Shown here: positions 1-51,029 of the stretch, in pieces
How the letters are laid out: the number at the start of each line of letters is the position of its first letter
Position numbering within the stretch: position 1 is the stretch's first letter
Assembly (NCBI RefSeq): GCF_900155545.1
Contig: NZ_LT732526.1
Location: 1,740,593 to 1,791,621 of the forward strand
DNA: 51,029 bases
Direction: 5' to 3'
Source: Clostridium sp. Marseille-P2415
Lineage (GTDB): Bacteria; Bacillota; Clostridia; Lachnospirales; Lachnospiraceae
Translations under genes and position numbers: made by a program
The notes under the pieces: model-generated
Databases searched by the model: none
What the model was told of the DNA's origin: nothing
The model's input: the letters and a program-made list of their open reading frames with translations, nothing else

Positions 1-214
1 GGATTTTCCGAGCTGTCTCCACATACGTTTCTCCTGCATAGGTAAGAGCGATGGGGTAGATGGTCCTGTCAAACAGCTTTACCCCCAGATCATTTTCCAC
101 TTTTGATATAATCTGACTGAGAGAAGGTTGTGAAATATAAAGTTTCTTAGCTGCCGCTGTTACGCTTTTGCAATCTGCCACTGTCGTAATATAAACAAGT
201 TCTCTAAAGTCCAT
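1..214 (-). CDS. LysR-family transcriptional regulator, N-terminal part only (cut by window edge)
   Basis: About 71 codons read from ATG at 214 to the left edge. They form a typical LysR winged helix-turn-helix: an N-terminal MDFREL, the recognition helix segment SVTAAAKKLYISQPSLSQ, then the LGVKLFDR wing. A ribosome binding site (AGGAGG, complement at 221-226) sits just upstream. The gene follows the 2-hydroxycarboxylate transporter on the same strand, separated by a strong hairpin, so it is probably transcribed from its own promoter. It is the obvious candidate activator of the tricarboxylate operons to the right. It is clearly similar to the truncated LysR at 11597-11914. The effector domain lies outside the window, so the ligand cannot be judged. 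Confidence 0.9.
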   Translation of the reverse strand, partial: MDFRELVYITTVADCKSVTAAAKKLYISQPSLSQIISKVENDLGVKLFDRTIYPIALTYAGETYVETARKI

Positions 215-253
215 GTGATACCTCCTGCTTTCGTAACACAAAACACCCGACAA

Positions 254-288
254 CCTGTCCGAGCCCGCTTAAACGGGCTTCGGACAGG
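254..288 (-). terminator. Strong hairpin, probable terminator after the transporter operon
   Basis: The arms CCTGTCCG and CGGACAGG, extended by GCCCG/CGGGC around a short loop, form a stem of about 13 pairs with a small bulge. It lies 40 bases after the transporter stop and before the LysR gene. The downstream side on the minus strand is only moderately T-rich, so an attenuator role is possible. Confidence 0.6.
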
Positions 289-328
289 ATATGCCGAGTC
301 ATCTTGTTTTGTATTATCATATCACATT

Positions 329-1633
329 TCAGGCCATAAATCCAAACACAATGCTGGCCAGCAGCAGGATAATCGCACCTCCGATACGCGATGAGATCTG
401 AGCGTAGCTCATAAGATTCATTCTTTTGCCGGCACCTAAAACCTGAAGGTCCCCGGATCCGCCGCGGTTAGCCATACAGAGCCCGGCAGTAATGGCTGAT
501 TCCACAAAGTTAAACCCGAACAACATTCCCATTGCTCCAGATCCGATAATCGCACCGAATACTACAAATGCGCAAATCACCAATGTCTGCCAGTTAAGTA
601 CTGCCAGGAAATCTGCCAGATCTGTGAATGCGATACCGATGCCAAACATGCAATAACACATAAGCGGCTTTGTAAAGAAATTCGATAATTTCTTTACACC
701 TTCCTTAATTTCAATGGGAACGATATTGGAAACGTTTAGAATCGCCGTAATTACAACCATATAAGCATACATGTGTAAAGATACAGGACCAATAGCCGGA
801 AGTATATTCTCAGAAAATACCAATGAAACCACAAAAATCGCTCCTGCAAGTAAAAGGCCTCCAGCCATTTCAAATTGGCTGATCTTAGGTTTTTCCTGGC
901 TGTCCTCAACCAATACATACTTTTCCGGATTCTTTAATAATTCCCCTTTTCCGGAAAGCTTTGGAATTTTTTCTCCCAATGAATTAAGTAAAACTGCTCC
1001 GATAATAGCAAAGTTGTTTGCAATATTTAAAATGGCAAAAGCCTTTGAATAGTATGCATCCTTTCCCAATCCAGTACTTGCCTCCCACATCTCAGACAAT
1101 GGGATAGCTCCGGCTCCGTTTCCGCCTCCCATAGTTGGAAGTACATAATAGGCGACCACTTCCTTGATATTGACGCCGCAGATAACGGCACCTATCATGC
1201 CAAAGACAGCTGCTGCAGCGATACCACCAAAAATAGCTGGAATGTAACCACTAAAAGCCTTAATAAGCTGCTTACGGTTTACAGCCAACACCGCCGACAC
1301 AATTAACAGTGTAATGAATACTGTCTGGAAACCAAAATCATCATAGTAAAACGTAATCGCCTCTGAATACCTGGCCGGAAGGATCTGAAAGTATTCCAAC
1401 ACAGCCGCGCCAAAAAATGCCATAACCGCACCACCGCCCAGAAAATCCTTCCAGACAGGCAGACGCTCACCGATTTCAAAAAGCAGCAATCCCCCGGCAA
1501 ACATGATAATTATAATAGTTAACATATCCTGGTCCGGCAGAAGCTCCATATAGGTCGCCCCATAAATCAGCAGCAGGCAGACAGTTATCAGCCAGATTGG
1601 CATTCCATAATACTTCTTCTTTAATATTTCCAT
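329..1633 (-). CDS. 2-hydroxycarboxylate transporter family (CitS/CitN type) sodium symporter
   Basis: A 434-residue, very hydrophobic membrane protein with the two signature regions of the 2HCT family. A GGNGAGAIP reentrant-loop motif lies at about 170-178. The second half contains NRGGSGDLQVLGAGKRMN followed by YAQISSRIGG, with a conserved arginine at about 416 equivalent to the citrate-contacting arginine of CitS. Length is normal for the family. Characterised members import citrate, malate or related hydroxy-acids with sodium or by exchange. The gene starts 30 bases after the YbhJ-like hydratase, so it ends a three-gene operon with two aconitase-type enzymes. This points to a tricarboxylate substrate, but which one cannot be read from sequence. 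Parts of two further family members occur as remnants at 11315-11550 and 14181-14399. Confidence 0.92.
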   Translation of the reverse strand: MEILKKKYYGMPIWLITVCLLLIYGATYMELLPDQDMLTIIIIMFAGGLLLFEIGERLPVWKDFLGGGAVMAFFGAAVLEYFQILPARYSEAITFYYDDFGFQTVFITLLIVSAVLAVNRKQLIKAFSGYIPAIFGGIAAAAVFGMIGAVICGVNIKEVVAYYVLPTMGGGNGAGAIPLSEMWEASTGLGKDAYYSKAFAILNIANNFAIIGAVLLNSLGEKIPKLSGKGELLKNPEKYVLVEDSQEKPKISQFEMAGGLLLAGAIFVVSLVFSENILPAIGPVSLHMYAYMVVITAILNVSNIVPIEIKEGVKKLSNFFTKPLMCYCMFGIGIAFTDLADFLAVLNWQTLVICAFVVFGAIIGSGAMGMLFGFNFVESAITAGLCMANRGGSGDLQVLGAGKRMNLMSYAQISSRIGGAIILLLASIVFGFMA

Positions 1634-1663
1634 AATAATTTACCCCACTTTTTTGCCCATAAT

Positions 1664-3904
1664 TTAATTTGTAGTTTTATAATAATTAATCAGACATCCC
1701 GAGAGCACAATTTCTTTTTCTACCTCTGTCATAACTCCCACGGAACAGGAATAAACCTTTCCGCTGCCATCCATAACCCTGAGAGAAATCCTGTCTCCTC
1801 CTTTCCTTACTTTTTCCCTTACATTTTCTATAAATAAATATGTACCATTCGGAATGTCGAGCTTCTCGTCGGTCTGTAATGGCAGGATTCCCCAATTAAT
1901 CAGGTTGGAACGGTAGCGTTTCGTGGAATAGGCATTAGCAAGATTAGCAAAACCACCCAAAACCTTCTGACAGCTGGCCGCCTGCTCTCTGGAGGAGCCA
2001 TCCCCGATTTCCTGGGAAACCATAATGCTTCCGATTGTAATATCCTTAAGAGTACAGCCGGTATCACTGCAGATTTCCCGGATAATCCGGGCACATTCTT
2101 CATCCGATACAGTCCCCTTCTTCGTAAGCTCCCCGCTTAAATTTCTTACCTGCTTTGCCCTCCCCACATATTCCGGGTCACGGCTGATCATGGTATATTC
2201 TGAAATTTTCTCAGGGTTAGAACGGTAAGAGGAGGCATCCCCGGAAGGAATCAGCTCGTCCGTGGTAACAGAACCCTCATAGGAGCCCGCCACTTTTAAA
2301 AGCAAATGCCTGCCCATAGGAACCATTTCCGGCCAGTCTGCAATATTGGGGCCCATCCGTAAAACATAATCCGGGTTTTCATGTCCGAAATTATCGTAAA
2401 CCTGTTTCTCATAAACCTCCGGATCATATTCATACTCCGGATACGTATAGGTTACATCCAGCTCTGTTGCTGCGGTAAGATACCCGTTATTACGTACCGT
2501 TGCCGCAACGGAGCGGGCATCCATGAGGATGGATGCAGCCATCTGTCCCTGCCCGGGCTTAGAGCCCTCACGGTTCGGATAATTTCTTGTGGTATGACGG
2601 ATGCTTAAACTGTTGTCGGCAGGCACATCAGTCACTCCAAAGCATGGACCGCATATGCAGGGGCGTATAGTCGCGCCGGACAATATAAGACGGTTTAAAA
2701 TTCCTTGTTTCATCAAGGCCAGATTTACCGGCTGGCTGGAGGGATTAATACCGATTCCAGTCTGGCTGCCCCCTATATGATAGCCATCCAAAATATCTGC
2801 CATAGCTGCAATGTTCTCAAACATGCCGCCTGCGCATCCGCTGACCAAAGCCTGATCCACCCGCAGATTTCCTTCCTCCAGATGGTCCATAATGGAGAAT
2901 TTTTTTCCTTTTTCACCTTTGATGAGGTTCCCTTCCTCTTCCACAGCCTTTAAATATTTTTCCGGATTTTTTTTGAATTCCCGGATGGATATCACATTAC
3001 TTGGATGGAAAGGCAAGGCCATCATGGGTTCTACTTTGGAAAGGTCAATCTCAATCATCCCATCATAATAAGCTACACCCGAAGGTTCCAGCTTTTTATA
3101 TGAATCCTCTCTCTTATGTATTTTCAGATATTCCCTTACCATTTCGTCTGTACACCAGATACTGGAAAGTGCTGCACTCTCCGTGGTCATCACATCAATT
3201 CCCATGCGGAATTCCACACTTAAATTTTTGATTCCCTCTCCCAGAAATTCTAAAATTTTATTTTTGTTAAATCCATTCTTAAAGGTAGCACCTACCAATA
3301 CCAGAGCCACATCCATGGGACCTACTCCATCTCTTGGCTTTCCCGTAAGCTTCACCGCCAGTACCGGCGGCTTCGGTATATCGTATGTTTTTCCGAGAAG
3401 CTGCTTGACCACCTCTCCGCCGCCTTCACCAATTCCCATGGTACCGAGGGCTCCGTATCGTGTATGGCTGTCGGAACCGAGAATCATCCCACCGCATGAA
3501 GCCATGCGCTCCCTCATGTATTGGTGCAGTACCCCCCGGTAAGGAGGCAGAAAAATACCACCATACCTTTTTACGTTATCCAGGCCGAATACATGGTCAT
3601 CTTCATTAATAGTCCCTCCTACTGCGCAAAGGGTATGATGGCAGTTGGACAATACATACGGTACCGGAAATTTCTTCAGACCGCTGGCCCTGGCCGTCTG
3701 AAGGATATTCACGTAATTATTATCCGGGGATACCAGCGAATCAAATGTTAATTTTAAATTCTTCCTATCAGCACTATGGTTATGGCTGCTTAATATCTGA
3801 TCGGATATTGTATTTTTTTCTGCTTCCTCACGGCTGATGGAAGGGGATTTTACCATACTGCCGGCCGGTGATAAAAATACGCCTGTTTCTGTTAACTGAA
3901 TCAT
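1664..3904 (-). CDS. YbhJ-like aconitase-superfamily hydratase
   Basis: A 746-residue protein resembling Escherichia coli YbhJ, an aconitase-superfamily hydratase of unsettled substrate (about 750 residues). The three cysteines expected to hold a 4Fe-4S cluster are visible: C357 in SGCAGG, and C418 and C421 in CICGPCFG. The substrate-loop motif GSDSHTRYG is at about 143-151. A C-terminal swivelling domain follows, with GDGSSREQAA in place of the more usual GSSREHAA. The start has a GAGGTG ribosome binding site. The gene lies 40 bases after a canonical aconitase and 30 bases before a citrate-type transporter. Two different hydratases in one operon suggest either successive hydration/dehydration steps or a second substrate. 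The exact reaction is unknown. Confidence 0.85.
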   Translation of the reverse strand: MIQLTETGVFLSPAGSMVKSPSISREEAEKNTISDQILSSHNHSADRKNLKLTFDSLVSPDNNYVNILQTARASGLKKFPVPYVLSNCHHTLCAVGGTINEDDHVFGLDNVKRYGGIFLPPYRGVLHQYMRERMASCGGMILGSDSHTRYGALGTMGIGEGGGEVVKQLLGKTYDIPKPPVLAVKLTGKPRDGVGPMDVALVLVGATFKNGFNKNKILEFLGEGIKNLSVEFRMGIDVMTTESAALSSIWCTDEMVREYLKIHKREDSYKKLEPSGVAYYDGMIEIDLSKVEPMMALPFHPSNVISIREFKKNPEKYLKAVEEEGNLIKGEKGKKFSIMDHLEEGNLRVDQALVSGCAGGMFENIAAMADILDGYHIGGSQTGIGINPSSQPVNLALMKQGILNRLILSGATIRPCICGPCFGVTDVPADNSLSIRHTTRNYPNREGSKPGQGQMAASILMDARSVAATVRNNGYLTAATELDVTYTYPEYEYDPEVYEKQVYDNFGHENPDYVLRMGPNIADWPEMVPMGRHLLLKVAGSYEGSVTTDELIPSGDASSYRSNPEKISEYTMISRDPEYVGRAKQVRNLSGELTKKGTVSDEECARIIREICSDTGCTLKDITIGSIMVSQEIGDGSSREQAASCQKVLGGFANLANAYSTKRYRSNLINWGILPLQTDEKLDIPNGTYLFIENVREKVRKGGDRISLRVMDGSGKVYSCSVGVMTEVEKEIVLSGCLINYYKTTN

Positions 3905-3944
3905 GTGTTCACCTCTATCTATTTACCGCACTAATGAGTACAAT

Positions 3945-5894
3945 CTATGCCTGCACGGATACTTTGGATTTTATGTAAGCCAGCTGTCCGCCTTTTAACA
4001 GAATCTCCACTTCCGTATCCGATAAATCGAGTCTCGTCATGAAGGACGTTCCTCTTGTCTTATTCTCCACAGCCACTCTTTTCTCCTTCATCCCGTCCAG
4101 AAGATTGTGGATTTCAATTTCATCCCCCAGATGAATCGCATCATAATCAGATGGATTTTCGAATAGCATGGGAATGACGCCATGGTTAATCAGGTTATTT
4201 TTATGGATACGGGCCAGACTCTTTACGATCACAGCCTTGACCCCCAGGAACATGGGCGTAATTGCCGCATGCTCTCTCGAGGAACCCTGTCCATAATTCT
4301 CTCCGCCCACTATGACAGAGGTCTTCATTTCCTTGGCCCGGCCCACAAAATCCTTATCATAACGGCTATAAGCATACTCTGCAATAAGCGGTATATTGGA
4401 ACGCATGGAGGAAAACTGCGCATTGGCCGGGGTGATATCGTCTGTGGTCACATTGTCACCAGCCTTTAAGCTCACCTTTGCATGAAGTTCCTGTGTGGGA
4501 GCCGTATTGATGGGAAGAGGTTTGATGTTAGGGCCGCGTATGATTTCCACATCACTGCCATCCTCAAGGGGCTTTATGATCATGCTGTCATCCACCGGAT
4601 ATTCCGGCGCTTCTTTGATATCAGCCAGAACAGATACATCATCCATCACTTCTTTTGCCTCACAGATATATCCTTTGACCGCGCATGCAGCGGCCACCTC
4701 CGGACTTGCCAGATACAGAGACGCATCTGCTGTGCCCCCTCTTCCCGGAAAGTTCCGGTTGGAGGTTCTGACCGATACTCCCTTTGTTGCAGGTGCCTGG
4801 CCAATACCTGTACATGCTCCGCAGGCAATCTCTGTTATACGCACACCAGAATCGATTAAATCCTCAATGATTCCCTCCCTAAGCAGTTTCTTAAATATCT
4901 GTCTTGTGGAAACAGCACAGGTACAGGATACATCTTCATGGACCTTCTTTCCTTTCAGCACAGCTGCCGCCTTCCTGATATCTGCATAGGATGCATTGGT
5001 ACAGCTTCCTATGAAAACCTGCTGTACTTTCACACCTTGGCACTCAGATACCGGGCGCACCTGGTCAGGCTGGCTGGGACACGCAACAAGCGGCGTCAGC
5101 TCACTTAAGTTGATCGTCATTTCTTCGTCATATTCAGCGTCCTCATCCGGCAGAAGCTCAGTAAATTCATCCGCACGGCCCTGGGATTCAAAGAAACGCT
5201 TCACTGCGTCATCCGCCGGAAATATGGAGCTGGTAGCACCCAGCTCAGCTCCCATATTCGTAATAGTAGCCCTCTCCGGCACTTCCAGACTCTTTACTCC
5301 CTCGCCCACGTATTCGAAGATTTTTCCCAGACCACCCTTAACACTTAAACGCCTGAGCATTTCCAGAATAATGTCTTTCGCCGCTGCCCCCGGTTCCAAA
5401 TGCCCGATCAGATTGACCTTCACTATCTTTGGCATTTTCAGCCGGAAGGGCATTCCTGCCATGGCCGTTGCCACATCCATGCCTCCGGCTCCAATGGAAA
5501 GCATGCCGATTCCTCCGGCCGTGGTGGTATGGCTGTCAGATCCAATAATCGTCTTTCCCGGAATACCAAACCTTGCATAGTGAACAGAATGGCATATTCC
5601 ATTTCCAGGCCTGGACAGATACACCCCATATTTTTTAGCGATGGACTGAAGAAAAATATGATCATCCGGTGTCTTATTATCTACATACAAAAGATTATGG
5701 TCAAGATAGCTGACGCTGCATTCTGTCCTGACTTTGGGAAGGTCCAATGCCTCAAATGCCAGATAAGCCATGACCGCCGTAATATCATGTGTCAGTGTAT
5801 GATCCATTTTCAGATAAATTTCTTCCTCCACAGCCATCCCGGCATCCTTAACCAGATGGTTTTTAATAATCTTTTTGGACAGATTCATTCCCAT
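3945..5894 (-). CDS. Aconitate hydratase, short (about 650-residue) type
   Basis: A 649-residue aconitase of the compact clostridial/Aquifex-like kind. The iron-sulfur ligands are C298 in IGSCTNASY, and C358 and C361 in CGACTGIG. The substrate loop GSDSHTTTAGG is at about 118-128. The C-terminal domain carries GGENYGQGSSREHAA with the catalytic serine-arginine pair. It interconverts citrate, cis-aconitate and isocitrate or close analogues. The start at 5894 has GGAGG nine bases upstream. It is the first gene of the aconitase/hydratase/transporter operon, and the operator-like block at 5972-6032 lies about 90 bases upstream. A role as a homoaconitase or methylaconitase-type enzyme is possible given the PrpF-like isomerase nearby. 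Confidence 0.92.
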   Translation of the reverse strand: MGMNLSKKIIKNHLVKDAGMAVEEEIYLKMDHTLTHDITAVMAYLAFEALDLPKVRTECSVSYLDHNLLYVDNKTPDDHIFLQSIAKKYGVYLSRPGNGICHSVHYARFGIPGKTIIGSDSHTTTAGGIGMLSIGAGGMDVATAMAGMPFRLKMPKIVKVNLIGHLEPGAAAKDIILEMLRRLSVKGGLGKIFEYVGEGVKSLEVPERATITNMGAELGATSSIFPADDAVKRFFESQGRADEFTELLPDEDAEYDEEMTINLSELTPLVACPSQPDQVRPVSECQGVKVQQVFIGSCTNASYADIRKAAAVLKGKKVHEDVSCTCAVSTRQIFKKLLREGIIEDLIDSGVRITEIACGACTGIGQAPATKGVSVRTSNRNFPGRGGTADASLYLASPEVAAACAVKGYICEAKEVMDDVSVLADIKEAPEYPVDDSMIIKPLEDGSDVEIIRGPNIKPLPINTAPTQELHAKVSLKAGDNVTTDDITPANAQFSSMRSNIPLIAEYAYSRYDKDFVGRAKEMKTSVIVGGENYGQGSSREHAAITPMFLGVKAVIVKSLARIHKNNLINHGVIPMLFENPSDYDAIHLGDEIEIHNLLDGMKEKRVAVENKTRGTSFMTRLDLSDTEVEILLKGGQLAYIKSKVSVQA

Positions 5895-5971
5895 TGTCCA
5901 TATCCTCCGATCTTCTCCTCATTTGTTGCAACAGCCCTTGTTATAAGGGACTTTTTGCTTGTTGTTAAAAT

Positions 5972-6032
5972 TATATCATTAAAACTGATATAGGAAAAAT
6001 ATATATATTTATATGTTTATTATAGGTTTTTT
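5972..6032 (-). promoter_or_regulatory. Operator-like block upstream of the aconitase operon
   Basis: It contains ATATAGGAAAAATATAT (5988-6004, plus-strand reading), six bases, then ATATGTTT...ATAGG plus a T run (6011-6032). An identical 17-mer with the same spacing occurs at 11241-11285, upstream of the dehydrogenase operon. An overlapping inverted repeat, TATATCA-N7-TGATATA, is at 5972-5992. The layout fits a LysR recognition plus activation site. The regulator is inferred, not shown. Confidence 0.65.
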
Positions 6033-6085
6033 TGTATGGTTTAACAGACATATCAAATGCTTCCCGTTTCGGCAGATAAGAAGTA

Positions 6086-6125
6086 AATTAAAAAAAGCAG
6101 TCCTCCTAACATGCAGGACTGCTTT
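6086..6125 (-). terminator. Rho-independent terminator of the dehydrogenase-to-aldolase operon
   Basis: An AAAGCAGTCCT/AGGACTGCTTT stem of 11 pairs with a 10-base loop. On the minus strand it is followed by a run of seven or more T. It lies directly after the aldolase stop codon. Confidence 0.9.
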
Positions 6126-6147
6126 CCCATCTATTAACCAATGGGAT

Positions 6148-6783
6148 TTAAGGCCGTTTTTTATAATATCCTCCTGTCAAAAACTCCCTGACCATCTCCG
6201 GCTCTACCTCCTTCAATGAAAAACCTCCCATTCTGGAAAGAACATTCATCCGGCAGACCTGTTCCGTTATCTCAAGCGCAGTCAATGCCTCCTTCAGGTT
6301 TGTATCATAGGCCAGTAATCCATGGTTTCCCATGAGGATTATATTTGTTCTGTCCGCCACTTCAGCGACCGCATCTGCCAGCCCCTTACTCCCTGCATGG
6401 AAATATGGTACGGAAAGAATATTGGCATCATAATACATGGATTCTATAAAAAGGTTTGTTTTTAACGGAATATCAGAACAAGCGCAAAGAGTTCCAAAAA
6501 ATGGGGAACTATGTACGATTCCTCCCACGTCAGGGCGTTTCCGGTATACCTGCAGATGCATTCCTGTCTCCTTGGAAGGTTTTCTGGTTCCCTCTGCCTG
6601 ATTCCCCTCCAAATCACAAACAATGATATCATCCTCAGTCAGACTTCCCATCACTGTTCCGCTGGCAGTAATCCATACCCTGTCACCGTGCCTGAGGCTT
6701 ATATTCCCTGAAGTCCCCCAGGTAAGCCCTTTATCCATGATTCCCTGTCCCGCCTCTATAATCTGCTGTTTCAATTGGTCCAT
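6148..6783 (-). CDS. Class II aldolase/decarboxylase (FucA/AraD/OtnC superfamily)
   Basis: A 211-residue zinc-dependent aldolase-fold protein. Visible motifs are TSGNISLR (phosphate-binding loop, about 24-31), ITASGT (38-43) and the late metal histidine H154 in GNHGLLAYD. The usual H-x-H metal pair reads VHSSPFFGT: H91 is present but the second histidine is replaced by S93. GGAGG lies upstream of the ATG. It follows the OtnK-type kinase by 18 bases. In tetronate pathways that neighbour pairing means the aldolase-fold enzyme decarboxylates the phosphorylated 3-oxo-acid. By inference it cleaves or decarboxylates the phosphorylated product here; the true substrate is unknown. Confidence 0.85.
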   Translation of the reverse strand: MDQLKQQIIEAGQGIMDKGLTWGTSGNISLRHGDRVWITASGTVMGSLTEDDIIVCDLEGNQAEGTRKPSKETGMHLQVYRKRPDVGGIVHSSPFFGTLCACSDIPLKTNLFIESMYYDANILSVPYFHAGSKGLADAVAEVADRTNIILMGNHGLLAYDTNLKEALTALEITEQVCRMNVLSRMGGFSLKEVEPEMVREFLTGGYYKKRP

Positions 6784-6801
6784 GATCCAATACCTCCAAT
6801 T

Positions 6802-8079
6802 TTATATCATTCCTGTCATACGCAAAGCTTCCTCAAAAAATTCTTCCTGTCCAAAATTCCCGGACTTTAACACCAACCGCAAACCAGGTCGTTCCAGAGG
6901 TGTCATAATGGGCACTCCGGGAGCCACGCTCTCTCCTATGAGATAGGAGCTGCATCCCAAAGCCTTTGTAATAGCGCCGGAAGTTTCCCCTCCGGCAGAA
7001 ATAATACGTGCGAAGCCCTCTTCCACTGCTTTTACGGCCAAAGCAGCAAGCGCCTCCTCAATTTTACCAGCCGCGTTTTCTTCCCCCAATTTTTGATTTT
7101 CCCGGAGTTCCTCCGGAGGTGCAGAGCTGTAGATCAGCGGAGTTTCTTTTTGCTCCCTGATCCATTCCCAAATACGGCTCACCCCTTCCTCCCCGGATAA
7201 CAGTTTTTGAGGATAGATCCGGTAACAGGGCTTCCCTGTACGTTTATAAGCCTCTATCTGCTTTAAAGTAATGGCAGAACAGCTTCCTGCCAGCAACAGG
7301 GCTTTTCCTTTTACCTTTTCTGTATGACGATTCGAAGTACCGGTTAAAGTACGCTTCGCCAGATGTCTTCCCAAGGCTCCTGCAAGGCCGGAACCGCCGG
7401 TGAACAGCTCCAGCGTCCCAAAGCGTTCTGCTATCAAATCTCCGTGCCCATCCTGGTAATAATCCGGTATCAGATATGCATGGCCCTTTTCTTCTGCTAA
7501 TTCTTCCATTCTCTGCTTCAGGCAGCTGAAGGCCTTTTGGTCCTCCAACATGGGGATTTCTGCCAAAACACATGGATATTTCCCCTGCTGCCTCATTAAC
7601 CCCTCTATGCTGTCGTCCCACATAGGAGTGAGGGGATGATCCTTCATATGGCTTTTATGCAGGGGTATCCCATCTACCAAAAGCCTCCCTCCCTTTACAG
7701 TCCTTCCATTCACCGGCAGGGAAGGGCAAAGAAGTGTGTACGGTATGCGAAAGTACTCCATCACGGCATCTGTTACCGGACCAATATTTCCCTGTCTGGT
7801 AGAATCAAACGTAGAACAATACTTAAAATAAAATTTTTCCGCCCCGGCCTGTTTCAGCCATTCAAAAGCACGTATGGACTGTTCAACCGCTTCCTTTACC
7901 GGTTCTGTCCTGCTTTTCAAAGCAATGACCATTGCTTGTATGCTGCCGTCATCCTCCATTTTTTTCTGGGGAATTCCATTTAACAGAATAGTCTTAAGCC
8001 CTGCCTTTACCAGAAAGGAAGCTGCATCTGACGCCCCCGTAAAATCATCTGCCACACATCCCAAAAGTAATTTTTCCAA
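6802..8079 (-). CDS. Four-carbon acid sugar kinase (OtnK/DUF1537 family)
   Basis: A 425-residue kinase. The N-terminal substrate domain shows VADDFTGASDAASFL (about 9-23), KYCSTFDSTRQGNIGP and MKDHPLTPMWDDS. The C-terminal nucleotide-binding domain shows SAGGETSGAITKAL and PGVPI. Members phosphorylate D- or L-threonate, erythronate or 3-oxo-tetronates with ATP. Translation starts at a TTG, with the ribosome binding site AGAGGGGG embedded in the last codons of the preceding racemase gene, suggesting translational coupling. The aldolase follows after 18 bases. Finding this kinase in an aconitase/isocitrate-dehydrogenase-like setting rather than beside PdxA2 or LtnD is unusual. Confidence 0.88.
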   Translation of the reverse strand: MEKLLLGCVADDFTGASDAASFLVKAGLKTILLNGIPQKKMEDDGSIQAMVIALKSRTEPVKEAVEQSIRAFEWLKQAGAEKFYFKYCSTFDSTRQGNIGPVTDAVMEYFRIPYTLLCPSLPVNGRTVKGGRLLVDGIPLHKSHMKDHPLTPMWDDSIEGLMRQQGKYPCVLAEIPMLEDQKAFSCLKQRMEELAEEKGHAYLIPDYYQDGHGDLIAERFGTLELFTGGSGLAGALGRHLAKRTLTGTSNRHTEKVKGKALLLAGSCSAITLKQIEAYKRTGKPCYRIYPQKLLSGEEGVSRIWEWIREQKETPLIYSSAPPEELRENQKLGEENAAGKIEEALAALAVKAVEEGFARIISAGGETSGAITKALGCSSYLIGESVAPGVPIMTPLERPGLRLVLKSGNFGQEEFFEEALRMTGMI

Positions 8080-8085
8080 AATGAA

Positions 8086-8748
8086 TTACCCCCTCTCCTG
8101 CATCGCCTCTTTGATAGCCCGGTATGCACTGTCTGGGCTGGTGTACAATTTTGCGTGGTTCAATTTTACGCCGGCAGCAGCCTGCGACATGGAAATCTGA
8201 GCCAGCACAATTTGATCATACTGTCCATCCAGCTCCCTTACTTTGTTCTGTATGATACTGTCGCATTCCTTAAATCTTCCTCGCTGCATCGCCTCATAAG
8301 CATCGGAAAGTACATGCATATCCACTCGTTCAGGCCTCTGATATTTACGGCAATACGAAAAATACATTTCCCTGGTCGTATTGACTGTTCCCTCAAAGGT
8401 ACAGAGAATAGCAGTTTTCCCTCCATTCCATGCTGCACGGTCCAGCATAGCTCCATCCGGACATATGACAGGCTTAGACAATAAAGCGGAAAAGTGCTCT
8501 GCATATGGAGAAAAAATGGTACAAGTCATCAGGATACCGTCCGCCCCATCTTCGCAGGCAGTTGCCAGCATCTGGAACATCCTTTTCATGGAGGAATCAT
8601 TCATGCCGCCATCCTCTCTCACCTTTTGCAGCAGGTAACTATCCAGATAATTACGGATTTCTATTGGTTCTTCCTGTTGATTCAGAAAATCTGTCATAGG
8701 GTTCACCGCATTTAAAGTTACGCTTACAAGTGCTATTTTCTTCTTCAT
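8086..8748 (-). CDS. Aspartate/glutamate racemase-family protein
   Basis: About 220 residues from the chosen ATG at 8748, preceded by AAGGATGG. A longer in-frame start at 8805 lacks a good site. The family's two-cysteine pattern is visible: TCTIFSPY in the N-terminal half and AILCTFEGTVNTTREMY in the second. Relatives include amino-acid racemases, hydantoin racemase, maleate isomerase and arylmalonate decarboxylase, so the sequence alone does not fix a reaction. Between a PrpF-type isomerase and a kinase of hydroxy-acids, it more likely acts on a dicarboxylate or hydroxy-acid than on an amino acid. Confidence 0.8.
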   Translation of the reverse strand: MKKKIALVSVTLNAVNPMTDFLNQQEEPIEIRNYLDSYLLQKVREDGGMNDSSMKRMFQMLATACEDGADGILMTCTIFSPYAEHFSALLSKPVICPDGAMLDRAAWNGGKTAILCTFEGTVNTTREMYFSYCRKYQRPERVDMHVLSDAYEAMQRGRFKECDSIIQNKVRELDGQYDQIVLAQISMSQAAAGVKLNHAKLYTSPDSAYRAIKEAMQERG

Positions 8749-8837
8749 CTTGCCATCCTTTCCAATAAGAAGTACAGGGCAGGTGAAGCATTCCTTCTGC
8801 CTCATCTGCCCTGCGTTTATTTAGGATATCTCCTGGT

Positions 8838-9974
8838 TTAATTTCTGATATAAACCGTACCATCCATAATCCGCCTTGCCGTGCGCTGGACAGCCACGCC
8901 GTTAAGTTTTATCCCGCCCTTTTCCTCAACGAAGTCAGGATACATGGTCATGATCCCACTCGGATGCCCGATTTTCACATAACCATTGCTGTTAAAAGGC
9001 AGCCCCAGGGTTTTCTCAATAATACTGCCCTTGAGCTGAGCCGCCACGGAAATGGAGCTGGCTGAAGTGAGGGGACAGGCCTTATGACACTTAAACACAG
9101 AGATGACTCTGGCACAGATGTCCATATCCTCTGCCCGAATCCGCTCGCCTCCTATGTCCGTAAAAGAAGAAGGCCTGGTGAAGAAGCCGACTTTTGGAAC
9201 TGCCGGGCTGTTGGCTTTCGCATCCTCAAGATCTTTTGCAAATCCCATCATACAGCAAGCGGTCCCTCTGATCTTCTCAAGAAGCTCGCAAGCCTGCTCA
9301 TTCCTGTTCACCTCTTCCGGCAGCTCTGCTCCTGTCAATCCAATATCCTCAGCCCTCACAAGTACCATAGGGTTTGATACATCCAGAATACTGGCTTCGA
9401 TGACACCAAAACCGGGAATTTCCAGCACATCCAGCACATTTCCCGTTGGAAGCAGCTTTCCGGTTTTCGCTCCGGCAGGATTTAAAAAGTTTACTTTCAG
9501 CTCCGCAGCTGTACCGTCCACACCTGCAATATGACAATCGCCTTCCTGTGCAAATGTCCCGTTCTCGCAGGGCACCTCTATATTGATGTACTTATCCGTA
9601 TTCCTGTTAAGCATCCTCACTGTGGTGACCGGCCCGTTTCCCTGCACCATCCCTTCCTCGATCGCAAAGGGACCTACAGCAGCTGTCATATTACCGCAAT
9701 TGCTTTTGTAATCCACCTGGCTCTTACCTACAATAACCTGGCCCACCAGGTACTCTATATCCACATCTTTTTCATCGCTCTTCCATACGATCACAATCTT
9801 GTTATTGGATGATACCGTACCTCCCAGGCCATCAATCTGTTTCGGATCCGGATCGCCCATTGCCTGCAAAAAAATGGAGTCCCATTCATTTCTGTCCTCT
9901 GGAAGATCCTCCTTCCGGAACATGCAGCCTTTGCTGGTACCGCCTCTCATGAACACTGTCTTGAATTTTCTCAA
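8838..9974 (-). CDS. PrpF-family proton-shuffling isomerase (methylaconitate/oxalomesaconate/aconitate isomerase type)
   Basis: A 378-residue member of the PrpF family (diaminopimelate-epimerase-like fold). Signatures are MRGGTSKG near the N-terminus, DGLGG at about 48-52, the catalytic-type cysteine C93 in SNCGNMTAAVGPFAIEEG, and a second cysteine in HKACPLTSASS. Known members isomerise 2-methylaconitate (PrpF), 4-oxalomesaconate (GalD) or aconitate between double-bond isomers. Translation begins at a TTG with GAGGAGGGGG upstream, 16 bases after the dehydrogenase gene. With two aconitases and a tricarboxylate carrier nearby, trans-aconitate or a substituted aconitate is an attractive substrate, by inference. 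Confidence 0.88.
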   Translation of the reverse strand: MRKFKTVFMRGGTSKGCMFRKEDLPEDRNEWDSIFLQAMGDPDPKQIDGLGGTVSSNNKIVIVWKSDEKDVDIEYLVGQVIVGKSQVDYKSNCGNMTAAVGPFAIEEGMVQGNGPVTTVRMLNRNTDKYINIEVPCENGTFAQEGDCHIAGVDGTAAELKVNFLNPAGAKTGKLLPTGNVLDVLEIPGFGVIEASILDVSNPMVLVRAEDIGLTGAELPEEVNRNEQACELLEKIRGTACCMMGFAKDLEDAKANSPAVPKVGFFTRPSSFTDIGGERIRAEDMDICARVISVFKCHKACPLTSASSISVAAQLKGSIIEKTLGLPFNSNGYVKIGHPSGIMTMYPDFVEEKGGIKLNGVAVQRTARRIMDGTVYIRN

Positions 9975-9989
9975 TTCTGTCCCCCTCCT

Positions 9990-11159
9990 CTATCTGATCT
10001 TATCAATGGTTTCCAGAAGATAATCTGTAAACGCTTCCGCACTTGCTCCGTCCTTGTCTGTGGTTATTACCTTCTTGCGTTCTGTTATGGTACATACATC
10101 CAGCGCCTTATCCAGGATATTTTTTCTATCTGCGTAACCGATATGGGACATCATCATCCCTACCGCACGGATCAGGCTGCATGGATCCGCATAGTCCCCG
10201 CGTCCATGGTCAATGAGGAAAGGAGCGGTTCCGTGAATAGCTTCAAACATGGCATATCTGTTACCCAGGTTGGAAGAAGAAGCAGTTCCCAGTCCTCCCT
10301 GATGTTCCGCAGCCACATCTGTTACAATGTCTCCATAGAGATTAGGAAGTACAATCACTTCAATGCCCTTATTGAACTCCGGATCCAGCATCTTAGCACA
10401 CATAGCGTCTACCAGGCGTTCCTGGATTTCGATTTCAGGATATTCTTCCCCAACCTTTCGGACTGCTTTGATGAAATTACCGTCTGCCAGCTTCACAATA
10501 TTGGCTTTTGTAACAATCGTCACATTCTTCTTTCCATTCTTTCTTGCGAATTCAAACGCAGCCCGTGCAATGCGTTCGCTTCCCTGCTTGGTCTGCACCT
10601 TGAAATCTACCGCCAGATCCGCATTTACCTGTATTCCTTTATTTCCCCATATGTACTCGCCTTCAATGTTCTCCCGGAAAAAAGTCCAGTCAATGTTCTT
10701 GTCCGGAATGCGGATGGGACGCACTGCTGCAAACAATTCCAGACCCCGGCGCAGCAAACTGTTCGCACTGATTAAATTAGGCCATGGATCAGATGCCCTT
10801 GGTGTCACCATCGGTCCTTTTAAAAGTACATTACACTTCTTCACTTCTTCAAATACTTCATCGGGAAGGCTCTTAAGCTTAGCAGCTCTGTTCTCAATGG
10901 TCATGCCTTCAATCATCCGTAATTCCAGATGCCCTGATTTTATCTCTGTCTCCATAAGGCGGTTAAGTACCCGCAGAGCCTGTTTCATGATAATCGGACC
11001 AATGCCGTCTCCCGGCAGTATTCCAACTATGATTTTATCTAATTTATCAAAATCCGTAATATTCGTGTCAGCTTTCATGCGCTCAATTCGTTCATACTCT
11101 GATTGGATCAGTTCACCGAATTTTTCTTGTGCTGCTGTGATATGATTATCAAAACTCAT
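9990..11159 (-). CDS. Isocitrate/isopropylmalate-type oxidative decarboxylase
   Basis: A 389-residue dehydrogenase of the IDH/IPMDH/tartrate-dehydrogenase family. It has GILPGDGIGP (about 46-55), the substrate loop SANSLLRRGLELFAAVRP, FRENIEGEY, the metal-binding aspartates in LYGDIVTDVAAE, and the nucleotide-loop region FEAIHGTAPF. These enzymes oxidise a 2-hydroxy-acid and remove the beta-carboxyl group. The aconitase neighbours favour isocitrate or a homologue, but malate, tartrate and homoisocitrate dehydrogenases share the fold. It is the first gene of a five-gene operon, with GGAGAAAAGAG before the ATG. The shared operator-like block lies about 80 bases upstream. Confidence 0.88.
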   Translation of the reverse strand: MSFDNHITAAQEKFGELIQSEYERIERMKADTNITDFDKLDKIIVGILPGDGIGPIIMKQALRVLNRLMETEIKSGHLELRMIEGMTIENRAAKLKSLPDEVFEEVKKCNVLLKGPMVTPRASDPWPNLISANSLLRRGLELFAAVRPIRIPDKNIDWTFFRENIEGEYIWGNKGIQVNADLAVDFKVQTKQGSERIARAAFEFARKNGKKNVTIVTKANIVKLADGNFIKAVRKVGEEYPEIEIQERLVDAMCAKMLDPEFNKGIEVIVLPNLYGDIVTDVAAEHQGGLGTASSSNLGNRYAMFEAIHGTAPFLIDHGRGDYADPCSLIRAVGMMMSHIGYADRKNILDKALDVCTITERKKVITTDKDGASAEAFTDYLLETIDKIR

Positions 11160-11240
11160 CTCTTTTCTCCTTTTTCCTTTTGAATTTTAATGTATGGCAT
11201 GTTATCTGCTTTTTATACAATAATTATAACACTTCAAATT

Positions 11241-11285
11241 ATATAGGAAAAATATATCTTTTAATATGTTTTCCATAGGCTTTTT
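11241..11285 (-). promoter_or_regulatory. Operator-like block upstream of the dehydrogenase operon
   Basis: ATATAGGAAAAATATAT at 11241-11257 is identical to 5988-6004. It is followed after six bases by ATATGTTTTCCATAGG and a T-rich tail, matching 6011-6032 in order and spacing. This is the best evidence that the two operons are co-regulated. Confidence 0.65.
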
Positions 11286-11314
11286 GCTATACCTATTCTA
11301 GCGCATCCTATCGT

Positions 11315-11550
11315 TTATTTCAGGAAAGAAAAGGCCAAACTTCCAATGAGAAGTATCATGGCTCCTCCAATTCTGGAAGATATCTGAGCATAGCTGATTA
11401 AATTCATGCGCTTAGCAGCACCCAGAACAGCCAAATCTCCCGCTCCGCCCATGTTTGACATGCATAGCCCAGCTGTTATGGCGCTTTCAATTGGATGAAA
11501 TCCCACAATCCAGCCGAAACAGGCAGACCCAATGCCCCCTCCTAATTACT
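11315..11550 (-). pseudogene. C-terminal remnant of a second 2-hydroxycarboxylate transporter
   Basis: The reading frame gives about 78 residues aligning with the end of the intact transporter at 329-1633. It keeps NMGGAGDLAVLGAAKRMN and YAQISSRIGGA. Homology begins just after an in-frame stop near 11551, with no ATG at an appropriate place. The N-terminal 350 or so residues are missing. Immediately upstream lies the broken end of a LysR gene on the same strand, so a deletion has joined the two. A short peptide could start at 11506 but would not be a working transporter. Confidence 0.8.
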
Positions 11551-11596
11551 TTCCGGTCCCATCCACCGGCTCAGTATGGACCCTTGGCATTGCCTA

Positions 11597-11914
11597 TCAT
11601 CCGAACAAATATGTAACAAAAGCCATCCCTATGGTGATGACACCCTTTCTGCTGTCCACAATATCACGTATATTTTCTTTCATCCTGCAGTCAAGCCCCA
11701 ATATCATTTTGGCTGTTTCTATGTACACCTCTCCAGCAGGAGTTAAGGAAATAGGAGTGGTTCCCTGGTTAAAAATTAAAGCTCCCAGTTCTTCCTCTAT
11801 TTTCGCTATATAATGACTTAAAGACGGCTGAGTTATGTAAAGCTCCTCTGCCGCCTTTGTAATACTTTTCAGCTCTGCAACCTTAAGCACATACTGATAC
11901 TGTTTCAGCTCCAT
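11597..11914 (-). pseudogene. LysR-family regulator, truncated after the DNA-binding domain
   Basis: The 105 codons hold a complete LysR helix-turn-helix (SITKAAEELYITQPSLSHYIAKIEEELG) and linker helix, then stop shortly after KGVITIG, where the effector domain should begin. LysR proteins are normally about 300 residues. The remainder is replaced by the tail of a transporter gene (11315-11550). It resembles the LysR at 1-214. The product could still bind DNA as a short protein and might act as a competitor, but it reads primarily as a deletion product. Confidence 0.8.
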
Positions 11915-11941
11915 CGAGCCCCCTCCAATGTACTCTGACTT

Positions 11942-12568
11942 TTATCCCTTCTTGTTCCACTTTATTCTGGTAATCACACAACCTGTACGCTCCATTTCCT
12001 CCACTACTTTCTTCTGAGCAGCAACCTTGCGCTCCGTACGTTCCAGGATGTCCCCGGCCTCCTCCGGTCTTATGACACATACTCCGTTCATATCTCCGGC
12101 TATGATATCTCCCGGACGGATAATAATACCTCCACAGCTCACAGGCACATTAATCTGTCCTACTCCGCTTTTACCGGCAGTTCCGCAGGTAAGCCCCTTG
12201 GCATACACAGGGAATCCCACCTCTTCACATCCTTCTAAGTCTCTGAAGGCTCCATCCACAACAACACCCTCTGCCTTCATCATTCTGGCACAGTAACTTC
12301 TATGATCCCCCCAGTAAGAGCTTTTTAAATTCCCCTTCCCGGCAATTACAATCACGTCTCCCTCTTTAACCATTTCAATTGCATCTGCCACAATTCCGCC
12401 TTCCCCAGCAGGTACATTCACTGTCAAAGCAAACCCAATAATTTTTTTTCTTCCTATCCATGGTTTTATCTGGCAATCCATAGCTTCAAATACTTCCATA
12501 CCATCACACAGTTCCGGAACTGTATATTGTGATATTCTCTTCAATAAGATCCTCTTGCTGTCTTCCAT
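11942..12568 (-). CDS. RraA-like aldolase/decarboxylase (4-hydroxy-4-methyl-2-oxoglutarate aldolase family)
   Basis: 208 residues matching the RraA/HMG-aldolase fold. WGDHRSYCARMMKAEGVVVDG is followed by the active-site pair R109-D110 in GAFRDLEG, and the C-terminal part has GDIIAGDMNGVCVI. Catalytic members cleave 4-hydroxy-4-carboxy-2-oxo-acids such as 4-carboxy-4-hydroxy-2-oxoadipate to pyruvate plus a keto-acid, or decarboxylate oxaloacetate. RraA itself inhibits RNase E, but the retained R-D pair and catabolic context favour an enzyme. It lies downstream of the AEC carrier and carries its own copy of the shared operator-like block 54 bases upstream. It thus probably belongs to the same regulon as the PrpF-type isomerase. 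Confidence 0.82.
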   Translation of the reverse strand: MEDSKRILLKRISQYTVPELCDGMEVFEAMDCQIKPWIGRKKIIGFALTVNVPAGEGGIVADAIEMVKEGDVIVIAGKGNLKSSYWGDHRSYCARMMKAEGVVVDGAFRDLEGCEEVGFPVYAKGLTCGTAGKSGVGQINVPVSCGGIIIRPGDIIAGDMNGVCVIRPEEAGDILERTERKVAAQKKVVEEMERTGCVITRIKWNKKG

Positions 12569-12609
12569 TTTCTATGTTTCCTTTCTGACACTTTCTCAAT
12601 ATAATTATA

Positions 12610-12664
12610 ATAGTACTTGTACTATAAGTAAAATATATAGTTATTATAATTCCCATAAGTTTTT
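12610..12664 (-). promoter_or_regulatory. Third copy of the operator-like block, upstream of the RraA-like gene
   Basis: CTATAAGTAAAATATAT at 12622-12638 matches 14 of 17 positions of the motif at 5988 and 11241. A CCATAAG-plus-T-run element follows at nearly the same spacing (12644-12664). Overlapping it is a perfect inverted repeat, ATAGTAC-TT-GTACTAT (12610-12625). Confidence 0.5.
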
Positions 12665-12687
12665 ATCTATAGTTTTTCCTACATGGA

Positions 12688-13599
12688 TTAATGAAGGATC
12701 AGACACCAGACCGGTATAGTAATCATGGATAGTAAAGTAGACGAAACCACGCCTTTTGCTGCAAACACTGCATCACACTTATATTTCGCTGCAAGTATGG
12801 CAGTTACACTGGCTGCCGGCATGCCTGCCAGCACTACGGATACCCCAGTCACCACCGGCTCCAGACGAAATCCCAGACACAACAGATATATAAGGCCGGG
12901 GATCAATACAAGACGGATAAGAGAATAATATATCGTAACACGATTCCATAAAGAACGAAAACGAACCCCTGCTAAAATGCTTCCAATAAACAACATAGAC
13001 AACGCCGTATTAGCGGAAGCCAGGGTTTTCACAGTCTGTTCCGCCACAGAAGGAAGCCTGATTCCTGTAACCATCAGTACCATTCCTACTGCCACTGCCA
13101 AAATACAGGGATGAGTTGCTATTTTTTTCAAAAGTGTTTTTCTGTCCGGACTTTCTGTGAAATAGGCAAGCCCCGCAGACCACATGAATATCCGCTGCGG
13201 AATAAGATAAATCGATGCATACAAAAGTCCAAGGGAGCCAAATATGCTCTCCGCGATCGGATTGCCAAGTATTCCTGCATTGGAGCAGATTGTGGCATAT
13301 TGAAGGACGTTCCTGCGCCTTTTTTCCATTCCCGGATAAAGAATAAAGCTCAATATATAAGTTCCGGCCTGTATCCCTACAGCCACAACAAGTATGACCA
13401 TGCAGTTCACCAGAATTTTCTGGTTAAACTCTATCTCAAAGGAACGGATAATGCTGCATGGAAGTGTTACATAAATTACCAGGTCTGTCAAAAGCCCCTC
13501 ATTCTTCTCTTCTACGATTCCCATCTTTTTTAACAGCAATCCCAGAATCATTAAGCTGAATAACATACCCTGCATCTCAAACAAACGCTCAAAGCTCAT
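12688..13599 (-). CDS. AEC (auxin efflux carrier) family transporter
   Basis: 303 residues with about ten hydrophobic segments and the family's characteristic central feature CSNAGILGNPIAESIFG, plus the repeat-like LAGMPAASVTAILAAKY near the C-terminus. Bacterial members such as MleP and MdcF carry malate, malonate or other carboxylates. It lies upstream of the RraA-like aldolase on the same strand, suggesting import or export of a carboxylate handled by that enzyme. GGAGAAATT precedes the ATG. The 120-base gap before the aldolase contains that gene's own operator-like block, so the two may be separately expressed. Confidence 0.85.
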   Translation of the reverse strand: MSFERLFEMQGMLFSLMILGLLLKKMGIVEEKNEGLLTDLVIYVTLPCSIIRSFEIEFNQKILVNCMVILVVAVGIQAGTYILSFILYPGMEKRRRNVLQYATICSNAGILGNPIAESIFGSLGLLYASIYLIPQRIFMWSAGLAYFTESPDRKTLLKKIATHPCILAVAVGMVLMVTGIRLPSVAEQTVKTLASANTALSMLFIGSILAGVRFRSLWNRVTIYYSLIRLVLIPGLIYLLCLGFRLEPVVTGVSVVLAGMPAASVTAILAAKYKCDAVFAAKGVVSSTLLSMITIPVWCLILH

Positions 13600-13749
13600 A
13601 ATTTCTCCAATCTTATTTCAGCCCAAATATTGTGCCATACTCATTCTTTCAGATATGTTTTTTAATCAGTAACTGCATCAATAAGTTTAAACACAGAGCG
13701 AACCGCAGCCATTTTAAAAGTGGATACATTGATTATAAAGATTTATAAA

Positions 13750-13766
13750 CATAATGTAAAATATAT
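13750..13766 (-). promoter_or_regulatory. Weak fourth copy of the operator-like motif, upstream of the AEC carrier
   Basis: CATAATGTAAAATATAT shares 13 of 17 positions with the copy at 12622 but only the right half with the copies at 5988 and 11241. It lies 150 bases upstream of the AEC start. The rest of 13600-13858 is AT-rich, with no gene that I can see. Confidence 0.35.
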
Positions 13767-13858
13767 GTTTTATATAATGATCATATTATTTATCCTATAT
13801 ATTTAATTGCTGAAACGATTAAAAAGCCTTGGAAAACCACAGGGCATTTATTATTTCC

Positions 13859-14197
13859 TTAATTACTTGAATGACCGGATAAATCATCCAGAATCATTTG
13901 TATAAATGATTTAACATAATCTGGCAGTTCTTTTTTATCGTGATATAAAAAATATGTTGTTCTTTTCACTGGATTTCCAAATTGATCAGCCATAGTACAT
14001 TTACACAAATCTAAAGATTCTGCTTGTACAGGAGAAAGAAAACAGACAGCATATCCCAGACCTTGCCGAACCATTTGCCATGCACTGTCAATAAATGTAG
14101 TTGTCATGCTGATATATGGCGGTCTATCATACTGCTGCTGCCACCATTCATCAATCTGCTTTTGCGTTGAACTGCAAATATCATAAATAATGATTCC
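13859..14197 (-). pseudogene. C-terminal remnant of a LysR-family regulator
   Basis: About 112 codons with no proper start match the end of a LysR effector domain: IYDICSSTQKQIDEWW, then a region ending FIDSAWQMVRQGLGYAVCFL, the typical hinge before the last strand-helix unit, and a normal C-terminus. The DNA-binding domain and first effector lobe are missing. Homology starts right where a transporter N-terminus (14181-14399) breaks off in another frame, so this is the mirror image of the scar at 11.5 kb. It could be translated from ATG 14107, but not as a functional regulator. Confidence 0.72.
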
Positions 14198-14399
14198 CTA
14201 TTTCAAACAGTAATCCTCCCAAAGCCATTAAAAAAGCAATTGTCGATAATACATCATTGCCCATGGTTCCAGTATAAACTCCAATCATAACCAATATAAA
14301 CATAATCAAAAACGGAACTACTGGCACCCCTTGAATTTTTATGGTGAATTTACAGAAACAGACCGGTTTATGCCTGATCAGAGTAATTCCTTCTCTCAA
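14181..14399 (-). pseudogene. N-terminal remnant of a 2-hydroxycarboxylate transporter
   Basis: 72 codons whose second half aligns with residues 10-54 of the intact transporter at 329-1633: GVPVVPFLIMFIL matches GMPIWLITVCLLL, and ALGGLLFEIG matches FAGGLLLFEIG. After FEIG the frame runs into unrelated sequence and stops, and a LysR effector-domain frame takes over. The remaining 380 or so transporter residues are absent. Confidence 0.7.
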
Positions 14400-14509
14400 T
14401 CAGGGCACTTATTATTTTCACATAATTATAACAATTTCAGGATTTAATTCATATAATAAAAAATGAAACGGTTTTATTTATTTGAATAAAGATGTGAGGA
14501 TATGCTGTT

Positions 14510-15877
14510 ATGCATTATAAAAAAGGTCCCGAACTTACAGGACGAATCGTATTACCGAAAGAACCCCAGTACAATATAGCACGTCAGGAATTTAATACCT
14601 TTTTCAACAGATACCCACTGGTTATCGTTTTTGTCCAGGAAATAAAGGATGTAATTAACGCCATACACTGGGCCCGTTATAATGATGTTCCAATCCGTAT
14701 ACGTTCCGGACGGCATAATTACGAAGGTTTATCAGTTTTGAATGCCGGTATTGTTATTGATGTCAGCGATATGAAACATGTTGAGATAGACAGCAGGTGC
14801 GGGACTGCTAAGGTGCAGACCGGTTTGCGTGACTTTGAATTAGCCCAGATATTGGGTGAACAGGGTTTGGTAGTGCCCCCCGGTCTTTGCCCGACTACAG
14901 GCATTGCCGGATTTACGCTTGGCGGTGGTCAGAGCAGCCTGTCGCGGCCATTGGGTCTGGCAATTGACAATTTGCTCGATGTAGAAATGGTCAATGCTGA
15001 TGGCTGTTTACTACATGCTAATTCTAATGAAAACGCCGATCTTTTCTGGGCCTTGCGTGGTGGTGGAGGCGGCAATTTTGGAATCTGTACTTCTTTTTGC
15101 TTCCGTACTCATCCGATTGACACAGTTGCTTATGCTGAAATTAATTGGGATATTCAAGACTTAAAACCAGTACTGCAAAGCTGGCAAAAATATACGCTTC
15201 CTTGTTCTGATAAAAGGCTTACCCCGCTGCTTACCATAGCATCAGGTGAGAGTACCCTGCTGTTGATGCAGGGAGTATTTCTGGGATCGTCTGAGGAACT
15301 GCAGCAGCTTCTGAACCCACTGCTCCATGCAGGATCACCGCAAAAAGTGTTCATCGAAGAAATACCCTGGCTTGAGGCAGCAGCCAAAATAGCAGCCACC
15401 CAGCCAGATTCTCCTGAGCCTTTTAAGAGTGTAGGTCCCTTCGTTTATCATCTGCTTCCTGATGAAGCGATAACTATAATCGAGCGCTTTATCAATGAGC
15501 CTCCGACCTCCTCGGTCTCTGTATTTTTCCATGGACTGGGCGGGGCAGTTGCAGAAGTTCCTAACAAAGCCACAGCATATTTCTACCGTAAAGCTCTCTC
15601 GAATATTTCATTTTATTCCACATGGAATACACCAGAAGGAGCCGGTCCGGGTATTCGATGGGTAGAGGACTTCCGTAAGGCAATGAGGCCTTTTACCAGA
15701 GGCGTATATGTTAATACACCTGACCTTGCCATCAATAACTGGTGCAAAGCTTACTATGGCAGTAATTTTAAAAAACTGACCCAGGTTAAAGCTGAATACG
15801 ATCCGGATAACATCTTTCGATATCCACAAAGTATACCGCCAGACTATATATTGAAAAATAAGAATCGGTGTAACTAA
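14510..15877 (+). CDS. FAD-linked oxidase of the berberine-bridge-enzyme-like family
   Basis: 455 residues, the usual length. The N-terminal PCMH-type FAD domain contains PIRIRSGRHNYEG, where the histidine is the expected 8-alpha FAD attachment site. GLCPTTGIAGFTLGGG places a cysteine at the 6-S-cysteinyl position, so bicovalent FAD is likely. LRGGGGGNFGICTSF follows. The C-terminal BBE segment NWCKAYYGSNFKKLTQVKAEYDP is present. Members oxidise sugars, alcohols or alkaloid-like compounds with oxygen or another acceptor, which is noteworthy in a presumed anaerobe. It has its own promoter region and probably forms a transcript with the P1-family hydrolase 47 bases downstream. The substrate is unknown. 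Confidence 0.9.
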   Translation: MHYKKGPELTGRIVLPKEPQYNIARQEFNTFFNRYPLVIVFVQEIKDVINAIHWARYNDVPIRIRSGRHNYEGLSVLNAGIVIDVSDMKHVEIDSRCGTAKVQTGLRDFELAQILGEQGLVVPPGLCPTTGIAGFTLGGGQSSLSRPLGLAIDNLLDVEMVNADGCLLHANSNENADLFWALRGGGGGNFGICTSFCFRTHPIDTVAYAEINWDIQDLKPVLQSWQKYTLPCSDKRLTPLLTIASGESTLLLMQGVFLGSSEELQQLLNPLLHAGSPQKVFIEEIPWLEAAAKIAATQPDSPEPFKSVGPFVYHLLPDEAITIIERFINEPPTSSVSVFFHGLGGAVAEVPNKATAYFYRKALSNISFYSTWNTPEGAGPGIRWVEDFRKAMRPFTRGVYVNTPDLAINNWCKAYYGSNFKKLTQVKAEYDPDNIFRYPQSIPPDYILKNKNRCN

Positions 15878-15924
15878 TATAATCTGTGTTCTTTATAAAA
15901 TCTTTAAAAACTAAGGGAATAATT

Positions 15925-16896
15925 ATGAATGTTAAGAAACAAAATTCAAAAGATAACATATGGGGAGGTCTCACCGATGTTCCCGGGATCCTGGTAGGAA
16001 ACGCTGAAGATAAAAGCGGTCGTACCGGATGTACGGTGATTCTCTGCCCTAAGGGAGCAGTTCCCGGCGTTGATGTAAGCGGGGGCAGCCCCGGTACCCA
16101 GAATACAGATATCATTCGTCCAGGTGCTTCAGAGTATCCCGTGTACGGCGTTCTTCTTACAGGCGGCAGCTTCTTCGGACTCCCGGCAACCGGCGGAGTC
16201 ATGCGCTGGCTCGTTGAGCATAAAATTGATGAGGTGCCACTGGTACCTGCTGCGGTCATATTCGACCTCCTCTACGCCAAGGACTCTCCTCCGCCCGATG
16301 CTGCACTGGCTTATGCCGCCTGTCAGTCTGCAAGCGCAGGCCCCATAAAAGAAGGAAATGTAGGGGCCGGTGCAGGAGCAACAATAGGAAAAATCTACGG
16401 GGTTCCAATGAAGGGAGGACTTGGTACTGCTTCTATACAAATTCCAGATGGTCCCGTAGTTGCCGCTCTGGCTGTAGTCAATGCTTTGGGAGATATATGG
16501 AATCGGGGACATATTATTGCAGGAGCCTTGAATTCTGACGGCACATTTGTTAATCAAACCCGGTTCATGATGGAGGGGGTACCATCACCACTATATTACA
16601 GCAACACCACAATCGCAGTAGTGGCTACAACCGAACGGCTGACAAAAGCAGAAGCCAACCGGGTGGCCCAACTCTCCGATGATGGTATGGCCCGAGCCAT
16701 ATCCCCCAATCATACACAATGGGACGGTGATACGATTTTCTGCCTTGCCTTGGGAACACACACCAGCAATATGTCGAGAGATGCAGTTGTTACACAGGTA
16801 GGCACAGCCGCTGCTTTGGTACTTGAGAAGGCTATAATAAGGGGCACTGGCAGCACAATCGGAATGTACGCATTTAAAGAGATCATGCGTACGTAA
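15925..16896 (+). CDS. P1-family autoprocessing amidohydrolase, NylC-like
   Basis: 323 residues from ATG 15925, chosen because AAGGGAAT precedes it; an in-frame start at 15886 has no site. It belongs to the DmpA/BapA/NylC N-terminal-nucleophile family. Features are TDVPGILVGNAEDKSGRTGCT, a glycine-rich LLTGGSFFGLPATGGVMRWL, NVGAGAGATIGK and KGGLGTASI. The self-cleavage region SNTTIAVVAT has Asn-Thr at the scissile position, as in nylon-oligomer hydrolase NylC (Asn266/Thr267), rather than the Gly-Ser of DmpA. The following NHTQWDGDTIFCLALG also matches NylC. It should mature to alpha and beta chains and hydrolyse amide bonds of small or beta-amino peptides or oligoamides. It lies downstream of the flavin oxidase. 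Confidence 0.88.
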   Translation: MNVKKQNSKDNIWGGLTDVPGILVGNAEDKSGRTGCTVILCPKGAVPGVDVSGGSPGTQNTDIIRPGASEYPVYGVLLTGGSFFGLPATGGVMRWLVEHKIDEVPLVPAAVIFDLLYAKDSPPPDAALAYAACQSASAGPIKEGNVGAGAGATIGKIYGVPMKGGLGTASIQIPDGPVVAALAVVNALGDIWNRGHIIAGALNSDGTFVNQTRFMMEGVPSPLYYSNTTIAVVATTERLTKAEANRVAQLSDDGMARAISPNHTQWDGDTIFCLALGTHTSNMSRDAVVTQVGTAAALVLEKAIIRGTGSTIGMYAFKEIMRT

Positions 16897-17012
16897 CCGC
16901 CATCAACATAAGGGGAATACAATAACCAGATAAACAGATAACAATTGAGCGTATCTTAAACAGGCAGAAGCCGAAGTAAAATACGCTCATTCCCTCATAT
17001 GGTTTTATGCAG

Positions 17013-17200
17013 TTAATCAACCTTTTTTAATTCGCCCGTTACAGAATCTATTACTAATCCATAAACCACGATCCCTTCCGGAACCAAGGGATGTTTCTGT
17101 ATCAGCTCTACTGTTTTATTAATAGAAATACTTAAATCCATAAAACCAGCCAACCATGAATCAAAATCAATACCAAAGTACTTTATCGCTTGACAAAGAC
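17013..17200 (-). pseudogene. C-terminal fragment of a carbonic-anhydrase-like protein
   Basis: The end of this frame, FGIDFDSWLAGFMDLSISIN, followed by LIQKHPLVPEGIVVYGLVIDSVTGELKKV, matches the last 60 or so residues of beta-carbonic anhydrases (helix, HPL-P, then V-GL-D-TGKL). All zinc ligands lie in the missing upstream part. Beyond about 17200 the frame is the antisense of a PL11 lyase fragment, so two broken genes meet head-to-head here. Confidence 0.6.
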
Positions 17201-17818
17201 CGTCCCGGCCTTCAGGGTTATGGCATACAGCAAGACAACCCTTACGGTCTGCTGGAGTATTATTATGATGCCGGCAGCGGATCCATGATATGGCAGCATT
17301 CAACAACGCCCCCCGCCGGTGATGTAGGAAGAGGCGTCATCGGAGATGTGGATCCCCGTTATCCGGGTTACGAGGTCTGGTCCTTCTCCGGTATCTATAA
17401 TGCCCCCACGAATACCCAGCTTACACCGGCGGATAACAGCCAATCGACAGCGGATAACAGGCCTTACCCTGCTTTCCGTCTATGGTGGGATGGGGACCTG
17501 CTAAGCGAAAGCTTTAACGACGGTAAAATTGAAAAGTTTGATTACAGCATAGGCGGCGATATTAATAATTGGGATTACAGTGTAAAAAGAGTTAAACGTT
17601 TATTAAGGACTACGGATTACCACTCTTCAGTCCTCAGTGACCGCCGTGCTCCAGTATTCTATGGCCCTACTGATAAACGTATCTATACATTGGCTCAAAA
17701 TCCGTTATACCGGAGTAATATGGCCAGCAAGGGTTACCTAGAATCTCATTTAACAGATTTTTATCTGGGTGACGGCATGAATACACCGCCGGTTCCAAAT
17801 ATCTATCTGGCACCTTAA
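17187..17818 (+). pseudogene. C-terminal fragment of a PL11 rhamnogalacturonan lyase
   Basis: About 210 codons, DKDRPGLQGYGIQQDNPYG onwards, show the end of the family PL11 (YesW/YesX) beta-propeller: DVGRGVIGDVDPRYPGYEVW, FRLWWDGDLLSE, KFDYSIGG and the terminal FYLGDGMNTPPVPNIYL. Complete enzymes have about 600 residues, so the N-terminal two thirds are absent. An ATG exists at 17156, but the residues from it up to 17186 look unrelated. The fragment is open to the natural stop, so the loss may be recent. It suggests an ancestor that could attack pectin rhamnogalacturonan I. Confidence 0.78.
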
Positions 17819-17825
17819 CCGGAAC

Positions 17826-17858
17826 AAGAGGCTGTTGCAAAATTTTCAACAGCCTCTT
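17826..17858. terminator. Bidirectional rho-independent terminator
   Basis: A perfect 12-pair stem, AAGAGGCTGTTG/CAACAGCCTCTT, with a 9-base loop, between convergent units (PL11 remnant on plus, thioredoxin-reductase gene on minus). A/T-rich flanks lie on both sides. Confidence 0.85.
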
Positions 17859-17901
17859 ATTTCCTTAACAAAGATTTTTACCTGATCTATCAATCTGCTT
17901 T

Positions 17902-19122
17902 CTATTTGCAAATGCTGTTTATGCGCTCCGGAGTTATTTCATCATAATACTTCGCCATAATCTGACCTTCTTTGATCCAGGCGATACAGGGGGCATTCTC
18001 AACATCAAGGCGTTTTGCAATTCCATCTGATTTATATATATCAATACATGATACCCGGATGTCGCAATGATCCCGTTCAAACTCTTTGAAAACCGGCAGC
18101 AGCTCTCTTGCACGGGGATCAATTGCATTATAAATATACACCAGGGAAGGTTTTCCCTCATTCATAATCTGCTTATCAAAAATTTCACTTTCCGATATAT
18201 ATTTTTCCGCGCCGTATCCGGCAACGGCTCCATCTCCCACCGCTGTTGCAACCTGCTTTAAGTATTTGTCACGTACATCTCCTACAGCAAATACTCCGGG
18301 TATGTTTGTTTCCATCCGTTCATTTGTTATGAGATAACCTCCCCTATTCATGTCCAGAATTTCACGGAATAATTCTGTATTTGGCAGGTAACCGATAAAC
18401 AGAAAACAACTGTCCACTTGAACAGGGATTTTTTCCTCTGTTTTCACATTTTTTAACACAACCGTATGCAGCCTTTCGTCACCTTCAAAACTGTCTGCAA
18501 CCGTATTCCAGATAAATTCCATTTTCGGATTAGCAAGAGCCTGCGCCTTTGCAATCTCGTTGCAGTCCATTTTGCCATTCTCATGCATAACGGATACCAT
18601 TACCTTATCTGCAAATTTGGTTAAAAATATTCCCTCTTCAATGGCTGCATCTCCGCTTCCTATTACCATAACGGTCTTCCCTGTATTCGCCGCTGCATCA
18701 CAGGTCGCACAGAAAGATATCCCTTTATCATAAAGATATAATTCCTCGTTTTTTGCACCGGTCAGACGGGGTTTTCCGCCGCTTCCGATGATGACAGCCC
18801 TAGCCTGGTAAATGTTACGAAACGTTTCTACCTGCTTTATATCCCCTTCCAAAGATACGGACTTTACATCAGTCAATTTAAATTCTACACCGAACTTCTT
18901 AGCCTGTTTATAAAATAATTCCATCAGTTCAAGCCCTGTTGCCCCATCCGGAAAACCGGGATAGTTCTCTATTTCATTGGTATATGTGGCAAGCCCGCCT
19001 ACCAGAGTTTTTTCTATGATCAAAGTTTTAAGCTTGGCTCTGCCGCAATATATTCCCGCAGTTAAGCCGGCTGCACCGCCTCCTATAATTACAACATCAT
19101 ATGATTCCGTTTTTTTAGTCAT
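17902..19122 (-). CDS. Thioredoxin-reductase-like flavoprotein with C-terminal thioredoxin-like domain
   Basis: A 406-residue protein. Residues 1-310 are a thioredoxin reductase: FAD motif IIGGGAAGLTAG (about 12-23), redox pair CATC at 138-141, NAD(P) motif VIGSGDAAIEEG, and the late FAD motif GVFAVGDVRDKYLKQVATAVGDG. The last 90 residues look like a thioredoxin fold (PSLVYIYNAIDPRARELLPVF, a central helix, NAPCIAWIKEGQ with the cis-proline region). The usual WCGPC is NAIDPRA, so no dithiol exists in that domain. It lies 120 bases downstream of the YeeE/TusA genes on the same strand. This suggests it handles persulfide or selenide/sulfide redox chemistry rather than general thioredoxin reduction. 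Confidence 0.85.
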   Translation of the reverse strand: MTKKTESYDVVIIGGGAAGLTAGIYCGRAKLKTLIIEKTLVGGLATYTNEIENYPGFPDGATGLELMELFYKQAKKFGVEFKLTDVKSVSLEGDIKQVETFRNIYQARAVIIGSGGKPRLTGAKNEELYLYDKGISFCATCDAAANTGKTVMVIGSGDAAIEEGIFLTKFADKVMVSVMHENGKMDCNEIAKAQALANPKMEFIWNTVADSFEGDERLHTVVLKNVKTEEKIPVQVDSCFLFIGYLPNTELFREILDMNRGGYLITNERMETNIPGVFAVGDVRDKYLKQVATAVGDGAVAGYGAEKYISESEIFDKQIMNEGKPSLVYIYNAIDPRARELLPVFKEFERDHCDIRVSCIDIYKSDGIAKRLDVENAPCIAWIKEGQIMAKYYDEITPERINSICK

Positions 19123-19244
19123 TATAACCCGTTCCTTTCTGAATGCTCTTTTTTAAGCAACCACAGCCGTTTTTCTCTTTACCCATGACCGGGGATTCAT
19201 ATTTTTTTAGGGGCAATCAAATATGATCGCCCCATGATTACAAA

Positions 19245-19793
19245 TCACATAAAATATCTGGCTAATAATTTGCTTCCCAGAAAAGCTCCTACAAGCAGAA
19301 ATGCCCCGAATACCCATCCGGATAAGGAAAACGATGATATAGCGGTAAATAACGCTCCTATATTACAGCCATTTGCAAGTCTTGCCCCATAGCCCATTAA
19401 CAAACCGCCAAGGATTGCAGCTGCTGCCTGCCGTAATGACTTGATCTTCTTGATCTTAAACTGTGATGCAAATAACGTTGCTGCAAGGGCTCCCAGCACA
19501 ATGCCCAAATTCCGGATGGAAGCACCGTCTGCCAGAAAGCCGGTATTTAACTCCTTCTGCATTTTTTCAGAAGCATAATATACCCAGCCGCTTGCGTCAC
19601 CCCCAAGTTCTTTGTAGACCCAGGTACCCCAGTTGGCAAATGCGCTTGTCACTCCCCAGCCGCTACCCAGGGCTGCAAAATGAGCGATTTGAAAAACGGC
19701 AAGCAGAACGGCTCCGGCCACGTATGTTATGGGTTCTTTTAACAGTTTTTTGTAAATCGGATGATCACCAAGCTTTATAAAAAATTGTTTCAA
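19245..19793 (-). CDS. YeeE/YedE-family sulfur transporter, C-terminal-half protein
   Basis: A 182-residue membrane protein starting at a TTG (AGGTG upstream). It carries one set of the YeeE/YedE (TsuA-like) repeats: GGLLMGYGARLANGCNIG with its conserved cysteine, and SFSLSGWVFGAFLLVGAFLGSKL. In single-chain TsuA-type thiosulfate permeases both halves are one protein of about 330-410 residues. Here the other half is the separate gene at 20076-20762, with a TusA gene between. The two probably assemble as one channel. Imported sulfur could be thiosulfate or another sulfur compound; the sequence does not decide. Confidence 0.82.
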   Translation of the reverse strand: MKQFFIKLGDHPIYKKLLKEPITYVAGAVLLAVFQIAHFAALGSGWGVTSAFANWGTWVYKELGGDASGWVYYASEKMQKELNTGFLADGASIRNLGIVLGALAATLFASQFKIKKIKSLRQAAAAILGGLLMGYGARLANGCNIGALFTAISSFSLSGWVFGAFLLVGAFLGSKLLARYFM

Positions 19794-19822
19794 ATTTATT
19801 CACCTGCTTTCACAGAAGCTAT

Positions 19823-20050
19823 CTACTTCGTCTTTTCAATGACAATTTCCCACTCACCATCATCCACTTCTTCAATTTCTACGTTATGTCCCTGTTTCCT
19901 TGCCCATTCAGGAACATTCTTCATTGCACAGCTATGATCAATGGATACGGCCAAAACATCTCCTACCGATAACTCACCGATCTTCTTCTCTGTTTTCATA
20001 AGCGGGACCGGACAAGCCTCTCCCAGACAATCTAATGTAAATTCCGCCAT
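19823..20050 (-). CDS. TusA-family sulfur carrier protein
   Basis: A 75-residue protein of the TusA/SirA family with the sulfur-relay signature LGEACPVPLMKT (CPxP cysteine at about residue 13) and the HSCAMKNVPEWARKQGH helix region. The second cysteine in HSC is common in the YeeE-associated subgroup (YedF-like). Such proteins accept sulfane sulfur as a cysteine persulfide. It sits between the two halves of the YeeE/YedE transporter, with 25-30-base gaps, so all three are co-translated. AAAGGAG precedes the ATG. Confidence 0.9.
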   Translation of the reverse strand: MAEFTLDCLGEACPVPLMKTEKKIGELSVGDVLAVSIDHSCAMKNVPEWARKQGHNVEIEEVDDGEWEIVIEKTK

Positions 20051-20075
20051 GTGATATCTCCTTTATAATTAAATT

Positions 20076-20762
20076 TTATTCTGCACTTCCCATTTTCTTT
20101 TCCTGCCATTTAACGGCTGCTATGTATAAAAGAATAATGATCAATCCCTGTACAAGGATTGCACCGAACCAGCCAAACACATCCGGTAAAAAGATTTTCG
20201 GAGCGTTTTCATTGAATCTGCTCCAGAAGTTCATATCGTGTGCGCCCCAGAAAGAACCTGCTACAAAAAACACCAGGGACAGTACCTGCATTGCAAAGCC
20301 CTCTCCAACGCGCATCAAAGTTCCGGATGCACAGCCTCCGGCAATGACCATTCCAATGCCAAACATGACCGCACCGATCACCAGGGGCAAACCCATGGGC
20401 GCCACGCCGGTCATGTTGAAATTGGATTCTGCATTTGCCATGACACCGGCATACTTGATCGCCCAAAAACCGACACTGGCAACTGCGACTGCCACCAGTA
20501 CGGCCCTTGTTACAGATGTGCTTCCTGTGATACACGGGTCACGGAATGCTGCCGTAAAGCAGAAACGAGAACGCTGCAGAATATACCCGAATGCAATACC
20601 AAATCCCCAATAAACAGGCAGTTTATTGCTCCCTCCTGCCAAATAAAAGCCAAAAGCAATGATCAGAATTGTAATCAGAATTGCATATGGAATCTGACTC
20701 TTTTTGGGTTTCCTTGGTTTACGCACTCTTTCCCCACTTACGCCTGTATTAATCTCTGACAC
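20076..20762 (-). CDS. YeeE/YedE-family sulfur transporter, N-terminal-half protein
   Basis: A 228-residue membrane protein starting at GTG with GGGGG upstream. After a basic cytoplasmic segment (VRKPRKPKKSQ) come hydrophobic helices containing LQRSRFCFTAAFRDPC and GIGMVIAGGCASGTLMRVGEG, the two conserved cysteine motifs of the family. Its partner half is at 19245-19793. It is the first gene of a four-gene unit (this gene, TusA, the C-terminal half, thioredoxin reductase), divergent from a LysR regulator. A small HAE1-like or DUF reading is not supported; the family assignment is secure, but the solute is inferred. Confidence 0.85.
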   Translation of the reverse strand: MSEINTGVSGERVRKPRKPKKSQIPYAILITILIIAFGFYLAGGSNKLPVYWGFGIAFGYILQRSRFCFTAAFRDPCITGSTSVTRAVLVAVAVASVGFWAIKYAGVMANAESNFNMTGVAPMGLPLVIGAVMFGIGMVIAGGCASGTLMRVGEGFAMQVLSLVFFVAGSFWGAHDMNFWSRFNENAPKIFLPDVFGWFGAILVQGLIIILLYIAAVKWQEKKMGSAE

Positions 20763-21007
20763 GTAAATCCCCCTTTCATAAATTATACTTGTTAATATAA
20801 TAACAAAATTACAATTCGAATTATACCATACTTATCAAAATTCGGTTAATCAAGAATCTGATATGCCATAAGATTTACTTATAACCTATTATTTTATCGC
20901 ACTAGCCACAGGGAGACATATTTGTTATAATGAAAGGGGTAAAAGCTGTTAAGATTTTAACAGATTAATCAACTGGTTTAGAGTTAAATTCAGAAAGGCG
21001 GGTTACC
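20763..21007. promoter_or_regulatory. Divergent promoter region of the sulfur locus
   Basis: 245 bases between the YeeE half and its divergent LysR gene, strongly A/T-rich. It includes the perfect palindrome AATTCGAATT at 20813-20822 within a longer imperfect dyad. This is a reasonable site for the LysR protein, though no motif family can be named. Confidence 0.45.
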
Positions 21008-21907
21008 ATGAACATTCATAATCTGAAAATGTTTATAAGAATAGTGGAAGCCGGCAGTATCTCAAAAACTGCCGAGCAGATGAACATCAGCCAGTCCGCA
21101 TTAAGCCAGCAGCTGCGAGTCATGGAACAGGAATTCAGCGCACGGCTTTTCGATCGGAACTATCAAGGTGTGATTCCGACTAACATTGGTATGATTGTTT
21201 ACAACCGTGCTCTGGAGATATTATCGTCCTATGACAGGCTGATCATTGATATCAACAACGCACAGAATCAAAATAAGACCGTACACATCCTTGCTTCTCC
21301 CTGCGTATATTCTTATGCCCTGCCATGCACGTTTTACCATGTAAAAAACAAATATCCGGAATATACCCTTAATATGGAGATGATGTCCAGCAGAATCATA
21401 GAAGAAAAAGTAGCAAAAGGGTTTGCTGATATGGGAATTATCATAGGCAGACCCAAGGATAAAAATCTATCTGCCAGAAAAGTATTTTCTGACCATGTTT
21501 TTCTGGTTGCAGGGGAAAAAATGAAGGTTCCTTCCCAGTTAGACTGCCAGGATCTTTATCATTATCCTCTGCTGATGCTGGTAAAAACCCAGAAGACAAG
21601 ACAGGTACTGGACAAAATGCTGAATAAAAACGGAATCAGCATCAATCAGCTTCATATTCCTTATACTCTTGAATCGACGGAATCCATTAAACTGTCCGCT
21701 ATTAATGGCTTCGGGCTTGCTTTTCTTCCCTATATGGCAATCAAGAAGGAAATCTACAACAAACAGCTCCGCATTATTGAATGTCAATGCCTGGAATTTG
21801 ACAATGAATATTATTCCATAAAAAATGCAGCCAGCGTTCCTCTCAATTATGAATCGTCAAAACTCATTAAATATATTGAAACAATACTAAAAGAGACTAT
21901 CTGCTAG
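21008..21907 (+). CDS. LysR-family regulator of the sulfur locus
   Basis: 299 residues, standard length. The DNA-binding domain at 1-60 has GSISKTAEQMNISQSALSQQLRVMEQEFSARLFDR. The effector-binding domain follows from about 90. It is transcribed away from the YeeE/TusA operon, the usual arrangement for a LysR gene controlling its divergent neighbour. The context suggests a CysB-like response to sulfur supply, but ligand residues cannot be read. Its stop codon overlaps the end of the convergent second TusA gene by 11 bases. Confidence 0.88.
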   Translation: MNIHNLKMFIRIVEAGSISKTAEQMNISQSALSQQLRVMEQEFSARLFDRNYQGVIPTNIGMIVYNRALEILSSYDRLIIDINNAQNQNKTVHILASPCVYSYALPCTFYHVKNKYPEYTLNMEMMSSRIIEEKVAKGFADMGIIIGRPKDKNLSARKVFSDHVFLVAGEKMKVPSQLDCQDLYHYPLLMLVKTQKTRQVLDKMLNKNGISINQLHIPYTLESTESIKLSAINGFGLAFLPYMAIKKEIYNKQLRIIECQCLEFDNEYYSIKNAASVPLNYESSKLIKYIETILKETIC

Positions 21908-22118
21908 CAGAAACAGTGATTTCCCATACACCGTTAATGACTTCATCCGTATGATAATTTAAATGATTCGCCTTGCAAAAAGCTTCAATATTTGAAATCG
22001 TACAGCTATGATCCGTAACCACCATACATTTCTCCCCGTTTTTTATGGAATCAATGACCTTTCCTAATCTAAGAACAGGGACCGGACAGATATCACCCAA
22101 ACAATCAATTTTAACCAT
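21897..22118 (-). CDS. Second TusA-family sulfur carrier protein
   Basis: About 73 residues from ATG 22118; a GTG two codons earlier is less well placed. The signature LGDICPVPVLRLGK and the HSCTISNIEAFCKANH region match the first TusA-like protein here. The ribosome binding site TAGGAG overlaps the stop codon of the phosphohexomutase gene, so it is translated from that transcript. It converges with the LysR gene and overlaps its 3' end by 11 bases. It may serve the same YeeE/YedE system. Confidence 0.87.
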   Translation of the reverse strand: MVKIDCLGDICPVPVLRLGKVIDSIKNGEKCMVVTDHSCTISNIEAFCKANHLNYHTDEVINGVWEITVSASR

Positions 22119-22126
22119 AGACACTC

Positions 22127-23851
22127 CTATATCAAGGCACTGACTGCCGCTGTAAGTTCCGCCAGCTTCTTTGCCGCATCAACGCCGCTCAGCCCATTTA
22201 CACCGGTATAATATTTTACCTCAGGTTCTGTTCCTGATGGACGGATGCAGCACCATGCTCCCTCCTCCAGTTCAAAATATAACACATTAGAAACAGGAAG
22301 TGTAGTGGGATATTCCGATCCGCTCTTCATATCCTTTATCACGCCCGTTTCATAATCACGAAACGCTTTCACCTGACAGGTGCCAATGAAAGCCGGTGGA
22401 TTCTTTCTGATTGCTTTCAAAATCTTTTTAATTTTTTCCGCTCCATCCAGCCCTTTTAAGGTGATTGTGCAAAGGTTCTCTCTGTAATAACCGTATTTCT
22501 CGTACAAGCGTTCCATCTGCCGGCAAAGTGTGATTCCCTGAGCCTGGTAATAAGCTGCTGCCTCACACAGCGCCATCACTGCAGCTACTGCATCCTTATC
22601 TCTGGCATGGGTTCCCACAAGACATCCATAGCTCTCCTCATAACCAAATAAAAACCTGCGGCTTCCGCTCTGCTCAAAAAAATTAATCTGTTCACCAATA
22701 TACTTAAACCCTGTCAATGTCTCAATCAGTTCTACGCCATAGGCTTTTGTTATTGCCTTTGACATTTTACCGGAAACAATGGTAGTTACCACTGCCCCAT
22801 TCTCAGGCAGCTCCTGCTTTGCTTTTTTCTGTGACAAAATATATTCCAGAATGATCATTCCCGACATATTGCCGGTAAATGACTTATATTCCCCATTCTC
22901 ACCACTCTTTGCATAGATTCCTAAACGGTCTGCATCCGGATCGGTTGCAAGAACCACATCCGCATCCACTTTCTTTGCCAGTTCAAGCGCCAGAGAAAAT
23001 GCCTTTTTATCTTCAGGATTCGGATAGCTCACGGTAGGGAAATTCCCGTCTGGCAGTTCCTGCTCCGGTACTGAATAAACCTGTTCAAATCCCAGTTCTT
23101 TCAGAATACGGCGTACCGGAAGGTTCCCGGTTCCGTGAAGCGGAGTATATACAATCTTCATTTTCTTTCCCTGCTCCCGGATAATTTCCGGATGAATTAC
23201 CAGCTTTTTCAATTCTTCCATATAACGGTCATCCAGCTCTGTTCCAATTACCCGGTACAGTCCCTGCTCTTTTGCTGCTTCCAGCTCCATGGTCCTGACC
23301 TGGTCATAATCTGTTATAGCACTCACTTCTCCAATAATTTCCTTATCTCTTGGTGCAGTAATCTGTGCGCCGTCCTCCCAGTACACCTTATAACCGTTGT
23401 ATTCCGGCGGATTATGGCTGGCTGTAATCACAATTCCGGCAATGCAGTCAAGCTCTCTCACTGTGAAAGAAAGAATAGGCGTTGGCCTTAAAGACTCAAA
23501 CACATAAGCAGTAATTCCATTTGCTGCCAGACAAAGTGCAGCTTCCCTGGCAAATTCTGTTGAATAATTCCGGGAGTCATAGGCAATGGCCACGCCCTTT
23601 TTTTCTCCTTTTTCCCGGATTATATAATTGGCCAGCCCCTGGGTTGCCTTACGTACCGTATAGATGTTCATCCGGTTCGTCCCGGCCCCAAGGATTCCCC
23701 GGAGCCCCCCTGTACCAAATTCCAGTTCTTTATAAAACCGCTCTTTAATCTCTTTCTCATCAGCCTTAATAGCAAGCAGTTCGCTCCTGGTTGTCTCATC
23801 AAAATAAGGATTTTTACACCATAGCTGATATTCTTTTCTGGCTTCCATCAT
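22127..23851 (-). CDS. Alpha-phosphoglucomutase/phosphomannomutase
   Basis: About 574 residues, the PgcA/PGM2-type length. The phosphoserine loop is VITASHNPPEYNGYKVYW, the magnesium loop DPDADRLG, the sugar-specificity loop GYEESYG, and the phosphate-binding loop RPSGTEPEVKYY. It interconverts hexose 1- and 6-phosphates. ATG 23851 is chosen because GGGGAG lies just upstream; an in-frame GTG at 23875 would overlap the previous gene. As last catabolic gene of the mannooligosaccharide operon, it would convert mannose 1-phosphate released by the GH130 phosphorylase to mannose 6-phosphate, an inference from order. Confidence 0.92.
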   Translation of the reverse strand: MMEARKEYQLWCKNPYFDETTRSELLAIKADEKEIKERFYKELEFGTGGLRGILGAGTNRMNIYTVRKATQGLANYIIREKGEKKGVAIAYDSRNYSTEFAREAALCLAANGITAYVFESLRPTPILSFTVRELDCIAGIVITASHNPPEYNGYKVYWEDGAQITAPRDKEIIGEVSAITDYDQVRTMELEAAKEQGLYRVIGTELDDRYMEELKKLVIHPEIIREQGKKMKIVYTPLHGTGNLPVRRILKELGFEQVYSVPEQELPDGNFPTVSYPNPEDKKAFSLALELAKKVDADVVLATDPDADRLGIYAKSGENGEYKSFTGNMSGMIILEYILSQKKAKQELPENGAVVTTIVSGKMSKAITKAYGVELIETLTGFKYIGEQINFFEQSGSRRFLFGYEESYGCLVGTHARDKDAVAAVMALCEAAAYYQAQGITLCRQMERLYEKYGYYRENLCTITLKGLDGAEKIKKILKAIRKNPPAFIGTCQVKAFRDYETGVIKDMKSGSEYPTTLPVSNVLYFELEEGAWCCIRPSGTEPEVKYYTGVNGLSGVDAAKKLAELTAAVSALI

Positions 23852-23867
23852 TATCTCCCCGCTTTTT

Positions 23868-24974
23868 TCAGGCACAAATTAAAGACATCAGGTAAAAAGG
23901 CTCTGCGTCATGGTCTGTAGCCTCAATAATTTCTATTAAAATTTCATGGACACATATCTCTGTATGGTGCAGAACCGGCTGCAAGTAAAGACAGTCACCC
24001 CAGGTTTCATCAAAACTACCATCTAAAATCATAGCGTCCTCTGCTTTTCCATCCACTGTAATTTTGGCTATGGGCGCAGGATGCTTCACAGATTTCCGAT
24101 ATTGCACCGCCAGGTTTCCGCATTCAACCCGAAAGCAGATTCGATCACCCACTTTACTTCCAATCCAGCCACTTTTAAAATGGTCATATACATTTTCTTT
24201 TTTACGAAGATCCATATAAAAGCCCCACAGCTTTGGCGAACTGTTCCCATTCTCATATCGGACAGCATTCTGGTATGTATTGGCTGTCAGCGGCCTGGGA
24301 TAAACCGGCGTTTTCTCTTCCTTATCCCGCTCTTCCCAAACCAGTTCCAGAAGCTTAATCAGTTCTCCCGCCACAAGCGCATGGCCTCTGTCATTGGGAT
24401 GAAGATAATCTGAAGTCAGGTCTTTTGCCTGATAGGTTCCCTCCTGGATTTCTGCATAAATGCTCTCTTTTATACTCACACAGGGAATTTCATAATGAGC
24501 CGCCACTGTATTGTGATATTCCTGTGCATTAATCCCCGTATCATAAAATACATTATTTAAAACCACTACCGCCGGATCGGTATGCCACTGGTACAGTTTC
24601 CGGATAACCCCCTCGTAAGTCTCTTTAAAAAATTCTGTTGCATCATCATTGACTGAAAAATCCACAAAGACTACGTCCGGCTGCTCCGTCAATACATCCT
24701 TCTCTGCTCTTGCAACTCCAAAAAGCGATGAAGTACCTCCAATCCCTCCATTCACATACTTGATGTCTGCTTTTGGAAACTTTTCTTTCCACCACTGGAA
24801 GGTCAAATATGCATAGCAACGCGTGGCATCTGCAGCCAGACTTCCCTGGGTAATGGAACCTCCCAGAAAGCCTACCACAATCCGTTCACCTTTGGACGCC
24901 CGTATCATACACTGTTTCAGACGGCTCCAATTTCCTCTGTTAACAATCCCTTTTGTCCGTTTTTCCTGTGCCAT
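23868..24974 (-). CDS. SGNH-hydrolase carbohydrate esterase, CE17-like
   Basis: About 368 residues from ATG 24974 (AAGGAAG upstream); an in-frame start at 25064 lacks support. SGNH blocks are all present in the first 200 residues: GFLGGSITQG (nucleophile serine), NGGIGGTSS, VDFSVND and DYLHPNDRGH (Asp-His). The last 150 residues look like a beta-sandwich, as in Roseburia acetyl-mannan esterases with a carbohydrate-binding domain; assignment to CE17 is from memory of that layout. No signal peptide, so it would deacetylate imported oligosaccharides in the cytoplasm. It lies between the GH130 and phosphohexomutase genes, supporting acetylated mannan as substrate. Confidence 0.78.
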   Translation of the reverse strand: MAQEKRTKGIVNRGNWSRLKQCMIRASKGERIVVGFLGGSITQGSLAADATRCYAYLTFQWWKEKFPKADIKYVNGGIGGTSSLFGVARAEKDVLTEQPDVVFVDFSVNDDATEFFKETYEGVIRKLYQWHTDPAVVVLNNVFYDTGINAQEYHNTVAAHYEIPCVSIKESIYAEIQEGTYQAKDLTSDYLHPNDRGHALVAGELIKLLELVWEERDKEEKTPVYPRPLTANTYQNAVRYENGNSSPKLWGFYMDLRKKENVYDHFKSGWIGSKVGDRICFRVECGNLAVQYRKSVKHPAPIAKITVDGKAEDAMILDGSFDETWGDCLYLQPVLHHTEICVHEILIEIIEATDHDAEPFYLMSLICA

Positions 24975-25118
24975 AACGCTTCCTTTCTGCTTCCGGAATC
25001 CGGATATGCCCCGGAGTCCCGGTACCATTATTGGAATACTGAAAATGGTAAATCCGTTCATCATGCAGCCTCCTTATCACTTCAAAACACATTCTTCCAT
25101 TATGGTCTTATCCTCACT

Positions 25119-26147
25119 TTACCGAAGTCCGGTTTCCGTATCGCTTTCTGATACTGCGCTATGCTCCTTAATATATGCCACAACCTCTTGAGCGGTTGTG
25201 AAGGCCAGGCCTACGCAGCTGTCTGCAGCTCCATAATAAATTGCAATCTTTCCGCTCCGGGCATCGTGAATGGTTGCACACGGGAAGGTTACATTAGGCA
25301 CAAATCCCCGCTCTTCATACCACTCTTCCGGAGTCAGTAAAAAGTTCGTGCAGCGGTACTTAACAACAGACGGCTGATCCATATCCAGGATTGCTCCTCC
25401 GATGCTGTATACCAGTCCATTGCAGGTTCCTGTCACACCGTGATAAAACAAAAGCCATCCTTCTGTTGTCTCAATAGGAGCAGCGCCTCCGCCGATTTTC
25501 ACATTCTCCCACCAATAGTCACCGGTCTTTCCCATCACATGTCTGTGTTTTCCCCAGTAAACCATATCCGGGCTTTCTGAGAGATAGATGTCACCAAATG
25601 GCGTATGTCCGCTATCGCTGGGCCTGGACAGCATCATGAACTTTCCGTCAATCTTTCTCGGAAACAGCACGGCATTCCGGTTGAAAGGCAAAAATGGATT
25701 TTCAATTCTTGTAAAGGTTTTAAAATCAGTTGTCTTTGCCATACCGATGGAAGCGCCATAGCAATCCTGGCACCACATCATATAATAGGTATCCTCCACC
25801 TTTACCAGCCTGGGATCGTATGCGTAAATCGGCATAAACGGTTTGCCATCCTCATCCACAAACCGGATTTTCTCTGTTTCAAACTCCCAATGAATTGCAT
25901 CCTTGCTGTGGCCCAGATAGATATGCGGCACCCCGTTGATCTGCTCTGCGCGGAACACTCCGATAAATGCATCTCCATAAGGAATTACAGCGCTGTTAAA
26001 AATTCGGGCAACTCCCTCCAGGGGATTTCTTCCGATAATCGGATTCTCATCATATCTCCATACCGGCATCCAGCTTTTTGCATTTGCTCCCCGCTCCTGC
26101 CACGGTACATTCGGTACATTTGGTCCTATAATCTTTACATTGCTCAT
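25119..26147 (-). CDS. GH130 beta-1,4-mannooligosaccharide phosphorylase
   Basis: 342 residues of the GH130 five-bladed propeller. Key points are YDENPIIGRNPLEG, FNSAVIPYGDAFIGVFRAE, YAYDPRLVKVEDTYYMMW (containing the proton-donor aspartate region), KIGGGAAPIETTEGWLLFYHGV and FPCATIHDARSGKIAIYYGAADS. Length and motifs fit the mannooligosaccharide phosphorylase subgroup better than mannosylglucose phosphorylase. It cleaves mannosyl-mannose with phosphate to give mannose 1-phosphate. No signal peptide. The ribosome binding site GGAGGG abuts the 3' end of the group II intron, which separates it from its transporter genes. Confidence 0.85.
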   Translation of the reverse strand: MSNVKIIGPNVPNVPWQERGANAKSWMPVWRYDENPIIGRNPLEGVARIFNSAVIPYGDAFIGVFRAEQINGVPHIYLGHSKDAIHWEFETEKIRFVDEDGKPFMPIYAYDPRLVKVEDTYYMMWCQDCYGASIGMAKTTDFKTFTRIENPFLPFNRNAVLFPRKIDGKFMMLSRPSDSGHTPFGDIYLSESPDMVYWGKHRHVMGKTGDYWWENVKIGGGAAPIETTEGWLLFYHGVTGTCNGLVYSIGGAILDMDQPSVVKYRCTNFLLTPEEWYEERGFVPNVTFPCATIHDARSGKIAIYYGAADSCVGLAFTTAQEVVAYIKEHSAVSESDTETGLR

Positions 26148-26201
26148 CGTTTCATTCCCTCCGTTTAGTAAAATCGCACCTCACAATGCGAAGTCCTTTC
26201 C

Positions 26202-26235
26202 AGAACCGTACGTGCGGCTTTCCCGCATACGGCTC
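26202..26235 (-). ncRNA. Group II intron domain V
   Basis: The 34-base hairpin starts GAGCCGTATGCGG and ends CCGCACGTACGGTTCT, with a GAAA-type loop and the catalytic AGC triad. It matches the near-universal domain V of bacterial group II introns. Domain VI follows toward 26163. Confidence 0.9.
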
Positions 26236-26261
26236 TTCATAATAACATTTACAGATTCCCG

Positions 26262-27560
26262 CTACGCATAGAGATTGTAATACCTCTTGGGATATGCCAG
26301 CGGATAATAATCCAGCATCTGCTTAAATTCCTCCCAATTGTAGCTTTTCTTCTGACTCCTTCGATTCATCCAGCGGTATAACAGGCGCGTTGTGTAATAG
26401 TGATACTTCATCAGCGATGGTATGTTATACGTCACACCGTAGTATCTGTAGTGTCCAACCAGCTTACGATTAAGGATCAGCATTATCTCTTTTAATGGCT
26501 TTGTTCGATTGTTCTTCAGCCACTGTTTCATCTCCTTCAGTTTTGTCCGCATTCGTTTCCCGTTGGTTTTCGGTATCACACAGAACTTTCCCTCCTGGTT
26601 TTCTCCGCAATAGAATGTAAATCCCAAGAAATCAAAGGTCTCGGGTTTTCCCTCCCCTTTTCGCTTTCTTCTTTCTTTCGCATATCTCCCGAATTCTACA
26701 AGTCTGCTTTTACTCGTCTCTAGTTCCAACCCATATTTACACAGCCGTATCTGCATCTCTTCGTAGTATCGTTTGGCTTCCCCCTTATGTTCAAAGCCTG
26801 CCAGGTAATCATCTGCATACACTACCAGAAAACTCATTCCCGTTCCGCGTTTCTCAAAGTATGCTTTGTACCACAACACCAGCACATGGTGCATGTAGAT
26901 ATTTGCCAATATCGGACTGATGATATTTCCTTGGGCGGATCCCCATTCATTCGTCTGATACCTCCCTTCTTCCAGCACTCCTGCTTTCAGATACTTCTTT
27001 ATCAGCCAGAGTATGTTCGGGTCTTTGATGTAGTATTCAACGAACTTCATTGTCCATTCGTGACTCATATGGTCGAAGAAACCTTTGATATCTGCATCTA
27101 CAACATAGTTGATACGCTTTCGCACGATACTGATACACATTTCTTTGATTGCCATATGACAGTCGCGTTTCGGCCGGAATCCGTACATGTTCTCCTGAAA
27201 CTTTGGTTCATATACCGCTTCCAATATCTTCTTTAGTCCTAATTGCACAATTTTATCTTCATAGACTGCAATACCCAGTGGACGCTTCTTTCCATTTGCT
27301 TTCGGTATATACACCCGCAGGGTCGGTTTCGGCTTATATGCCTTGTTCCTAAGTCTTTTCACCAGATTTCTGATGTTTTCTCTTAAGTTTTGGCTGTATT
27401 CCTCTTTTGTTATTCCATCGACTCCTGTTGCTTTCTTTCCGTCTAATTCTTTATGGCATTGAAGCAATAGTTCCTCATTCAGCAAGTGATACAGTGATGT
27501 AAATACCGGTCGGCTTTCATGAGCCGATTTGTCTGCTATTCTTTCTAATTTCGTTTGCAT
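26262..27560 (-). CDS. ltrA: Group II intron reverse transcriptase/maturase
   Basis: 432 residues. RT blocks are visible in order: KKATGVDGITKEEY, RVYIPKANGKKRPLGIAVYEDKIVQ, MYGFRPKRDCHMAI, DADIKGFFDHM, GSAQGNIISPILANIYMHHVL, and the active site VYADDYLAGFE. TFDFLGFTFY and the maturase X domain then end the protein. There is no HNH endonuclease domain, so mobility would rely on RNA-driven insertion at replication forks or single strands. The frame is intact, so the intron may be active. Confidence 0.92.
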   Translation of the reverse strand: MQTKLERIADKSAHESRPVFTSLYHLLNEELLLQCHKELDGKKATGVDGITKEEYSQNLRENIRNLVKRLRNKAYKPKPTLRVYIPKANGKKRPLGIAVYEDKIVQLGLKKILEAVYEPKFQENMYGFRPKRDCHMAIKEMCISIVRKRINYVVDADIKGFFDHMSHEWTMKFVEYYIKDPNILWLIKKYLKAGVLEEGRYQTNEWGSAQGNIISPILANIYMHHVLVLWYKAYFEKRGTGMSFLVVYADDYLAGFEHKGEAKRYYEEMQIRLCKYGLELETSKSRLVEFGRYAKERRKRKGEGKPETFDFLGFTFYCGENQEGKFCVIPKTNGKRMRTKLKEMKQWLKNNRTKPLKEIMLILNRKLVGHYRYYGVTYNIPSLMKYHYYTTRLLYRWMNRRSQKKSYNWEEFKQMLDYYPLAYPKRYYNLYA

Positions 27561-28059
27561 TTATCCTCCCGCCCCTGAGTGCGGTAAATGTGCCCTCAGA
27601 AAGAGTGTTATTATGCACTCCCCTTCCCTCCGCCATCATTACTGGCTTCTTTGGTACTATGAGAGTGTCCGACTGCCTGTGACTCCTTTGATTTCCTCCT
27701 TGTCATCGTTGTACGTCATACCTGCATGCAGCAGTTATCTGCTTTGCAGGAAATCACAGGCTCTCTCCAGTTGACTGATTAGTCATTGTAAAACATGATT
27801 GGCCCTTGGACTCCGTCAAAGCCATAACAAACTCGCTTAACGCTTGTTATGATGTTGCCTTCCGCATGGATAAACTGCGTCGGCCTTTAAGACTTTGTAA
27901 AATTTCGAAGCTCGATAGCATTGCAACCCTGTTTCCTGACTGTCTACGCTTAGCCTTGCCTGTTACCAGACAACACCCAAGACTCGCTAACGGTGGCTCG
28001 CTACGCCTTGCCGTATGGGATTTCCACCCACTAAACCAATCGCCCTTTTCTGGACGCGC

Positions 28060-28914
28060 TTATCCTTTCACCGCCCCCTGGGTCAGTCCGCTGTATATCT
28101 GCTTCTGACACAGAATAAAGATGAGCAGCGCAGGAATCATCGTTATAATCACTCCGGCACAGATATAGTTGTACTGGTTTCCCAGTGGCCCGGTGAATTT
28201 AAACAGCGAGGTAGCTACCGTAACCAGGCGGTTTTTGTCCTGCAGATATAAGTTCGCTGCATAATATTCGTTGTAGGTGCCTACGCCTTTTAAAATCATT
28301 ACCGTAATAACAGCCGGTTTTAAAAGCGGCAGAAGTACCCGAAAAAAAACGCCAAAATAAGTACATCCATCCATAATTGCCGACTCATCCAGGGCTGTTG
28401 AAATATTTTCAAAAAACTGAATAAAAATATAAATGGACATGACATCGGTTCCGCACATCATCACAATATATCCCGGCAGGCTGTTAATCCAGCCCAGGCT
28501 GTACATAATCTGATAAACAGACACCTGCATTGCAATTCCCGGAAGCAGGGAAGCAAACAGGAACATATTCCGAATCAGCCCATTTCCCGGAAATTTGAAC
28601 CGGCTCAGGACATATGCCAGCATGGAGCCTGTCAGTACAGAACCAATTAATACAAACACCAGAATGATTGCCGAGTTGCGAAAAGCAACCCCCATATTAG
28701 CCTTATGCCATGCCTCAATAAAGTTATCAAAATACAGCCAGCTTTTTGGAAAGGTCATGACATTGGTCGATGCGTATTCCTCCGGTGTCTTAAAGGCTGT
28801 AATCACACAAACAACCACTGGCAGCACCGAAATGACCGCACCTGCAATCAAAGTCATATATTGAACCAAGGACCACGCAGATTTCTTTATTTTCGCCTGA
28901 CTGCTCTTTGACAT
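28060..28914 (-). CDS. ABC sugar transporter permease (MalG/AraQ type)
   Basis: 284 residues from ATG 28914, which overlaps the previous gene's TGA (TGATG coupling) with AGGAGG upstream. Six hydrophobic segments and the cytoplasmic loop ENISTALDESAIMDGCTYFGVFFRVLLPLLKP (EAA motif, contact for the ATPase) identify it. The end QKQIYSGLTQGAVKG is typical of carbohydrate permeases. No ATPase gene is present; these systems usually share a general MsmX-type ATPase. The group II intron begins directly after its stop codon. Predicted role: inner-membrane half of a mannooligosaccharide importer. Confidence 0.9.
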   Translation of the reverse strand: MSKSSQAKIKKSAWSLVQYMTLIAGAVISVLPVVVCVITAFKTPEEYASTNVMTFPKSWLYFDNFIEAWHKANMGVAFRNSAIILVFVLIGSVLTGSMLAYVLSRFKFPGNGLIRNMFLFASLLPGIAMQVSVYQIMYSLGWINSLPGYIVMMCGTDVMSIYIFIQFFENISTALDESAIMDGCTYFGVFFRVLLPLLKPAVITVMILKGVGTYNEYYAANLYLQDKNRLVTVATSLFKFTGPLGNQYNYICAGVIITMIPALLIFILCQKQIYSGLTQGAVKG

Positions 28915-29915
28915 CACAGTCTGCCTCCTTTCTGCGCCTTCCGCTTCTTCTGCTTTCTCCGGCAACGGATCGAGTCCTGATCTCCTGTTCCAAAGAAATA
29001 CCGCTCTGCCAGCTTTTGAATCAATGTTGCCAACAAAATTAATGCAAAAAGTACGATTGCCATTGCAGAGGCAAGCCCAACCTTCTGGCTCTCATGTGCC
29101 AGCTTATTCATGATTACAAAATAGGTACCTGTACCAAATTCACCACCTGTGATTACATATGGAGGCTCAAATACGCTCAGTGAACCGGTAATCGCCAGAA
29201 TCATATTCAGCACAATGATAGTTTTGATACCGGGGAATATAATATAACGGAACTTATTCCAGCCGGAAGCCCCATCAATAGCCGCTGCTTCATAGAGAGT
29301 GCTGTCAATGGACATAATCGCTCCGATAAACAGCACCATATTCTGTCCCATATAACGCCAGACCGACGTTGCCGCAATAGAAATATTATTGATACTCTTA
29401 TTTTTCAGCCAGTAAGGAAGAGATTCCAGATTAAATCCGCACCACTGCAGCACTGTATCCAGCACAAAACCTCTGGTGTAGAAAAATTTAAAGATAAAGC
29501 CAACTGCAATTCCGCATACCAGATAAGGAAAGAACATCAGTCCCTTAAACACGCCTGCTCCCCTGACACGAAAACTCAGAACGGATGCAAACCACAATGC
29601 AAATCCAAGCTGCACAAAGGATGCAATAATATAATATGCGCTCAGCTTCAGCGCCTGAAAGCAATCTTTTCTCAAGAACACTTCGGCATAATTTCCAAGA
29701 CCTATAAATTCCCTGTTACCGATATATTTCATATCATAAAAGCTAAACTGAACCATTTTGAAAAACGGAATATATGTAAATACCAATAACAGCAGCAATG
29801 GGAACAGCATAAATGTGATAATACAGAGCCTCTTATTCACTTTTCCCGATTGTATCCACTTTACAAAGCGCCCTATATGTTCCGTAAAGCTCAATGAAGT
29901 TTTCTCTTCCTTCAT
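28914..29915 (-). CDS. ABC sugar transporter permease (MalF/UgpA type)
   Basis: About 333 residues from ATG 29915, preceded by GGGAGGGAAG; a longer frame from 29990 would overlap the binding-protein gene. Membrane segments start LCIITFMLFPLLLLLVFTYIP. The EAA loop reads STLYEAAAIDGASGWNKFRYIIFPGIKT. It pairs with the next permease, with which it shares a one-base overlap, and with the lipoprotein just upstream. Confidence 0.9.
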   Translation of the reverse strand: MKEEKTSLSFTEHIGRFVKWIQSGKVNKRLCIITFMLFPLLLLLVFTYIPFFKMVQFSFYDMKYIGNREFIGLGNYAEVFLRKDCFQALKLSAYYIIASFVQLGFALWFASVLSFRVRGAGVFKGLMFFPYLVCGIAVGFIFKFFYTRGFVLDTVLQWCGFNLESLPYWLKNKSINNISIAATSVWRYMGQNMVLFIGAIMSIDSTLYEAAAIDGASGWNKFRYIIFPGIKTIIVLNMILAITGSLSVFEPPYVITGGEFGTGTYFVIMNKLAHESQKVGLASAMAIVLFALILLATLIQKLAERYFFGTGDQDSIRCRRKQKKRKAQKGGRL

Positions 29916-29938
29916 ATGATCTTCCCTCCCGGCCACAT

Positions 29939-31330
29939 TTAATGGGTAATTCCGAATTTTTCCTGTGCTGCTGTCCACTTCCCGTTCCACTCCGCCGCCA
30001 GCTCATCCATGGCCGGATGCCCGTCAATAGCCGCTTCTACTACGCTTTTTGCCATGCCTCCGGAAACATTAATTCCCAGCTCAGACTCATTATTCACATC
30101 ATTGTCTAAGGTTTCTTCGCCCTCTGGAATTGGAACATCATATAAAAGCCCTACCTCATGAAACGACTCAAGAAAATCCGGCAGTTTTGCATCTGCCTGA
30201 ATCGGCACACCACCCTCATCCGTTTCAAATCCAGATTCTTCCACCAGCCATTTTACATACACCATTGCAGCCGTCTGCTCATCAGCCGTACGATTGCAGT
30301 TAATGCCATAATTGTAATCCGGACCTACATTGGTGTACTGCTTTCCATCTACAGAAATCGGAAATGGCATATACGCCACATCATCCCCATGTTCTCCCGC
30401 ATTCTTCATCTGGATAATGGACCAGGAACCCAAGGCCATACAGGCAATCTCACCGTTATTCAAACGGGCCTTGCTGCCCTCCCAATCGGTGGTCGTCGGA
30501 TCGTCCTCTGTAAGGCCCCGTGCTACTGACTGATAAAGTGTATTGTATACAGCATAAGGTCCTGTCTGATCCCCTCTGTCAGCAAAGGGATTTTCGCCCT
30601 TCACTCTTTCCTCATGTGCAAAATCCGCCTGCCCAGTCGCACATGCATCGATATAAGCATCCCAGGCCCCCATGGTCCACCCGGCTGCAAAATTAGTGTA
30701 CAGCGGAATCGCATCGGTATTGTCCTTTATTTTCTGGAGCGCAGCCAGAAACTCATCCGGGGTTTTGGGCACCTCTGTCACTCCTGCCTCCTCAAATATC
30801 CTTTTATTGTAAACAATTCCCTGGATGTTTCCCATGGAAGGAATTCCATATACCTTTCCGCCGTAGCTGTAATTCTGAAGCATAGTGTATTCTTTAGAAA
30901 GCGTGTCGTAATCCCCCATGCAGGTAAAGTAGTTCTCAAGTTCATCTTTATCTACCGTCGTCGGAATCATGCAGATATCCCCCCAATCTCCGGTGGTCAG
31001 CCTGGTGGTGATATCATCTGCATAATTGGTGATTCCTTCATATTCGATGTGAATATTCGGATAAATCTTATTGAACTCTTTCACATACTTGGTAAAGGTA
31101 GTGTCAATAACATCTGTCTTATGCGTAAGGAATTTCAAATCTGCACTTAAATCCGTATAATCCTCTCCCAGCTTAATCTGTTCAAAGGTAATACCCGGAC
31201 TCACCTTCTCAGCCATTTTTCCCTTCGCTCCGATCCCGGTATCTCCTCCGTTTCCACACGCAGTAACGGAAAATGCCATCACTCCGGCCAATGTACAAGC
31301 AATAATTTTTTTTCTTTCCTTTAATTTCAT
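29939..31330 (-). CDS. Extracellular sugar-binding lipoprotein of an ABC importer
   Basis: 463 residues. The N-terminus MKLKERKKIIACTLAGVMAF is followed by SVTACGNGG, a lipobox whose cysteine (about 26) would be acylated and anchored outside the membrane. The rest is a type-1 extracellular solute-binding protein (EYEGITNYADDITTRLTTGDWGD, GKVYGIPSMGN, MALGSWSIIQMKNAG). It is the first gene of the operon leading to GH130. A mannooligosaccharide ligand is inferred from the operon. The good GGAGAAGG site fixes the start. Confidence 0.92.
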   Translation of the reverse strand: MKLKERKKIIACTLAGVMAFSVTACGNGGDTGIGAKGKMAEKVSPGITFEQIKLGEDYTDLSADLKFLTHKTDVIDTTFTKYVKEFNKIYPNIHIEYEGITNYADDITTRLTTGDWGDICMIPTTVDKDELENYFTCMGDYDTLSKEYTMLQNYSYGGKVYGIPSMGNIQGIVYNKRIFEEAGVTEVPKTPDEFLAALQKIKDNTDAIPLYTNFAAGWTMGAWDAYIDACATGQADFAHEERVKGENPFADRGDQTGPYAVYNTLYQSVARGLTEDDPTTTDWEGSKARLNNGEIACMALGSWSIIQMKNAGEHGDDVAYMPFPISVDGKQYTNVGPDYNYGINCNRTADEQTAAMVYVKWLVEESGFETDEGGVPIQADAKLPDFLESFHEVGLLYDVPIPEGEETLDNDVNNESELGINVSGGMAKSVVEAAIDGHPAMDELAAEWNGKWTAAQEKFGITH

Positions 31331-31407
31331 ATCCTTCTCCCCTACTTTATTTTTAATTATTTTTTAAGTTTATTTAATCTTAGCATATCCATATTTTAAT
31401 CTCAAGT

Positions 31408-31423
31408 GTAAAGTTGTTTTTAC
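31408..31423. promoter_or_regulatory. Possible LacI-type operator before the ABC operon
   Basis: An inverted repeat GTAAA-N6-TTTAC lies 80 bases upstream of the binding-protein start. The rest of the 264-base gap (31331-31594) is very A/T-rich, apart from the terminator at 31554-31578. Support is weak. Confidence 0.3.
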
Positions 31424-31553
31424 CGCATTTTTGTCCGCTTTATGATTTTTTTCATGTGTTTTTTGTGCATTATGTAGCCATGTAATCGTTTTGATTTGTT
31501 TTTTACTTTTTCTTTAATTAAATTATTCACAATAAATTAAGTTATTTTAACAG

Positions 31554-31578
31554 CAAAAAAGGCAGCGTTGCCGCTGCC
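31554..31578 (-). terminator. Rho-independent terminator of the LacI pair
   Basis: A GGCAGCG-TTGC-CGCTGCC hairpin. On the minus strand it is followed by six T. It lies 17 bases after the stop of the second LacI gene. Confidence 0.92.
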
Positions 31579-31594
31579 GTTTCTTCTACCAGAT

Positions 31595-32602
31595 TTATTT
31601 TTCTATTGCTCTCACGCTGTCACGTTCCACAACAAAGCTATCCAGATAGCGTACACCACAATAACTACGGTCACCTCTAATTTTTTTAAGAAGAATCCTG
31701 ACTGCTGTCTGCGCCATTTCCTTCATATCAACGTGGTAAGTAGTAAGCTTCTTTGCAAAAGGATGCCCATACAGATAATCATCATATCCTACTACCGAAA
31801 CATCTTCCGGTATCCTGTACCCTGCTGATATCAACTTGTCATACACGATGCCTGCCGTCAAATCATTACAACAGACAAAGGCCGTTGGCATCACCTTCGG
31901 AAGCACGAACTCCGCCGCTCTCTGCACCAGCCTGGGATCATCAATCACCCAATCCGGATTCAGGGAAATCCCCCACTCCTCCAACCCTTTCCGGTAACCA
32001 AAGTAACGGTTACACAAGTTCTCATCAGTGGCAATCTCTCCTACATATGCAATATCCCGATGTCCACGCTTCAAAAGATAGCGGGTCATCTTATACATGC
32101 CGATGTAGTTGTTTGACATAACTGCATCACAAGTCAGAGCATCTGAAAAAAAGTCCATCAACACTACCGGAAGCTTTATCATACCAATCATTTTTTTGAT
32201 GAATGTTTCCTCCATCTTTCCAATGACAATCAGTCCGTCAATGTTACCTTCTTTAAGCATCTTAGGCAGTTCCATCTGCTGTTCTGTCTCTGTTCCGATA
32301 ATCTCCAGCATCGTCAGATTCTGCTTCTTTGCTGCTGCAAATGCGACCTGCTGGTACATCGCCCAATAAAAAGAACCACCCACATCAATATACCGGTGTG
32401 CCACTACCACCCCGATCGTCAAAGTAGAACGTAACGGTTTCACGCTTTTCACCTTATCGTATCCGAGCTCCTGTGCCTTTACAATAATCTGGTTTCTCAT
32501 ATCATGACTGACGCCTTTTTTACCGGAAAGGGCATTGGATACGGTTACCACACTAATTCCCAGCGCATCCGCAATATCTTTCAGCTTAACAGAACCTGCC
32601 AT
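31595..32602 (-). CDS. LacI-family transcriptional regulator (second of tandem pair)
   Basis: About 335 residues from ATG 32602 (GGAGGAAGCC upstream). The LacI helix-turn-helix is KLKDIADALGISVVTVSNALSGKKGVSHDMR; a periplasmic-binding-protein-like sensor follows from about 65, with the late AFVCCNDLTAGIVYDKL and SVVGYDDYLYG motifs. Its start lies 17 bases inside the end of the preceding LacI gene, so the pair is translationally coupled. It probably controls the mannooligosaccharide operon to the left, which is read in the same direction after a terminator. The ligand is unknown. Confidence 0.9.
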   Translation of the reverse strand: MAGSVKLKDIADALGISVVTVSNALSGKKGVSHDMRNQIIVKAQELGYDKVKSVKPLRSTLTIGVVVAHRYIDVGGSFYWAMYQQVAFAAAKKQNLTMLEIIGTETEQQMELPKMLKEGNIDGLIVIGKMEETFIKKMIGMIKLPVVLMDFFSDALTCDAVMSNNYIGMYKMTRYLLKRGHRDIAYVGEIATDENLCNRYFGYRKGLEEWGISLNPDWVIDDPRLVQRAAEFVLPKVMPTAFVCCNDLTAGIVYDKLISAGYRIPEDVSVVGYDDYLYGHPFAKKLTTYHVDMKEMAQTAVRILLKKIRGDRSYCGVRYLDSFVVERDSVRAIEK

Positions 32603-33617
32603 CTGGCTTCCTCCTATACATAATCGAATTTCCTTCATGTACTTTCCCTTGCATCAGACGGATTCCTGCTGGAGTACCGTTTTTATGAATTCGTTTCAGT
32701 AAAGTAGAAACGCTGATTTCCGCCATTATTTTCTCATCATTCTCATAGGTCATTAATTCCAAACCTTCTACCTGGCTTCCATGCACACGGTCATATGCAG
32801 CAACCGACACTTCATCCGGTACGGCGATTCCCTTTTCCCTGAGTTTTTTTATCAGCAGTGCAGCACTTTTTTCGCAGTTGCATACATAGGCTGTAGGCAA
32901 AACCTCCGGCAATTCAAATTCCGCTACTGAAGCATATCCCTCTTTTTTCCGATCTTGAAGAGGCGGCAGCTCCGGAATATGATTCAGCAAAAGAGCCTTG
33001 CAGTATCCCATATAGCGATCCATAATGCTGCCCGTTGCTCCCGGGGTTCCTACAAACGTAATCTGACGGTGGCCATAATCAATCAGCCGTTGCGTAATTG
33101 CCTGCATTCCCCGGAAACCGTCTGTAATGATAAAATCCATATCCTTGTCCGCGTCATAAAAATCAACACATACCGCAGGCTGCAGCGAATTCGTCCGGAC
33201 TGTCTCCAGAAATCCCGGATTTACTTCTCCTAACATCAGGATTCCATCGATTGCGGCATTAGAAAATACAATAGGGGGCTCCTCCAGCCGCTCCCTGGCT
33301 TGGTCTACTACCTCCAGTATAGTTAAAGCTCCTTGTCTTGCCGCTTCCTGGGAAATCCGTTTATAAATATCCATATAAAAGGAGGGGGTTTCCTTTACAT
33401 AACGTTCCGCAATCACGACCCCAATCCGTTTTGATCCGCCAGATTCATCCCCCTCTTTCTTGTGATATCCCATCTCTTTTGCAAGAGCCAGAATACTGCC
33501 GCGCACCTCTTCACTTGCACCCTTTTTCCCCAGGAGTACATTGGATACCGTTACTGTGCTGACCCCTGCACGGTCTGCTATCATTTGCAACGTCACATTC
33601 TTCTTAATTTTTGACAT
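32586..33617 (-). CDS. LacI-family transcriptional regulator (first of tandem pair)
   Basis: 343 residues. The DNA-binding domain VTLQMIADRAGVSTVTVSNVLLGKKGASEEVR is clearly related to that of its neighbour, especially the VTVSN-L-GKKG recognition segment, suggesting overlapping operators. The sensor domain has AYVCNCEKSAALLIKKL and VSVAAYDRVHGS. The unusual cysteines and lower similarity of this lobe suggest a different ligand. It probably arose from duplication of the same ancestor. The two could form heterodimers, which is an inference. Confidence 0.9.
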   Translation of the reverse strand: MSKIKKNVTLQMIADRAGVSTVTVSNVLLGKKGASEEVRGSILALAKEMGYHKKEGDESGGSKRIGVVIAERYVKETPSFYMDIYKRISQEAARQGALTILEVVDQARERLEEPPIVFSNAAIDGILMLGEVNPGFLETVRTNSLQPAVCVDFYDADKDMDFIITDGFRGMQAITQRLIDYGHRQITFVGTPGATGSIMDRYMGYCKALLLNHIPELPPLQDRKKEGYASVAEFELPEVLPTAYVCNCEKSAALLIKKLREKGIAVPDEVSVAAYDRVHGSQVEGLELMTYENDEKIMAEISVSTLLKRIHKNGTPAGIRLMQGKVHEGNSIMYRRKPDGRFC

Positions 33618-33647
33618 GCCTGTGTCTCTCTTTAACTTAAATTTTAA

Positions 33648-33995
33648 TTAAATCCAGTTAATTTTATCATTAAATTTGACACAGGTCAACACATCTGAGA
33701 TGTCACATTGTGCCAGCTTGAACGCTTTATTGTCACAGCTTGATATATTATGCCGCTTGCCTCCTTTCAATAAAAGCCAAAAGGCAAGTGACAATTCCCC
33801 AATAGCCATAGGTGCGCTAAGTACCGTATCAATAATTGCTTTAAAATTTTCGTAGTTGGGCAAAAGTAAATTTGCAAAATCAGTTGCCAGATAGCACAAA
33901 GCTGCAAATACCAGAGCGGAAAAGTATGACAGAAGCTATAATTTTATCGGCTGTTGCAGCTTTACGTTGTGATAAATCTTTCATTTGGTTTATCA
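33648..33995 (-). pseudogene. Decayed DUF4386-type membrane protein gene
   Basis: GGAGGAATTATAATG at 33995 begins a frame MINQMKDLSQRKAATADKII that stops after about 40 codons. A second frame then carries FANLLLPNYENFKAIIDTVL and MAIGELSLAFWLLLKGGK, the recognisable C-terminal end of DUF4386 proteins. Most of the central membrane segments are missing and a frameshift separates the parts. The gene is therefore an internally deleted relic. Confidence 0.65.
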
Positions 33996-34163
33996 TTATA
34001 ATTCCTCCAATATTTCATTTATTGATTGTATGCCTTTATCTATTTTTTCCAGTGCATTTTGCACACTTGCTTATTGATAAATAACTTGTTATATTATATG
34101 AATCAACATATGCCTGTAACTATTTACGTTGTTATATCTATCTTTAGGAAAAGAAGGGGTTCT

Positions 34164-35069
34164 ATGACATTACAGCAACTAAAATATATTGTTACAGTAG
34201 CGGAATGCGGCTCCATAAATGAGGCTGCAAAGCAACTGTTTATCTCTCAGCCGAGTCTCTCAAATGCCATTAAAGAGGTGGAATTGAAAGCAAAGAGGAC
34301 TCTGTTCCTGCGTACTCCGAGGGGAATGCAGATCACGGAAGAGGGGTTGGAATTTCTCGGCTATGCCCGTCAGGTGTTGCAGCAGATGGATATGCTGGAG
34401 GGCAAGTATCTGAATGAACAGAATGGGAAGCAACGCTTTTCCGTTTCCACACAGCACTATACATTTGCCGCAAATGCATTCGTGGAATTGGTAAAGCAGT
34501 TTGGCGGAGAGGTTTATGATTTTACGCTTCACGAGGGTACAACCCATGATATAATTGAAAACGTGAAGAGTCTCCGTAGTGACCTCGGTATTATTTATCT
34601 GAGCTATGCGAACGAAACTGTCATTGAAAAACTGTTGTCCGACAACGACCTGATATTCAAACACCTTTTTAATGCAAAGCCACATGTGTTTCTGTTCAGG
34701 AACCATCCACTGGCGGGTAAGGACATGGTTACGCTTGATGAACTGGAGGATTACCCATGCATCACCTACAATCAGGGCATTTACAATTCTTTTTATTATT
34801 CTGAGGAAATCCTGTCCACAAGAACGGCAGCAAAACAGATACGCGTAAGCGACCGCGCTGCTGTCGTGAATTTTATCATTGGTCTGAATGCTTATACGAT
34901 TTCGTCCGGAGTGTTTCCAGCTTACTTACACGGCAATGATATCATTGCCGTACAGCTGGATGTGGACGAAAAGATAGAGGTAGGCACAATTACGCACAAG
35001 GATATGGTTCTAAATGAACTGGGGCACATCTATCTTGCTGCGTTAGAAAAATACGCAGAGGGTATATAG
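34164..35069 (+). CDS. LysR-family regulator next to a LysE exporter
   Basis: About 301 residues from ATG 34164 (AGAAGGGG upstream); the longer frame from 34026 has no site and no homology. The DNA-binding domain contains GSINEAAKQLFISQPSLSNAIKEVE; the sensor domain follows from about 90. It is followed by its own terminator and then by a LysE-family exporter on the same strand. This mirrors ArgP/LysG-LysE pairs, in which the regulator senses an amino acid and activates export. Confidence 0.88.
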   Translation: MTLQQLKYIVTVAECGSINEAAKQLFISQPSLSNAIKEVELKAKRTLFLRTPRGMQITEEGLEFLGYARQVLQQMDMLEGKYLNEQNGKQRFSVSTQHYTFAANAFVELVKQFGGEVYDFTLHEGTTHDIIENVKSLRSDLGIIYLSYANETVIEKLLSDNDLIFKHLFNAKPHVFLFRNHPLAGKDMVTLDELEDYPCITYNQGIYNSFYYSEEILSTRTAAKQIRVSDRAAVVNFIIGLNAYTISSGVFPAYLHGNDIIAVQLDVDEKIEVGTITHKDMVLNELGHIYLAALEKYAEGI

Positions 35070-35105
35070 TTTCAACCTATATCAATACATACAAAACTCA
35101 TAATT

Positions 35106-35138
35106 TAGTATAGCGCTTTTGGGTGCTATACTATTTTT
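35106..35138 (+). terminator. Rho-independent terminator after the LysR gene
   Basis: TAGTATAGC/GCTATACTA stem of nine pairs with a 10-base loop, followed by TTTTTAT. It lies between LysR and LysE, so LysE needs its own promoter. Confidence 0.88.
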
Positions 35139-35197
35139 ATCTCAAAAAATTTCAGAAGATTTCAAAATAAGCCAGATATAATGGAGGGAGTATTGCT

Positions 35198-35773
35198 ATG
35201 CCTGTTTCTACACTAACTGCACTCATTGCCTACATGTTAATTAATTCTTTCACGCCTGGTCCGGGAAACATTTTAACGCTTACCACCATAACGGCCTATG
35301 GATGGAAAAGGGGAAAAATGCTATTTTTCGGCATCGTATGCGGATATTATTGCGTACAGGCCATTTGCGCCGCTGCTATTTTCGGACTGAGTCATTACCT
35401 GTCACCCATACTGACTATAATGAAGTATTTTGGCGCGGTTTATCTCTTGTGGCTTTCCATACATATTGTCAGAAGCAGGCCGGATGAAAGCGGCAAGGCT
35501 AAGGAGCCTTTGTTCTGTACGGGATTCTTATTGCAGTTTGTTAACGTCAAAATATATTTTTACGGTATGACCTGCCTTACGGGATATGTCGTACCGTATT
35601 ATAATTCTTTTGCCGCTCTATTGGGTACGGAAATGATAATTGCCTCCGTCGGTTCGCTCGCGTCCTTATTATGGGCATGGTTTGGCATGAAAATACAGAA
35701 AAAGTACTATAAATCCATCAATATTATTTTCGCTGTTTTTTTGATTTATTGTGCTTGGACTATGGTATTTTAG
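35198..35773 (+). CDS. LysE/RhtB-family amino-acid exporter
   Basis: 191 residues, about six membrane segments. The family signature NSFTPGPGNILTLT lies at the N-terminus, and GFLLQFVNVKIYFYGM in the middle corresponds to the usual NPK-like motif. ATGGAGGGAG precedes the ATG. Members export lysine, arginine, threonine or homoserine lactones. The adjacent LysR protein is the likely activator. It ends before a bidirectional terminator. Confidence 0.87.
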   Translation: MPVSTLTALIAYMLINSFTPGPGNILTLTTITAYGWKRGKMLFFGIVCGYYCVQAICAAAIFGLSHYLSPILTIMKYFGAVYLLWLSIHIVRSRPDESGKAKEPLFCTGFLLQFVNVKIYFYGMTCLTGYVVPYYNSFAALLGTEMIIASVGSLASLLWAWFGMKIQKKYYKSINIIFAVFLIYCAWTMVF

Positions 35774-35848
35774 GCCTGTTTCATATATATTGTGCATGGA
35801 AATTTGTGAATGGAAAATGAAAAATTTTAGAGATGTTGTTTAGAAAAA

Positions 35849-35880
35849 AATTCTGTGCAGTTTCATAACCGCACAGAATT
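35849..35880. terminator. Bidirectional terminator between LysE and the ABM-like gene
   Basis: AATTCTGTGC/GCACAGAATT stem, 12-base loop, A run on the left and T run on the right, between convergent genes. Confidence 0.88.
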
Positions 35881-35896
35881 TTAATATTAGATACCA

Positions 35897-36187
35897 TTAA
35901 GCAACACTGTAGATTTTAACATCCGGATCTGCACTCCATAGTGGTTTAAGTCCAACAAATACATCATTTTTGAACATCTCGCTGCTTAAATATGCCTGTG
36001 CATGTTCTACACTGTCAAATCCGTGCAATACCTGAACATCTTCCTCCCGGATCAGCAAGTCTTTTGTCAATGCACCTTCAATCTTCTTAAGAAATGGCTC
36101 GCGATAATCTGTATATACCTTTGCTGCAGCAGGACGATTTGCATTTTCAATTTTCATCGTGATTTCAAGATATGCATTTACTTTCAT
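35897..36187 (-). CDS. Small ABM-like (dimeric alpha-beta barrel) protein
   Basis: 96 residues with GGAGG nine bases upstream of ATG. The pattern MKVNAYLEITMKIE, helix, VQVLHGFDSVEHAQAYLSS, then a final strand VKIYSVA, is that of the ferredoxin-like dimeric alpha-beta barrel group (antibiotic-biosynthesis monooxygenase, EthD and related). No catalytic residues can be assigned and there is no operon partner, so the role is unknown. The 186 bases upstream to the GH32 gene show nothing else. Confidence 0.6.
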   Translation of the reverse strand: MKVNAYLEITMKIENANRPAAAKVYTDYREPFLKKIEGALTKDLLIREEDVQVLHGFDSVEHAQAYLSSEMFKNDVFVGLKPLWSADPDVKIYSVA

Positions 36188-36373
36188 TGTTTGTTCCTCC
36201 TAAAATAAATTTGTTTGCTCTTTCATGAGCTTGGCTATATTATAAACAGAATACTTTGAAAGAGGAATATATCAGTAAATTTATTAGTTACTATTAATTT
36301 TATTAGTTATATTCGTTGCCCACTGGAATATGGATTGGAGGCTTTCGGGGTTTAACTCATTCATGTTCTATTT

Positions 36374-37738
36374 CTATTTTTCCAAATTCCACTTCCTTAC
36401 AATGCCCGTAACCCCATCCGTCTTTACTTCCAGCTCCTCGTTCTCCATGTAGAACCGGGTGGTGAACACGGAGAATCCACCGTTAATATAGACCTCCATA
36501 ATGGAATGATCCATCAGGATATCCAGAGATTTCAGATCCTTTAACTCTGCCCTTCGAACGCTCCTGCCGCTGCCTGATCCGTCCTTGAATTCCATGGAAA
36601 AGACCTGCTTCTCCCTGTTATAGGCCAGTATGAGACTGCCGCAGAAACTGATTTCCATGGTCTCGTTCTCCATGTTATCTATCTGAATCTCTGAAGCCAT
36701 AGTGCAGAAAAATTTTTTATCCTGTATAAGCTCTTCGGACCTTCTCAGCCCCCGGACCTCTTCCACAGGCATTTGGCAGATGACATTTTCCTTAAGAGTC
36801 AGCTCTCTGGGAAGAGTGAACATATGCTGCCAGCCCTGTTCTATGGCCGGTGCATTGTTATATTCTTCGCAATCAATCATCCCTGCCCATCCAACCAGGA
36901 TTCTTCTCCCCTTTTCATCCAAAAACGTTTGAGGAGCATAAAAATCAAAGCCCATATCCCATTCCCGAAACTCCGACAATTCATAACCGCCTTCCGCCTT
37001 ATAATCCCCTTTCATCAGGAAATATCCCGACTGGTACCGATTCTGGAACCGAAGCTCCTTTGCCTTTAAACCCTGTGGCGATACGGAAAGGACGGAAACA
37101 GTGTCCAGGGCAAATAAATCAGGACATTCCCACATATATCCGAAGTCACCTCCGGTCTGAATGCGGTTGATGTACCGCCAATGCAGCCTGTCATCGGATT
37201 CAAACACCAGGACAACGCCCTGATCCCTGTTGGTCCTGGCTCCCTGAACCATGTAATACCGACCATTTTCTTTAAATACCTTTGGGTCCCTTACGTGGCA
37301 GCTCACATCAGCGGGATAGTCCTCATTTGTCATCAGGCACTGCTTTTCACCCATGAAATGGCCGTCCCGGGTCTTCACCAGTATGGTGTTGGCCCCTCTG
37401 CCCTCTGATACGTAATCGTAATCCCCTTCCTCTTTCACATTACCCGTATAATAGAGGTAAATGTTCCCGTCCTCTGTCAGGGCCGAGCCGGAATACACGC
37501 CGTCCCTGTCATAGGGACTGTCCGGGGATAAAACGATGCCGGTATAATTCCAGCGGACCAAATCACGGGACTCATAATGGCCCCAGTGTTTTAAGCCGCC
37601 CTCCGGGCTTTCCGGCACATACTGGAAATAAAAATGGAAAGTCCCATCCATCTGGCACAGACCGTTGGGATCGTTGAGCCACCCGTCAGGGGGGGCCAGA
37701 TGGTAAGCGGGATAAAACATGCCGCGGTCAGCTCTCAT
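36374..37738 (-). CDS. scrB: GH32 sucrose-6-phosphate hydrolase (beta-fructofuranosidase)
   Basis: About 454 residues from ATG 37738; an overlapping TTG at 37747 is possible. The GH32 motifs are WLNDPNG (nucleophile aspartate, about residue 23), the RDP of VRDPKVFKENG (transition-state stabiliser) and WECPDLF (acid/base glutamate). A C-terminal beta-sandwich includes DHSIMEVYINGG. Directly downstream of a sucrose-type EIIBC with overlapping ends, it should split sucrose 6-phosphate to glucose 6-phosphate and fructose in the cytoplasm. No signal peptide. Confidence 0.92.
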   Translation of the reverse strand: MRADRGMFYPAYHLAPPDGWLNDPNGLCQMDGTFHFYFQYVPESPEGGLKHWGHYESRDLVRWNYTGIVLSPDSPYDRDGVYSGSALTEDGNIYLYYTGNVKEEGDYDYVSEGRGANTILVKTRDGHFMGEKQCLMTNEDYPADVSCHVRDPKVFKENGRYYMVQGARTNRDQGVVLVFESDDRLHWRYINRIQTGGDFGYMWECPDLFALDTVSVLSVSPQGLKAKELRFQNRYQSGYFLMKGDYKAEGGYELSEFREWDMGFDFYAPQTFLDEKGRRILVGWAGMIDCEEYNNAPAIEQGWQHMFTLPRELTLKENVICQMPVEEVRGLRRSEELIQDKKFFCTMASEIQIDNMENETMEISFCGSLILAYNREKQVFSMEFKDGSGSGRSVRRAELKDLKSLDILMDHSIMEVYINGGFSVFTTRFYMENEELEVKTDGVTGIVRKWNLEK

Positions 37739-37743
37739 TTTTC

Positions 37744-39120
37744 TCAAACCTTTCCGTTATCATCCTTATATAGAATCCAGGATATAACAAATGCAGCACC
37801 TCCTGCAATGAGCATGGTAATCAGATAAGAAAGCGCATAATTGGCGGTAATCAGGAATCCGAACAGCCCCGTAATGCCGTATGCGGTGGCGCTGATTCCC
37901 ATGACAGACGCGTACAAAGCACCTATCCCCCCGCCGATACAGCCGGCAATAAATGGCTTTACGTAGCGGATATTCACACCGAAGATGGCAGGCTCTGTAA
38001 TTCCTAAGAAAGCAGAGAGGGAAGCAGGAAAGGCCAGGGCCTTTGTCTTTTTATTCCTGGTCTTTATGGCCAGAGCCAGAGCGGCCGCGCCCTGGGCCAC
38101 ATTGGCGGCCGTTGCGATCGGCATCCAGGTGTTGGCTCCTGTGGAGCTTAGCATGCCTGCCTCTATGGCATTATACATATGATGGACTCCCGCTACCACG
38201 GTAGGAGCGTAAACGCCCCCGATAAAGAAAGCGCCGATTCCAAAAGGGAGGCTGATCAAAAACTGCGCTCCACCCAGCACCCGATTTTCCAGAGCGGAAA
38301 ATACAGGGCCTAAAATCGTAAGGGATAAGTAGCCTGTTACGAGAACGGTTACCAGGGGCGTTACGAATAAATCGATCATCTCCGGCACCACCTTGTGGAG
38401 TTTTTTTTCAATTGAGCTCATTACAAATACCGCAATGACCACGGGAATCACGTGCCCCTGATATCCCACCAAGTTGATGTTGTAAAGGCCGAACCAGGCG
38501 CTGGCCGTTGGCACGGAGTCAGCCCCTGCCACGCTCCAGGCGTTCATCAAGTCCGGGTGGATCATAATCATGCCAATAACCGCACCCAGGAACATGTTGC
38601 CGCCAAAGGTTTTTGCCGCGCTGATGGCGATCAGGACCGGCAGGAATACAAAGGCAGCGTTGCTGAATAAATGGATGATGGTGTAGGTGCCTGACTGGGA
38701 CATGGCCGGGAATACGTTAGAAAACCCTTCCAGCAAGCCCATCAGCAGTCCGCTTGCCACGATGGCAGGAATGATGGGGACGAAGATGTCTCCCAATGTC
38801 TTGATAGCCCGCATGAACACGTTCTGTCTGGAAGCCGCAGCCTGCTTTACCTCCTCCCTGGAAGCTTCCTGAATTTCCGCCAGTTTGACGAACTCATCAT
38901 ACACCTTGTTGACCACTCCCGTGCCTAAAATGACCTGAAGCTGGCCCGAGGCCTCGAACACGCCCTTGACTCCGTCGATGGCTTCAATTTCCTGTTTTCT
39001 GCACTTTCCATTGTCCCCGATCACCAGACGGAGCCTGGTGGCACAATGAGCCGCTGAAATAATATTTTCTTTCCCGCCGATACATGAAATGATTGATGCC
39101 GCTGTTTTGCCATAGTCCAT
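37744..39120 (-). CDS. scrA: PTS sucrose-type EIIBC component
   Basis: 458 residues. The IIB domain (1-80) has the phosphorylated cysteine C26 in SAAHCATRLRL. The IIC membrane domain has the signature GITEPAIFGVNIRYVKPFIAG and AGVHHMYNAIEAG. There is no fused IIA domain, so phosphate must come from another EIIA protein. Its partner GH32 gene and a LacI regulator upstream make sucrose (or a related fructoside) the likely substrate. The region 39121-39395 holds its promoter and operators. Confidence 0.92.
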   Translation of the reverse strand: MDYGKTAASIISCIGGKENIISAAHCATRLRLVIGDNGKCRKQEIEAIDGVKGVFEASGQLQVILGTGVVNKVYDEFVKLAEIQEASREEVKQAAASRQNVFMRAIKTLGDIFVPIIPAIVASGLLMGLLEGFSNVFPAMSQSGTYTIIHLFSNAAFVFLPVLIAISAAKTFGGNMFLGAVIGMIMIHPDLMNAWSVAGADSVPTASAWFGLYNINLVGYQGHVIPVVIAVFVMSSIEKKLHKVVPEMIDLFVTPLVTVLVTGYLSLTILGPVFSALENRVLGGAQFLISLPFGIGAFFIGGVYAPTVVAGVHHMYNAIEAGMLSSTGANTWMPIATAANVAQGAAALALAIKTRNKKTKALAFPASLSAFLGITEPAIFGVNIRYVKPFIAGCIGGGIGALYASVMGISATAYGITGLFGFLITANYALSYLITMLIAGGAAFVISWILYKDDNGKV

Positions 39121-39221
39121 TTGAATACCTTCCCTTTCCCTTTGAAAAAAGCGTTTTTGATTACGTTTAAGGAGGCGTAGGGAACCTGCCGCTTTCCCTT
39201 TCCTTATTTCCTACGCCCTAT

Positions 39222-39305
39222 ATGTAATCGATTTCATATTGTAATTGAATTATACAATGGTTAATTGTAAAAATATATTGGTAATATATATGAAATCAAT
39301 TTCAT
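39222..39305 (-). promoter_or_regulatory. Paired LacI-type operators of the sucrose operon
   Basis: Two similar palindromes, ATGTAATCGATTTCAT (39222-39237) and ATGAAATCAATTTCAT (39290-39305), lie 68 bases apart between the regulator gene and the EIIBC start. A third partial match, TGAAAACGATATCA, is at about 40420, upstream of the regulator itself. This layout fits looping repression by the adjacent LacI protein plus autoregulation. Confidence 0.75.
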
Positions 39306-39395
39306 ATTATTGTTACATTTTACTAAACTGTCTCTTCTTAAAACGCTTTTTTACAACAAATGACTCTTTTTTTTAAACAGCCTTTACCGCTTCTC

Positions 39396-40376
39396 TCAAA
39401 CCGACTTCTGTTCCTTCACCTCAAATCCCATCATCACCCGTTTCTTCGGCACATTTTCATTTTCCAGCAGCTCAAACAGCAGGGAGACGGCCTCTTTTCC
39501 GCTTTCCTCATAATAATAATGGGCCGTGGTCAGAGTCGGAACTGTTATTTCCGAAATCCTCGTATGGCCGATTCCCGTCAGGCTCACCTCCTCAGGAAGC
39601 CGTTTTCCCAGCTCCCGCAGATATTTCATAGCGCCTAAGGCAATGGTATCAGTTGCGCAGAACACCCCATCAATAGACGGATTCCTTGAAAATGCCTCCC
39701 TGCACCGCTTATAGCCGGATACCATGGTAAATTCGCATTCGTACATATCCGTCTCTTCGGGCTTCCTGCCCGCCTGCCCCATGGCCTCCATAAATCCCTG
39801 ATAGCGCTGCTCTCCCGCCGCTGCGTCCCTCCTCGTCACTCCAAGGTAAGCGATCCTCTTCCGTCCCCGTTTGAGCAAAAGCTCTGCCAGCGCCCTGGCC
39901 GCATTTTTATCATCGTGGTAAATACAGGAAGCATATTCGCAGGCTTGTCCAACCACGACCACAGGCACATTGAGCGCCTTAATCAGCTCCTTGTGCCTGG
40001 CCGTCAGCAGGGTGGCGATGAAGATGATGCCATCCACCCTGTCATTGTTAAAAATTTTAAGATAATCCAGTTCCTTTTCAATATTATTTTCCGTATTCGC
40101 CAGCAGCAGCTCATACTCCCGCTTAGACAGCCCCTGGCTGATGCCCGCAACCACACGGCTGACCGCCTCCGAATCGATCTTCGGAAGCACCACGCCGATC
40201 ATCCTGGTCTTCTTGGTGCGCAGCATCTGGGCCTGTACGGAAGGACGGTACCCCGTCTCCTCAATAACCCTCCTGATCTTTTCTTTCTTATCCTCACTGA
40301 TATATCCCTGATTTAAATATCTGGACACAGCCGCAGCCGAAACTCCCGCCATCTTAGCGATCTCACTGATTGTCAT
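39396..40376 (-). CDS. scrR: LacI-family repressor of the sucrose operon
   Basis: 326 residues. Helix-turn-helix TISEIAKMAGVSAAAVSRYLN; hinge helix region RPSVQAQMLRTKKT; sensor domain with DGVFCATDTIALGAMKYLREL and VSLTGIGHTRISEITVPTLTT. GGAGGGAG precedes the ATG. It lies directly upstream of EIIBC and GH32 on the same strand, and palindromic operators are found in between. The effector is probably sucrose 6-phosphate or fructose, an inference. Confidence 0.9.
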   Translation of the reverse strand: MTISEIAKMAGVSAAAVSRYLNQGYISEDKKEKIRRVIEETGYRPSVQAQMLRTKKTRMIGVVLPKIDSEAVSRVVAGISQGLSKREYELLLANTENNIEKELDYLKIFNNDRVDGIIFIATLLTARHKELIKALNVPVVVVGQACEYASCIYHDDKNAARALAELLLKRGRKRIAYLGVTRRDAAAGEQRYQGFMEAMGQAGRKPEETDMYECEFTMVSGYKRCREAFSRNPSIDGVFCATDTIALGAMKYLRELGKRLPEEVSLTGIGHTRISEITVPTLTTAHYYYEESGKEAVSLLFELLENENVPKKRVMMGFEVKEQKSV

Positions 40377-40617
40377 AACGAGCTCCCTCCGGTAAAATGC
40401 ATATTAATATGAAATATTCCTGAAAACGATATCATATCTTTATCATATACGATGGGAACGGAAATCTCAATCTTTTGTTTGAAAAATTTCATTAGCAAAT
40501 TCGAAGCCAGCATAAAATCTGTTCAAAGCTTCGGGTTCAGAGCACTGTGAGCGGTGTCTTTTTATAAGCAGCATATATAACAATTAGATGTATTTTAAAA
40601 TATCATCAATAGGTTTA

Positions 40618-41670
40618 CTATAAGTATACTACACAATTCTGCTCTGCGGAACGAAAGATGGCCTCCATGATTTTCATGACTTCCATAACCTCATCCTGAC
40701 GAATGAGCGGTTGTGCTCCCTCATGGATGCAGGCGCGAATATTTCGGTAAAAATCCCGAATATCGGAATGAACTTCCGGTAACGGATATTTTTTAACTGT
40801 CTCATCAGTACGGGGTGCCATGGTTTTGGTCAGACCTGCTGCGGTTACCACCGGCACAGCATCACGTTTTTCCCAATCCGAAACCATGACAATTTCACCA
40901 TTCCGCTCCCAGTCATGTATAATGGCAGAGCCGTTTTCTCCCTGAATGTACCAGCGAGGCATAGAGATAAAGTTGCTGGTGCCCACTTCTACCAAAAAGG
41001 TCAATTGGTCATCAAACTGAAAGAGGGCACGGAAGCCGTCGTCTACCGCTTCGTTAGTGACATTCGTCAGCTGCGCAAAAACACTTTTGGGTTTACGCCC
41101 CTTAAGCATCATAGTCATCTGATCCAGCAGATGTACACCCCAGTCCAACACCATTCCACCGCCATGCTGCTTTTGATTACGCCAGTCACCCGGTATTCCA
41201 CGGGAGCCGTGTACCCGGCTCTCAATATTAAATATTTTGCCCATTATTTGCTGATCATACAGTTTTTTGACAGTCAGATAATCCTCATCCCAGCGGCGAT
41301 TTTGGTGTACTGTAAACAATACACCGTTCTTTTTAGCGCAGTTGATCATCTGTTCTAATTCGTCACTTCCAAGCGCCACAGGTTTTTCACAAACCACATG
41401 CTTGCCGGCACCCATAACTGCAAGTGCAATAGGCAAATGGGTATCATTTGGGGTGGCTATGGTTACTGCTTCCACCGATTCATCGGCCAATAATTCCTGC
41501 TGTGATCCATAGACATGAATTCCGTCCGCGGCTGCAGCTTCCCTTCGGACCGGGTCAATGTCCCAAATACCGCATAAGCTGGCTTCATCAATATTTGAAA
41601 GTGTCTTAGTATGCCAGCTTCCCATGCCCCCATATCCAATCAAGGCGATATTGAGTTTTTTGTTATCCAT
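40618..41670 (-). CDS. Gfo/Idh/MocA-family oxidoreductase (last gene of cluster)
   Basis: About 350 residues from ATG 41670, with AGGAGA 15 bases upstream; an earlier in-frame start overlaps the previous gene. Rossmann motif IALIGYGGMGSWH, then TPNDTHLPIALAVMGAGKHVVCEKPVAL with the catalytic-type EKP lysine, and GGGMVLDWGVHLLDQMTMML. The family oxidises sugars, inositols and glycosides with a tightly bound NAD(P). It is one of two such enzymes in this four-gene cluster, 22 bases after a TIM-barrel isomerase-family gene. Confidence 0.88.
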   Translation of the reverse strand: MDNKKLNIALIGYGGMGSWHTKTLSNIDEASLCGIWDIDPVRREAAAADGIHVYGSQQELLADESVEAVTIATPNDTHLPIALAVMGAGKHVVCEKPVALGSDELEQMINCAKKNGVLFTVHQNRRWDEDYLTVKKLYDQQIMGKIFNIESRVHGSRGIPGDWRNQKQHGGGMVLDWGVHLLDQMTMMLKGRKPKSVFAQLTNVTNEAVDDGFRALFQFDDQLTFLVEVGTSNFISMPRWYIQGENGSAIIHDWERNGEIVMVSDWEKRDAVPVVTAAGLTKTMAPRTDETVKKYPLPEVHSDIRDFYRNIRACIHEGAQPLIRQDEVMEVMKIMEAIFRSAEQNCVVYL

Positions 41671-41692
41671 AATATTAATATTCTCCTGATTT

Positions 41693-42658
41693 TTAATTCC
41701 ACCATGCTTGTGCAGGCCGATCATGAATGATGATATCTTTTAAAAATGCAACGGCTTTTTCCAGTCCCTCCTCAATGGACATGAAAGAGTCTTCATGCTC
41801 AATGCTGACGGCTCCGTCATAGCCAATCAAACGCAGAGCAGTAATGATTTCCTTCCACTCACCGGCATCGTGCCCCCAGCCGACTGAACGGAACAGCCAA
41901 CTGCGGTCAGAGAGGTTACCATAGCTCCCTGTATCCAATACCCCATTGATTTGCGTATTTGCGGCATCAATTTTGGTATCCTTTGCATGGAAATGATATA
42001 TTGCTCCTTTGAGTGCTTTGATAGCCTCTGCCGGACGAATCCCCTGCCAGAACAAGTGGCTTGGATCGAAGTTTGCACCAATCGCATCACCAACTGCTTC
42101 TCTTAAACGCAGCAGTGTAGCGGTATTGTATACACAAAACCCAGGATGTAACTCCAACGCGATCTTATTGACACCGTAATTGGCTGCCTCAGCAACTGCG
42201 CCCTTCCAAAATGGAATCAGAACCTCGTTCCACTGATAGTCCAGGACATATTGGTAATCCGTGGGCCAGGAGCAAGTCACCCAGTTAGGGTATTTTGCAC
42301 CCTCATAGTCACCGGGGCACCCGGAAAAGCTCACCACGGTGTCGACTCCCATCTTTTCTGCTAAGCGCAGGGTCTGAGTAAAATCGTCAGCGGCCTGAGC
42401 ACGGATTTCCGCATTCGGATGTACATGGTTGGAATGGCAGCTCAATGCACTAATTTCCAAATTATATTTCTTCAGCATATCCTTATAAGCTGACAATTTA
42501 CTCTCACTTGAAAGCAATTCCTGCGGGTTAGAATGTTTGCTGCCCGGTGAGCCTCCGGTACCGATCTCTACTGTCTGTACCCCCAGACTGCTCAGATACC
42601 GGAATGCCTCTTCAGCGCTTCGATCATACAACGGAACTGTTAACACTCCTAATTTCAT
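41693..42658 (-). CDS. Sugar phosphate isomerase/epimerase-family TIM-barrel protein (321 residues)
   Basis: An AP-endonuclease-2-like TIM barrel. Metal-ligand-type positions are visible in ELHPGF, NFDPSHLFWQGI, YHFHAKDTKID and SIEHEDSFMS. AAAGGAG precedes the ATG. Relatives include xylose isomerase-like epimerases, IolE/IolI and the large subunit of C-glycoside-cleaving enzymes (DgpC/CarC), about the same length. Placed between two-domain oxidoreductases, it may act on a keto-sugar or keto-glycoside. Confidence 0.85.
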   Translation of the reverse strand: MKLGVLTVPLYDRSAEEAFRYLSSLGVQTVEIGTGGSPGSKHSNPQELLSSESKLSAYKDMLKKYNLEISALSCHSNHVHPNAEIRAQAADDFTQTLRLAEKMGVDTVVSFSGCPGDYEGAKYPNWVTCSWPTDYQYVLDYQWNEVLIPFWKGAVAEAANYGVNKIALELHPGFCVYNTATLLRLREAVGDAIGANFDPSHLFWQGIRPAEAIKALKGAIYHFHAKDTKIDAANTQINGVLDTGSYGNLSDRSWLFRSVGWGHDAGEWKEIITALRLIGYDGAVSIEHEDSFMSIEEGLEKAVAFLKDIIIHDRPAQAWWN

Positions 42659-42679
42659 ACCAATTCTCCTTTCGAAAAT

Positions 42680-43426
42680 CTATAAGTTCATGATGTGTTT
42701 ATAGCCTTTTTCTATGCTTTGATACGGTGAGACAGCGAACTCCTCCTGCTCCAGAATAAAGTGCTGCACACCGGTTTCCAACCCTTTGCGTACAATTGCT
42801 CCAAAATCCAGCACGCCTTCGTCTAAATCCACACACCTCTTGCTTTCAAAGTCGGCTATCTGCTTTAAGTGCAGCAGGCGGATACGGTCCTTTTGTTTTT
42901 GTATGTATTCCAGCACATCCACTCCAGCATAGGTTGCCCAATACACATCCAATTCCAATACAACATCCTGGGGATCCGTCAATTGCATTAATAAATCCAA
43001 AAGAGCTATCCCATCTTCTGATTTTGCAAATTCATGGGCATGATTGTGATAACCAAAGGCAAAACCTGCGCTGCGTACGGCTTTGGCAATCGGTGCAAGC
43101 TGTTCTGCCAGAATTTCCACATCATGGACAGTTTCAACGGGATAATAAGGCACGACGATGGCCTGCGTTCCAATCTGGCGGTTATAGCTTAACTCCTCAT
43201 CCAGAGCATTGATTAACCGTTCCAGAGGTACATGGCTGCTGATAGATTTTAAACCGTTTTCTTCCAATAATCCACTCATTTGTCCGGCTGTCAGGTTTCC
43301 ATAGCCGGCAAACTCCACTCCGGTATAGCCGACTTCAGCAACCCTTTTCAGTACATCGGAAAAACCGTTCCTGGTCAGCTCGCGCAGCGAATAGAGCTGA
43401 AGGTTGAACTCTTTAATTAGACTCAT
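42680..43426 (-). CDS. Sugar phosphate isomerase/epimerase-family TIM-barrel protein (248 residues)
   Basis: A shorter relative of its neighbour. Features are GYTGVEFAGYG, GYHNHAHEFAK, VVLELDVYWATYAGVD and LLHLKQIADF, where conserved Glu/Asp/His metal sites are expected. AGGAGGT precedes the ATG. It lies 18 bases downstream of the first oxidoreductase. The two TIM-barrel proteins share only fold-level similarity, suggesting successive steps (for example cleavage and epimerisation). Confidence 0.85.
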   Translation of the reverse strand: MSLIKEFNLQLYSLRELTRNGFSDVLKRVAEVGYTGVEFAGYGNLTAGQMSGLLEENGLKSISSHVPLERLINALDEELSYNRQIGTQAIVVPYYPVETVHDVEILAEQLAPIAKAVRSAGFAFGYHNHAHEFAKSEDGIALLDLLMQLTDPQDVVLELDVYWATYAGVDVLEYIQKQKDRIRLLHLKQIADFESKRCVDLDEGVLDFGAIVRKGLETGVQHFILEQEEFAVSPYQSIEKGYKHIMNL

Positions 43427-43444
43427 ATAATACCTCCTGTTATT

Positions 43445-44518
43445 TTATAATATAATCTGACGTCCTTCTCTGGCAGATTGATAAATAGCATCCAGAATTT
43501 GTGTAACTACCGCAGCCTGCTCCGGCAGCACCACCAACTCACCTTTACCTTGAATAGCACGAAAGAAAGTTTGTTGTTCTATCACTTCCGGAGTAATTAC
43601 ATTCCCTTCATAAAAAGCAACTCCTCCAGCTTCCAGGTGGGGTTTTAACTCGTACTGACGGTCATTTTTTGTACCGTTGATCATCAGTCCATTCAACATA
43701 TCCGCACCGGCTTTGGTACCGCACAAAACAGTTTTAGCCTCATGTACATCCAGTGAGTTGAGTGCCCAGCTGGCCTCTAGCGTAATCGTAGCACCGTCTT
43801 CCATAATGATAAATCCAAAAGCACTGTCCTCTACAGTAAACCGATCCGGATTCCATGGTCCCCAGGCATTAGCAGGCTGTGTCTCACCGTTGAGCTTATG
43901 ATATACGGTACCTACCACACTTTTGGGCTTATAGTTATTCATCATCCACAGCGTTAAATCAAGTGCATGAGTTCCGATGTCGATTAAAGGACCGCCGCCC
44001 TGCTCATATTCGTTTAAAAATACGCCCCAAGTTGGAACTGCGCGCCGGCGAATAGCTTTTGCTTTTGCATAATATATATCTCCCAATTCACCGTTTACAC
44101 ATTCCTGTTTGAGATAAGCACTGTCTGCACGATAGCGATTCTGATAACCGATGGTAAGCAGTTTATTGGTTCGCTTCGCTGTCTCTGCCATTTCCATAGC
44201 TTGAGTGTAATTAATTGCCATGGGTTTTTCGCACATTACATGTTTACCTGCAGTGAGTGCGGCCACCGTGATTTCACAATGGGAACGGTTGGGCGTACAA
44301 ACATAAACCGCATCTAAGTCCAGCTTGATTAATTCATGATAATCAGTAAATACTTTGGCATCCTCTGTGCCATATTTTTTTGCAGCTTCATTGGCACGCT
44401 CCTCAATGATGTCGCAAAAGGCCACCACTTCGGCGCTGCCTTCTTTTTGAATGGACGGCAGGTGCTTTCCATTTGCAATGCCTCCACACCCTATAATTCC
44501 TAGCTTTAATGGTTTCAT
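43445..44518 (-). CDS. Gfo/Idh/MocA-family oxidoreductase (first gene of cluster)
   Basis: 357 residues. Rossmann motif LGIIGCGGIANGKHLPS, then TPNRSHCEITVAALTAGKHVMCEKPMA and GGGPLIDIGTHALDLTLWMM. It is the type seen in glycoside-oxidising clusters, with the arginine-rich KAIRRRAVPTWGVF. It is transcribed divergently from the AraC gene and starts the four-gene unit. A glycoside 3-dehydrogenase role is plausible, but inositol or other polyol dehydrogenase activity cannot be excluded. Confidence 0.88.
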   Translation of the reverse strand: MKPLKLGIIGCGGIANGKHLPSIQKEGSAEVVAFCDIIEERANEAAKKYGTEDAKVFTDYHELIKLDLDAVYVCTPNRSHCEITVAALTAGKHVMCEKPMAINYTQAMEMAETAKRTNKLLTIGYQNRYRADSAYLKQECVNGELGDIYYAKAKAIRRRAVPTWGVFLNEYEQGGGPLIDIGTHALDLTLWMMNNYKPKSVVGTVYHKLNGETQPANAWGPWNPDRFTVEDSAFGFIIMEDGATITLEASWALNSLDVHEAKTVLCGTKAGADMLNGLMINGTKNDRQYELKPHLEAGGVAFYEGNVITPEVIEQQTFFRAIQGKGELVVLPEQAAVVTQILDAIYQSAREGRQIIL

Positions 44519-44674
44519 ATGCTTTATCCTTTCATTGTTAAAGTTGAGTAATAAGGTACTTGTAATTTTTTTATGATTTAATTATAATACAATAAAAGAG
44601 TGTTGGCTTGCCGTAAAAGACATAATTTGTGCCATAATTTGCTGCAATGTATTTTCTGTAAAAGGAGAATTCAA

Positions 44675-45598
44675 ATGTATAATCAATTGTATAATTACGA
44701 AATATCCCGGGACAGCCAGGCTGAGCCTTCCTCCTGGTATTCACTGAATAATAATTGTGCCCCACATTTCCACAGTGCCCTGGAACTTGTATATGTGCGC
44801 AGCGGCATCATGGAGGCAACCTTAAACGGAAAATTTCACTGTATACAAGGCAGAGAACTGTTGCTGGTGCCAAGCTATACTGTACACCGGTATTTAACAC
44901 CTGAAAGATCAGATACAATTGTGATGATTATCCCTCTTTCCTATATACCGGCCTTTCAAAAGATATTAAGGAGAAAGACCTTTTCCTTATGCCGAATATC
45001 GGATAAATCCATAACCCGGGAAGTGGCCCGCTGCATGAGATACTGCTGCGGCCTGCAGCATAAAAAACCCGATTCAATGGCTGCCAGAGGGTATATTCAT
45101 GTGATTCTGGCTTTGCTGACAGAAAACATTCCGCTGGAAAATTTATTAGCAAAAGATGATGATGCTTTGGTGCGTAATATTCTCACCTATCTTAACAACA
45201 ATTACAAAAACCCACTGTCTCTTAAATCCGTTGCCGATGAGTTCGGTTACAGTACCAGTCGGTTTTCTCACATCTTTAACAAGCATGTAGGGTGCAGTAT
45301 CAGTGAATATGTCAACGCATTACGCTGCAGGCAGGTTGCGGGTATGCTCTTAGATGGTGAGGAATCCGTTACGCAGGCTGCTATGGGTGCCGGCTTTAAC
45401 AGTATGAGGACTTTCTACCGTTCCTTTATGCATGTTTTTGGTATCAGTCCGAGTAAATATGTCGATGTATCAAAGGATAATGACGCATTAAGGCATTCCC
45501 GTTCAGGAGTACCTGTATATTCAGGGTGCAAGGGACTGTGTCATGTTATTAAAGGCCCTTTGGATTCTATAGCACCCATAGAAAAAGACCGGCATTAG
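44675..45598 (+). CDS. AraC-family transcriptional regulator
   Basis: About 307 residues from ATG 44675 (AAAGGAG upstream); the longer frame from 44600 has no site. An N-terminal cupin-type sensor (CAPHFHSALELVYVRSG, then GRELLLVPSYTVHRYL) precedes two C-terminal helix-turn-helix motifs: KSVADEFGYSTSRFSHIFNK and VTQAAMGAGFNSMRTFYRSFM with PSKY. Divergent from the oxidoreductase cluster and probably its activator. The stop codon lies inside the terminator hairpin. Confidence 0.9.
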   Translation: MYNQLYNYEISRDSQAEPSSWYSLNNNCAPHFHSALELVYVRSGIMEATLNGKFHCIQGRELLLVPSYTVHRYLTPERSDTIVMIIPLSYIPAFQKILRRKTFSLCRISDKSITREVARCMRYCCGLQHKKPDSMAARGYIHVILALLTENIPLENLLAKDDDALVRNILTYLNNNYKNPLSLKSVADEFGYSTSRFSHIFNKHVGCSISEYVNALRCRQVAGMLLDGEESVTQAAMGAGFNSMRTFYRSFMHVFGISPSKYVDVSKDNDALRHSRSGVPVYSGCKGLCHVIKGPLDSIAPIEKDRH

Positions 45599-45610
45599 CC
45601 GGTCTTTTTC
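45581..45610. terminator. Bidirectional rho-independent terminator
   Basis: GAAAAAGACCGGC/GCCGGTCTTTTTC, 12-13 pairs with a tetraloop-size loop containing the AraC stop TAG. It serves the convergent AraC and Fic genes. Confidence 0.92.
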
Positions 45611-45626
45611 TATTTTCTATATTGTA

Positions 45627-46385
45627 TTAAAATTGTTGCCGCTGTGTCTGCTCTAAAACTTTGGTCATCCCAAGATATCGGTCAAGCTGCTGTTCTTCCA
45701 GTGTAGCGATCATATCGGAGAATGGATTCAATTCCTGACCTGCTGCATAGGCTTCCAGGGCATTGAAATATTCCAGACGTCTTTCCTTTGGGATTGAAAC
45801 GGGGAGGAACCCATGTGCCATCAGCTGATAATTCATAATTAGTCTGGAGGTTCTGCCGTTTCCATCAGTAAAAGGATGTATTTTAACAAATTCGGCATGT
45901 GTCCAGGCTGCAAGCTCAATGATGTTCTCTGCCTTTTTTTCCTGCAGATCCATGTAGAATGCTTTGACCTGCCGATACATTTCATTCGGCGTCGGAGGCG
46001 TATGGGCAGCACCGGAAATATAGACATCCACACTACGGTAAATACCGCCTGTCATAATATTCTCCATTAGAATGGCATGGATATCTTTTACGATTCTTTC
46101 TTCCAGCGGTTTTCCCTGCGCAATACAATCCTTCACATACTGGTACGCCTTATCGTGATTAACGACTTCATAAATCTCCCGGAGGGTCTTACCTCCAACA
46201 GACAGCCCTTCCTCCAGCACCGCCTTTGTCTCCAGCAGGGTTAAAGTATTTCCTTCGATTGCTGTGGAATGGTGCGTGTATTCCAGATCAAACGCTTTTG
46301 CGTAGCTTTTTACTGTGACCTCTGGGAGTGAATCCTTATTCTGGTCGTACAGAGCCTTCTTTTGTAATAATTCCTGATAATTCAA
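45627..46385 (-). CDS. Fic-domain protein (AMP-transferase type) with built-in inhibitory motif
   Basis: About 252 residues, starting at TTG 46385 with AAAGGAG seven bases upstream. The Fic active site HPFTDGNGRTSRLIM (catalytic histidine) is complete. An N-terminal helix motif HHSTAIEGN matches the S/T-x-x-x-E-G/N inhibitory helix whose glutamate blocks ATP binding, so this is a self-inhibited (class II-like) Fic protein. The flap region SGAAHTPPTPNEMYRQ is present. It presumably AMPylates a cellular protein; no antitoxin gene or partner is adjacent. Confidence 0.9.
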   Translation of the reverse strand: MNYQELLQKKALYDQNKDSLPEVTVKSYAKAFDLEYTHHSTAIEGNTLTLLETKAVLEEGLSVGGKTLREIYEVVNHDKAYQYVKDCIAQGKPLEERIVKDIHAILMENIMTGGIYRSVDVYISGAAHTPPTPNEMYRQVKAFYMDLQEKKAENIIELAAWTHAEFVKIHPFTDGNGRTSRLIMNYQLMAHGFLPVSIPKERRLEYFNALEAYAAGQELNPFSDMIATLEEQQLDRYLGMTKVLEQTQRQQF

Positions 46386-46426
46386 ATTGTTCACTCCTTT
46401 CAACGAAAATTCACTTTTAATGTTAT

Positions 46427-46480
46427 TAGACAGTCTATCATGTTTTAACTAAATATTCAATGCCTGACGTAATGTTAGGC
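46427..46480. promoter_or_regulatory. Two inverted repeats upstream of the Fic gene
   Basis: TAGAC-A-GTCTA at 46427-46437 and GCCTGAC-N5-GTTAGGC at 46462-46480 lie within 100 bases upstream of the TTG. They could be operator sites; nothing else is visible in 46404-46661. Confidence 0.35.
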
Positions 46481-46661
46481 TTCCATTTGATTTTTCCTAT
46501 ATACAAAAAATAGTCCAGACAATACTTACATAAAGATGGTAGAATATCACTAAAATATGTGGTATGCTCAACTATAAGCAGAGACTTGAACTGCTCGCTA
46601 TTTATTATAATGGGTATGTCTACAACTTATTGATAGATATTTACAAGACAGGAGAAGGCCA

Positions 46662-48329
46662 ATGAAATTAAAACTAAAAAGATTGCTTACTATTTCCGTA
46701 CTGTTCACAGTACTGTTCGTCCTGGGTGCAACTCCGGTATTTGCGGCAGAAGATGCCATACCGTCTATTAATCTGGATGTCATTCTTCAGAGTGATGGTT
46801 CTGCGGTCATAACGGAGACCTGGGATGTGCGCGGTGTATCCAGCGGCACAGAATATTACAAGGCTTTGGATAACATGGATGGAATGAGCGTCCATTCTCT
46901 TCTTGTATGGGACGAATCAGGAACGCAATACAAAACTCTGGACGACTGGGACACAAATCTCTCCAGAGAGGAAAAATCCGGTACCTGCGGCATCTTGAAA
47001 ACTTCCGATGGATATGAACTCTGCTGGGGCATTGGCAGTTACGGTGACCATCAATATACCATCCGATATACCCTGGAGGGATTGGTAAAAGATTATGGCG
47101 ACTACGCTGGATTTTATCATCAGTTTATATCAGAGCTTTCAAGTGCTCCGGAATCAACTTATATTAAGATTTGGATGCCGGATACACGCCTGACGGCAGA
47201 CAACGCCCGCATCTGGGCTTATGGCTTTACGGGAGAAGCCGGGAACGGGAACGATGGCAGTCTTAATGTTTTTTCTTCTGAAGCTTTGGGCAGCAGGGAC
47301 TATGTGAATGTACTCTGCCGCTTTGACAGAAGCTTGTTCCCGCTGGCCCCCAAAACCGATATGTCTTTTGAAAAGTTGCAGAAATCCGCAGAAAATGAAA
47401 ACTCAGATACGGCTTTATATATAGTCTTTGCTGTTTTAGGGGCGGTTATTGTCATGACCTTCATTTTAATTGCCTTCTTTTCTTCACGATACAAGCTGGC
47501 AGACGGTACTACAGTGCGGCTTCCCGGAAAGACACAAATACACGCGGACTGGTCAGTCCCTTTTGGCGGCAGCATTCCTGCTATATATTCCACCATGCAA
47601 TTGCTGCGCAAAGGCATTTCCTGTGAAAAGCTTATGGGCGCATATCTCATCCGCTGGCAGGAGGCGGGATATATCCGCATTGAAGAGCGCGAAAGAGAGC
47701 GAAATGTAAAAAGACCTAAAAAAGAAGAAGCTATCGTATTCAGCCCGGATAAAACACCTGACCCAGGGGTGGAGCAGTCGCTGTATGAAATCTTAACCTT
47801 CGACACCGATAGGGACGGCATTCTTTGGACCTCTGACATAAAAAAACGGGCGGAGGCGCTTTATGAAAAGCTCACTGCATGGGCGGAAGAAGTGAAAAGT
47901 GACGGCAAGGAAGAATTAATCCGTTCAGGTGCAGCAGCAACGGACATAAAAAGTACTGTCCGATTTACTGTTTCGGGTTTTGAGCAGGCTGTCAGGATAC
48001 TTGGATTCCAAAAGTACCTGACGGAAATGCGCAGGCAAAGGGAAGACAGGACAGTTCCAAGAGAGCTTTGGGGGGATTATCTTGTGTTCGCCACCTTGTT
48101 TGACATTGGAGAGCAGGTCCTCGAAAGTATGAAAGACCTTGATCCTGCACATTTTGATTCCTTCGCAGGCATGTACGGCTGCAACGCCTACAGTATGATA
48201 TACCTTATGACCATGACGAACCATATTTCGAGCGCTGCGACGCCAAAATCAAACATGGCCGGGACCGGCGGCGTAAGTCCTGCAGGCGGTGGAGGTTTCT
48301 CTGGCGGAGGAGGCGGAGGCAGCCGGTAA
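46662..48329 (+). CDS. DUF2207 membrane protein
   Basis: 555 residues. A signal peptide (LLTISVLFTVLFVLGATPVFAAE) is followed by an extracellular DUF2207 beta-domain (SINLDVILQSDGSAVITETWDVRG), one transmembrane segment at about 247-270, and a cytoplasmic part with winged-helix-like blocks (LLRKGISCEKLMGAYLIRW). It ends in the glycine-rich, low-complexity tail GGGGFSGGGGGGSR typical of the family. AGGAGAAGG precedes the ATG. Function is unknown in all members I know. No evident operon partner. Confidence 0.88.
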   Translation: MKLKLKRLLTISVLFTVLFVLGATPVFAAEDAIPSINLDVILQSDGSAVITETWDVRGVSSGTEYYKALDNMDGMSVHSLLVWDESGTQYKTLDDWDTNLSREEKSGTCGILKTSDGYELCWGIGSYGDHQYTIRYTLEGLVKDYGDYAGFYHQFISELSSAPESTYIKIWMPDTRLTADNARIWAYGFTGEAGNGNDGSLNVFSSEALGSRDYVNVLCRFDRSLFPLAPKTDMSFEKLQKSAENENSDTALYIVFAVLGAVIVMTFILIAFFSSRYKLADGTTVRLPGKTQIHADWSVPFGGSIPAIYSTMQLLRKGISCEKLMGAYLIRWQEAGYIRIEERERERNVKRPKKEEAIVFSPDKTPDPGVEQSLYEILTFDTDRDGILWTSDIKKRAEALYEKLTAWAEEVKSDGKEELIRSGAAATDIKSTVRFTVSGFEQAVRILGFQKYLTEMRRQREDRTVPRELWGDYLVFATLFDIGEQVLESMKDLDPAHFDSFAGMYGCNAYSMIYLMTMTNHISSAATPKSNMAGTGGVSPAGGGGFSGGGGGGSR

Positions 48330-48402
48330 TGGGGCGTAGCTTTTCAATATAAGCACAGTACTAATGTGCCTTCCCATCTACTATACCTGTTTAAAGTATA
48401 TA

Positions 48403-48437
48403 AGGAAACGCGACCAGTAATCTGATCGCGTTATCCT
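48403..48437. terminator. Bidirectional terminator
   Basis: AGGA-ACGCGA...TCGCGT-TCCT hairpin with small mismatches and a T-rich right flank, between the DUF2207 gene and the truncated patatin gene. Confidence 0.75.
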
Positions 48438-48461
48438 AATATTTTTAATTATTTTTTCTGT

Positions 48462-48746
48462 CTACTTTAGAGGGATCATATCAAAACATCCTTTTCGTAT
48501 CAGGTGTTTAATACTTAAATAACTGTTTTCTCTTAAATAATCAATCATGGTTTTTTTAATTCTTCCATGCTGACGCGAAACATAATTTGCACCGATTCCT
48601 GCCCCAGCTGATACTCCGATTACATAGGGTAGATACAATTCCTGTTCCATAAAATAATCCAATACCCCAGCACTAAATACACCTCTTGTTCCTCCGCCCT
48701 CTAATATCAATCCTGCTCTATCCATAAAATATCCTGCCTTCTTCAT
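48462..48746 (-). pseudogene. Truncated patatin-like phospholipase
   Basis: 94 codons: LILEGGGTRGVFSAGVLD (oxyanion loop) and VIGVSAGAGIGANY (nucleophile serine in G-x-S-x-G), as in patatin-like lipid hydrolases of about 290 residues. The catalytic aspartate (DG motif) and C-terminal two thirds are missing, and the frame ends in a TAG just before a terminator hairpin. A short active product is unlikely. The cut is clean, suggesting a deletion. Confidence 0.78.
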
Positions 48747-48889
48747 TAAGTATAAACCACATTATCATGTTTATAATTTAATTTGATTCTGTTAAACATC
48801 ATCCAGCTTTTACTATGAAAAAATAACTACCGGGTAGCCAAAAAAGCACAGACTTCCCCCTATCAAGCTTTTAGAACACAAAATTATGA

Positions 48890-49255
48890 TTAAGCTGGCT
48901 GACCTTCCATGGCGCATGGTTGTTCCCAGCCTAATGCCTTTAACTTTTTCAGGTAGGTTCTTATCTTTCATTCCTTGTTGAACTGATTATGATATTCAGA
49001 CCCTAAATCCTGAAATTTTAATCCATCTTTTAGGATATGGTAAATGGCCACCAGCATGGAATGTGCAGCTGCAACATAAGCCCGTTTTGCTCCACGATGA
49101 GCACTAATTCTTTGAATTTCTTTTTCTAGTCTTTCAAAAAGTCGTTTGCCAGTACTTTCATCATTCTCTATTGAAGCGGAGTCATGAAGCTTTATCCGGA
49201 ATATAACTTGCCCGAAGTAGTTGCACCGAATTAACGTACTTCCTGCTTATTGCCA
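48890..49255 (-). pseudogene. IS110-family transposase remnant
   Basis: The minus strand shows VQLLRASYIPDK (middle of an IS110-type transposase). In another frame it shows KRLFERLEKEIQRIS, GAKRAYVAAAHSMLVAIYHI and LKDGLKFQDLGSEYHNQFNKE, then a TGA, then KKLKALGWEQP. This is the C-terminal end of the same family, with internal deletion, frameshift and stop. No terminal repeats are visible, as expected for IS110. Confidence 0.6.
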
Positions 49256-49434
49256 TTGCACGGTTTCATTTATTGTGGTGCCGAGCAGTGCAAGGCATGG
49301 GAGTTTAATTTGTAAACAATGCTAAATTATTATTGCTTTCTTTTTAATTTTACCACTTGGAAAATAAAAATCAAGTTAAATTAAATGATTGGGAGTTAAT
49401 ATTGTAAGTGATTCAAAACATGGCGTATACAGAC

Positions 49435-49570
49435 ATTCACACTTCATTAATTCCGTGTGAATTCTGTTATAGACTGGAGCCAGCCATTCCTCACTGCATC
49501 GTATCACCCAGTGAGCCATGTTATTTCGCGGAAAAATCAATCCAAGCACAGCAGCTTTTGAAGATGATCC
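49435..49570 (-). pseudogene. IS66-type transposase remnant
   Basis: The minus-strand frame reads LGLIFPRNNMAHWVIRCSEE and WLAPVYNRIHTELMK. This matches the segment of IS66 transposases just before the catalytic HADET motif. A cysteine-rich HKCSKCGTEKSDNP precedes it in another frame. Frameshifts and missing ends make it a relic. A 90-codon plus-strand frame over the same bases shows no recognisable protein. Confidence 0.5.
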
Positions 49571-49772
49571 TTGGGGTTATCGCTTTTTTCGGTACCACAT
49601 TTACTACACTTGTGTTTTGCTTTATACAATGTACCACCATGATTAATCATAATATCCAGGATGCTCCTCTTGTTAGGTGATAAATCTTTGTTAATATCTT
49701 TATCAATAACAGTATCGGAAGCATTAAATGCTATATAAATAAATTAAAAACAATACATAGGAGGAACATAAT

Positions 49773-50132
49773 ATGATGCTAAACTTCAAACATATTGGAC
49801 GCCAAATAAAAAAAACACGTTCCAATAAGAAAATCACACAGGCAGCATTGGCAGAACAGATTGAAATGTCTACTACCTACATTAGCCGTATTGAAACCGC
49901 TAAAAAGCAGGCAAGCCTGGAAGTAATTGTAAGACTGGCAAATGCTCTTGACGTAACAGTAGACCAGCTTCTCTGCGGACATCTAAATAGCGATCCCCTA
50001 GAGTATCATACAGATATGAAAAAAATACTTAGTGACTGTACAAGCTATGAAAAAGTAATAATTTGTGAAATTGCTCTCGCCACAAAAAAAATCCTTCATG
50101 AAAATCAATGGCTAAAGACAAAAAATCTATAA
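49773..50132 (+). CDS. XRE-family (Cro/C1-type) transcriptional regulator
   Basis: 119 residues with AGGAGGAAC upstream of tandem ATG codons. The N-terminal helix-turn-helix is IGRQIKKTRSNKKITQAALAEQIEMSTTYISRIE, followed by KKQASLEVIVRLANALDVTVDQLL. A 50-residue helical tail follows, of the size seen in regulators of mobile elements or cell-state switches. It is flanked by transposase and recombinase relics and could be the last intact gene of a former mobile element. No target site is apparent. Confidence 0.85.
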   Translation: MMLNFKHIGRQIKKTRSNKKITQAALAEQIEMSTTYISRIETAKKQASLEVIVRLANALDVTVDQLLCGHLNSDPLEYHTDMKKILSDCTSYEKVIICEIALATKKILHENQWLKTKNL

Positions 50133-50147
50133 TATTTTTCAAAATAT

Positions 50148-50179
50148 GAACCACAGGTATACTTATTAGCCTGTGGTTC
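50148..50179 (+). terminator. Rho-independent terminator after the XRE gene
   Basis: GAACCACAGG/CCTGTGGTTC stem of ten pairs with a 12-base loop, then ATTTTCTTTT. Confidence 0.9.
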
Positions 50180-50291
50180 ATTTTCTTTTAACTGTACGGC
50201 ATGTATAATTTATGAAATAAATCATTTATGGAGCAAAATCGATTATGAAAGCAAATGAAACACAGATAAAAGATACTGAATTGCAAAAGAA

Positions 50292-50573
50292 GGAAAGATA
50301 GATTTGATTGTAACCAAATCAGTCTCCCGCTTCGCCCGCAACCTCCTGGACTGTATCGGATATGTCCGTCAGCTAGCTGCCATGCCATCGCCAGTTGGTG
50401 TTTTCTTTGAAACAGAAAATATCTATACCTTAAACAACAACAGTGAAATGTTTCTGTCATTCATAGCAACTATGGCTTAAGAAGAATCACATACGAAAAG
50501 TGAAATAATGAATGCCTCCATAGAAATGCGTTTTCGTAACGGTATTTTTCTTACCCCACCACTACTAGGCTAA
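50292..50573 (+). pseudogene. Serine site-specific recombinase fragment with in-frame stop
   Basis: The frame GKIDLIVTKSVSRFARN, then CIGYVRQLAA, VGVFFETENIYTLNNNSE, MFLSFIATMA-stop-EESHTKSE, matches the catalytic domain of large serine recombinases. The conserved QEES glutamine codon has become TAA at 50478-50480. The N-terminal catalytic serine region and all downstream DNA-binding domains are absent. It marks a former integrative element. Confidence 0.8.
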
Positions 50574-50579
50574 CGGTCT

Positions 50580-50874
50580 TTGTATTAATGAGCTGCCTGG
50601 TAAACTGCTTTTGTTTATTATCTTTCTTTTCTGCTTTACTCTTGCTCTTTAATTACCGTGTATTTATTGAGCTATATTCATCAAACATTCCTGAAACATA
50701 GTTTTCACGTGCTGAGCCAGAGGCTTCCTTGATATGGGAGCATTCAGCTATTGGAAAGATTATTACGGATGGATGTGAAATTTTTATTAATTTAAAAAAG
50801 CTCTTGCAATTGATTTTTAATAGCCTTATCCTTTATTTGAGGATATCCTTTATAACTTAAAAGGAGAAAATTTT
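50580..50874. other. A/T-rich gap before the serine hydrolase gene
   Basis: No complete gene is seen. A short minus-strand open frame at 50652-50755 reads IAECSHIKEASGSARENYVS then GMFDEYSSINTR before a TAA; it looks protein-like, but I cannot place it. The promoter of the gene at 50875 must lie in the right-hand part. Confidence 0.4.
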
Positions 50875-51029
50875 ATGAATAAAGAAAAAATTAAAGAGCT
50901 TGAAAATATAATAAACAGTGACTACAGCAATATCGCGGGCATTATTGTACAAAAAAACGGCATAAAATTATATGAAAACTATTTTAATGGATATACCGCG
51001 GATAACGCTATTCATGTGTATTCGGTGAC
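50875..51029 (+). CDS. Beta-lactamase-family serine hydrolase, N-terminal part (cut by window edge)
   Basis: 51 codons from ATG (AAGGAG upstream). The segment DYSNIAGIIVQKNGIKLYEN followed by YFNGYTADNAIHVYSVT is the start of a class-C beta-lactamase-like serine hydrolase/penicillin-binding protein. The SVT-x-K nucleophile motif is reached just as the window ends. No signal peptide, so a cytoplasmic esterase or peptidase rather than a secreted lactamase is likely. Confidence 0.75.
   Translation, partial: MNKEKIKELENIINSDYSNIAGIIVQKNGIKLYENYFNGYTADNAIHVYSV

Follow-up and report, generated by a model that had tools for sequence, protein, structure and literature searches.

Citrate fermentation relies on the transporter CitS together with citrate lyase. 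In the tarA/tarB and tbrA/tbrB trans-aconitate systems, as far as the accessible text of PMC11495376 goes, a PrpF-superfamily isomerase adjoins a transporter gene, tarB being an MFS transporter. The E. coli ybhH-ybhI-ybhJ region combines the PrpF-type YbhH and the hydratase YbhJ with a LysR gene (PMC9068703, accessible part). The available sections of PMC12540250 give the bacterial L-threonate pathway as LtnD-OtnI-OtnK-OtnC, with the 4-phosphate as the product of the 3-oxo-tetronate kinase; a three-step route without OtnI, using an F_bP_aldolase-type OtnC, is also described there. CcpC is a citrate-responsive LysR protein that controls aconitase, according to the portion available of PMC8514465.

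In the window, i.e., the whole stretch of 51,029 nucleotides analysed here, an earlier note had pointed to an undescribed-looking set of seven families. All seven are present at positions 329–11159, each encoded by a full-length ORF of the minus strand; the other window features given below with coordinates are on that strand too. Among the titles listed by the literature searches, with most subscription journals outside their scope, we recognised no account of this gene combination. We suggest, with the chances about evenly balanced, that the locus is a composite, co-regulated island for plant hydroxy acids, in which a tricarboxylate branch is joined to a variant C4 sugar-acid branch leading to DHAP. 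The proposal builds on gene content, recurrent co-location, a shared promoter-operator and conserved kinase and IDH residues, all found by computation. Every substrate, the order in which the steps follow, the plant origin of the acids and what Race, RraA, Ldh2 and AldII would do are proposals, set out below.

The cluster divides into two transcription units, since an intrinsic terminator sits 3′ of AldII (about 6123–6090; 9-bp stem, 10-nt loop and T run). This hairpin was read by eye; the terminator scan, with a loop limit of 8, does not list it. One unit is IDH-PrpF-Race-Kin-AldII, with gaps of 15, 32, 6 and 18 nt, and the other is Acn1-YbhJ-CitS. An RraA/HMG-aldolase-like protein, RraA (11942–12568; PF03737, 125.8 bits), and an AEC-type transporter of the membrane transport protein family (12688–13599; PF03547, 119 bits) also belong to the cluster. 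Against TIGR00946, AEC scores 88 bits, below the cut-off of 246. AEC homologues occur at 16 of 68 IDH loci, a count made up of 66 of the 68 IDH-fetched loci, the window and L146, with L067, L068 and L147 dropped.

The transporter CitS (329–1633; PF03390, 438 bits) belongs to the wider 2-hydroxycarboxylate (2HCT) family and falls below the CitS cut-off (NF047943, 496 bits, cut-off 600). The YbhJ-type aconitase-family hydratase (1664–3904; NF008503 (PRK11413), 1032 bits, cut-off 641) and the PRK07229-type aconitate hydratase Acn1 (3945–5894; NF005558, 894 bits, cut-off 612) both score above their cut-offs. The PrpF-family double-bond isomerase (8838–9974; PF04303, 401.6 bits) aligns with 3g7k, SoPrpF and YbhH, the best structure match being 3g7k, a 3-methylitaconate isomerase. 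Its catalytic Lys and Cys are kept, K59 and C93 corresponding to K73 and C107 of SoPrpF in the alignment. By these residues it appears to be a PrpF-type isomerase, with putative aconitate isomerase activity.

IDH (9990–11159; PF00180) forms a distinct subfamily of the isocitrate dehydrogenase family, below every NCBIfam IDH equivalog cut-off (best 232 bits, cut-off 509). The isocitrate signature S131, N133, R137, R147, R162 and Y169 is found in 60 of 60 IDH rows, rows with less than 45% identity or fewer than 340 residues having been excluded; we take these Ser, Asn, Arg and Tyr residues to be the isocitrate binders. The cofactor loop reads AP[YF]L in 58 of the 60 rows. It is neither D-I nor K-Y and corresponds to no known NAD or NADP loop. 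The PrpF and IDH residues together bear out the tricarboxylate enzymes of the earlier note.

In the proposed tricarboxylate branch, CitS would import citrate-type acids, PrpF would carry out a trans- to cis-aconitate or similar shift, YbhJ and Acn1 would interconvert aconitate, citrate and isocitrate, and IDH would oxidise isocitrate to 2-oxoglutarate. The fermentative outlet would be a neighbouring citrate lyase, with RraA serving as oxaloacetate decarboxylase. The earlier note had reported no citrate lyase. This holds inside the window, where no citrate lyase genes were seen, but such genes lie 7–9 kb beyond its left edge in the same genome. The citF there scores 659 bits (cut-off 501), a citE-like gene 366 bits (below its cut-off of 443), and a citG-like gene is also beside the window; citD is absent from the listed ORFs of at least 90 aa in L147. 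CitE and CitF homologues occur at 7 and 8, respectively, of the 68 IDH-fetched loci.

The 2HCT transporter and the neighbouring lyase genes thus recall citrate fermentation, from which the locus departs by carrying further isomerases, IDH enzymes and a kinase module and by the decarboxylase role that RraA would need to take. The locus shares with the trans-aconitate systems (PMC11495376, accessible text) an isomerase of the PrpF superfamily and a transporter gene, although the latter is of 2HCT rather than MFS type and aconitase, IDH and kinase genes are added. It shares with ybhH-ybhI-ybhJ the isomerase and hydratase in one region together with a LysR gene, but the transporter is another one, and the accessible part of PMC9068703 names no kinase, aldolase, racemase or IDH. 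RraA, PrpF and YbhJ were also considered as a gallate-type 4-oxalomesaconate route and rejected, the OMA tautomerase model giving 323 bits (cut-off 440); the ring cleavage of that route requires oxygen, which was also counted against it.

The second part of the locus is the kinase module. Kin (6802–8079) is by score a clear member of the 3-oxo-tetronate kinase family (OtnK, DUF1537), with predicted catalysis: all three proteins tested against NF043035 exceed its cut-off of 350, at 447 (window), 425 (L146) and 433 bits (L016). Kin also keeps 125 of the 131 residues that are invariant in six classical family members. AldII (6148–6783; PF00596, 143.9 bits) represents a rare subfamily of class II aldolases and reaches the cut-off for none of the NCBIfam models listed. 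At the metal site 6/6 core copies read H[ST]S, where 7/7 other aligned class II aldolases have HTH; the second His of HxH is missing, and a new His appears in PY[FY]HAGS. Additional profile scores of 101 (window), 107 (L146) and 115 bits (L019) are recorded with protein and model unstated. Race (8086–8805, start possibly 8748) is Asp/Glu racemase-like; at 29.2 bits against PF01177 it lies below the Pfam threshold of 31, and it has one of the two usual Cys residues. The motif TCT, with the conserved catalytic-type Cys, is kept in the six copies that span the site, and 7/7 aligned copies have LAQ, with Gln at the place of the second Cys of the usual pair. Race gave no match in the PDB.

An OtnK-equivalog kinase, a class II aldolase-family partner and an expected DHAP product liken the module to the L-threonate pathway of PMC12540250. 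In contrast to the pathway as given in the available sections of that source, there is here no OtnI over the cut-off, and Race and IDH-family enzymes are found instead. AldII shares 27–32% identity with the partners that accompany four classical kinases and lacks the second His of HxH, and the module lies inside a tricarboxylate locus. With the OtnI model, 0 of 11 genomes exceeded the cut-off of 325 (best 130.6), as against 1 of 14 controls, so that the choice of isomerase is guesswork. For this family the model may be overly strict, since five classical-kinase genomes among the 11 fail as well. A TIM-barrel neighbour was rejected as OtnI: its best match is IolO (172 bits, cut-off 300), and OtnI reaches only 58 bits.

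In the proposed C4 branch, the oxidation of an acid-sugar precursor would fall to IDH2X in some genomes and to an IDH2L-Ldh2-TIM set in others, the present one among them. Race would shift the keto group, Kin would form 3-oxo-tetronate 4-phosphate, and AldII would convert the latter to DHAP and CO2. Because AldII is without one OtnC-type metal ligand, decarboxylation to DHAP is not assured.

The combination of tricarboxylate and kinase-module genes recurs. Each of the six AldII copies found shares its locus with Acn1, IDH, YbhJ and RraA, as seen directly for five and inferred over a contig break for one, with Kin adjacent and Race somewhere in the genome. The earlier note had staked its idea on the kinase/aldolase pair co-occurring with the aconitase/PrpF genes in relatives, and this result does not go against it. 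In a quick IDH tree the six loci fall at six separate positions. Four of the six (L016, L019, L050 and L058) were reached from IDH, a selection that qualifies the recurrence; L146 was reached via the kinase, and the sixth is the window. Six copies is a lower bound, because the AldII scan took in seven chosen genomes, four with the subfamily and three (those of L046, L015 and L065) without. L058 and L164 are treated as one locus because they overlap by five bases and a LysR gene continues in frame between them; Race is on another contig of that genome.

Kin is visible at 2 of the 68 IDH-fetched loci within the fetched flanks, and at two more once neighbouring DNA is read. RraA, present in 6/6 core loci, and YbhJ are tied to the kinase module (p 0.002 and p 0.02), and PrpF is not specifically so (4/6 vs 15/28, p 0.67); these p-values ignore relatedness and multiple tests. 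The tests used the 34 of 68 IDH loci that had 5 kb of flank at both ends; L058 was included despite a shorter right flank. Seven other genomes have an OtnK-level kinase (48–55% identity), and with about 1.5 kb read per side the module is found in G033 only. In five of the remaining six the kinase adjoins an HTH-type aldolase, and in one it stands alone on a short contig. Race is found at 61% identity or above in 2 of 397 family genomes, with 39 others at 19–30% only, and a genus search gave nothing above 29% except the window's own copy. An AldII search at E 1e-40 in samples of 391 genomes of the class and 392 of the order, which overlap and in neither of which G033 was a hit, returned the window's own copy alone.

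The companion dehydrogenases bear on a different reading, in which one linear pathway degrades a branched polycarboxylate with a hydroxymethyl group, e.g., 2-C-(hydroxymethyl)tartrate. A hydratase and PrpF would rearrange the acid, an IDH-family enzyme would oxidise and decarboxylate it to 2-oxo-tetronate, Race would yield 3-oxo-tetronate, and Kin and AldII would lead to DHAP. In favour of the island, IDH2X is present in four of the six core genomes and Ldh2, TIM and IDH2L in three, one genome having both. In each of the six, an IDH-family gene besides IDH is found within or close to the module, and IDH2X lacks the isocitrate signature in 4/4. These last two points fit a linear pathway, as do the single tight unit from IDH to AldII and the ties of the module to RraA and YbhJ. 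Against it stand the isocitrate-type site of IDH itself, the few IDH-fetched loci with Kin and the presence at four loci of LysRk, the LysR that accompanies the kinase module in relatives, which suggests a separate signal. In addition, we know of no common natural acid of this branched hydroxymethyl type. We therefore regard the linear pathway as rather unlikely. Equally doubtful is an undescribed pathway under a citrate-type operator from one branched hydroxy-polycarboxylate to DHAP, and so is the enzyme set that it would use: an IDH-family dehydrogenase, a one-Cys Race taking the place of OtnI, a kinase of the OtnK type and an AldII with a rebuilt metal site.

The earlier note had suggested one route that leads from a branched or hydroxylated tricarboxylate, by decarboxylation, to a C4-C5 keto acid that is phosphorylated and cleaved. 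The Kin substrate should carry a CH2OH end, because the 3-oxo-tetronate kinase makes a 4-phosphate (PMC12540250, available sections). The cluster encodes nothing that would make CH2OH from a carboxylate; thus, a linear route that starts from a tricarboxylate and ends in a phosphorylated C4 acid is not supported. Hydroxycitrate as sole substrate, a paper exercise, fits IDH and the hydratases and was rejected, as Kin would be left without a primary hydroxyl. The remainder of that interpretation gains from the recurrence, the IDH and PrpF residues and the promoter-operator common to both units.

This promoter-operator has the pattern ATRT-N7-YTAT over the −35 region. It is predicted before Acn1-YbhJ-CitS (5970–6004, PWM 23.5 bits), IDH-PrpF-Race-Kin-AldII (11223–11257, 24.4 bits), RraA (12604–12638, 31.0 bits) and AEC (13732–13766, 22.2 bits). 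These are the only matches above 20 bits in the window; the next best is 9.1, and the highest score in 100 shuffles was 19.0 bits. The PWM was built from sequences upstream of IDH, Acn1 and RraA in relatives, all of which resembled the motif beforehand, with the window excluded from training. A 17-mer upstream of Acn1 is identical to one upstream of IDH. The same operator precedes the CitS-TPR12-AldII-Kin unit of L016 (21.1 bits with core loci excluded from training), and a weaker one heads IDH2L-Ldh2 (16.1 or 13.5 bits); scores of about 16.5 bits can be spurious, since such a match falls inside the YbhJ gene of L146. The two units are probably co-regulated in this genome, a result that does not go against the link drawn between them in the earlier note. 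Co-regulation is seen in two of the six core loci, because in the other four the module lies downstream of its own LysRk, without a strong copy of the shared operator. The operator resembles the CcpC boxes ATAA and TTAT in the available portion of PMC8514465 and likewise precedes aconitase genes, but the CcpC model (cut-off 400) gives 70 to 91 bits with four LysR proteins encoded at these loci.

The operator also weighs on a further view, in which IDH and Acn1 work in glutamate synthesis and the other genes are unrelated neighbours assembled by chance. Acn1 and IDH are indeed paired in many loci with the others not in view. The shared operator, the six separate co-locations on the IDH tree, the close one-strand spacing from IDH to AldII and the further PF00180 genes elsewhere in the host genome make that view highly improbable. 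Under the preferred composite island, citrate-type and four-carbon sugar-acid catabolism would be joined in one predicted regulon of Lachnospiraceae-type bacteria, and the gene pairing in a gut-type bacterium hints at an undescribed way to use plant acids. The rare aldolase subfamily, with its altered metal motif, and its one-Cys racemase-like partner are testable enzymes, the promoter-operator motif can be used to seek the regulon in other genomes, and the locus could help assign a role to YbhJ- and YbhH-type enzymes.

Between IDH and RraA sit two remnants: the 3′ end of a second CitS (11321–11545; tblastn 67% over 75 aa) and the 5′ end of LysRk (11621–11914; tblastn 69% over 98 of 300 aa). 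An IDH2X orthologue was found in 1 of 387 family genomes, with two more at 39–40% identity, and not in G000. The truncated LysRk and the absence of IDH2X in the window lineage count against the island. They would suit a decaying passenger: with LysRk, IDH2X and part of a CitS lost, Race-Kin-AldII would be carried along by the IDH promoter in this genome and serve no functional pathway. L046 shows a remnant state. We consider this improbable, as Race, Kin and AldII are full length with conserved motifs, and Ldh2, TIM and IDH2L, of which IDH2L-Ldh2 has the weaker operator, lie 11–14 kb left of the window.

On the minus strand of the window, genes for an isocitrate dehydrogenase-family protein (IDH, 9990–11159), PrpF (8838–9974), an Asp/Glu racemase-like protein (Race, 8086–8805), the 3-oxo-tetronate kinase OtnK (Kin, 6802–8079) and a class II aldolase subfamily member (AldII, 6148–6783) are separated by 15, 32, 6 and 18 nt, respectively. 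A 253-nt spacer follows, in which an intrinsic terminator was read by eye on the same strand (about 6123–6090), and then, also on the minus strand, the aconitase-family hydratases Acn1 (3945–5894) and YbhJ (1664–3904) and the 2HCT transporter CitS (329–1633). Because the IDH-to-AldII gaps are short and the spacer carries a terminator, IDH, PrpF, kinase and aldolase most likely share one transcript, and Acn1, YbhJ and CitS most likely form a second unit. Upstream of the IDH unit lie genes for RraA and an AEC-type transporter, plus remnants of a LysR gene and of a second CitS gene.

The gene combination is real and recurrent. An IDH scan yielded 68 loci. In a neighbor count of 68 IDH loci (66 from the scan, the window and L146), Acn1 was found within 10 kb of IDH at 47, YbhJ at 29, PrpF at 29 and RraA at 18. 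A search of 200 family genomes for the kinase found seven others encoding it, at 48–55% identity. In one, G033, which holds L146, PrpF, the LysR accompanying the kinase module (LysRk), the IDH-family protein IDH2X, AldII, Kin, a nitroreductase-like gene, Race, Acn1, RraA, IDH and YbhJ are all co-oriented. An AldII scan of seven chosen genomes found copies at 60–68% identity in G1107 (locus L016), G1108 (L019), G1110 (L050) and G1113 (L058), and none in the genomes of L046, L015 and L065. L046 (11400–12501) holds a deletion remnant beside IDH, in which a LysR 5′ end is fused into the Kin 3′ end, followed by a shortened Race. Just past the end of L050 (read in L162), IDH2X precedes AldII and Kin. 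At L016 (read in L163), IDH2L, another dehydrogenase of isocitrate type, stands with Ldh2 (malate/lactate-type dehydrogenase) and TIM (TIM-barrel protein) ahead of Race-CitS-AldII-Kin. Contig L164 of G1113 carries LysRk and IDH2L-Ldh2-TIM-IDH2X-AldII-Kin, and seems to continue from the end of L058, with the break inside one LysR gene. All six AldII copies, including that of the window, adjoin Kin; Race is encoded in all six genomes, IDH2X in four and Ldh2 in three, with at least one of the latter two in each. Acn1, IDH, YbhJ and RraA share the AldII locus directly in five and by inference in G1113. Among the IDH loci, L021, L029 and L030 show a variant with DUF6282, a MatC-like carrier, CitS, PrpF, YbhJ2 and IDH, with no Acn1 in view; L038, L040 and L146 have a MatC-type carrier together with a protein of lactonase type, and L038 and L040 additionally citrate lyase homologues.

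In a quick tree built from 60 IDH rows, the six core loci (window, L016, L019, L050, L058 and L146) occupy six places. Well-supported branches require six changes, and the core label is not clustered (500 of 500 shuffles were equally low). Either the kinase module joined IDH loci repeatedly or losses were frequent. In the 34 IDH loci whose flanks sufficed for counting, core versus other counts were 6/6 versus 8/28 for RraA (p 0.002), 6/6 versus 12/28 for YbhJ (p 0.02), 6/6 versus 19/28 for Acn1 (p 0.16) and 4/6 versus 15/28 for PrpF (p 0.67), p values that are weakened by IDH seeding, relatedness and the number of tests.

A block of about 77 nt is common to the regions ahead of IDH and of Acn1, with a local score of 80 versus at most 57 in 2000 shuffles. 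The promoter-operator motif, ATRTATTTTACYTAT, 14 nt and TATAAT, also stands ahead of IDH, Acn1 and RraA in relatives. A matrix trained on 36 such sites from relatives, window excluded, exceeds 20 bits at four places in the 51 kb of the window, ahead of AEC (22.2), RraA (31.0), IDH (24.4) and Acn1 (23.5); the fifth match scores 9.1. Control maxima were 19.0 bits in 100 window shuffles and 16.3 bits on both strands of 220 kb from 59 other loci. Judged from these sites, the IDH-kinase and aconitase units are probably co-regulated in this genome. With training lacking the core loci, the CitS-TPR12-AldII-Kin unit of L016 has an operator of 21.1 bits. The operator of IDH2L-Ldh2, beside the window, is weaker (16.1 bits; 13.5 without core loci). 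Speaking against shared control, no operator above 6 bits was found ahead of the kinase module in L019, L162 and L164, and L146 shows one of 7.7 to 10.3 bits ahead of IDH2X. Upstream of the module in these four is LysRk, next to it in L019 and L146 and separated from it by some genes in L162 and L164. A 16.5-bit match lies within YbhJ of L146 on the opposite strand; scores that high can therefore be spurious. CcpC boxes (PMC8514465) resemble the motif, a likeness that is at most a lead.

The window kinase retains 125 of 131 residues invariant among six classical family members, and 108 of the 131 are present in all five complete core kinases. All six AldII copies lack the second His of HxH; AldII also has a new His in PY[FY]HAGS and a YYKK tail. 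HTH is retained in 7/7 other class II aldolases aligned. Race has one of the two Cys that are usual in its superfamily. The isocitrate signature is present in 60/60 IDH rows, in 4/4 IDH2L and in 0/4 IDH2X proteins; the cofactor loop of IDH is unusual. PrpF retains its Lys and Cys, and aconitate isomerases are known among PrpF-family enzymes (PMC11495376, PMC5690661).

The window (G000:C9:1740593-1791621 of a 5.25-Mb genome) has a left flank, read as L147, that encodes a second YbhJ (50% identity), citF (659 bits, cut-off 501), citE-like (366 bits, cut-off 443) and citG-like (270.5 bits, cut-off 272.3) genes, IDH2L, Ldh2 and TIM, all 4 to 14 kb from the window edge. The absence of citrate lyase reported earlier thus holds inside the window and fails for the genome; the edge simply cuts there. 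An exact 2,450-bp tandem repeat (100%; window 1–2450 and L147 16143–18592, just left of the window), which contains CitS together with the 3′ part of YbhJ and the 5′ part of a LysR gene, is either a recent duplication or an assembly artefact.

Given the enzyme families and the citrate lyase next door, one branch would handle a tricarboxylate; given Kin, a second would be a four-carbon sugar-acid route through Kin and AldII. We hold with about even confidence that two such branches operate under one control. A single route leading from a tricarboxylate through to the kinase and aldolase seems unlikely: it requires a hydroxymethyl group, which no enzyme of the cluster is predicted to make, and we know of no acid of the citrate type that has one. 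It is this lack of a source that leads us to prefer two branches.

Elsewhere in the genome, a tandem repeat of ~2.7 kb (99.9–100%; G000:C8:583509-587373, L144 and L145) contains two genes of family PF00180 whose products look, on reading, like NADP-type isocitrate dehydrogenases. L150 (G000:C9:1615000-1634000) encodes an isocitrate/isopropylmalate dehydrogenase-family enzyme, a phosphotransacylase, an acetate kinase-family protein, a 776-aa 2HCT-domain protein and an aconitase-family ORF, and looks like a further hydroxy-acid fermentation cluster. Within the window, 26262–27560 scores 334 bits against TIGR04416 (cut-off 300) and encodes a group II intron reverse transcriptase/maturase.
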